Assembly (NCBI GenBank): GCA_029255845.1
Contig: JAJVLF010000001.1
Coordinates: forward strand, 1-42,908
DNA from: Campylobacterota bacterium
GTDB lineage: Bacteria > Campylobacterota > Campylobacteria > Campylobacterales > JAJVLF01
Direction of reading: 5' to 3'
DNA: 42,908 nt
Of the stretch, positions 1 through 42,908 are shown piece by piece. Position numbers and translations under genes: made by a program. Positions within the stretch are counted from its first letter, which is position 1. Each line of letters starts with the position of its first letter. The notes under the pieces were generated by a model. The model ran no database searches. It saw nothing but the letters and a program-made list of their open reading frames with translations, and was not told where the DNA came from.

Positions 1-110
1 TATGATTTGAACAAAATAATCACTTTCTAATGCCTTCTATCACCCTATCTTATGCACTTCTAATTTGCATTGGTCTCTTAATGGCATTAAAATAAAAAGG
101 AATTACAAGA

Positions 111-662
111 ATGACAGATCAAGAATTAAAAGATTTAGTTGCTTCTTTAGCAATAGAGTCTGATAAAACAAGCAAACAAATAAAGAAAACAGATGAGCAA
201 ATGAAGCAAACGGATAAAAAAATAAAGGAAGTAAGCTCTCAATTAGGGAATATAGGTAAAAATCAAGGAGATGTAGCAGAAGAGTTCTTTATTAACTCTA
301 TTGCTTCTACTTTAAAAGTTGGTGGTGTTCAATATGATGAGCTTAATCAAAATATGGCTAAAAGAACAAAAAAACTTCAAGGTGAGTTTGATATAGTTTT
401 AATTAATGGTAAAGAATTATTAATAATAGAAACTAAATATAAAGCCCACATCAATGATTTGGATGCTTTGATAAATAAAAAACATACAAATTTTAAAAAG
501 CTATACCCACAATATAATGATTATGTCCAGCACTTAGGATTAGCTAGTTTTTATATCAATGATGACACTAAAGAAAAAGCTCTTAATAGCAATGTGATGA
601 TATTGCAAAGAAAGGGAGATATTTTAGAAACAACTCTACCTTCAAAAGACTCTCTAAATTGA
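111..662 (+). CDS. PD-(D/E)XK nuclease-like accessory protein with N-terminal coiled coil
   Basis: GEFDIVLINGKELLIIETKYK fits a D-x(n)-ExK core; paralogous to the ORF at 19868-20422 (MTD[QE]ELK[DN]LV[AS]SLA[IV]ES start, shared [EF]FDI[VI]LING and K[AK]H motifs). Confidence 0.7.
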   Translation: MTDQELKDLVASLAIESDKTSKQIKKTDEQMKQTDKKIKEVSSQLGNIGKNQGDVAEEFFINSIASTLKVGGVQYDELNQNMAKRTKKLQGEFDIVLINGKELLIIETKYKAHINDLDALINKKHTNFKKLYPQYNDYVQHLGLASFYINDDTKEKALNSNVMILQRKGDILETTLPSKDSLN

Positions 663-1448
663 CATCACTCCTTTAAATATCTCAAAATAATTCTCCTTAG
701 ATGTCTGATGGGCCCTACAGTTTTCATCTATTTCTAATTTATCAAATATCTCTTTAATTATTTTTTTATCATATTTTTTAGCAATAACACTTAAAAGTTT
801 TTTTCTAGGAGATGCGAAAGCTATTTTCAAAAACTCTAAAAAGTCATTTTCTATTATTGCATTTTCTTTTTTTTCAAACAAAATCACAGAAGACATAACA
901 TTTGGAGGAGGTTCAAACATTTCTGGTGGGACATCAAAAAGTATTTCTACATTTTCGCATACACTTTGAGAAATTACAGATAAAGCAGAAAAGTTTCTAT
1001 CATTTATCTTTGCTGAAAACTTTTGAGCCACTTCTTTTTGAATCATTACTAGGATATATTTACAATTAATATCCATTAATGCCTTTAAAATGACTTTTTT
1101 TGATATATAGTATGGTAGATTAGCTATTATTTGATAGGGCTCATTTATTAGAGTTTTTTCATTCCATATACTTAAAATATCTTTGAAAATAAACTCTATT
1201 TTCTTTTGTGAAATTTCTTCTTTAAATGAATTAAGTAAATGGGTTTTTAAATCTAAATCTATTTCAAAAGATAAAACATCTAAGTTCATTAAATATTTTG
1301 TCAAGTCCCCAAATCCAGCTCCTATTTCTATGCATTTTAAATCATCGTTAGGAATTGAATTTTGTATTTTTTCTAATATTTCTTTGTTGTTTAAAAAGTT
1401 TTGACCATATCTTTTTTTAGCTAAGTGGATGGTTTCTTTGCTTTGCAT
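654..1448 (-). CDS. ksgA: 16S rRNA (adenine1518-N6/adenine1519-N6)-dimethyltransferase
   Basis: KKRYGQNFL start, SAM motif IEIGAGFGDLT, catalytic motif NLPYYIS. Confidence 0.95.
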   Translation of the reverse strand: MQSKETIHLAKKRYGQNFLNNKEILEKIQNSIPNDDLKCIEIGAGFGDLTKYLMNLDVLSFEIDLDLKTHLLNSFKEEISQKKIEFIFKDILSIWNEKTLINEPYQIIANLPYYISKKVILKALMDINCKYILVMIQKEVAQKFSAKINDRNFSALSVISQSVCENVEILFDVPPEMFEPPPNVMSSVILFEKKENAIIENDFLEFLKIAFASPRKKLLSVIAKKYDKKIIKEIFDKLEIDENCRAHQTSKENYFEIFKGVMSI

Positions 1449-1463
1449 TATGGCTTTTGTTTT

Positions 1464-2159
1464 CTATAAAGGGAAGTTAAGCTTTAGCTTCACAAAAAAA
1501 ATACTTGATTTGACTGCTTTGGTATCTTTTCTTTCAAATACTTCAAATTTATATCCACCTACAATTTTTAATGGACTAAAACTAGCTTCAACTTCTCCCC
1601 CTGCTCCATAAGCAAAAAAGAATTTTTCCGTTTCTGCTTCTGTTTTAGTTTTCTTTTTTAATATCCCTCCTAAAGAAAGTGTCCCTAAGGCATTAATTTT
1701 CATATGTTTTGTAGAAAAAACATTAAATGAGTATTCATTGGTAGCATTATATACTAGCAAGGTGTCATCTTTAAGAGATGTTTCTGCTGAAAACTCTGTA
1801 TTAAGCCAGTCATTTATTAAAAAACCTACCCCTAGCCCTACTATTTTTAATTTTTGTCTTTTCATAAAACTAGTAGACATATAAATTAATGCCATTGAGC
1901 TTTCTTTATCCACAGAGTGAGATTTCATATTCATATTATTATAATCATTATTTTCTAGTATGTTTAAAATTCTATTAATTTTTGATGAATCCTCTTCTTC
2001 TTTTTTCTCCTCTTTCATATTTTTTTTAATTTCCATTTTATCATATACTAAATTATTATCTTCCATAAAAGCATCAGGGAATCTATAGTCATCCATAGTG
2101 CTATTTATATCAGAAAAGAGAGATAAAGTAAAAACAAATAATCCAATAATTTTCTTCAA
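1464..2159 (-). CDS. Signal-peptide-bearing putative outer-membrane beta-barrel protein, immediately downstream of the giant flagellin
   Basis: MKKIIGLFVFTLSLFSD signal-like N-terminus; alternating hydrophobic C-terminal half (GAGGEVEASFSPLKIVGGYKFEVFERK...FVKLKLNFPL). 18 bp from the flagellin stop. Confidence 0.5.
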   Translation of the reverse strand: MKKIIGLFVFTLSLFSDINSTMDDYRFPDAFMEDNNLVYDKMEIKKNMKEEKKEEEDSSKINRILNILENNDYNNMNMKSHSVDKESSMALIYMSTSFMKRQKLKIVGLGVGFLINDWLNTEFSAETSLKDDTLLVYNATNEYSFNVFSTKHMKINALGTLSLGGILKKKTKTEAETEKFFFAYGAGGEVEASFSPLKIVGGYKFEVFERKDTKAVKSSIFFVKLKLNFPL

Positions 2160-2177
2160 AACATTTCCTTTTTTATT

Positions 2178-5100
2178 TTATTGTTGCTGTAATAAAGTCA
2201 ATATCATCTTTTTTGATGCATTAGCTTGTGATATAGCATAATTTCCAGCCCTCATTAATAGCTCTCTTTTTTGAAACTTCGATGTTTCTTCAGCAAAATC
2301 TATTTCTCTTATCGTAGATTCAGCAGAGATTATATTTGTTCTTTCTATATTTAGAAATTCTAATCTTTTTTCTAGCTTGACCTGATAAGAAGCCACTTTT
2401 GCTCTCATTTTTTTTATATATTCAAGAGCAGAATCTACAGCATCCATAACCAATGCAGAAGATTGCTTATGATTTACTCCTCTTATCGTAGATTCTTGAT
2501 GTAATTCATACTCTATATCGTCAGTATATCCTATACCATATAAATCTTTTTTGTTTAGATTTTTTGTAATGGCATCTCTTAGATTTAATGTAGTGGAAAA
2601 TTTTGATTTATTTAACCCAAAATCAGCATCTCCAGTTTCTATTATTAAATCACTTGACCTATCAGATATAAATGTAATATACCCTCCATATGCCCCTGGA
2701 CCACCTGGAACTAGCATAGGGTCTGGAGGGTCATTAAAATTGATTGATAATGTATTCTCTGGGAAAATTGCCAATCCTTGAGCAAATAAAGCTTTTGCAA
2801 AAGATAGAGTTATATTATTTATATCATGCTCATCAAGATGCTCTTTAGCATTCCCCTCTAAAGACATTTCTATTTCTGTATCAGATAATCTAACAAAAGC
2901 AGGTGTTAATCCTTTAGGTATATTTTTAGTTGTAACAAATGCATCTAAGTCTGTTTCATCATTAAATTTATCTCCAAATAAAGTAATTGTAACTTTATTA
3001 TCTATACTACCATCATCTAATTTACTCTCTTTAAAGCTATTGCTAAATGTAACCGTTGGGTCATTAAAGTTAATACTTACATCATTTAAATCTTTCCCTT
3101 GCACATTTCTAGCAAACAATCCTGCTTTAAATTTAAACTTTAAATCTTCTATATCAACTTTATCTGTATCATTTTGGTTTAAATGCTTTTTAGCATTTCC
3201 CACTAAAGTAGCTGTGAAAAGTTTTTTGGCTCCCTCTTCTTTTGTAAATTCAAAAGTGAGACCATCTGGCACTCCTGATACTTCTATTAAATGCCCTATC
3301 ATATGTTTAGTTTTCAATTCTTTTTTTATAGTTAGATCTTTTTCATCATGATTATTTATAGTCCTATTGCCCCCTCTTCCTTCTACCTTTACAGTGTTTT
3401 GGAAATCTTTGAATAATTTTATATTAGTCCCATCTAGCTCGGCAAATACACCACTCGTCCCATTTGCATTATTATTAATCTTAGTGATAATAGAAGTGTA
3501 AAAATCAGGACTATCTACATCAATATCTGGAATATTAACCCCATTAAAAATTAAATTATTCCCACCGCCAATAATATCTTTAATATTTTCAATAGTAGCA
3601 GTATATTTAAAATTATATGTTTGAGATAAATCATCATATTTAACTGAAAAATCAATTGATTTTTCAATAGAGCCATCATTTGCTTTTGCTTCTTCAAAAA
3701 CATTTTCTTTTGCTTCTATTACAGGAGGAGGAGGATCTTTAAAATCAACTACTAGGTTTGTAATAGGGTCTGCTTGCTGACCACTCTCAAATAGAGAGGG
3801 GTCAAACTCTAAAGTCATATCATCTAAATCATGAATATCTGCATGATTATCTGCTTGATCTACTAATTCAAATTTAATATGAGTGTTATCTATTGCACTA
3901 AAAACTGGTCTTAGCCCATCAGGAGGAGAAATTACTTTTATATTATCTTGTAAATTCGCTCCAGTAAATTTATCTCCTTCTTCCACTTCAAGAATAATAA
4001 AATTAGACATACTACCATCATTTTTATCACTTTCAACAAAGCTTCTAGTATTTACTTTAGGCGGTTCTCTAAAATTTACAATTCCATCTTCTATTATATT
4101 TCCTGATACTTTTGTATTAAATAGCTCTTGAGAAAATTCTAATCTTAAATTATCTACATCATATAAATTCGTATGCTTTACAGCAATTCCCCTTAATGTC
4201 AGTTGTATTTTATCCCCCACAGCAACAAATATAGGCTCTAGCCCACTAGGAAGGTTTGATATTGAAATCAATTTTTTTAGGTCATCACTATCTAGTCCTG
4301 CAGCAAACTTAGGAGTTGTTACCCCACCTTTTTCTAAATTTGTGATTTCTAAGAATTTTGCTCCTGTCATAGTTCCATTATTTAAAAAAGACTCCGTAAA
4401 AGGACCATCTAGTTTGACTATAGGAGCTTCTACAAAGTTAAATTCTCTTAGTATAAATTTTTCAGGAGCAATACCACTAAAAAATAACTCAGGGTCTTGA
4501 AAAATTAATTCAGGCTTAATGGATGAAGCCTCATGACTTATAGCCTTTCCTTCAAGTCTTAATTCAATTTGATTATCATTTAATAAAATAAATTTAGGAG
4601 TTAGTCCTGCTGGTAAATTTTTAACAAAAATACTATCATTTGGATTACTTGTGCCATTAAATGTGTCGCCTAATAAAGTAAATGTCGCAGGCTCACCAAA
4701 GCTACCATCATTAAAACGGCTTTCTATTAATTTATCTGTAGTAAATATCTCTGGTCTATCTCTATAATCAATAAGAATATCTTCTAAATTAGATGGAGCA
4801 ACACCATTTCTAAAAAGCTGATTACTAAATTCTATTTCTATATTATTTGCAGCATTTGCCTTAGAATGACTTTGGCTTTGCCCTAGTAATTGCATAGTTA
4901 ATTGATTTGCTTTTGTTCTAGTAAATAATGTGGTAAGCCCACTAGGAAGATTTCTAGTTGTAATTACACCATTTGCATTTGGATTAACAGAAGTAAGAGT
5001 ATCTCCAAATAAATCCAATGTAATGATATTTCTAATAGAGCCATCATTTTTAGAACCTTCTCTAAAATAATCATTATAAAATATTTTAGGGCTATCTTTA

Positions 5101-8100
5101 AAATCAATATTAATATCTACTATTTCATTAGAAGGAAGAACTTTTTGTGTAAATAAATCCGAGGTAAAGCTCACAGATAAATCTTCTATATCATTATAAT
5201 CTGTGTGATTTATCGCTTTTCCTGAAAGAGTAAATTCTATTGTAGATTCATTTTTAAATTTATAAATAGGAGTTAATCCTGCTGGCAAGTTTCCAAGAAT
5301 GATATAATTATCTAGCGATAAACCTTCTCTAAAGGTATCTTTTTCTAGTGTTAAAGTTATAGCTCCTTCCACTCCACCATCATTACTTTCTGTTTCTGCA
5401 AATCCTCCCTCATATTTAATTTCTGGAGAACCAAGAAAGTTAATTTCAATATTTCCTAATTTATCTGGCTTTATTCCACTAGCAAATATTCCTGCTCCAA
5501 GCTCTAATTCTGAGTTTTTTACACTCTCTGTTAAAGAATGATTAAATGCATTCCCTTTTAGAGTAATTTCTAATGCCGTCTCATCTATGACTCTGTATTT
5601 AGGGGTTAATCCAGCAGGAATATTAGTCATATTTGCATATAAAGAAGGGTCAGCATCTGCTTTGAAATATCCTTCTTTTAAAGTTACAGTAATAGGTTTA
5701 TCAATACTACCATCATTAGAAAAAGATTCTTGAAAGTTTTCTTCTATTTCAGGAATTGGCTTATTTTTAAAATCAAATCTTATATTTTTTAGAGAAGGTG
5801 GCTGTATTCTATTTTCAAAAAGCCTTGTATTGAATATTAATTCTATATTATTAAAATCATCAAATTCATCATGTTTTTTTGATTTACCTTCTAAATAAAA
5901 CCTAATAGATGATTTATCTGTAACAAATTTAGGAGTTAATGAATTAGGTATGCCTTTTACCTCTATGTAATTATTTGGATTTACTCTTGCAAATTTATCC
6001 CCTAATACTGATAGCTCTAAATAATCATCGGTAGAGCCATCATTTCTAGGGCTTTCCTTAAAACTACCAAAAGCAATTACTTCTGGTTCATCATAAAATT
6101 TAATATCAAGAGAAACATCATTCATAGTTTTATTATCTACAAATAAAGAAGAAGAGAAACTAAGTCTAAAAGATGCACTATCAGATGAGCCATGCTCTAA
6201 AGCCACATATTCATTTTCAGTAGGAGGAGTAGTCGTAGCATCAGCATTATCTAAAAATGAAATTAATAATTGTCTAGGATGTAATGTATTTATTTTATAA
6301 GTTGGCTCTAAAATATAAGGTAAATTAGTTCCTTTTATATTTTTTCTTAAAAATGCATTCAAAGATATTCCCGTTTCTGCATTTATCTCATCTGGATTAC
6401 CTATATTATATTTCTCTATATCAAAACTCATTCCAGAAGGTAGCTCTAGTGCTACTGTCCCTTTTACTTGACCATTATTTTCTTCATTTTCTAAGAATTT
6501 TCCACCAATATTTATAAATTCTGGTAATTCATCCACAAAAATGATATTTGTTTTATAGCTATCAAGACCTAAGGTATCTCCAGCACCACCTACAATTGAG
6601 CCTTTAAAATTTATTTCTACTTCACCTGGATGAAAAGATGCATGTTGAGGTGCAGACCCAGTAAATTCTAGGACAGCAGTATTAGCTGTTGGTCTAGTCC
6701 ATACAGCAACAAGATCCGTAGGTCCCCCTGGTTTTGATACTACTATAGGATCAGCATTAAATGTCCCATCTGTAAGCTCAAATGTAACTTGAGATGCTAT
6801 TTTCCCATTATTTGCAGCAGATTCTTTAAACTCTCCTATTTGCACAATTCTGGAGGCTTTTTTAAATTCTACCTTTACATCTACTGGCTTAGTATCTATA
6901 CCAGATTTTAAAAGATTTCCTTTTAATGTTATTGATATATTTTGATTATCTATATTTGAAGTAGCATTTCCAGTTAGCTCAACTTTTATATTTTCCCCAT
7001 CAACTATTGTTAGGACAGCAGTTAGTCCTGTTGGGACATTATCTATTATATAATCAGTATCTTTAACAAGCACTTTATTTGCTAATGCTAATCTTGCAGC
7101 CTTTATCTCTTCGCTATTTTTTAAAAGAAGATTTACAGGATTGTCTATTTTCCCATTATTAGTAGCACTTTCTTCTTTAAAAGATGTATCAGCAAGAACA
7201 TAAGCACTATCAAAAAAATCTATATGAGAGTCAAATTTCGTAGAAAATACATTTGGCTGAAAAGCTTCTCTTTTAAAACCAATACTAATATCTTCTTCTC
7301 TCAAACTATGATTAGTAGCTATACCATCTATAGCTATCGCTAAAGATTGAGTGCTAACTATAGTAAAACTTGGTGTCAATCCATCAGGAAGACTAACATC
7401 TATATAATCTTTTATATTTGTAGCAGTAAAAGAGGCTTTACCATTTTCAATCCCTAATTCTAAGGAGCCTTCAATTTTACCTGGTTCATCTGCTTTTTCT
7501 GAAAAACTAATCGTATCGGTGCTTACTGTAATATTAGGGTCCTCTAAAAAATTAATTACAGTATCCTCTATCTTATCAGGTGCTATTCCTCTTTCAAATA
7601 AAGCAGAGTTAAAGACTATTTCTTTTATATTTACATCATTAGTTCTATTAGTAGCATTTTTTGAGTAAGTAACTGTAATTTCATTAGAGTTATTTTTATT
7701 ATAATGAATATCTAATGCACTTATATCTGCACCATCATAATCTATAGTGATATTATTTTTAATAAATGTTTCAGTTAGATTATCTTTAAATTTATCTCCA
7801 TTGACTCTTAGCACTATTGATGTAGATATAGTCCCATCATTATTAGAATGCTCTGTAAAACCTCCAACACTTCCTAATGCCATAGTTGGCTTATCAGCAA
7901 AATCAATATAAGTGCTTATAACTGGGTTTGAAGGACGACCATTTTCAAATATTGCATTATCATTAATAACTAGATTTAATACCTTATCATCATTTTCTCC
8001 GTGAGCTGTTTCTTGACCTGTAATTTCAAATATTATTTTATCATTACCGCTAGTGCTTATAGTTTGGGCTGTCCCAGCAAGTCCAGTTAAATCAAAATTT

Positions 8101-9560
8101 AACTGAGTAGTGTCAAGAGTAGTGTCAAGAAGTTTACCCCCTTGAAGCTGTAATGTAACTTTTCCATCATAATGCCCATCATTAGCACTTGTTTCTTTAA
8201 AATTACTAATAGCATTAAGGTGTATTTTAGGAGTATCACTATAGCTTAAACTAAAGCCACCTACATCATCTGGAGCCACTTCTGATTTGAAAAGTTCTTT
8301 ATTTGTAAATTTAAAACCTATATTATTTACAGGATATGTAGTATCAGCTAAGGTTGGTGTAGCCACCCCTGCTTTTGGTCCAATCCTAATCTGCATATTT
8401 TTACTATCAGCACGAGAAAAATTAGCCTGTAAATAATCTGGCAAATTTGAAACTTCTATATTAGCAGAAGGATCTTTAGTTGTAAATTCATCATCTGTTA
8501 ATTGAAGAGTTAGGACATTATCATCAAAATAATTTGCAGTATTTACACTTTCATAAAAAGTTTTCCCCGCGGGAGTTATCACATTAGGTTTTGTAGATAC
8601 CCTAAAATCAATATTATAATCTAAATCTTCTTTCTCTTTAATTGAGCTATCTGTTTTAGGTATTGATGGTAATGGAGAAAAGCTCATATCACTAACTTTT
8701 ATTTTATCGCTTACAGGAAAGTCTTTTTCCGTATAGCTACTTATAGTTGCACTTGGAATTTTTAAATCTGCACCACCTGTGCTATTTTCCTTTGCTGCAT
8801 TTAGCTCTTTATTAAATGCCACTTTTTTATATACAGGTAGAGTATTGCCCTCTTTATATATTGCTCTAACTCCCGTATCTTCACTATATTTATTAACAAA
8901 ATTTGCTAAATCTACTACTGTTTTGCCAGGGGAAGTTGAGAGAGTAAAAGGAGCTAAAGTAACATCCTCATTACTAGTGCCTGTATTTTTAAAAGTAAGA
9001 CTCAAATCATCTATAAGCCTAACCCCACCATCAGTAGTCTTATAACTAGAAAATCCCATCTTATCACTAGAAGTAGCATTAAAAGAAAAATCTAAAACAC
9101 TTGAAGAGTCTTTACCTACATGAACTTTTTTATTAAAAAATGTCCCATCTAAAAGCTTTTGATTTCCAAAAGATGTTTCTTTTGCTATATTATCCAATTC
9201 TTTTAATAACCCCTCAATCTCTGTCTGTAAAGCTTCTCTAGTTATTTTACTTTGACCATCAGTAGAGGCTTGTATTGCTTTGGCTCGGATACTATCTAAC
9301 AAGATAATCTGCTGATCTAATGCCTTATCAACAATCTGAAACATAGCAATAGTATTATTAGCATTTTTAATAGATTCTTTCAAAGCCCCAGAATCACTTC
9401 GTAATCTATTAGCTTCTATAAGCCCAGCAGAATCATCGACAGCAGAATTTATTCTTATACCCGTGCTAAGTCTTTTCAAAGACTCAGAAAGAGCATTAGA
9501 GCTTACCCTAGTTGCATTCCTCGCATTTAGAGCATCAATGTTCGTATTCAAACTATACAA
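2178..9560 (-). CDS. Giant flagellin (2460 aa) with tandem adhesin-like beta repeats in the surface-exposed region
   Basis: N-term NTNIDALNARNATRVSSNALSESLKRLSTGIRINSAVDDSAGL...LDSIRAKAIQASTDGQ...SFGNQKLLDGTF and C-term ALEYIKKMRAKVASYQVKLEKRLEFLNIERTNIISAESTIREIDFAEETSKFQKRELLMRAGNYAISQANASKKMILTLLQ are canonical flagellin D0/D1. The middle has repeats of form FxES..NDGSI...ITLTL.GDTF...NLPAGLTP.F...L.G.A..H...I.F...LF..GI.P..I..I.IDFKD.P. Confidence 0.95.
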   Translation of the reverse strand: MYSLNTNIDALNARNATRVSSNALSESLKRLSTGIRINSAVDDSAGLIEANRLRSDSGALKESIKNANNTIAMFQIVDKALDQQIILLDSIRAKAIQASTDGQSKITREALQTEIEGLLKELDNIAKETSFGNQKLLDGTFFNKKVHVGKDSSSVLDFSFNATSSDKMGFSSYKTTDGGVRLIDDLSLTFKNTGTSNEDVTLAPFTLSTSPGKTVVDLANFVNKYSEDTGVRAIYKEGNTLPVYKKVAFNKELNAAKENSTGGADLKIPSATISSYTEKDFPVSDKIKVSDMSFSPLPSIPKTDSSIKEKEDLDYNIDFRVSTKPNVITPAGKTFYESVNTANYFDDNVLTLQLTDDEFTTKDPSANIEVSNLPDYLQANFSRADSKNMQIRIGPKAGVATPTLADTTYPVNNIGFKFTNKELFKSEVAPDDVGGFSLSYSDTPKIHLNAISNFKETSANDGHYDGKVTLQLQGGKLLDTTLDTTQLNFDLTGLAGTAQTISTSGNDKIIFEITGQETAHGENDDKVLNLVINDNAIFENGRPSNPVISTYIDFADKPTMALGSVGGFTEHSNNDGTISTSIVLRVNGDKFKDNLTETFIKNNITIDYDGADISALDIHYNKNNSNEITVTYSKNATNRTNDVNIKEIVFNSALFERGIAPDKIEDTVINFLEDPNITVSTDTISFSEKADEPGKIEGSLELGIENGKASFTATNIKDYIDVSLPDGLTPSFTIVSTQSLAIAIDGIATNHSLREEDISIGFKREAFQPNVFSTKFDSHIDFFDSAYVLADTSFKEESATNNGKIDNPVNLLLKNSEEIKAARLALANKVLVKDTDYIIDNVPTGLTAVLTIVDGENIKVELTGNATSNIDNQNISITLKGNLLKSGIDTKPVDVKVEFKKASRIVQIGEFKESAANNGKIASQVTFELTDGTFNADPIVVSKPGGPTDLVAVWTRPTANTAVLEFTGSAPQHASFHPGEVEINFKGSIVGGAGDTLGLDSYKTNIIFVDELPEFINIGGKFLENEENNGQVKGTVALELPSGMSFDIEKYNIGNPDEINAETGISLNAFLRKNIKGTNLPYILEPTYKINTLHPRQLLISFLDNADATTTPPTENEYVALEHGSSDSASFRLSFSSSLFVDNKTMNDVSLDIKFYDEPEVIAFGSFKESPRNDGSTDDYLELSVLGDKFARVNPNNYIEVKGIPNSLTPKFVTDKSSIRFYLEGKSKKHDEFDDFNNIELIFNTRLFENRIQPPSLKNIRFDFKNKPIPEIEENFQESFSNDGSIDKPITVTLKEGYFKADADPSLYANMTNIPAGLTPKYRVIDETALEITLKGNAFNHSLTESVKNSELELGAGIFASGIKPDKLGNIEINFLGSPEIKYEGGFAETESNDGGVEGAITLTLEKDTFREGLSLDNYIILGNLPAGLTPIYKFKNESTIEFTLSGKAINHTDYNDIEDLSVSFTSDLFTQKVLPSNEIVDINIDFKDSPKIFYNDYFREGSKNDGSIRNIITLDLFGDTLTSVNPNANGVITTRNLPSGLTTLFTRTKANQLTMQLLGQSQSHSKANAANNIEIEFSNQLFRNGVAPSNLEDILIDYRDRPEIFTTDKLIESRFNDGSFGEPATFTLLGDTFNGTSNPNDSIFVKNLPAGLTPKFILLNDNQIELRLEGKAISHEASSIKPELIFQDPELFFSGIAPEKFILREFNFVEAPIVKLDGPFTESFLNNGTMTGAKFLEITNLEKGGVTTPKFAAGLDSDDLKKLISISNLPSGLEPIFVAVGDKIQLTLRGIAVKHTNLYDVDNLRLEFSQELFNTKVSGNIIEDGIVNFREPPKVNTRSFVESDKNDGSMSNFIILEVEEGDKFTGANLQDNIKVISPPDGLRPVFSAIDNTHIKFELVDQADNHADIHDLDDMTLEFDPSLFESGQQADPITNLVVDFKDPPPPVIEAKENVFEEAKANDGSIEKSIDFSVKYDDLSQTYNFKYTATIENIKDIIGGGNNLIFNGVNIPDIDVDSPDFYTSIITKINNNANGTSGVFAELDGTNIKLFKDFQNTVKVEGRGGNRTINNHDEKDLTIKKELKTKHMIGHLIEVSGVPDGLTFEFTKEEGAKKLFTATLVGNAKKHLNQNDTDKVDIEDLKFKFKAGLFARNVQGKDLNDVSINFNDPTVTFSNSFKESKLDDGSIDNKVTITLFGDKFNDETDLDAFVTTKNIPKGLTPAFVRLSDTEIEMSLEGNAKEHLDEHDINNITLSFAKALFAQGLAIFPENTLSINFNDPPDPMLVPGGPGAYGGYITFISDRSSDLIIETGDADFGLNKSKFSTTLNLRDAITKNLNKKDLYGIGYTDDIEYELHQESTIRGVNHKQSSALVMDAVDSALEYIKKMRAKVASYQVKLEKRLEFLNIERTNIISAESTIREIDFAEETSKFQKRELLMRAGNYAISQANASKKMILTLLQQQ
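2730..8220 (-). repeat. About 16 tandem ~100-aa protein repeats inside the giant flagellin (diverged at DNA level)
   Basis: Repeat starts read by eye: FKETSANDG, FTEHSNNDG, FSEKADEPG, FKEESATNNG, FKESAANNG, FLENEENNG, FKESPRNDG, FQESFSNDG, FAETESNDG, FREGSKNDG, LIESRFNDG, FTESFLNNG, FVESDKNDG, FEEAKANDG, FKESKLDDG, plus a degenerate YESVNTANYFDDN. Confidence 0.9.
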
Positions 9561-9628
9561 GCTTAGAAGTCCTTTTCTAAATTTTTGGTATTATTTTTTA
9601 TATTACTTAACTAAGTCAAATCGGACGA

Positions 9629-10552
9629 TTAAAGCATTTCGTTAATGGATTGCTTAGAGCATATATCATATTGAATATTTTTATATATAAAAGATATATT
9701 ATTAGAATGTAGCATAAGCCTTTTTGCCCCTGTGAATTTTAATCTATCTTGATTTGAAAGATTTTTTAAAAGATAATCATTAGCAATCTTTTCATCCACC
9801 CCATATACAGGGTCCCCAAGAATAGGATGTCCTATTGAGTCAAGATGGACTCTAATTTGGTGCTGTCTGCCTGTTCTAGGAATGGCTTCTATTAATGTTG
9901 TATTATTAATATCATTATATTTGATTGGTGTGATAAAAGTTAAAGATTCTTTTCCAATAAAGTTTTTCGTGGTCATTTTGACCCTTATTGTTTTATTGTC
10001 TTTTGATATAGCTGTATTTATTTTAATTTCTTTGGATATATTTCCTCTAATAATCGCTAAATATTTTTTTACATATTTCCTATTTTCAAACATCATTTTC
10101 AATATTTTCTCAGATTTTTTATTTTTAGAAACAAGCACCAACCCAGATGTCTCCGCATCAATCCTATGCACTAAATTCGCCTCATCTCCAAAGTGATACC
10201 TGATTTCATCTAAAAGTGTATATTTAGTAGCCCTAGACACAGGATGAACCATCAACCCTGATGGCTTATCAAATAAAGCAAAATCATCCACCTCAAATAT
10301 AGGCTTCAAACCTTTAGTTTTCCCCTCAAATGTAGCAATCTCTATATACGGACATTCTAATATTTGAGAATTAACAACAACGAACCCCTTATCATCAAAC
10401 ACCCTTTTCTTAGCCAAAACCTTTTGCACCATATTCATACTCATCTTGGCTTCATTCAATAAAAATAATTGGATTTTTTGACTTTTATGGACGGGGTATC
10501 TTTTTAATACAAATGGCAATTTTATTTTTCCTGTTTTAAAAATTAACAACAC
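9629..10552 (-). CDS. RluA-family RNA pseudouridine synthase
   Basis: LVHRIDAETSGLVLVSK catalytic HRxD motif, PRTGRQHQIRVHL, GHPILGDPVYG. Confidence 0.9.
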   Translation of the reverse strand: MLLIFKTGKIKLPFVLKRYPVHKSQKIQLFLLNEAKMSMNMVQKVLAKKRVFDDKGFVVVNSQILECPYIEIATFEGKTKGLKPIFEVDDFALFDKPSGLMVHPVSRATKYTLLDEIRYHFGDEANLVHRIDAETSGLVLVSKNKKSEKILKMMFENRKYVKKYLAIIRGNISKEIKINTAISKDNKTIRVKMTTKNFIGKESLTFITPIKYNDINNTTLIEAIPRTGRQHQIRVHLDSIGHPILGDPVYGVDEKIANDYLLKNLSNQDRLKFTGAKRLMLHSNNISFIYKNIQYDICSKQSINEML

Positions 10553-10599
10553 AAATCAGATGTTCCCTTAATATATGCAAGACTAAATTATTTGTATTT

Positions 10600-11319
10600 T
10601 TAGAGGCTTCCTTGAGGAAATAATATTTTAGATATATACCTCATATACTTAATAGTAATAGAATTTTCTTTTTTTGGACTACTCTCATCTATTAGACCTA
10701 CTTTATTTAATTCTAATTCTCTTAAATTGCAATACTCAGATAATAACTCTTCATCATCAGCGATACGAGCTTCTTCATGCTCAATTATAATCTTACATGA
10801 ATCTAATATTCCTCTTACTAGATGTGAATTAGCTTTCCTAAGGTTAGAAATATCAGCTGTGTCATTATCGTAAAACAAAGGCAGTAAATGAGAAAAAACA
10901 TTATGATATTCATTTAATGAGTTTGGTATAAGTCTGCATAATGTTCTATATTGTGCTTCTTGATATGCTCTTATAAATAAAACTAAATTATTTACTATAT
11001 CTTTTACAGTAGAGCTATTTTCTTCAGAAAAATGCTCTAATTCCATGCTTTCGTTAATGAATGACTCACATTTTATAAATTTCTGATTAGTTTTACCTGT
11101 TTCATATACAGTGGTTGCTTTATTTTCTAAAAAAGATATCTTTGTGTCTAATTTTTTCTTTATGTCATCAGAACTTTCTATTTTATAATCTATATATAAA
11201 TCAATAGCTTGCATATGATGTTCTATGAAATCCCAATCTCTAACTAAAAACATAGAATACATCATATCTTTTTCTATAAAACGACAATAGATTTTTATTA
11301 GTTTATAAGAGTAGGTCAT
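10600..11319 (-). CDS. Hypothetical protein, helical
   Basis: 239-aa ORF, no recognised family; adjacent to the 85-aa ORF. Confidence 0.5.
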   Translation of the reverse strand: MTYSYKLIKIYCRFIEKDMMYSMFLVRDWDFIEHHMQAIDLYIDYKIESSDDIKKKLDTKISFLENKATTVYETGKTNQKFIKCESFINESMELEHFSEENSSTVKDIVNNLVLFIRAYQEAQYRTLCRLIPNSLNEYHNVFSHLLPLFYDNDTADISNLRKANSHLVRGILDSCKIIIEHEEARIADDEELLSEYCNLRELELNKVGLIDESSPKKENSITIKYMRYISKILFPQGSL

Positions 11320-11335
11320 AGTTTATTTATAAAAC

Positions 11336-11593
11336 TTATTTATTATGAAGTTTATTTATTGTTTTTAATAAATTCCTTGTAGTTTCCTTATTAGGAGTAG
11401 ATGTTGGTTCTGTTACATATCCAGTTAGTTTAGACTTAGATACATAAATATCATCTTTAATAATGATGTTTGCATCATGTTTCGCATTAAATCCCTCATT
11501 TGCTTTTTTTCGTGATTCTGCCAACAAGCTACTAAATGAATTCATAATGTTTCCTTTGTTGTTTTTAATGCCATAACCATATAAAAATAGCAA
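11336..11593 (-). CDS. Small hypothetical protein, probably starting at internal Met (MNSFSSLLAESRKKANEGF...)
   Basis: 85-aa ORF; tandem repeats lie in its upstream region. Confidence 0.45.
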   Translation of the reverse strand: MLFLYGYGIKNNKGNIMNSFSSLLAESRKKANEGFNAKHDANIIIKDDIYVSKSKLTGYVTEPTSTPNKETTRNLLKTINKLHNK

Positions 11594-11616
11594 ACACCAT
11601 AAACTTTAATGAAATT

Positions 11617-11676
11617 ATACCATATTTAATATAGAGATACCATACTTAATAAAGATATTTACTATTTAATAAAATG
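11617..11676. repeat. Three imperfect 20-bp tandem direct repeats
   Basis: ataccatatttaatatagag / ataccatacttaataaagat / atttactatttaataaaatg, each 20 nt, intergenic. Confidence 0.55.
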
Positions 11677-11704
11677 TTACAATATTATTATCATTTAATT
11701 AAAC

Positions 11705-12286
11705 TTATAAAGGTTCCCTATAGATTACAAAAAAAGAAAGCGAACTCTTCCCATATTTCTTAGTCTTCACATACTCAAAACACCCTATATCTTCACTAAA
11801 AGAAGCCCCACTAGAATGCTCAATAACTATACTCTCAATAAAAGAATTATCAATACTAGATATTAAACCCAGCATTTTATCATATATATCACTCATCCCA
11901 TCTCGAATATCAAAAGGAGGGTCAATATATAATATAGTTTTCGTATTTAGGTTTTTAATTTTATCAAAGAAAATATCAAAACTATCTCCATTATATGCTT
12001 CATAATTTTCTATTTCTAATGATTTTATATTATTTTTCAAAACATCAAAAACAGTTTTATTTTTTTCAAAAAAGATAGCTTTTTTTGCTCCCCTACTAAT
12101 AGCCTCTATCCCCATAGAGCCACTTCCTGCGAAAAGTTCTATGAAATTAGAATTAACTACTTCTGCTTGCATTATATTAAAAAAAGACTCTCTTAAAAAG
12201 TTTTTAGAGCTTCTTGTGGTATCTAATTTGGGAGCTAGGATTTTTTTATTTTTAAATTTACCTGCGATAATCCTAAGCTTATGCAT
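11705..12286 (-). CDS. rsmD: 16S rRNA (guanine966-N2)-methyltransferase
   Basis: LRIIAGKFKNKKILAP start, ELFAGSGSMGIEAISRGA, YIDPPFD. Confidence 0.9.
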   Translation of the reverse strand: MHKLRIIAGKFKNKKILAPKLDTTRSSKNFLRESFFNIMQAEVVNSNFIELFAGSGSMGIEAISRGAKKAIFFEKNKTVFDVLKNNIKSLEIENYEAYNGDSFDIFFDKIKNLNTKTILYIDPPFDIRDGMSDIYDKMLGLISSIDNSFIESIVIEHSSGASFSEDIGCFEYVKTKKYGKSSLSFFVIYREPL

Positions 12287-12605
12287 ACTTCTTTTTATGT
12301 AATTCAGTAAGCTTATAGGTGTATTCTTCTAGTAATGATTTCATTTCATCTTCTATATTTTTACTTTTCATTGTTTTTATTTTATTAAAACGATTTAATT
12401 TAGTGACTAAAGCTTCTTTTGTGAATGGTTTTTTGATTTGAGTTTTATTGGTATTTTGAATTAAAAAAAGCTTAGTGCTATTTACTTCATAATCAGATAT
12501 TAAAATATCATAAGTTGAACTAGCTGAGCTAACTACATATCTTTTTAAAAACATTTTTAATGTTTTCTCTAAAAGCAAAGACTTACATTGAATTTTTATT
12601 CTCAT
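12279..12605 (-). CDS. Conserved-looking hypothetical protein overlapping dut and rsmD
   Basis: 108-aa ORF with short overlaps to both neighbours. Confidence 0.6.
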   Translation of the reverse strand: MRIKIQCKSLLLEKTLKMFLKRYVVSSASSTYDILISDYEVNSTKLFLIQNTNKTQIKKPFTKEALVTKLNRFNKIKTMKSKNIEDEMKSLLEEYTYKLTELHKKKYA

Positions 12606-13030
12606 TTAATCCCCGTGCTTCCAAAGCCACCACTTCCTCTTTTTGTTTCACAAACTTCATCTACTAACTTAAAATTTGCCTGTATGCTAGTAGCCAAAAC
12701 ACCTTGTGCTATTCTATCTCCAATAGATACAGTAAAATCATTCTTAGTGCTATTAAAAAGTAAAATACCAATCTCTCCTCTATAATCACTATCAATAGTC
12801 CCTGGAGAATTAAAAACCGAAATACCCTTAAATGCTAGACCACTTCTTGACCTTATTTGAACCTCATATCCATCTTCTATGATAAAAACCAATCCACTTT
12901 TTATAAGCTGAACTTCTCCTGATTTCACAATCACATCCTCACAAGAACTTATATCAAAGCCACTCGCACCTTTTGTTTTATAAATAGGCAAAGAAGCATT
13001 ATCATTAATTAATTTACACTTAATCTTCAA
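12602..13030 (-). CDS. dut: dUTP diphosphatase
   Basis: ASGFDI, RSRSGLAFKGI, GTIDSDYRGEIGI, GDRIAQ, RGSGGFGSTG motifs I-V. Confidence 0.95.
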   Translation of the reverse strand: MKIKCKLINDNASLPIYKTKGASGFDISSCEDVIVKSGEVQLIKSGLVFIIEDGYEVQIRSRSGLAFKGISVFNSPGTIDSDYRGEIGILLFNSTKNDFTVSIGDRIAQGVLATSIQANFKLVDEVCETKRGSGGFGSTGIK

Positions 13031-13511
13031 AAGATATTTTCTTAAATGAAACTTCTAATATCTCAAAATATTTTTCATTATTGCCTATGATAAATTCAAT
13101 CTCATCGCCTACCTTTTTACCGAGTAAAGACTTAGCTAATGGGGAATTATAAGAGATTAAATTATTATCCGCATCGCTTTCAATTGAGCCTACTAAAGTA
13201 TAAGTAATTTCTCTATCTGTATCTAAATCTACCACTTTTACAGTAGAGCCAAAAGAAACTACTAAATGCTCCAAACTAGATGGGTCAATGACTTCTGCTC
13301 TTGATATTAAATCAGATAATTCAGATATTTTGCTCACTATAAAAGCTTGCTTTTCTTTCGCTGCATGATATTCTGCATTTTCTTTTAAATCACCATGGCT
13401 TCTAGCTATATCCACTTCTTTAATTATTGCTGGTTTTTGATTTTCTTTTAAGTCTTTTAGTTCTGTTGTTGTTTTTATATAACCATAATCTGTCATTAAT
13501 TCTTTTATCAT
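13020..13511 (-). CDS. greA: Transcription elongation factor GreA
   Basis: ARSHGDLKENAEYHAAKEKQ and C-terminal SYNSPLAKSLLGKKVGDE. Confidence 0.93.
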   Translation of the reverse strand: MIKELMTDYGYIKTTTELKDLKENQKPAIIKEVDIARSHGDLKENAEYHAAKEKQAFIVSKISELSDLISRAEVIDPSSLEHLVVSFGSTVKVVDLDTDREITYTLVGSIESDADNNLISYNSPLAKSLLGKKVGDEIEFIIGNNEKYFEILEVSFKKISFED

Positions 13512-13520
13512 ACCCTATCC

Positions 13521-14189
13521 TTATTTAAAAAATCCATCTAGCATACATAGTCCATCTGTGCTACCTAGTATATCGCTTGTAGCTCTCTCAGGGTGAGGCA
13601 TTAGTCCAAATATATTTTTTTCTTTATTGCAAATCCCTGCTATATTATCTATAGATCCATTTATATTGCATTCATTTCCCTCATCATCGCAGTATTTTAA
13701 TAAGATTTGCTCATTATCACTCATAGATTTTAAAATGTCATTATTACATACAAAGTTCCCATCCGCATGAGCTATAGGAATATTTAAAGGTTTTAATTTA
13801 TCTACATTTTTTAAGAAGCTATTATTTGTATTAATCGCTTTTATATTTTGAAATTTTGAAATAAATTTTAAATTTTGATTATTAATTAATGCACCATCTA
13901 ATAATTTTAATTCTGTAAGTATTTGAAACCCATTACAAATGCCCAAAACCACCCCACCTTTATTGGCATAGCTTATCACTGCATTAATAATATTAGCAAA
14001 TTTAGCAATAGCCCCACTTCGTAAATAATCCCCATAAGAAAACCCACCAGGAAGAACCACAAGCTCTGTGTTAGCAGGAAGCTCATTATCTTCATGCCAA
14101 ACTAATTTAGTTTTATAACCTAAATTCTCATAGGCTTTTATCGTATCATATTCGCAGTTTGTGCCTAAAAATTGGATGACGGCTATCAT
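13521..14189 (-). CDS. purQ: Phosphoribosylformylglycinamidine synthase subunit PurQ
   Basis: PGGFSYGDYLRSGAIA, GVVLGICNGFQILTEL, LMPHPERA. Confidence 0.95.
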   Translation of the reverse strand: MIAVIQFLGTNCEYDTIKAYENLGYKTKLVWHEDNELPANTELVVLPGGFSYGDYLRSGAIAKFANIINAVISYANKGGVVLGICNGFQILTELKLLDGALINNQNLKFISKFQNIKAINTNNSFLKNVDKLKPLNIPIAHADGNFVCNNDILKSMSDNEQILLKYCDDEGNECNINGSIDNIAGICNKEKNIFGLMPHPERATSDILGSTDGLCMLDGFFK

Positions 14190-14422
14190 GAAATTATTTC
14201 ATACTTTTCTATTACATTATTACAAAGTAGCTTTTCACACATTTGCTCTGCTTCTTTTCTTGCTTTGCTCTCATCACCTTCATCTATATCAAGCATAATG
14301 CTTTTACCAATTTTCACATCTTTAATATTAGAAAAACCAAGAGAGATTAAAGCATCTTTAGTAGATTTCCCCTTAGGGTCTAGCACACCATCTTGTAAAT
14401 GTATTTTTGCTTCTATTTTCAC
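14186..14422 (-). CDS. purS: Phosphoribosylformylglycinamidine synthase subunit PurS
   Basis: 78 aa, [22 protein letters not shown]; between purQ and purC. Confidence 0.92.
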
Positions 14423-15129
14423 TTGTTTAATATCCTATTTAAAACTTCCTCATAAGCTACTTTCACATTGCCTATATCTTCTCTAAATCTATCTTTATCT
14501 AGCTTCTCATTAGAGTCCACATCCCAAAACCTACAGCTATCAGGAGTAATTTCATCTGCTAAAAGTATCTCTCCATTAGATGTTTTTCCAAATTCCACTT
14601 TAAAATCAATTAAGTTTAATTTTCTCTCTAAAAAATATGACTTTAAAATATCATTAATCTTTCTAGCTTCGCTCTTTAGATACTCTATCTCATTATCATC
14701 ATGCAATAAATCAAGCACCTTGCAATGCTCATCATTAATAAAAGGATCCCCTAAATCATCATCTTTATAACAAAACTCAACCAATGGCTTATCAAATTTA
14801 GTGCCATCTTTAACCCCAAATCTTTTCACAAAAGAGCCTGTAGCTACATTTCGGACAATTACTTCTATCATAATAATATCAAGCTTTTTAGCCAATAAAT
14901 GAATATCATCTATTTTTTTAACAAAGTGAGTTTTAACCCCCGCATTTTCTAATAATTTAAAAAGCTCTATAGTAATCTTATTATTTAAAGCACCTTTGCC
15001 TTCTTCACTTCCCTTTTTCTCAGCATTAAAAGCAGTTAAATCATCTTTAAACTCTATGACTACATTATCATCATCACTATTATATATCTTCTTTGCTTTT
15101 CCCTCATATAGAAATTCTTTTTTATTCAT
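14419..15129 (-). CDS. purC: SAICAR synthetase
   Basis: [45 protein letters not shown]. Confidence 0.95.
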
Positions 15130-15132
15130 TAA

Positions 15133-16422
15133 TTATTTATCTCCTTTGATTATATTTAAAGTTTTTATCGTATCTATCGCGGTTTTTAGTTGAATGTCAT
15201 TATTAATATCTTTAATTGTTAATATATTTTTCTTTTTCTTCTTCTTCTTTTTCTTCTTCTTCTTTTCTTTTTTCTTTTTGCCTTTATCTAGCTTAGCTAT
15301 TTCGCCTTTGAGATGTTTTTTCAAATCTGCTTCTTTAATACTAAAGCTATTATCATCCACTCCTGGAACTTTCCCTCTTGCGACAACAATATCAGGCTCA
15401 ACACCCTTTGCTTGGATAGTTCTACCATTTGGTAAATAATACCTAGCAATAGTAAGCCTTAAAGATTCGAGCTTACTAATAGGAAGTATCATTTGCACAC
15501 TACCCTTACCAAAGCTCTTTTTACCGACAATAATAGCTCTTTTATGATCTTGCAATGCACCACTTACAATCTCACTAGCACTAGCACTTCCTTGATTAAT
15601 CAAAACAACAACAGGAATATCCTCATAAGTCCCCGAAGATGTAGCCTTAAAGATTTGATTATCTCTAGCACTTCTACCCTTTTGCGAAACAATCACACCG
15701 CTAGGAACAAATATATCTACAAGCCCTATCGCTTGATTTAAAAGACCCCCTGGATTATTCCGTAAATCAAGAACTACCCCCTCAATATCTTTAGATTTTT
15801 TTAATATTTTTTTAACTTCCTTAACTACCTTTTTATCAAAAGAAGTAACACGAATATATTTCACCTTACTATTTTCAATACTCTTCCCATAAACAGATTT
15901 TAAATTAATAATAGCCCTAGTAATCTTAAAAACAAGTGGCTTAGTCTCCCCTTTCCTCACAACTGTAATCTCAATATCCGTCCCAGGCTTACCTCTCATA
16001 AGCTTAACAGCATCATCAATAGTCATAGCAAGAGTAGATTGATCTTCTATTTTCAAGATAATATCACCAGCCTCAATCCCTATCTTAAAAGCAGGAGTAT
16101 CATCAATAGGAGAAATAATAGTCAAAGCACCATCTTTCATACCGATATGAATACCAAGCCCACCAAATTCCCCATCTGTTTTAATTTTCATCTCTTTATT
16201 TTCTTTTTCTTTTAGAAATGAAGAATGAGCATCCAAATTAGCAAGCAATCCATCTATAGATTTATCCACAATACCTTGTATTTTTATATCATCTACATAA
16301 TATTTTTCTATAATACTTACAATCCGTGTATATTTTTTCAAAGACTCAAGTCTGCTAAGCTCTTTAGCAAACAAAACCCCAGAAAACACAACACATATCA
16401 ACAAGGCATATCTTACAATCAT
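15133..16422 (-). CDS. ctpA: C-terminal processing peptidase (S41), with a poly-lysine tract near the C-terminus
   Basis: PDZ region GDIILKIEDQ, VLDLRNNPGGLLNQA, GSASASEIVSGALQDHKRA, GKKSFGKGSVQ; KKKKEKKKKKKKKKKKKN. Confidence 0.92.
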   Translation of the reverse strand: MIVRYALLICVVFSGVLFAKELSRLESLKKYTRIVSIIEKYYVDDIKIQGIVDKSIDGLLANLDAHSSFLKEKENKEMKIKTDGEFGGLGIHIGMKDGALTIISPIDDTPAFKIGIEAGDIILKIEDQSTLAMTIDDAVKLMRGKPGTDIEITVVRKGETKPLVFKITRAIINLKSVYGKSIENSKVKYIRVTSFDKKVVKEVKKILKKSKDIEGVVLDLRNNPGGLLNQAIGLVDIFVPSGVIVSQKGRSARDNQIFKATSSGTYEDIPVVVLINQGSASASEIVSGALQDHKRAIIVGKKSFGKGSVQMILPISKLESLRLTIARYYLPNGRTIQAKGVEPDIVVARGKVPGVDDNSFSIKEADLKKHLKGEIAKLDKGKKKKEKKKKKKKKKKKKNILTIKDINNDIQLKTAIDTIKTLNIIKGDK

Positions 16423-16559
16423 ATTCGCACCTACTTTTAAAATTTTAAGTTTGATTATACAAAAAGTCTTGTAGTTTCTTTCTTAATGGAAGACATAAAA
16501 AATGAAAATATTTATATATTTCTAAAAAATGGACAACAAAAATAATATAATTGATTAAA

Positions 16560-16649
16560 TGGTGGACAGGGAGGGATTTGAACCCTCGGTACCCTTGCGA
16601 GTACGGTTCCTTAGCAGGGAACTGGTTTCAGCCACTCACCCACCTGTCC
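16560..16649 (-). tRNA. tRNA-Ser, anticodon GCU, CCA encoded
   Basis: Reverse complement GGACAGGTGGGTGAGTGGCTGAAACCAGTTCCCTGCTAAGGAACCGTACTCGCAAGGGTACCGAGGGTTCAAATCCCTCCCTGTCCACCA: 7-bp acceptor, GTTCC-CTGCTAA-GGAAC anticodon arm, long class II variable arm, GGTTCAAATCC T arm. Confidence 0.95.
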
Positions 16650-16854
16650 AAGAAATAAGAAAGGGGATTATACTTAAATATAATTATATTACCCTTATAA
16701 AATTAATAAATCCATATTTTAATCATTTTTTAAATATGAAATGTAGTTTAAAAAATGAAAAATTTTGTTTTAGTTAATGCCTACCCTAAGTTAATGCTTG
16801 TGTGCTTTAGTGATGGAGTTATGTTTTATCGTATTAATTTAGCTTATTATTTTA

Positions 16855-17787
16855 TTAATTATTAATTGATGATTGATGATTGATATATCCTTGTATCTCC
16901 ATAAAAACATCATCACTTATTTGGATATCTAAGTCAATAGTAAAAATTTTATATTCCAAATTTAAATCTTTTAATTTTACATAATCTTTTGTCGTGCAAA
17001 GTATTGAATTAGAATTATGTTCTTGGCATATATTGACTATATCTTCTTTTGAGAATAAGCTATGGTCTGGAAAGTATATTTTTTTAATTTCTTTATTTAA
17101 AAAAGAATCTAATCTATATGGTTTTGATATGGAGGTGATTAGGATTGTGTCTTTTTCTATTTTAGGTATTTTTACTTTTCTTTTGTAGTCTATGTTTTCT
17201 TGTAAGATTAAATTTGCTTGTTTTTTTACGAATGAAAACTCTCTCATAGCTCCACTAGGGAATAATCTTTTGTTTTTAATGTCATTTGACTCTAATAATA
17301 TATCATATTTTTCTATATTGCTTTTGGAAAATCCATCATCAAGGAAAATGTATTTCGCACCCATTTCTTTAGCTTTATTAATTCCATTAATTCTATTTTC
17401 TGAAACTATTACAATGCTTTGTTTTAGTGAAGTAGCATAAAGCATTGCTTCATCTCCACTGGTTTTGCTATCACATAATATATTATTATTGTGATTGACT
17501 ATGACTAATCCTTTGGATTTTCTTTTGTATCCTCTTAGTATGATTGCTGTGTTTTGTAGGTTTAATCTTTTTATTAATGATATAAGAAATGGTGTTTTTC
17601 CGCTTCCTCCTAATGAAATATTTCCAATACTAATAATGGCTATATCGTATTTTATTTTAAATAAACTAAGAATAATTCTCTTGATTAAAGATATGCTCGC
17701 ATAAAGAAGCGATATGGGATATAGTAAAAAGGAAATTAATTTTTCTAAGGGTGAGCTATTTATAAACAAATAATGCTCGATTTGCAT
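16855..17787 (-). CDS. lpxK: Tetraacyldisaccharide 4'-kinase
   Basis: ISIGNISLGGSGKTPFLISLI P-loop, AIILRGYKRKSKG, DEAMLYA, FLDDGFS. Confidence 0.92.
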   Translation of the reverse strand: MQIEHYLFINSSPLEKLISFLLYPISLLYASISLIKRIILSLFKIKYDIAIISIGNISLGGSGKTPFLISLIKRLNLQNTAIILRGYKRKSKGLVIVNHNNNILCDSKTSGDEAMLYATSLKQSIVIVSENRINGINKAKEMGAKYIFLDDGFSKSNIEKYDILLESNDIKNKRLFPSGAMREFSFVKKQANLILQENIDYKRKVKIPKIEKDTILITSISKPYRLDSFLNKEIKKIYFPDHSLFSKEDIVNICQEHNSNSILCTTKDYVKLKDLNLEYKIFTIDLDIQISDDVFMEIQGYINHQSSINN

Positions 17788-17809
17788 TATTTGTTTATTG
17801 AGTTTATTT

Positions 17810-19285
17810 TTAGTTATCAGGAGACCATTCTCTAAATTTAATGCTCGTAGGAAATGCTTTTGGTTTCAATATGGATTTATGGCTAATAACTCTTAAGCAT
17901 TCTTGGATACCCTCACTCATACTAGGGTGAGGATGGACTGTTTTAAGCATATCTTTTAATCTTGTCCCACTATCAATATGTGCTGCTATAAATATAGTCG
18001 CTGCATTTGATTGTGGTCCAGCTGCTCTCATTCCTAGAATTAATGGATTTTCTTCATTTGTGGTTATTATTTTAAAAAATCCACTAGTAGCTCTCATAGC
18101 TATAGCACGAGGGATTATCGCATGGCTATATGTGATAACTTTATATGCTATATTTTTTTGTTGGCATTCTTGCTCTGTAAGTCCTATACAAGAAATCTCT
18201 GGCTTGAAAAACATAATAGTTGCCATATTTTGGTATCTTAGAGGATGATGTATTTCAGATTGGATAGCTTTAGCAGCAAATCTTCCCTCCATTTCTCCTA
18301 CATTAACCAATGCCATATGCCCAGATATATCTCCAATAGCATATATTCCCTCTCCTGCCTTACAAGAGTCATCTACCTTAACTAGTCCTCTATCTGTAAT
18401 CTCTGCATCCGTATTTTCTAATCCTATATTAGAAGTATTTGGAACCCTACCAATAGAAATCAAAATATTATCAACCACAATAACCTCAGTATGACCATCT
18501 TCATAATCAAGAACCACATCAATATGAGTCTCTCTATCATATATTTCTCTAAGAGTAACTTTATGATGTATTCTTACTCCTATATCTGTCAGCTTTGAAT
18601 CCACATAATCGCTAACATCCTCATCCTCAAAAGGCACAACTCTATCTCTTGAATCCAACACATGAACTTCAGTTTGTCCAAAATTAGCAAAAATAGTAGC
18701 AAATTCACATCCTACGATACCAGCACCGATAATTAATATTCTCTTAGGAAATTTATCTAAATTAAATATATGATCAGATGTTATAATTCTTTTCCCATCT
18801 ATTTTTAATAAAGGATGTTCTCTAGGAGTAGAGCCTGTCGCCACTACAAAGTTATTTGCTACAACTTCAATATCTTCATTTTCTCCTCTATCTACGATGA
18901 TTGTTTTATTATCTTTAAATCTAGCAAATCCTCTTAAAAGAGTAACACTTCTATCTTTCCCTTCTTTTGAGCAAGTTTCTATTTGCGACAAAAGATGATA
19001 CTTTCTTTCATCAGTAGCTTTTGTAACAGTGGTTTTCACCTCATCAAAACTAACAGAAACACTAGAAGCTCTAAATCCTCTGTCTGTTCTAACAGCATTA
19101 GCATAATCATTTGATAGTTCCCACATAGTCTTAGAGCTTAAAGCCCCATTTTCTATACCTGCACCACCCATACTGTCGCTCTCGACAATAAGCACACGAT
19201 TTCCAAAATCATAAGATCGCATAGCAGCAGCAAAACCAGCAGGTCCTCCACCTATAATACATACATCATATTCTTTCTTTTCCAT
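17810..19285 (-). CDS. Dihydrolipoamide dehydrogenase/SthA-like flavoprotein lacking the active-site disulfide
   Basis: DVCIIGGGPAGFAAA FAD site, ILIIGAGIVGCEFATIF NAD site, YAIGDISG, HPHPSMSEGIQE; GGAGIENGALSSKTMWEL replaces GGTCxNxGCxPSK. Confidence 0.85.
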   Translation of the reverse strand: MEKKEYDVCIIGGGPAGFAAAMRSYDFGNRVLIVESDSMGGAGIENGALSSKTMWELSNDYANAVRTDRGFRASSVSVSFDEVKTTVTKATDERKYHLLSQIETCSKEGKDRSVTLLRGFARFKDNKTIIVDRGENEDIEVVANNFVVATGSTPREHPLLKIDGKRIITSDHIFNLDKFPKRILIIGAGIVGCEFATIFANFGQTEVHVLDSRDRVVPFEDEDVSDYVDSKLTDIGVRIHHKVTLREIYDRETHIDVVLDYEDGHTEVIVVDNILISIGRVPNTSNIGLENTDAEITDRGLVKVDDSCKAGEGIYAIGDISGHMALVNVGEMEGRFAAKAIQSEIHHPLRYQNMATIMFFKPEISCIGLTEQECQQKNIAYKVITYSHAIIPRAIAMRATSGFFKIITTNEENPLILGMRAAGPQSNAATIFIAAHIDSGTRLKDMLKTVHPHPSMSEGIQECLRVISHKSILKPKAFPTSIKFREWSPDN

Positions 19286-19348
19286 ATTTTTTTCCTTGAT
19301 AGTTTATGTGTAGTTAATCGTATTTAATACAATATCCTATACTATTTA

Positions 19349-19840
19349 TTATGAATTACCATCTGATTTATTATAAATACCCTCTTCTTTTCTTATTGGC
19401 TCAGAGCTATGTGCTAAACTAGGAGTAAATATTTTCTTAACGATTGACTTAAAGCCCTTTTCATTTTCCTCATATTCTTTTTCTGCTTCTTGCAAAGAAG
19501 CCTCCCAAGCTGAAGCAAAACCAGGAGCTGTAAGAGTCATCTTTCGTAATGCCCCATCATAGATATTTAAAAGCCTAATCTCAGCACGACCAGGCTTCTG
19601 ACCCAATGTATTTACCGAAACTCTTAAATTCTCATTCTCTTTTTTAAGTTTTTCTAAATCCAATTCTAAGCTTTTAGACCCCTCAGCAGATATGCTCATA
19701 TGCCTATTCAAATGCTCCTTAAAGCCTTTTATATCTTTTTTATGTCTTCTAACCTCAAACCTAGATTTTACATAGCTCCCAAACCAGCCAGTAATAAAGC
19801 TAGCGATTATTATTAATATTCCTTGATAACTTAATTCCAT
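19349..19840 (-). CDS. Hypothetical single-TM coiled-coil protein
   Basis: N-terminal TM GILIIIASFITGWFGSYV, then Lys/Glu-rich coiled coil. Confidence 0.6.
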   Translation of the reverse strand: MELSYQGILIIIASFITGWFGSYVKSRFEVRRHKKDIKGFKEHLNRHMSISAEGSKSLELDLEKLKKENENLRVSVNTLGQKPGRAEIRLLNIYDGALRKMTLTAPGFASAWEASLQEAEKEYEENEKGFKSIVKKIFTPSLAHSSEPIRKEEGIYNKSDGNS

Positions 19841-19867
19841 ATAATTCCTTTTGTGTTTAATTTAATG

Positions 19868-20422
19868 TTAAAATGAGATAATCTCATCATAAACAACTTC
19901 TAAATGATTAGCATTTTGAGTCAATAAAAATATACCCTCATTTTTAGCTTGACGAATAATTTCATCATTAGTAATCATACTAGCTATACCAAAATAATAT
20001 GTATAGTCCTCATATTCAGGATAGTCTATTTTAAAATGCTGTATCTTTTTTTGTATTAATGGTTTAATATCTTTAGGATGTGCTTTATTTTTTACTTCCA
20101 CTATTGCTATGGTGTTTCCATTAATTAATATAATATCAAACTCTACATTTTTACTTGTTTTTCTAACATTTCTTTCTATCTCATCAAATTTTAATTTTCC
20201 TAATGTTTTATCTTTTTCTAAACTTCTATAAAAGTATTCTTCTGCTACTTCTCCATAGTTCCCTAAAAAACCATCCCATTTTTTATTTGATTTTGATTGT
20301 TCGTTTTTAAGTTCTTGAATTTGCTCACTTGTTGCCACTTGTAATTTTTTAATTTCTTCACTATTCTTTTTAGATTCTACTGCCAAAGAAGAAACTAAGT
20401 TTTTCAATTCTTCATCTGTCAT
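19868..20422 (-). CDS. PD-(D/E)XK nuclease-like accessory protein, paralog of ORF 111-662
   Basis: VEFDIILINGNTIAIVEVKNKAH core (D, ExK). Confidence 0.7.
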   Translation of the reverse strand: MTDEELKNLVSSLAVESKKNSEEIKKLQVATSEQIQELKNEQSKSNKKWDGFLGNYGEVAEEYFYRSLEKDKTLGKLKFDEIERNVRKTSKNVEFDIILINGNTIAIVEVKNKAHPKDIKPLIQKKIQHFKIDYPEYEDYTYYFGIASMITNDEIIRQAKNEGIFLLTQNANHLEVVYDEIISF

Positions 20423-20520
20423 ATTGCCACCTTTTTATTTGATATTATAATTACTTAGTCTTAATATAAATAGCAGTATTCCTATCACAAATTAAAGTAT
20501 GCACATAAAATAATATTTTT

Positions 20521-21567
20521 TTATTGAGTAGAATTAATTTTTCTAATATACCTAGCAAATCTCCTCTCTAAACTAATTTCACTAGAAAGTGCCTTACCAT
20601 CATAAATAAAAGAAATTAATTCATTAGCCAAATACGGAGCCATAGAAAACCCTTTAGAAGCTAATCCCCTCAAAGTATAAATACCTTCTTTATAAAAAAA
20701 CTTCTTAATTTTACGACCATCTTTAATATTAGGATTTTCTTGTATAGTCCTCTCTTCATCTATTAATTCCCCCACATAAGGAAAATAATCAACACTACAA
20801 GCTCTTATTCCATGTTTATAATTTATTTTATCAGGCTTAATATCTAAAATATCATTTGCTTTTTCTAATAAAACCCCTATATCTCTATCTTGAAAACTAT
20901 GATTATCCCTATGATTACTAGAACCAATTACCATTTTCCCATCCATAGATGAAGAAATACTCACATCAGAATATATATGATATCGATTTTCTATTTCACT
21001 CTCTACTTCTATCCTAACCCCAGACATTTTTCTTATTTTTAAATAATCACTTAAAAAACTATCATCAGAACCATTAGCTATTATTATCTTTTTGCATTTT
21101 ATCTCACCATTAATCAAATAAAAATCATCTTCTTTTTTAATTTCTTTCACATCCCCCAACAGAAAACTATCCTTATCCATAAGCCCATTTACAGTATCCA
21201 AAGGATTGACAAAATACCCACTATCCACCAAATACCCATCCTTCCCATAAATACTAGTAGCTTTAGCCTTTTGATTCAACCAAACATCACTTGACAATCT
21301 ATTCACAAAAAAAGAAGGATTTCTATTAAGCTCAACCCCTATCTCCTCATAGAGCCTAAGCGAATAAAAGTAAGCCAAATTACTAAAATGATTAACCAAA
21401 GAATTACTAAAAAGCTTATAAAGAAGAAAAGCCCCCGCCGACCCAGAAGCCCCCGAAGCAATCCCCTCTTTATCCATAACTAAATGAGAAATATTTCTTT
21501 GCTTTAGATGATAAGAAAGAGAAGCACCAGATATACCAGCACCTATGATTACAACTTCCGTATCCAT
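20521..21567 (-). CDS. FAD-dependent oxidoreductase of the DAO/MnmC C-domain type
   Basis: MDTEVVIIGAGISGASLSYHLKQRNI, GIASGASGSAGAF, YTLRGLASKGFSMAPYLANELIS. Confidence 0.75.
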   Translation of the reverse strand: MDTEVVIIGAGISGASLSYHLKQRNISHLVMDKEGIASGASGSAGAFLLYKLFSNSLVNHFSNLAYFYSLRLYEEIGVELNRNPSFFVNRLSSDVWLNQKAKATSIYGKDGYLVDSGYFVNPLDTVNGLMDKDSFLLGDVKEIKKEDDFYLINGEIKCKKIIIANGSDDSFLSDYLKIRKMSGVRIEVESEIENRYHIYSDVSISSSMDGKMVIGSSNHRDNHSFQDRDIGVLLEKANDILDIKPDKINYKHGIRACSVDYFPYVGELIDEERTIQENPNIKDGRKIKKFFYKEGIYTLRGLASKGFSMAPYLANELISFIYDGKALSSEISLERRFARYIRKINSTQ

Positions 21568-21579
21568 TAAATTAAAATA

Positions 21580-22359
21580 TCATTTTTTGAAAACAAATAA
21601 ATGCTCATGCATAATCAATAAAAAATTATATTCTTTAGACTTATTAACCCAAAAACCAGTAGCCTTGCAATTATGCTGATGTTTTATTATATCTTCCTTT
21701 AATTCAAACCCAACTTTCAGAAATCTTTCCATAACTTTAAATGCTAATGGCTGATACATCTTCTTTCTTCTCGTATCTCCTATTAATATAGCACAATATT
21801 TATCTTTTTTTAAAACTCGATAAAATTCTTTTGCTACTTTTTCAATCTCATCACAAAACTCATCTAAATCATGAATATTTGATAAATCTTCTTTTATTTG
21901 CTTGTCTGAATATTTGATAATATCCACATAAGGAGGATGATTTAAAATAAAGTCCATGGATTCATTTTGTAGCATTTTCAAACTTCTACTATCATTTAAT
22001 TCTACTTTAATTTTTGGGTTAAACTCACTTTCAAACTCTAAAGCTTTTTTTGTAATACTTAAAGCACTCGGATTAATATCTAATGCCAATAAATTCCTAT
22101 TTAAAAGCTTACATTCAATAGCAGTTGTGCCTCCACCAATCATAGGATCCAATAAAAAATCATTTTCATTTGAATATCTTATAATTAAATTTCTAACAAC
22201 CTCAGGAGCCCAATTACCCCTATATTTACTTTTATGAGTTGCCCAATTACCTCGCCTTGCAAAGCTCCAAATAGTTGAGCATTCTTGTTCAAAGTTTTCA
22301 GGGTTTAGTTTTTTAATTTTCCCCATAATGCAATATGCCAAACTTATTATTCTCTGCAT
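21580..22359 (-). CDS. DNA amino-methyltransferase (second MTase of the cluster); likely start at internal MGKIKKLN
   Basis: DPMIGGGTTAIECKLLNRNLLALDINP SAM motif and LNHPPYVDIIKYS catalytic motif. Confidence 0.8.
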   Translation of the reverse strand: MQRIISLAYCIMGKIKKLNPENFEQECSTIWSFARRGNWATHKSKYRGNWAPEVVRNLIIRYSNENDFLLDPMIGGGTTAIECKLLNRNLLALDINPSALSITKKALEFESEFNPKIKVELNDSRSLKMLQNESMDFILNHPPYVDIIKYSDKQIKEDLSNIHDLDEFCDEIEKVAKEFYRVLKKDKYCAILIGDTRRKKMYQPLAFKVMERFLKVGFELKEDIIKHQHNCKATGFWVNKSKEYNFLLIMHEHLFVFKK

Positions 22360-22576
22360 AGAAATCTACACAATCTATATCTTTTATATAGTCTTGAAAT
22401 TGACTTTTACTATCAAATTCTTTTAAAAAAACATTATTCAATTCTTCCACTTCTATATCGCTATCTTTTTTTGAAAAATAATAATCCCAATTTTTATCTC
22501 CGCACATTATAAAGCTTTCAGCCATAGCTAATGAAACTTCATCAACATTTGCTACATATATTTTTTCAAATAGCAT
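22313..22576 (-). CDS. Small acidic hypothetical protein between the HTH and MTase genes
   Basis: 87-aa ORF; its 3' end overlaps the MTase start and its start abuts the HTH stop. Confidence 0.55.
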   Translation of the reverse strand: MLFEKIYVANVDEVSLAMAESFIMCGDKNWDYYFSKKDSDIEVEELNNVFLKEFDSKSQFQDYIKDIDCVDFYAENNKFGILHYGEN

Positions 22577-22773
22577 TACTTATCCTTTAATTTTAAAGAA
22601 ATAAATACCTCAAGCTCTAAATAATCTAAAATCTTTTTTAAAGTTTTATTATTCATATTAGAACTTTTAATCGCTTGATAAAAATGAGCCCTTTCAAGCT
22701 TTAATGCCTTATATACATCACTTGGCTTTAAAGACCGTTTTATCAATTCAATTTTAATATCTTTTTCTAGCAT
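22576..22773 (-). CDS. Small HTH DNA-binding protein, possible controller
   Basis: LKPSDVYKALKLERAHFYQAIKSSNMNNKTLKKILDYLELEV resembles an XRE/Cro-type HTH. Confidence 0.6.
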   Translation of the reverse strand: MLEKDIKIELIKRSLKPSDVYKALKLERAHFYQAIKSSNMNNKTLKKILDYLELEVFISLKLKDK

Positions 22774-22829
22774 AATTATAGCCTATTGAATATTAAATGT
22801 AAATAAAATAATATACAAAAGATATATAA

Positions 22830-23393
22830 TTATATACTACTTGGAACTGGTAAGCCTATTTCATTTAAAGGTAAATATTCAAAATAGTACCTACAATTCA
22901 TACAAATTACATAATCGAGTGTGTCTTTATACTCTAATTTTTTAAACCAATCATTTAAAATATAAATATACTCAACCTTATGATTTAAAGGAGCAAATAA
23001 TTTTCTATATTGATGTAATTTAAATCCACAAGTTTGCAGTTTTTCATCAACAGAACCTGATACTTCTTGATATTTTACTTCAATGATAAAAATAGTATTG
23101 TTACTAATAACATATATTGCATCATCTGGTAAAAGTTTTTTAGATAAAATATTTTTCCAATCAACACCCAAAGCATCTAAATGTCTATATAGCTCATATT
23201 TTTTAAATGACTCTGCAACAAGCTGTCCGTCATATAGAATATCAAATCCCATTGTTTGTTCTTTTCTATTTAATGGCTTTGAACTACATAGATATCCTTT
23301 AACATTATCGTGCAGATAAGTTACTACATCAACTCTTCCTTCAAAATGAATACCTGTTTGTGTATTTCCTCCACCAATGCCACCTCTTACCAT
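22830..23393 (-). CDS. Putative type II restriction endonuclease (PD-(D/E)XK)
   Basis: LLPDDAIYVISNNTIFIIEVKYQ gives D-x(n)-ExK; overlaps the Dam-class MTase by 7 bp. Confidence 0.7.
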   Translation of the reverse strand: MVRGGIGGGNTQTGIHFEGRVDVVTYLHDNVKGYLCSSKPLNRKEQTMGFDILYDGQLVAESFKKYELYRHLDALGVDWKNILSKKLLPDDAIYVISNNTIFIIEVKYQEVSGSVDEKLQTCGFKLHQYRKLFAPLNHKVEYIYILNDWFKKLEYKDTLDYVICMNCRYYFEYLPLNEIGLPVPSSI

Positions 23394-24259
23394 TTTTTAT
23401 TCCTTATTAAAATTTCACTTATCTTTCCACGACCACTACTCTTACTATTTATAAACCTATTAGCTTCAACAAAACTAATATCATATTTTTTATAAATATT
23501 TTTTATAAACTCAGTATCCGAATTACTATGAAAAACAAAACAACCTTTTTTATCTAATATTTGAAACACATCAAATAATTCTTTTTGCTTTCCATCTAAA
23601 AAATCACTTTCACTATAAGCCGTAAAACTAGAAGTAGCATTCAAAGGGTAATATGGTGGATCAAAATAAACTAAATCATTTTTAATAACATTTTTCAATA
23701 CTTCATTAAAAGACATATGCGAAATAATAACATCTCGCAAGGCTTCACTGGCATTTAAAATAGTCTCTATATTAGCAATATTTGGATTTTCATAACTTCC
23801 AATAGGAGTATTAAAATAGCCTTTCTTATTCACTCTATAAAGCCCATTAAAGCAAGTCTTATTAAGATATATAAATCTAGTAGCTTTTTCTACATTTGTT
23901 AATTTTTGAAAACTTTCTACTCTATCCATTTCTCTAATTTTATAATAAAAATCTTTACTATGTTGTTTTTTAAAGTCTTCAAGATTGCTTATTAACTCAT
24001 TAGGATTATTTTTAACTACATTATAAGTATTTATCAACTCCGCATTAATATCCGATAAAAATACCTTTTTATTTTCCAATAAACCTCGTGAATATAGCTC
24101 AAAAAAGACAGCCCCACCACCCAAAAACGGTTCGTGATAATTCTCAAATTTTTCAGGAAATTTATCTAATAACTGCTTTAATAACCCTCTTTTACCACCT
24201 ACCCACTTTATAAATGGTTTATATTGTTTTGGATAAGAAGTATTTACTTTTGCATTCAT
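23387..24259 (-). CDS. Dam/D12-class adenine-N6 DNA methyltransferase
   Basis: KPFIKWVGGKRGLLKQL, YHEPFLGGGAVFFEL, NKTCFNGLYRVNKKGYFNTPIG, DLVYFDPPYYPL. Confidence 0.92.
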   Translation of the reverse strand: MNAKVNTSYPKQYKPFIKWVGGKRGLLKQLLDKFPEKFENYHEPFLGGGAVFFELYSRGLLENKKVFLSDINAELINTYNVVKNNPNELISNLEDFKKQHSKDFYYKIREMDRVESFQKLTNVEKATRFIYLNKTCFNGLYRVNKKGYFNTPIGSYENPNIANIETILNASEALRDVIISHMSFNEVLKNVIKNDLVYFDPPYYPLNATSSFTAYSESDFLDGKQKELFDVFQILDKKGCFVFHSNSDTEFIKNIYKKYDISFVEANRFINSKSSGRGKISEILIRNKKW

Positions 24260-24325
24260 ATATTTTTACCCTTTATCTATTGATATTATAATCCATTAAC
24301 CAAACAAGAAGCAATATAAAACTCC

Positions 24326-25498
24326 TTAAGATTTTCTAATCGTAGCCTTTACATAATAATCATCAAACTCAAATTCTATATCAGGATTTTTATTTTCTTT
24401 TAATTCATTCTTTGCTATAGCGACCCCACTACCAAATCGCTCCACTTTTCCTAAGTTTTTCATAGCATTTGATATGACAGTATTTCGATACACTGTTCGT
24501 TTTGGAAAATTCTCTTTACTCGCAGGGAATTTTAATCCACCAGGGCTTTTTATCTCTATCCTATCACTAAACCAATAAATCCTAATCATATCACTAATGC
24601 TGTAATCTCTATGCATTATGGCATTAAAAATTAATTCTCTAATTGCCAAAAATGGATAATCAGATTTCTTTTTTAAAGTGCTAGTTTCTTGAATTAATAT
24701 TTGCTTTATATTAATTTCTATTAAACCCTCTACTCCTCTTAATATTTTTGATAAATCTCCCATTAATACTTTCTCATTGCCTATTTTGCTTCTATCTAAT
24801 AAATCAGTAGAATCTATACTCAAAAATAGCACTTTCGCCTCAGGGATATATCTTTGTGGGTCTTTCCCACATACTAGTATCCCTCCATAAGTAGGGTGTT
24901 TAGTAATTATATTTGCAAAAATAGGAGCTGAAAGCTTTTCTAAAAAGCTTCTATCATTATTTTTAATGATCTCCTTGGAAACAAATGATTTTTGATACAC
25001 CACAAAAAGCTCCTCATCTATATCATCAATAGAAGACATCTCACAATCACTAGAATCAAAAGAAACATTTTGAAAATTCTCTAACACTTTCTTAATCTCA
25101 AAATTATCAGCTTCTCTAGTAGTGCTACCAAGCCTAATATACATTTTCTTATCATAAAAAGTAGGCAAATTAGATGGCTTAACTTCTATAAGAATAACTT
25201 CATTTTCACCTATTACATTTGTATTTATTGTTATTTTTGGCTTTGGAGATACTTTCCAATCATTTATCCAATTACTAATTTTCTCTTCATCTTTTTTAGA
25301 GTTTTTATACCCACTAAGATTGCCATTATCATCTAGCCCTATTATAAAAACTGCTACTTTTTCTTTATTACTAAAATCATTAGCAAAAGCACATATAGTT
25401 TTAAAAAGTTTTTCTCGAACATTATCATTAAATTCTCTTTTAAATTCCAGCTTCTCAGATTCCTTTTGATTTAAGTATTCTTTTATATCCTTATTCAT
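24326..25498 (-). CDS. Schlafen AlbA_2-domain protein with C-terminal HATPase-like region
   Basis: ESEKLEFKREF...ICAFANDFSNKEKVAVFIIGLDDNGNLSGY, RLGSTTREA, RELIFNAIMHRDYS, NLGKVERFGSGVAIAKNEL. The ORF track starts at TTG 25504; the ATG at 25498 is more likely. Confidence 0.85.
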   Translation of the reverse strand: MNKDIKEYLNQKESEKLEFKREFNDNVREKLFKTICAFANDFSNKEKVAVFIIGLDDNGNLSGYKNSKKDEEKISNWINDWKVSPKPKITINTNVIGENEVILIEVKPSNLPTFYDKKMYIRLGSTTREADNFEIKKVLENFQNVSFDSSDCEMSSIDDIDEELFVVYQKSFVSKEIIKNNDRSFLEKLSAPIFANIITKHPTYGGILVCGKDPQRYIPEAKVLFLSIDSTDLLDRSKIGNEKVLMGDLSKILRGVEGLIEINIKQILIQETSTLKKKSDYPFLAIRELIFNAIMHRDYSISDMIRIYWFSDRIEIKSPGGLKFPASKENFPKRTVYRNTVISNAMKNLGKVERFGSGVAIAKNELKENKNPDIEFEFDDYYVKATIRKS

Positions 25499-28034
25499 CT
25501 TCAAGTTCTTTATCCATACCCTCTATAAATTTTACAATATTTTTAGAAGCATTTGATATAGGATTTAATGCTTGACTTGCTTTATCTACGAATTTAGCCA
25601 CTTTAATCACTCTGCTTAAAATTCCTTGCTTTTCAGCTTTATCTACTTCTGATGTATCTTTAATATCTTTATACTCAGCTACTAGCTTGGATATTTCTTT
25701 AATATCTTTTTTTACTTTTTTATATTCTTCACCATCTAAATTTTCTCTTTCTATATCATAATGTAGCTCTTCCATTTGGTTTTTAAATTTTACTAAACCT
25801 ATTTCTATATTATTATTTATCGTAATCTTAATTTTTGAATCTCCTATATGGACATCCCCATTAATTATGAACATATTTTGAGTTGCCTCTTTATCTGAGA
25901 AACCAAATATATCTTTTAGTTTATTTGTAGATTTTTCTACACCTTTCATAGTAGGTATATTTTCTTTATTTTGCACGACACCTTGAATATATTGATCATA
26001 AGCATATTCATTAGTCTCCTCTTCCAGCAAAGAATTAAATTTTAAATTTTGATAACTTTTCCCAATAAGCTCTGTAAGTCTAAGTCTAAGGCGAGTTAAA
26101 TATTCCCCTTTATCATCTCTCCAAACCTGCATATGAATAACTCTTTCATTTTTCTTAAGCCTAATTATAGCTTTTCTATCTCCCCAAGATAAATAAGCCC
26201 CTCTTTTCCATATATTATCCCCCTCAATCTCATCTCCGCATAAAGTAAGAAAATTATAAAAAAGAGCATCAGGCAATAAGTGAGGCATAGATGACTTAAA
26301 AATAACAGATACCCCTTGAGGTGTATCAAAAGTAGGTCTACTTTCTTGTGCTATCATAGGAACTCTATATTTATTATCTTTATGTTTATAAGCTAAATTA
26401 AATTGAACCAATATATCCAATAATGCTCCAAATTTATCATCAGCCACTTCTGGAGCATCAGAATAAACTTTTCTATTAAATATATCTTTTAATTTTTCTA
26501 CAGTTAAAAAGCTACTCTCATTATTTTTAGCACTTCTATTTAGCATATAATATATAGTCTCACTCAACCAAGTAGGATTAAGTATATACCAATTAGGGTC
26601 AATATGCTTAAAATGTAAAGCCACACCTAATTGATCTAATGCTTTTGCTACAGATTCTTGCATCCCCTCATCTATAATACCAGAACTTATTGCAAAGTCT
26701 ATATATGATTTTTTGTCTATACTATTTGTGTTTTCTTTTAATTTTTCTTTTAATTTTTCTTTTAAATTAAATTGCTCTTTTGTTATTTTATTATTTTTGA
26801 TTGTTTCATATATCAATGTATGCAATTTATCTTTAACTTTTTTAAGCCCTATATCTTTTTTACAAGATAGATTAAAAAAACCTTTAACAAAAGGATAATA
26901 TTCTTGTATATCATCCATATCAAAAGGCATAGGAGTTTGCATATCTTGTAGTTCATCTACTCTATTTTGCACGATAATAGTATCAGAAGAATTTCCAAAC
27001 AACCTCACATGCTCTAACCAGTATTCAATAAGCTCTCTCTCATCCGCTTCTCTAGCTCTTATCATAATAATATAAACACATTTATCTCTTAAAAATAAAC
27101 TATGAGAAGAATGTAAAAATACCTGCCCTCCAAAATCCCAATAATGAACATTAATTGTTTCATCATTAATAATGCTCTTTTTTTCTCTTATTTCAACTTT
27201 TGGTGTTGGCTCTTCATCATCTTTAATTTTTTCATCAAAAAACCTATGAACCAAAGATGTCTTACCTACATTTCCATGACCTAGCAAAATAACACGGGCT
27301 TCTGCTGTAGCTTGAAGAGAATCATTATCGACTTTTAAATGCTCCATAGCTAAAGACATATCATTATCTGCTTCTAAAAGCTCTTGGGGTAAATTAAAAC
27401 ATCTATCTAGTTTATCACTATCAAATATTCCTTTTAGCCAGTTTTTATATTCTTCCACCCAATAGGAAAATCCTATATCATTTAAATCATTATAGAATTT
27501 ATTTATAAGATTTTCATCTTGTGTTAATGTAATTTCTTTCCAAATTAAGTCTTTTTTATCTTGTATCAACTTTATATCATTATTCATATTTGAGAGAAGT
27601 TCATTTTTCGATGTATCGTGGGCAGAGTCATAGTTATAGGCAGAGGTATCGGCATAGTCATAGGCATAGGCAGAGGCAGAGGCAGCGGCAGAGGCAGCGG
27701 CAGAGGCAGCGGCAGCGACAGAGACAGAGACAGAGACAGAGACAGCGGCAGCGGCAGAGACAGAGGCAGCGGCAGCGGCAGAGACAGAGGCAGAGACATG
27801 AGTAGAAGAATAAATAAATTTATTCTTCTGATAAGATCTTATAGCTAAACTTAAAGCTCTAAAAATAGAAAATAAATGTTTTTTGTTATTGTTTCCCCAA
27901 TATGAAAAGCTATGAGCATTATAACTAAGCATAGGTAAAACCCTCAATGCACAACGAAGAGAAAAGTGAACTACTTTTTTTCTACTTAAAGGTTCTAGTA
28001 TTTTCTCAATTTCATTTCTTTTTAATTTTTTCAT
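25491..28034 (-). CDS. Roc-COR GTPase (bacterial Roco-like) with Ala/Ser/Tyr-rich N-terminal domain
   Basis: ARVILLGHGNVGKTSLVHRFF P-loop, HYWDFGGQVFLHSSHSLFL switch II, VQNRVDE, then a COR-like region (HFKHIDPNWYILNPTWLSETIYYML...). Confidence 0.85.
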   Translation of the reverse strand: MKKLKRNEIEKILEPLSRKKVVHFSLRCALRVLPMLSYNAHSFSYWGNNNKKHLFSIFRALSLAIRSYQKNKFIYSSTHVSASVSAAAAASVSAAAAVSVSVSVSVAAAASAAASAAASASAYAYDYADTSAYNYDSAHDTSKNELLSNMNNDIKLIQDKKDLIWKEITLTQDENLINKFYNDLNDIGFSYWVEEYKNWLKGIFDSDKLDRCFNLPQELLEADNDMSLAMEHLKVDNDSLQATAEARVILLGHGNVGKTSLVHRFFDEKIKDDEEPTPKVEIREKKSIINDETINVHYWDFGGQVFLHSSHSLFLRDKCVYIIMIRAREADERELIEYWLEHVRLFGNSSDTIIVQNRVDELQDMQTPMPFDMDDIQEYYPFVKGFFNLSCKKDIGLKKVKDKLHTLIYETIKNNKITKEQFNLKEKLKEKLKENTNSIDKKSYIDFAISSGIIDEGMQESVAKALDQLGVALHFKHIDPNWYILNPTWLSETIYYMLNRSAKNNESSFLTVEKLKDIFNRKVYSDAPEVADDKFGALLDILVQFNLAYKHKDNKYRVPMIAQESRPTFDTPQGVSVIFKSSMPHLLPDALFYNFLTLCGDEIEGDNIWKRGAYLSWGDRKAIIRLKKNERVIHMQVWRDDKGEYLTRLRLRLTELIGKSYQNLKFNSLLEEETNEYAYDQYIQGVVQNKENIPTMKGVEKSTNKLKDIFGFSDKEATQNMFIINGDVHIGDSKIKITINNNIEIGLVKFKNQMEELHYDIERENLDGEEYKKVKKDIKEISKLVAEYKDIKDTSEVDKAEKQGILSRVIKVAKFVDKASQALNPISNASKNIVKFIEGMDKELEDE
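27640..27800. repeat. Hexanucleotide-type degenerate tandem repeat (GGCAGC/GGCAGA/GACAGA) inside the Roco ORF
   Basis: Directly read: ggcagaggcagaggcagcggcagaggcagc...gacagagacagagacagagacagcggcagc. Confidence 0.92.
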
Positions 28035-28068
28035 TATTGTCTTTCTTTATATTTATCTCGTATTCTCG

Positions 28069-28089
28069 TTTCCATAGTCTCTATGGAAA
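28069..28089. promoter_or_regulatory. Perfect 9-bp inverted repeat upstream of the Roco gene
   Basis: TTTCCATAG-TCT-CTATGGAAA. Confidence 0.45.
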
Positions 28090-28158
28090 TACATACCTTA
28101 CTATAATTAAAAAATAACTACCATAAACACAAAAACTACCAATTTATTTATTAAAAAC

Positions 28159-29274
28159 CTAAGCACACCCACAACCCTTACTACTATCAGAACTACAAGC
28201 AGGTTTCCCGCCACTAGTAGGCTGTATCTCATCATTAGAAGTTTCTGATTTATCCAAAATATCTATCAATTTATGAGCCACTTGAATATATTTCTTAGAA
28301 GCTATATGCTCAGGGTCAAAATAAACTATCGGCTTACCTATATCTCCATTTTTTCTTATACCTAAATCTAATGGAATATTAGCTAAAACTTCGGTGCCAA
28401 ATTCATTAGCTACACCAATAGCACTATCTTTATCAAAAATATCAGATTCTTCATTACAATGAGGACAAATAAAACCACTCATATTTTCTATCATTCCAGC
28501 TATTGGAATTTTTAGTTTTTTAAACATATCTAGGCTTCTTTTTGAATCGTCTAAAGAAACTAATTGAGGGGTAGTTACGACTACACCAGCACTTACAGGG
28601 ACTGATTGAGCTAATGTAAGCTGTGCATCGCCTGTTCCTGGGGGCATATCTATTACTAGGACATCTAAGTCTCCCCATTGGACATCTGTTAAAAGCTGAT
28701 TGATTACTTTCATAATCATCGCTCCTCTCCATATTAAGGACTCATTACCATCAATTAAAGATCCCATACTAATTGCTTTTACTCCAAATACATCAAATGG
28801 TTCTATCGTTTTTGGGGTAAGTTTTGGTTTTTGGTTTAAAAATCCCATCATTCTTGGGACATTAGGTCCATATATGTCAGCATCTAGTAAGCCTACTGAT
28901 TTTCCTTGCATAGCTAAGGCTATAGCTATATTTACAGAGCTTGTTGTTTTTCCAACTCCTCCTTTACCACTACTAATCATTAAAAACTTTTTAATATTAG
29001 GTGCTATGTTTTTAGGTGCTGATTGTTTTGGAGCTTGTGCTTGTGCCTCTGGTTGCTCTATCTCTATGTCAATACTAAATTCGCTTAATGCTTTACTTAT
29101 ATCTTCTTTTAATTTTGCAGATACTTCACTTGCAGGAGATGGTATTTTAAGCATAATATCAAACTTGCCATCATTTTCTTTAATGTCTTTAATAAAACCA
29201 AATGCAACAATATCTTTTGAAAACCCTGGATATATTACTTCTTGTAATTTTTCTTTTATTTTCTCTATGCTCAA
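28159..29274 (-). CDS. mrp: Mrp/ApbC/NBP35-family Fe-S cluster carrier ATPase
   Basis: MISSGKGGVGKTTSSVNIAIAL, VIDMPPGTGDAQLTLAQ, NMSGFICPHC. Confidence 0.93.
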   Translation of the reverse strand: MSIEKIKEKLQEVIYPGFSKDIVAFGFIKDIKENDGKFDIMLKIPSPASEVSAKLKEDISKALSEFSIDIEIEQPEAQAQAPKQSAPKNIAPNIKKFLMISSGKGGVGKTTSSVNIAIALAMQGKSVGLLDADIYGPNVPRMMGFLNQKPKLTPKTIEPFDVFGVKAISMGSLIDGNESLIWRGAMIMKVINQLLTDVQWGDLDVLVIDMPPGTGDAQLTLAQSVPVSAGVVVTTPQLVSLDDSKRSLDMFKKLKIPIAGMIENMSGFICPHCNEESDIFDKDSAIGVANEFGTEVLANIPLDLGIRKNGDIGKPIVYFDPEHIASKKYIQVAHKLIDILDKSETSNDEIQPTSGGKPACSSDSSKGCGCA

Positions 29275-29275
29275 T

Positions 29276-30652
<1,377 letters not shown>

Positions 30653-30846
30653 TCAATGTATCAAAATAATATTATAGGGAGTTAAAAATTGTTTAAATGT
30701 TGGCAATTTTGTTTATAATGTTTATATAATTCGTAATGCCATTAAGCTAAGTAATAAATCGCCTATCTTAATGACGACTACAAAAAACGGATTACAAGAT
30801 ACGGAGTAAAGCAATTAAGGCACCTAAACACTCTTTTTTTGTAATC

Positions 30847-30872
30847 TGCCATTAAGTCTTAATTTAATGGCA
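30847..30872. repeat. Hairpin TGCCATTAA-N8-TTAATGGCA downstream of the desaturase gene
   Basis: Perfect 9-bp inverted repeat, no flanking T tract. Confidence 0.5.
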
Positions 30873-30891
30873 ATGGAGGCTACCTTACATA

Positions 30892-31884
30892 TTAGCTATT
30901 TACTGCTAATCCTCTTGATGCTACCATTCTTTCTTTAGTGCCTTGCCCATTTCCCGCTAACTCCTGATAAACTTCCTTATATGCCTGAAAAGGAGAAGTC
31001 TCATAATAAGTAACATTATTCTCTCTACAAAAATCTTTTGTAATTTTAGCTATTTTTAAAAGATTAAATCTAGGGGCTTTTGGGAAAATGTGATGTTCTA
31101 TTTGTGTATTTAGACCGCCATAAATAAAATGGATAAATAAGCCACCTTTGACATTTCTGCTTGTTCTTGTTTGTAAATCTAACCAAGTAATATCTTTCGC
31201 TACATCATCTTCTATGACTTCACATCCATAATGATTGGTCATTATTACTAAGCCAAATATAAAACCATAAACTCCATACATTACAGCTAAAAATAATAAA
31301 GCTTCGCCTGAATGCATCCAGATATAAGCTGGGATTAGAAAATGTGAAGCTACAGCTATTAAATCTATTATTTTTTTCTTATTAATACAATACGATATGG
31401 ATTGATACAAAAAGCTAGTAATAATAAATGGCAATAAAAACCAATACAATATATGCTGATTATCGTGAAATAAAGAAATCCAATTTCTTCTACCAGCAAA
31501 AGCACCACCAATAGCTTGAATATCTTCATCTTTAGAAGCTATATTAGAATAAGTGTGATGTAAAACATTATGTGCATATTTCCACCAATTTGCTGAGAGA
31601 CCTAAGATAAAATTACCATAAATTAATGAAAATTTTAAATTCAATTTTCTTGAAAAGTATTGACCATGGACTAAATCATGAGCCACATAAGTTGATCTTA
31701 GCATAACTAGCACCATCATTAATGCATTTAAAATAGGGTTAATTTCTCCTACTAAAGATAAAGATAAAATTAAAGCAGAGAAAACAATAGCCATTTCAAA
31801 AGCTCCTCTAATGGGACTTTTTGCTAATAAGCCCTCTTTTTGCACCTTAGCGCTTAATTCTTTTAGTAAATTATTATAATCCAT
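30892..31884 (-). CDS. Membrane fatty acid desaturase
   Basis: Three His boxes: HDLVHGQ, HNVLHHTYSN, QIEHHIFP. Confidence 0.9.
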   Translation of the reverse strand: MDYNNLLKELSAKVQKEGLLAKSPIRGAFEMAIVFSALILSLSLVGEINPILNALMMVLVMLRSTYVAHDLVHGQYFSRKLNLKFSLIYGNFILGLSANWWKYAHNVLHHTYSNIASKDEDIQAIGGAFAGRRNWISLFHDNQHILYWFLLPFIITSFLYQSISYCINKKKIIDLIAVASHFLIPAYIWMHSGEALLFLAVMYGVYGFIFGLVIMTNHYGCEVIEDDVAKDITWLDLQTRTSRNVKGGLFIHFIYGGLNTQIEHHIFPKAPRFNLLKIAKITKDFCRENNVTYYETSPFQAYKEVYQELAGNGQGTKERMVASRGLAVNS

Positions 31885-31895
31885 AGTTACTCCTA

Positions 31896-33716
31896 TTAGT
31901 GTATTAGATTTTGTTTTTTTAAAGCATCAAATGAAATTGGAGATTTCATCGTGCCTTTAGTCGGGTAAAAATTATGAACTTTACCATCATGATGTATACA
32001 GACAGAGTTTCCTGCTGTCCACATTGAGCCTACTTCCATAAAGGCACTTTCGGTGTCATCATAAATAGCTTTTATTTTTTGACCAATATCTTCTAGTTTG
32101 TCTTTATATTTTTGGACATTATTTTCTAATTCATCTTTTTCTTCTTGAAGTTTAACAAGTGCTTGAAGTTTATTATCCATAGCTGTGCTAGATTTTATAT
32201 TATATCTTAGTTTATCTATCTTATCATCTCTTTGGACATTCAATGATTCTTCATTAAATTTTATTAAAAACATTTTTTCTTTAAGTTTTTTTTCTTCTTT
32301 TTTAATAGTATCTTCAAGAACATCTTTTTCATGTGTCATATCTTCTAAGCTAACACCTTTTTTATCTCCAAATGATTTACCTAATGGCTTAAGGGTAAAT
32401 GTATTGCTCTCACCTATGATACTTTTAACTTCTATTTTACGAGAAGCTATTATTTCTACATTCGCCTCTAAGTTATCTATAGAAATATTTTCCCCCTCTA
32501 TGCGACCACCTCTAGCTGTTTTTACTTTTATACTCTTAGCAAAAACAGTCCCACCTTCTAAGATATCAATAAGAACACTCTCTCCTTTTAATTCACCTTT
32601 ATGGACAGCTATCTGAGCTTTTTTGGCTATTATTTTACTTTTTGAATGTGTCTGACCTCCGATTTTAACGATATTACCTTCGACAGTAGCAGATGGTCCC
32701 ACATTTCCATTTACATTTACTTTATCTGCTTTGACATTTATATTTCCACCAACAGCATCAGAGAGCTTATCTTTACTTTTAATATTTATAGACACACCAT
32801 CATCTAATGAAGTTACTAGCTTATCCTTATTTCTAATATTAGCTGTGCTCATTTCTGTTTTATTGTCTATCCTTAGAAATTTTCTCTCAAAAAAAACAAA
32901 TCCCGCTTCTTTAGCAATATAATCAATAAACTTATCGTTTTCTTTTTTTTCAATAGTTTTTGAATCAATAGTAAATTTAGGTGTATGAGCGGGCTTCATG
33001 ATACCTACCTTAATAACTCCACCATTATAAGTTCTACCTATAATCCCTTCTACAACTTTATGGTATTTAATAATAGTAGAATGTTTTTTAGCAGATGCTA
33101 ATTTTACCTTATTGCCACCATCTTCACTATCATCCACTTTCGTATTTGTTTTATAAACCATTTCTAATGAATCAGGCATGGGCTTACGAGGAGCTGGGAA
33201 ATCAATAGCTTTTATTTTTATTTCTTCACTAATTATCTCACCTTCTTCATAGTTTTTATAAAGTTCATCCACTTCTTTGCTTAATGAAATATTATCATCT
33301 GTTCTTATAAGGCATTTATTTAATAGTAAAATACTTTCAAGATGGTTTAAAAATATTTCTCTATTAAATGAGCTTAATTTTAAGTCTTGATTTTTTTTAA
33401 TTACAAGGTATCCAGTTGTATGAGCACTGTTATTGGCAAAAACAATATTAGGAAATGTAATTAAATCATTTTCCCCTCCTCTCATTATCAGATCATACTT
33501 TTGAGTAATAGCTAAATCAGGGTCAGTTAAGTCTCTATCAGACAAAATTAATGATTCTATTATCTCTTTTGTTCTTTTATTTTTAATTATTGTTGATACT
33601 TTTTTAATATCAAAAGAAATTTTGTCACTAGGAATATTAAACTGAATAGTTGCCTGTATTACTGCCACTAAGACATTATCAGTAGTTATGCTATAAGGAG
33701 CATGATTCATATTCAT
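31896..33716 (-). CDS. FapA/DUF342-family protein
   Basis: Beta-helix-like centre (NIKSKDKLSDAVGGNINVKADKVNVNGNVGPSATVEGNIVKIGGQTHSKSKIIAKKAQIAVHKGELKG) followed by coiled coil. Confidence 0.75.
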   Translation of the reverse strand: MNMNHAPYSITTDNVLVAVIQATIQFNIPSDKISFDIKKVSTIIKNKRTKEIIESLILSDRDLTDPDLAITQKYDLIMRGGENDLITFPNIVFANNSAHTTGYLVIKKNQDLKLSSFNREIFLNHLESILLLNKCLIRTDDNISLSKEVDELYKNYEEGEIISEEIKIKAIDFPAPRKPMPDSLEMVYKTNTKVDDSEDGGNKVKLASAKKHSTIIKYHKVVEGIIGRTYNGGVIKVGIMKPAHTPKFTIDSKTIEKKENDKFIDYIAKEAGFVFFERKFLRIDNKTEMSTANIRNKDKLVTSLDDGVSINIKSKDKLSDAVGGNINVKADKVNVNGNVGPSATVEGNIVKIGGQTHSKSKIIAKKAQIAVHKGELKGESVLIDILEGGTVFAKSIKVKTARGGRIEGENISIDNLEANVEIIASRKIEVKSIIGESNTFTLKPLGKSFGDKKGVSLEDMTHEKDVLEDTIKKEEKKLKEKMFLIKFNEESLNVQRDDKIDKLRYNIKSSTAMDNKLQALVKLQEEKDELENNVQKYKDKLEDIGQKIKAIYDDTESAFMEVGSMWTAGNSVCIHHDGKVHNFYPTKGTMKSPISFDALKKQNLIH

Positions 33717-33718
33717 AA

Positions 33719-36085
33719 TTAAATTATCACCCTTTTAATAACTTCAGACACTCTACTAACACCAATAATTTCCATATTTTCCTTAACATCATCTGGAATA
33801 TCTTTCAAATCTTTATCAAAATTCTTCTTAGGAATTAAAGCCGTCTTAATCCCCGCCTTAAAAGCAGCAATTAATTTTTCCTTTAAGCCACCTATAGCCA
33901 AAACATCCCCATTTAGATTAAGCTCCCCAGTCAAAGCACATAATCTATCAATTTTCCTTGCTGAATACAAAGAAGCAATAGCACAAGCCAAAGCAACACC
34001 AGCACTAGGACCATCTTTAGGAGTGGCACCTTCAGGCACATGGATATGTAAATCAATTTTTTTATTTAATTCATCCAAGCTAATAGTCTTATTTTTTATC
34101 TTTATCCCTAAATCAAGCTCTCCTGTCGCAAACATTTTTTTTGCCACACTTAATGCAATTTTTGTAGATTCTTTCATTACATTACCTAAATTACCAGTGA
34201 TATTGACAGCTCCTTTACCTTCTATATACATAGATTCTATCTTCAATAAATCTCCACCCACAGGAGTCCAAGCCAAGCCATTTATTATGCCTATTGTGTT
34301 TTTGCTAATTGGTTTTGATATATCAAATTTTTCATTATCTAAAAACAAAGATAGGTTTTTTAAAGTTATGCTCATAGATTTTTTATTTTCTTCTAAAAAT
34401 ATCTTAATACATTTCCTACAAATCTTTGATATTTGTCTCCTAAGGTTTCTCACTCCAGCTTCTTTCGTATAATCATCTATTATTTTTTGTAAAACAGAGT
34501 CTGAAATTTTAATCTCACTTTTAATTAGTGAATGCTTTTTCATCTCTTGAGGTAATAAATAGTTCTTAGCAATATGAAATTTCTCTAATGGAGTATAAGA
34601 ATGCACAAAAATACTCTCAAGTCTATCTCTTAATGCATAAGGAATTTTCCCATATTCATTTGCAGTAGCGATAAAAAGAACTTTCGATAAATCTATTTCA
34701 AAATTCAAATAATGATCTCTAAAATTATTATTTTGCTCAGGGTCAAGTATCTCTAAAAATGCCGAACTAGGGTCTCCTCTATGATTACTGCCTAATTTAT
34801 CAATCTCATCAAGCACTATTACTGGGTTCATAGTCTCAGCATCTATAAGTCCTTGTGTAATTCTCCCACACATAGCCCCAATATAAGTTCGTCTATGACC
34901 ACGAAGCTCATTTACATCTTCCATCCCACCTAGAGATATTCTAATGAGTTTTCTTTTTAAAGCAGAAGAAATAGAATTAGCCAATGATGTCTTACCAACC
35001 CCTGGAGGTCCCACAAAGCATAATATATTACTAGCACCTTTATTATCTTTTGATTTTTTAAGTTCTAAAAATTTTTTAACAGCAAAATGCTCCAAAATTC
35101 TATCTTTAGCATCTTTTAAAGAGTAATGGTCATTATCAAGAGATGTTTTAATATCTTTAATATCTGTTTGCTCTAGCGAGGTTTTATCAAAAGGAATACT
35201 AAGAGTAACATCTATATAGTTTTGAATCATAGAAGACTCACTCCCACCATCATGACTAATACCAGCATATCTTTTTATTTGTTTTTGGATTTCCTTATGA
35301 GCCTTTTTAGACATAAATGGTTTTAATGTCTTTAATTTCTTTTTATATTCTTTAACTTCATCTATTTTAGATTTATCAATATCTAATTCTTTATGAATTT
35401 CCCTTAATTGCTCTTTTAGTAAATACTCTTTATTATGTTTCTCCATTTTAGAAAAAGCTTTATTTCTTATATTTGCTTTAAGCTCAAATGAATGAATTTC
35501 TTTAGCGATAATATCTATTAATCTTGTCAATCTTTTTTCAATATCTTCTTCGATAAATAGCTCATTAGCCTCTTTATAATCGATCCTAATAGAGCTAGCA
35601 ACTATTTCACTTAATCTATAAGGATTTTTAGTCTCAAAAATTACATTTATCAAATCTTTTGGTATATTATTTGATATTTTAGAATAAGCCGTTATATGCT
35701 CTTTTAAAATATCCGCAATAGCATCTATATTTTCTTTATCATAAGGCTTTTTCCCTATCAAGTCCACCTTAGCATGAAAAATATCGCCTCTTTGGAATTG
35801 AAGTATTTTCCCCGTAGATATTCCTTGAAATAAGATTTTTATCTTCCCATCAGATAATGAAGTCTTTCGCATAACATGCCCAATAACCCCAACATCATAA
35901 TAAGTATCTTTCTTTTTCTTATTTACGATTACTAATAATTTATTTTCTTTTAAAGAATAATCAACAGCCTTTATATTTGATTCATTTTCCGTGAAAATAG
36001 GGACAATCATAAAAGGATAAAGAACAAAATTATCCTCCGTCCATACAGGCAAGTCATCAGGAAATTTATGTTGATCAATAGTCAT
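33719..36085 (-). CDS. lon: ATP-dependent protease La
   Basis: FVGPPGVGKTSLANSI, SLGGMEDVNELRGHRRTYIGAMCGRI, HVPEGATPKDGPSAGVA with catalytic Ser. Confidence 0.96.
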   Translation of the reverse strand: MTIDQHKFPDDLPVWTEDNFVLYPFMIVPIFTENESNIKAVDYSLKENKLLVIVNKKKKDTYYDVGVIGHVMRKTSLSDGKIKILFQGISTGKILQFQRGDIFHAKVDLIGKKPYDKENIDAIADILKEHITAYSKISNNIPKDLINVIFETKNPYRLSEIVASSIRIDYKEANELFIEEDIEKRLTRLIDIIAKEIHSFELKANIRNKAFSKMEKHNKEYLLKEQLREIHKELDIDKSKIDEVKEYKKKLKTLKPFMSKKAHKEIQKQIKRYAGISHDGGSESSMIQNYIDVTLSIPFDKTSLEQTDIKDIKTSLDNDHYSLKDAKDRILEHFAVKKFLELKKSKDNKGASNILCFVGPPGVGKTSLANSISSALKRKLIRISLGGMEDVNELRGHRRTYIGAMCGRITQGLIDAETMNPVIVLDEIDKLGSNHRGDPSSAFLEILDPEQNNNFRDHYLNFEIDLSKVLFIATANEYGKIPYALRDRLESIFVHSYTPLEKFHIAKNYLLPQEMKKHSLIKSEIKISDSVLQKIIDDYTKEAGVRNLRRQISKICRKCIKIFLEENKKSMSITLKNLSLFLDNEKFDISKPISKNTIGIINGLAWTPVGGDLLKIESMYIEGKGAVNITGNLGNVMKESTKIALSVAKKMFATGELDLGIKIKNKTISLDELNKKIDLHIHVPEGATPKDGPSAGVALACAIASLYSARKIDRLCALTGELNLNGDVLAIGGLKEKLIAAFKAGIKTALIPKKNFDKDLKDIPDDVKENMEIIGVSRVSEVIKRVII

Positions 36086-36093
36086 ATATTCTC

Positions 36094-36729
36094 TTATTCA
36101 AAAAGCTCTACGATGAAAAAGCTACTAACTTCTTCTATGTCACTTTTTTTAATTTTTAATTTTTTATTTTTAATTTTATAAACATCACTAGAATAAGAGT
36201 TGCCTCTTTTTTCATACAATCTAGCAATTTTTTCATTTAGCACATACAAAGTAGCATCAATACTACTCTTAATATCCATAGCCAAATACCTATAATCACT
36301 ACTTTGATATTTAGCTAAAAATTCCTCAATTTTTATCTTTAAATCTAAAAATTCTTTTTGATTTCTATTTTTATCATCCAATGTCAAAAAAGCAATTTTC
36401 AATTCATAAAACTCATAAAAATCCGAATTTTCACTACTAATAAACTGAGACTTCATCTTATCCAAATAAAATTTAGCCATCTTAAACTCTGAATTATTAA
36501 TAGAATTACTAATAGCAATCAAAAATGCCCTTTCTAAATAAACAGAAGATGGATGGTTAGAGCTTAAATCAACAAACACATCAGAAAATTTAGAAAACTC
36601 AGAAGAAGCATTATAACCAACCATATCACGATACATCTCTAAATCACTTTTAGTGCTAATGGGAGGACTAAAGCAAGATGTAAGCATAAAAAGAGATGGA
36701 AATAATATAATATACCGCATATATTTCAA
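36094..36729 (-). CDS. bamD: BamD-like outer-membrane assembly lipoprotein
   Basis: Lipobox LTSCFS, TPR-like helices, next to lon. Confidence 0.7.
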   Translation of the reverse strand: MKYMRYIILFPSLFMLTSCFSPPISTKSDLEMYRDMVGYNASSEFSKFSDVFVDLSSNHPSSVYLERAFLIAISNSINNSEFKMAKFYLDKMKSQFISSENSDFYEFYELKIAFLTLDDKNRNQKEFLDLKIKIEEFLAKYQSSDYRYLAMDIKSSIDATLYVLNEKIARLYEKRGNSYSSDVYKIKNKKLKIKKSDIEEVSSFFIVELFE

Positions 36730-36866
36730 GTAATAACCTACCTTAATTTTTAAACCAAATTATACATAAAAAAACTTAATATAATGTTCTCAAAAGCTAT
36801 AATCAAAAACAAACAATTCCTTATTCTCAAATGACAATATGCAACGAGAGAAAAAGGAATATACCC

Positions 36867-37726
36867 TTATTTATTATTTTTTCTCAACTCACTAATAGTA
36901 TCTATAGATAAACCTGTCTTTAAAGATATAGTTTCATTATCTAAAACATCTAAGAGGTTTTTGTTATTTGGATGTTTCTTTTTTCCATACCTTGCTTTCT
37001 CCCTCTCTCAAGCCTATCTTCAACAGCAGTCTCAAACTCATTCAATCTTTTACCTTCTTGCATACTCACATAATCATATATCTCTAACTCTTTCTTATTC
37101 CAGTTCATCATTAAAGCAGTATCAAATGCAATATCAAACTCTTTTATATTTTCATATTCTACTGGTATTAAATCAAAGTTTTCTACATTCTTTATAAAGT
37201 AAATCCATTTCTTTGATAGGCTATTACATTCTTGTAGTTTTAAGTTAAATTTATCTAATTCTATGAAGTTAAATTCAAAGTCTTTTAGTTCTTGTTTGTA
37301 TGTAATATTATCCATAATAAGATGTTTTGACATATAGCTTTTAGTATCAAAGATAGCAAAGTTTAATATTCCTATAAAATATACTTTTTTTAATTTATTA
37401 TAGTTTTCTGATTTTTTTATTTGATTAACATAAGACTTAGATGTATAGTATAAGCTTCTTTTAGCAAAGTTTTTATCTTTTTCTATTTGCATTTCTACTA
37501 TAAATTCTTCATTATCTTGATTTAATGCTTTTATATCTAATATAGTATTTTTCAAATCTTTTATTTGAGGAGTTTGATATGGGTTTAATATAATTACTTT
37601 TTTAATTTGCTTATTATTTTTAAATTCTAATATAGAGTTTAGAAAAGATATTAAAACTTCTGTTTTATTCTCATCACCGAATATCTTTTTAAATACTAAG
37701 TCATCTTTTGGGTCTGCGAATTTCAT
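36867..37726 (-). pseudogene. Rpn/PD-(D/E)XK nuclease-family transposase, frameshifted near the C-terminus (ORF track 36950-37726)
   Basis: FADPKDDLVFKKIFGDENKTEVLISFLNSIL start, DIKALNQDNEEFIVEMQIEKDKNFAKRSLYYTSKSYVNQI. The next frame encodes NLLDVLDNETISLKTGLSIDTISELRKNNK*, a typical family C-terminus. Confidence 0.75.
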
Positions 37727-37941
37727 TTTATTTCTTTGTTTTTTTTGTTTGGTTATTATATCATAGTATCATTATTGTGTTTCTTTTTGTTTAGGTGAAT
37801 TTGTAATTTTTGCTTTTGCGTGAGAGATAGTATGTAAGTTTTTGTGGTTGATTGGACGAGTGAAAAAAGTGTCCAGTTTCCAATGTATGAGATTAAAGTC
37901 CCATATCCGAATTTGGAAGTGAGGTTTTAATCTCAATTGTT

Positions 37942-38006
37942 ATAGGGAACCTCTATTAATTCAAAATAAATAGCTAATATTATTTGAATTAATAGAGGTT
38001 CCCTAT
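37942..38006. repeat. Perfect 24-bp inverted repeat
   Basis: ATAGGGAACCTCTATTAATTCAAA-N17-TTTGAATTAATAGAGGTTCCCTAT. Confidence 0.9.
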
Positions 38007-38053
38007 AGAAAAACAAGAATAGAAGTATATCGCTGCATGAAACAGCTATAGCA

Positions 38054-38863
38054 TTAGTCTTGCCCTATAATAGCCCTATCTTTAAAAATAACTATCCTAT
38101 AAAGCATATAAGTCAAAACAACAGCCCAAATAGTCCTCACAAGAACAACCATCATAAAATCAGCTCCAAAAATAACAAAAAGCAAAGTATCTTCAATGAT
38201 AGCATGGCAAATCATTAAAAAAGTGCCTATTAAAAATAAATCTTTTTTCTTGAGGTTATTAGCTTCGCTTATAAGTATGCCTGCACCATAGGTTATGCCT
38301 AATAGTATGCCTACTATTATGGAGAATTGTTTGCTTATATGTTTTGTGTTTTGTTTGATAAAATTTGTGTTTTTGATAAAATCCATTATTAGTATTAAAA
38401 AGGTTATTAGGATAATTATTTTAATTGTTAGGATAATTCCATTATAAAGAGAATTATATAATAAATCATAAATAGAAGCATATTCTTCTTTGATAAAGGA
38501 CTCATTAGATATACTACTAAAACCAAAAAAACTATCAGGCAACATCATCGCAGTATAAGCAATAATAAAGCCCATAATAATTCTAAAAGAATAAGAATAA
38601 AAGTATGAAATACCAATTTTCTTTAAGATAGCACCCTCGACTACTAATGAATGACAAACTCCTAAAAATATTGCTAAAATACTCCATTGCTTAATGTCCA
38701 TATCCAAAGGGGCTGCGAAAGCTATGGCGGCATATAGGTTTAGAAACATACCGCTTATTATTGCTAGTGAAGCTTCTCTAGGGAGATTTAAGGCGGATGT
38801 AATGGGGTCTATAAGGAAAGATATATAGGCTAGAGTATTATAAAAATATAATACATCTGCCAA
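38054..38863 (-). CDS. Nucleoside-recognition/Gate-domain membrane protein; N-terminus probably extends upstream to about 38920
   Basis: Polytopic; LPREASLAIISGMFLNLYAAIAFAAPLDM and ILAIFLGVCHSLVVEGAILKKIG resemble Gate-domain proteins. Confidence 0.7.
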   Translation of the reverse strand: MADVLYFYNTLAYISFLIDPITSALNLPREASLAIISGMFLNLYAAIAFAAPLDMDIKQWSILAIFLGVCHSLVVEGAILKKIGISYFYSYSFRIIMGFIIAYTAMMLPDSFFGFSSISNESFIKEEYASIYDLLYNSLYNGIILTIKIIILITFLILIMDFIKNTNFIKQNTKHISKQFSIIVGILLGITYGAGILISEANNLKKKDLFLIGTFLMICHAIIEDTLLFVIFGADFMMVVLVRTIWAVVLTYMLYRIVIFKDRAIIGQD

Positions 38864-38931
38864 TATATAGATAGGTAGGACTATCTTGATTATAGTCCAC
38901 GATGAATGGATTGATTTTTTAAATGCTTCTC

Positions 38932-40173
38932 TTATGATTTAGAAAGTGTCTTTTTATATTCTTCAATGTCGATATGATTTCTCGCTACACCTGAGTCCAT
39001 AGCTGCTTTTGCTATCGCTGGAGTTACAAATTCTAGCACTCTTTTATCAAAAGGAGTTGGTATGATGTAGTCTTTTGAAAAAGATAAATCTTTATTATAA
39101 ATATCTTTTACATATTGTGGGACTTCCTCTCTTGCTAAATCAGCCAATGCCACAGATGCTGCCATTTTCATTTCTTCATTTATCACAGATGCTCTCACAT
39201 CAAGAGAGGCTCTAAAAATAAAAGGAAAACCTAAAACATTATTTACTTGATTAGGGTAATCACTTCTGCCAGTTCCTACGATAGCATTAGGAGCTACTTC
39301 AAGCACTTTTTCTGGTAATATCTCTGGTGTAGGATTTGCCATTGTTAAAACGATAGGAACTTCTACCATTGATTTGATTTGCTCTTGGCTCACACTGTTA
39401 GCAGAAGATAATCCTAAAAATACATCAGCATTTTTAAATACATCATCCACAGTAAATTCTCCATCTCTTGCGAAGCTTTGTTTTTGAGGGCTTAAATTTT
39501 CTCTTGAGGTAGTAATTACACCACTTCTATCTATCATAAAAATATTTGTAACTCCTAAAGCCTTATACATATTCCCACAAGATACAGCTGAAGCTCCTGC
39601 ACCTCTTATTACGACCTTTAAATCACTATATTTTTTATCTACTAATTTGACGGCATTAATAAGTCCTGCTGTAGATATGATAGCCGTGCCGTGCTGGTCA
39701 TCGTGCATTAATGGAATATCTAATTCTTTAATTAGCCTCTGCTCGATACCAAAACATTCAGGAGCTTTGATGTCTTCTAAATTAATAGCACCAAAAGAAA
39801 TAGATATTTTTTTAATTATATCAATCAATTTATCAGGGTCTTTCTCATCAATGCAAATATCAATAGCATCAACATCTGCAAATTTTTTAAATAATGCACA
39901 TTTACCTTCCATTACAGGCTTAGAAGCTAATGCTCCTATATCTCCTAGTCCTAAAACAGCCGTCCCATTTGATATAACCGCTACTAGAGAAGCTCTTGTA
40001 GTGTATTCAAATGCTTTTTCTGGCTCATTTTCTATCAAGGTGCAAACTTCCGCAACCCCTGGAGAATATGCAATAGAAAGATCTTTTTGAGTATCCATAG
40101 CCTTAGTGCAATGAATTCCTACTTTTCCTTTTTTGTGATAATCTAAAACTTCTTGAGAAGTGTATAATTTCAT
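38932..40173 (-). CDS. NAD(P)-dependent malic enzyme
   Basis: SIAYSPGVAEVC, GTAVLGLGDIGALASKPVMEGK, MHDDQHGTAII, VIRGAGASAVSCGNMYKALG. Confidence 0.93.
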   Translation of the reverse strand: MKLYTSQEVLDYHKKGKVGIHCTKAMDTQKDLSIAYSPGVAEVCTLIENEPEKAFEYTTRASLVAVISNGTAVLGLGDIGALASKPVMEGKCALFKKFADVDAIDICIDEKDPDKLIDIIKKISISFGAINLEDIKAPECFGIEQRLIKELDIPLMHDDQHGTAIISTAGLINAVKLVDKKYSDLKVVIRGAGASAVSCGNMYKALGVTNIFMIDRSGVITTSRENLSPQKQSFARDGEFTVDDVFKNADVFLGLSSANSVSQEQIKSMVEVPIVLTMANPTPEILPEKVLEVAPNAIVGTGRSDYPNQVNNVLGFPFIFRASLDVRASVINEEMKMAASVALADLAREEVPQYVKDIYNKDLSFSKDYIIPTPFDKRVLEFVTPAIAKAAMDSGVARNHIDIEEYKKTLSKS

Positions 40174-40366
40174 TTTATTCCTTAATTTATATTTATGCTA
40201 AATGATACCATTTTAAAGGAAAAATTATTATTAAAAAGTGGGAGTATTATTATAGAAAGAATCTTGCAAATACTAAAGCAAAATATATTCCTATTTAATC
40301 AACTTTTCAAGATATTAATGTTAAAATCCAATGAATTCAATTTAATCTTATATAAAGAAAAGAAAA

Positions 40367-40780
40367 ATGGAAGAATATGAGCTAAAACAAGAGATGTTGA
40401 GTGAGTTAATTGAGGAATTAAAACTAGATGGGATTAAGTTTATTTTTTTAGATGGTCTAGTGGGTAGTGGGAAAACTACTTTGGTTAAAGAGATGGCTCT
40501 TTATTTTAAAATTAAAAGTGATGTTACATCTCCTACATTTTCTTTTGTTAATGAATATGAGGATAGGCTTTTTCATTATGATATGTATAATATTGATTTA
40601 GATAAATTTATCAATATAGGGCTTTTGGATAATTTAGATAAAGATGGTGTTCATATTTTTGAATGGGGGAGTGAGTTGTTTAAGGATATGATTAGAAATT
40701 TAGGGTTTGATATTTTATCTATTAAGATAGAAACTTTAAAAGATGAGAATAAAAGAGTTTATAAGGTGATTTATGGGTAG
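40367..40780 (+). CDS. tsaE: tRNA t6A37 threonylcarbamoyladenosine biosynthesis ATPase
   Basis: LDGLVGSGKTTLVKEMA, VTSPTFSFVNEY, FHYDMY, FEWGSEL. Confidence 0.93.
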   Translation: MEEYELKQEMLSELIEELKLDGIKFIFLDGLVGSGKTTLVKEMALYFKIKSDVTSPTFSFVNEYEDRLFHYDMYNIDLDKFINIGLLDNLDKDGVHIFEWGSELFKDMIRNLGFDILSIKIETLKDENKRVYKVIYG

Positions 40781-41495
40781 CTTACAAGCGAAAAATATAG
40801 AAAAGTTTTATGGGAATAAAAAAGTTATTCACGATATAAGCATAGAGATAAATTCAGGTGAGATTGTAGGTTTGCTTGGTCCAAATGGGGCTGGGAAAAC
40901 TACTATGTTTTATATTATTTGTGGGTTATTGAAATCTTCTAAGGGGGAGATTTTTATTAATGATGATGATATATCTAATATGCCATTTTTTGAAAGAGCT
41001 GAAATGGGGATTGGGTATTTGCCTCAGGAGGCTTGTATTTTTAGGGATTTATCTGTGGAAGATAATCTAAATATCGCTGCTGAAATATCAATACAAAATA
41101 AAACCTTAAGACATAAAAAAATAGAAGAAGTTTTAAGTATATTTAAAATAGAGCCTATAAGAAAGGCATTAGGAAGCTCTGTAAGTGGGGGAGAGAGAAG
41201 AAGAGTTGAGATAGCTAGAATGATGATTGCTAATCCTGAGTTTTTATTATTTGATGAGCCATTTGCTGGTATAGACCCTGTGAGTGTGCATGATATAAAA
41301 GATGTGATTAAGGGGCTTTCAAAAGATAATATCGGAATGCTTATTACTGATCATAGTGTTCGTGATATTTTGGATTTATGTGATAGAGTTTATGTGGTGC
41401 GAAATGGTTATATTATCGTCAATGGGACTACTGAAGATGTTTTAAATAATGAAATAGTAAAAGAGCATTATCTTGGAGATGACTTTAATCTATGA
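40773..41495 (+). CDS. lptB: LPS export ABC transporter ATP-binding protein
   Basis: GLLGPNGAGKTTMFYIICG, GIGYLPQEACIFRDLSVEDNL, SVSGGERRRVEIARMM, LLFDEPFAGIDPVSV. Confidence 0.95.
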   Translation: MGSLQAKNIEKFYGNKKVIHDISIEINSGEIVGLLGPNGAGKTTMFYIICGLLKSSKGEIFINDDDISNMPFFERAEMGIGYLPQEACIFRDLSVEDNLNIAAEISIQNKTLRHKKIEEVLSIFKIEPIRKALGSSVSGGERRRVEIARMMIANPEFLLFDEPFAGIDPVSVHDIKDVIKGLSKDNIGMLITDHSVRDILDLCDRVYVVRNGYIIVNGTTEDVLNNEIVKEHYLGDDFNL

Positions 41496-42766
41496 TGCTT
41501 AAGCAAAACCTCAATCCTGCTATAAAAGGCAAGCTATCTAATACATTAAAAACATATTTACCTTATCTTCAAGCACCAATTACTGATCTTGAAGAGATGG
41601 TGGAAGAATTTAAGCAAGATAATCCTATGGTGGATATTAAAGAAAGTGGCTTCAAAGATAAAGCAAAAAGTAAAGAGCTTTTTGAAGGCAGAAAAACGAG
41701 AAATAGTAATATGGAAGCGATAGAAAAGCTCACCATAAACAAAGATAGCCTATTTGATAAAATATACACTCAAATACAAGCTCCATTATTTCCGACTGAG
41801 TCATCGCTAGAAGTAGCAAGATACATTATAGATGACATAGATGAAAAAGGATATTTTACAGGGGATTTAGAAGAAATAGCAGAAAAATGCTCTACTGATT
41901 CATCTTTTGTTAATAAAATAAGAAAACGATTTTCTAATTTAGAACCCACAGGAATAGGAGCTATCAACCTCAAAGAATCATATATGTTTCAATTAGAGTC
42001 CCTAGAAAATATCTCAGATGAAACATATACGACTTGCTCCACATTAATAGAAAACTTAGATAAAATACACTCATATAAAAAGCTCCCATTTTATACCCAA
42101 TCTACCACTCTTATAAAGCATTTCAATAATCCCCCAGCTATCGAGTATCTAGGTGAAGATATTTTTATTATCCCTGATTTGATAATTAATATCAATGATG
42201 ATAATGATATAAAGATAGATTTGAATAATGATTATTATCCATCCATCCACATAGATACTCAAGGAGTAGGAGTCGATAAAGATAATAGTTTCATAAAAGA
42301 GCAAATAAGAAATGCGAATAATCTAATATCTGCCATAGATATGAGAAAAGCCACTTTAAGAAAAGTAGGAAATATGATTTTAGAATATCAATTTGATTTC
42401 TTCTTTTACGGAAAAGAAATAAAGCCTATGAAGCTAGCCGACATAGCACAAGATTTGGATTACAACCCATCAACCATATCAAGAGCCATATCAAATAAAT
42501 ACATAGAATGCTCCCAAGGAGTAATCCCAATAAAAAGCTTTTTTACCACATCACTAGATGCTGAATCTGAAACATCAAGCACAGCTATAAAAAATCACAT
42601 AAAAGAATTGATCTCTAAAGAAAACAAAGACAAACCTTTAAGCGATGTAAAAATTTTAGCCAAAGTAGAAGAAAAATTTAAAATTAAAATAGTCCGTAGA
42701 ACGATAACAAAATACAGACAAAGTATGAATATTGGGAGTTCTTCAGATAGGAAGAAATATATATAA
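41492..42766 (+). CDS. rpoN: RNA polymerase sigma-54 factor
   Basis: MMLKQNLNPAIKGKLSNTLKTYLPYLQAPITDLEEMVEEFKQDNPMVDI; MKLADIAQDLDYNPSTISRAISNKYIECSQGVIPIKSFF; C-term ARRTVTKYR-like VRRTITKYRQSMNI RpoN box. Confidence 0.94.
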   Translation: MMLKQNLNPAIKGKLSNTLKTYLPYLQAPITDLEEMVEEFKQDNPMVDIKESGFKDKAKSKELFEGRKTRNSNMEAIEKLTINKDSLFDKIYTQIQAPLFPTESSLEVARYIIDDIDEKGYFTGDLEEIAEKCSTDSSFVNKIRKRFSNLEPTGIGAINLKESYMFQLESLENISDETYTTCSTLIENLDKIHSYKKLPFYTQSTTLIKHFNNPPAIEYLGEDIFIIPDLIININDDNDIKIDLNNDYYPSIHIDTQGVGVDKDNSFIKEQIRNANNLISAIDMRKATLRKVGNMILEYQFDFFFYGKEIKPMKLADIAQDLDYNPSTISRAISNKYIECSQGVIPIKSFFTTSLDAESETSSTAIKNHIKELISKENKDKPLSDVKILAKVEEKFKIKIVRRTITKYRQSMNIGSSSDRKKYI

Positions 42767-42798
42767 AGCTTCTATTAAGACAAAAACCCCAAAATAAA

Positions 42799-42857
42799 AG
42801 GGTCTGGTAACAACCCACTACTTATTTCTTAAAAGTAGTGGGTTGTTACCAGACCCT
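42799..42857. repeat. Perfect 25-bp inverted repeat downstream of rpoN
   Basis: AGGGTCTGGTAACAACCCACTACTT-N9-AAGTAGTGGGTTGTTACCAGACCCT. Confidence 0.92.
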
Positions 42858-42858
42858 A

Positions 42859-42908
42859 AAATGCATTGGGCTATTGATTATAATACTCCTGATGAAGTTT
42901 ATTATAAA
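42859..42908 (+). mobile_element. Partial IS3-type (rve) transposase C-terminus, cut by the window edge
   Basis: Frame reads KMHWAIDYNTPDEVYYK, matching the xLDYxTPxEVYY end of IS3-family OrfB. Confidence 0.45.

Follow-up and report, generated by a model that had tools for sequence, protein, structure and literature searches.

The window analysed here, i.e. the whole stretch of 42,908 nucleotides from position 1 to 42,908 of contig JAJVLF010000001.1 (assembly GCA_029255845.1, Campylobacterota bacterium, an uncultured relative of Campylobacter), was found to contain a complete giant flagellin gene, in which 16 tandem repeats, predicted to be Ig-like, occupy the position that the D3 domain holds in ordinary flagellins, and whose product is about five times as large as a normal flagellin. 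Fragments of still larger proteins with the same repeat were identified elsewhere in the genome.

By employing Pfam and NCBIfam searches together with alignments to the ordinary flagellins of the same genome, we could assign both ends of the protein. The first-pass annotation had described one unbroken reading frame of 7.4 kb with flagellin termini, without stating the strand, and this was borne out: the frame lies on the minus strand and holds 2460 codons without an internal stop, with GC contents per codon position (0.43/0.35/0.14) that are typical of coding DNA, while Pfam placed Flagellin_N (PF00669) at aa 5-140 (E=4e-33, 114.9 bits against a cut-off of 26.6) and Flagellin_C (PF00700) at aa 2372-2457 (E=1e-14, 55 bits against a cut-off of 23). 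A Flagellin_IN match (PF07196, aa 187-241, E=6e-4) stayed under the curated cut-off. The top NCBIfam models were flagellin A/B of the Campylobacter/Helicobacter type (~1e-78), with FlgL reaching only 1e-11, and the top-scoring solved chain was 9ygu, a flagellin of 508 aa (E=9e-61 over aa 2-235). The ordinary flagellins of the genome match the giant at 32-45% identity, both over aa 1-235/246 and over its last 90-165 aa, where the alignments start at aa 2295, 2323, 2361 or 2371 and end at 2458. Between these shared ends, the ordinary flagellin on contig C20 has ~100 aa and the giant ~2060 aa, the array thereby falling at the D3 position in the alignment, and it is this central insert (array at aa 346-2277) that brings the protein above 1000 aa. 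No signal peptide or T9SS/T1SS sorting ends were found on the giant, both ends of which are flagellin domains according to Pfam, and the HExxH metallopeptidase domain of flagellinolysin (NF033876) was absent among the NCBIfam matches of the full protein.

Features of the giant flagellin gene and its upstream region, with window positions, strand and residue numbers.
Feature	Window position	Strand	Residues (aa)	Basis or remark
Complete giant flagellin gene	2178..9560	(-)		2460 aa, 270.5 kDa, pI 4.7, no cysteine, TTG start
N-terminal D0/D1	9051..9560	(-)	1-170	PF00669 and solved flagellin 9ygu
D2 start common to ordinary flagellins	8811..9050	(-)	171-250	weak Flagellin_IN match
Linker	8526..8810	(-)	251-345	no family match (Pfam, NCBIfam)
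16 predicted Ig-like repeats	2730..8525	(-)	346-2277	iterated HMM and structure models
Repeats 1-8			346-442, 454-556, 568-672, 686-784, 796-900, 911-990, 1022-1157, 1167-1266	
Repeats 9-16			1276-1376, 1387-1489, 1499-1601, 1612-1710, 1721-1831, 1841-1942, 1955-2167 (split), 2176-2277	
Insertion of ~80 aa within the 15th repeat	3339..3575	(-)	1996-2074	no Pfam family
C-terminal D2/D1/D0	2181..2708	(-)	2285-2460	PF00700 and alignment with ordinary flagellins
Likely ribosome-binding site AAAAGGA	9570..9576	(-)		9 nt upstream of the TTG start
Sigma-28-like promoter TAACGAAA-N11-TCCGATTT	9618..9644	(-)		84 nt upstream of the start codon

The repeats were delimited with an HMM that was seeded with six hand-picked units and then iterated (103 positions). 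It gave 17 hits on the giant (E 6e-6 to 2e-30, aa 346-2277), which correspond to 16 units because the ~80-aa insertion splits one of them; what had been noted earlier as about 16 copies of a ~100-aa unit was thus refined to 16 units of ~103 aa. Since the aligned repeats are only 22-34% identical to the reference unit at the protein level, and the longest exact DNA repeat within the reading frame is 16 nt, the array appears to be old and diverged and not the result of assembly collapse. AlphaFold models of one and of two units, built from window sequences only, reached a pLDDT of 87.2 and 87.5, respectively, and consist of all-beta domains with about seven strands each. In Foldseek, the nearest solved domain to the single unit was found in the surface chitinase ChiW (TM 0.59, E=0.012), while the two-domain model matched Ig-type tandems (best E=8e-5, with low overall TM). 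These models predict an Ig-like beta-sandwich without a close solved relative. At the sequence level, the repeat had no match among the curated Ig-like families of Pfam or NCBIfam and none in a PDB sequence search, and a PHROGs search gave nothing significant. The repeats themselves aside, no binding domain was identified in the giant. What is defined here is a bacterial surface repeat without a model in Pfam or NCBIfam.

Among the named genomes, relatives of the repeat were found in proteins of Bacteroidota whose reading frames stay open over as much as ~3700 aa (loci L061-L071), which agrees with the earlier placing of this repeat type in very large bacterial surface proteins. Further matches were a T9SS-sorted protein of Flammeovirga and plasmid proteins of Brevibacillus. 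Judging from their sequences, the relatives are secreted surface proteins of large size, for the most part from Bacteroidota; an HMM of flagellin ends identified none in the Bacteroidota loci examined, and a scan of the full-length giant against the named genomes found no relative. Across ~400 sampled Campylobacterales genomes, the repeat was confined to the source genome and two further ones, which encode it in smaller proteins of 318 and 651 aa with apparent signal peptides, and none of the sampled genomes yielded another array within a flagellin. The possibility raised at the outset that the unit is a mere D2/D3 domain of normal-size flagellins was checked with the repeat HMM, which did not match the ordinary flagellins of the source genome and its relatives (best E ~0.5). 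This identity is ruled out, as the repeat is missing from ordinary flagellins, is Ig-like in prediction and has its relatives in large surface proteins. The proposed flagellin-adhesin chimera, on the other hand, stands as an architecture, with flagellin D0/D1 and D2 start (aa 1-235 and ~2295-2458) flanking an array of surface-protein repeats. That the array stems from a phage or a plasmid was also considered and rejected, with no phage match and two plasmid records (a T9SS-sorted protein and a hypothetical protein). In the source genome, the repeat occurs outside flagellins as well, i.e. as one weakly matching copy in a subtilisin-like serine protease (C238, locus L027, 4152-6338, plus strand).

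The source assembly (2.22 Mb in 265 contigs, 96.7% complete) harbors Flagellin_N in eleven places, namely six ordinary flagellins (502-540 aa), the window gene, two giant-type N-terminal fragments truncated at contig ends (C91 and C64), and two divergent places (C236 and C208). In C64, Flagellin_N is followed by a repeat-like start at the end of the fragment. The largest array protein, on C186 (locus L022), runs open for 4801 aa, starting at the edge of the contig and closing with Flagellin_C, and has 37 repeat hits, some of which are halves of split units; the mass of this fragment alone is 525 kDa. A 1915-aa fragment with repeats on C240 (L024) also has a Flagellin_C end, while C169 (L023, 12.5 kb, 4163 aa) and C38 (L025, 4.5 kb, 1492 aa) are open from end to end and carry the array. 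As C186, C169 and C38/C240 are colinear, with ~38-50% identity, they seem to represent two or three paralogues. The contig breaks are situated at or near stretches that two copies share without mismatch (69 and 47 nt for C186/C38, 45 nt for C186/C240). The N-terminal and C-terminal pieces may belong to the same larger giants. A full-length flagellin with the C186 end would have to include at least ~240 aa of N-terminus in addition and would therefore be longer than 5000 aa; by this reckoning, at least one flagellin of the source genome would approach or exceed 5000 aa and have a mass above 0.5 MDa.

Together, the five array proteins comprise 14,831 codons without a stop and 14,831 aa without a cysteine, and the identity between paralogues at codon positions 1, 2 and 3 (~0.55/0.65/0.50) indicates coding selection. 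Cysteine makes up 0.92% of the 31 other proteins in the window and is also missing from the six ordinary flagellins of the genome. This poverty is not specific, however, and the argument is weakened, because most repeat-bearing Bacteroidota proteins are also low in cysteine (0-0.16% in six out of eight). The proteins of C186, C169 and C38 have extra non-repeat insertions of ~100 aa within repeats (e.g. C186 aa 1215-1335), which belong to no Pfam family; that they are Flagellin_IN domains found no Pfam support. A common downstream gene behind two of the giants was likewise rejected, as the two proteins are not similar. Near the largest giant, C186 encodes a TPR protein of 1110 aa with a glycosyltransferase family 9 domain (16659-19991, minus strand), which is a candidate for flagellin glycosylation. 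Near the giant end on C240, an LPP20-type lipoprotein is found beside a protein with a weak caspase-like match (8004-10316, minus strand).

In trees of the flagellin ends, with the C208 row as FlgL-like outgroup, the giant ends were placed among the flagellins and distant from that row, which together with the NCBIfam scores rules out that the giant is FlgL or another hook-associated protein. The giants formed one group in the C-terminal (97/95) as well as the N-terminal (91/85) tree, although this grouping may be through long-branch attraction. Their D0/D1 branches are long (0.7-2.3 changes per site), and the assembly properties of the giants may therefore have changed. Among relatives, no flagellin-like reading frame near giant size was found, either in the 20 that were fully listed or among the top-scoring matches from 250 genomes; the longest had 846-976 aa, with FlgL probably accounting for the longest of the weak matches. 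Accordingly, the array was probably acquired and expanded in the source lineage, suggesting that a flagellin acquired a surface-protein repeat, followed by expansion and duplication. An assignment of the organism to Thiovulum, a fast swimmer with threads and stalks, was considered but found no support, since the genome encodes DnaA and MreC, whereas a comparative study reports the Pfam families of both as missing from all six Thiovulum genomes (PMC9938260).

The promoter assignments are based on short motifs in the sequence. We take the site upstream of the window giant to resemble the sigma-28 consensus. The window has a single match to its pattern, TAA-N17-CCGAT, and this falls precisely at the promoter of the giant, with 0.78 occurrences expected on both strands of 42.9 kb, and by proportion ~0.0015 sigma-28-like sites would be expected in 160 nt. 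Similar motifs were also found upstream of the ordinary flagellin genes on C79, C218 and C193. The giant-type N-termini of C91 and C64, as well as the ordinary flagellin on C68, have a sigma-54-like GGWAT-N5-TTGC at most 70 nt from the start, for which the chance expectation is 0.67 on both strands of the window. Sigma-54-like promoters are the class of early flagellar genes in this bacterial group. The gene rpoN is located in the window (41492-42766).

The reading that we consider probable is that the giants are true flagellin subunits, which are exported and build or decorate filaments with an Ig-like brush, most likely with a role in contact or adhesion. The D3-like surface part would have been replaced by some 2000 aa, i.e. 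16 tandem Ig-like domains of an adhesin-type family. The giant gene would be transcribed with the flagellar regulon, and its product would be exported unfolded via the flagellar export channel and polymerise via its D0/D1 ends, probably mixed with the six ordinary flagellins or in segments between them; as these six are present, a mixed or segmented filament is thought more likely than one made solely of giants. Each subunit would then show a loop of 16 domains, giving a brush or coat round the filament, with a reach of at most about half the length of the loop because the chain leaves and returns to the core. The most likely job of such a coat would be contact, e.g. attachment to other cells, to matrix or to surfaces. 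The two or three larger relatives would carry this plan further, and two giant-type N-termini have sigma-54-like promoters. We infer export, assembly, coat geometry and adhesion from the sequences, adhesion being suggested solely by the repeat family. Given the giant and its still larger relatives in one genome, the flagella of this organism probably have a thick, possibly adhesive coat. More tentatively, some flagella may be composed of subunits of 270 kDa to >0.5 MDa, with a core that mainly carries the adhesive coat, as in a 'bottlebrush', and might serve as a non-propulsive cell-to-cell or cell-to-surface fibre. We regard this as possible but doubtful; if true, the subunits would be the largest flagellins described.

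It is also conceivable, though unlikely, that the giants thicken or stiffen the propeller, with effects on drag, wavelength or protection, and that the repeats are mere spacers without an adhesive role. Known giant flagellins do give thicker filaments, for which a mechanical role has been proposed (PMC6248924), and volume arithmetic gives a diameter of 32-52 nm for a filament filled with the window protein and of 45-78 nm for one filled with the larger giants; the repeat, however, derives from a surface-protein family and not from flagellin D2/D3, and the organism has kept its six ordinary flagellins. A rather unlikely alternative is that the giants are no filament subunits, their ends being only a tag for export and anchoring, in the manner of a HAP or of FlaB close to the hook, or serving to release a giant adhesin of the cell surface or the matrix via the flagellar export apparatus. 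Non-filament proteins can, as is generally known, be secreted by the flagellar apparatus, and both the strong divergence of D0/D1 and the sigma-54-like promoters upstream of the two other giant-type N-termini would fit; yet both D0/D1 halves are retained, in order and nearer to flagellins than to FlgL, where the N-terminus alone would suffice for a tag. Lastly, adhesin repeats mis-joined to a flagellin through an assembly or annotation artefact are very unlikely on the sequence evidence, since, although this is a draft of 265 contigs with the larger paralogues broken at or near identical stretches of 69, 47 and 45 nt, the window gene is open over 7.4 kb with no exact repeat longer than 16 nt, the independent contigs C186 and C240 share the same repeat-to-Flagellin_C junction, and C64 goes from Flagellin_N to a repeat-like start.

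Giant flagellins and domain-insertion flagellins are already known. In 2017, UniProt had 92 PF00669 entries above 1000 aa, and the giant flagellins of Bermanella marisrubri (1020 aa) and Oleibacter marinus (1190 aa) build filaments that measure 30 nm or more, compared to 24 nm in Salmonella (PMC6248924). Like these Domain-Extension giants, the window giant has flagellin D0/D1 ends, a large and partly duplicated central insert, a length above 1000 aa and an expected thickening of the filament. It is, however, twice as long (2460 aa, with a paralogue of ~5000 aa or more), the repeats belong to a surface-protein family and number from 16 up to at least 30, compared with one or two there, and giant and ordinary flagellins are found in one genome. 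In flagellinolysin and other domain-insertion flagellins (PMC5595980, PMC7643111), a foreign functional domain likewise takes the place of the surface region, but the giant has no metallopeptidase match and instead carries structural domains of adhesin type in a long tandem array. The giant repeat proteins of Bacteroidota (the T9SS-sorted Flammeovirga protein and L061-L071, up to ~3700 aa) are of the same family, FxE..NDGSI..NLPAGLT..LxGNAxxH, but flagellin ends were seen in none of the loci examined. FlaA/FlaB of the Campylobacter/Helicobacter type are the best family match for both giant ends, and the occurrence of sigma-28-like together with sigma-54-like promoters within the flagellin set of the source genome is a further likeness; unlike the giant, they have ~500-580 aa and no repeat array. 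In the open-access literature, our searches turned up neither a flagellin of such size nor one that carries adhesin-type repeats in tandem, and the 270 kDa of the giant, and 525 kDa for the fragment of its relative alone, are to be compared with a range of 26 to 115 kDa in a review (PMC8306008). The giants provide a test of how large a cargo can pass the flagellar export channel and be accommodated in the D0/D1 lattice, and offer a natural path from propeller to adhesive organelle.

Other features of the window include a bacterial Roco protein with Roc GTPase and COR-A/COR-B domains (25491-28034, minus strand), whose gene has a tandem array of the hexamer GGCAGA/GGCATA (27621-27795), and a transposase of the PD-(D/E)XK nuclease family (36950-37726, minus strand). 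Adjoining the latter is a dispersed repeat of 30-40 nt (~37944-37983), further copies of which lie near 15251-15414 of C186 and, on C91, upstream of the giant-type N-terminus. Furthermore, a simple TTC/TTTTTC repeat (15227-15285), which may vary in length, encodes a long run of lysines close to the C-terminus of a protein that resembles carboxy-terminal proteases (15133-16422, minus strand).
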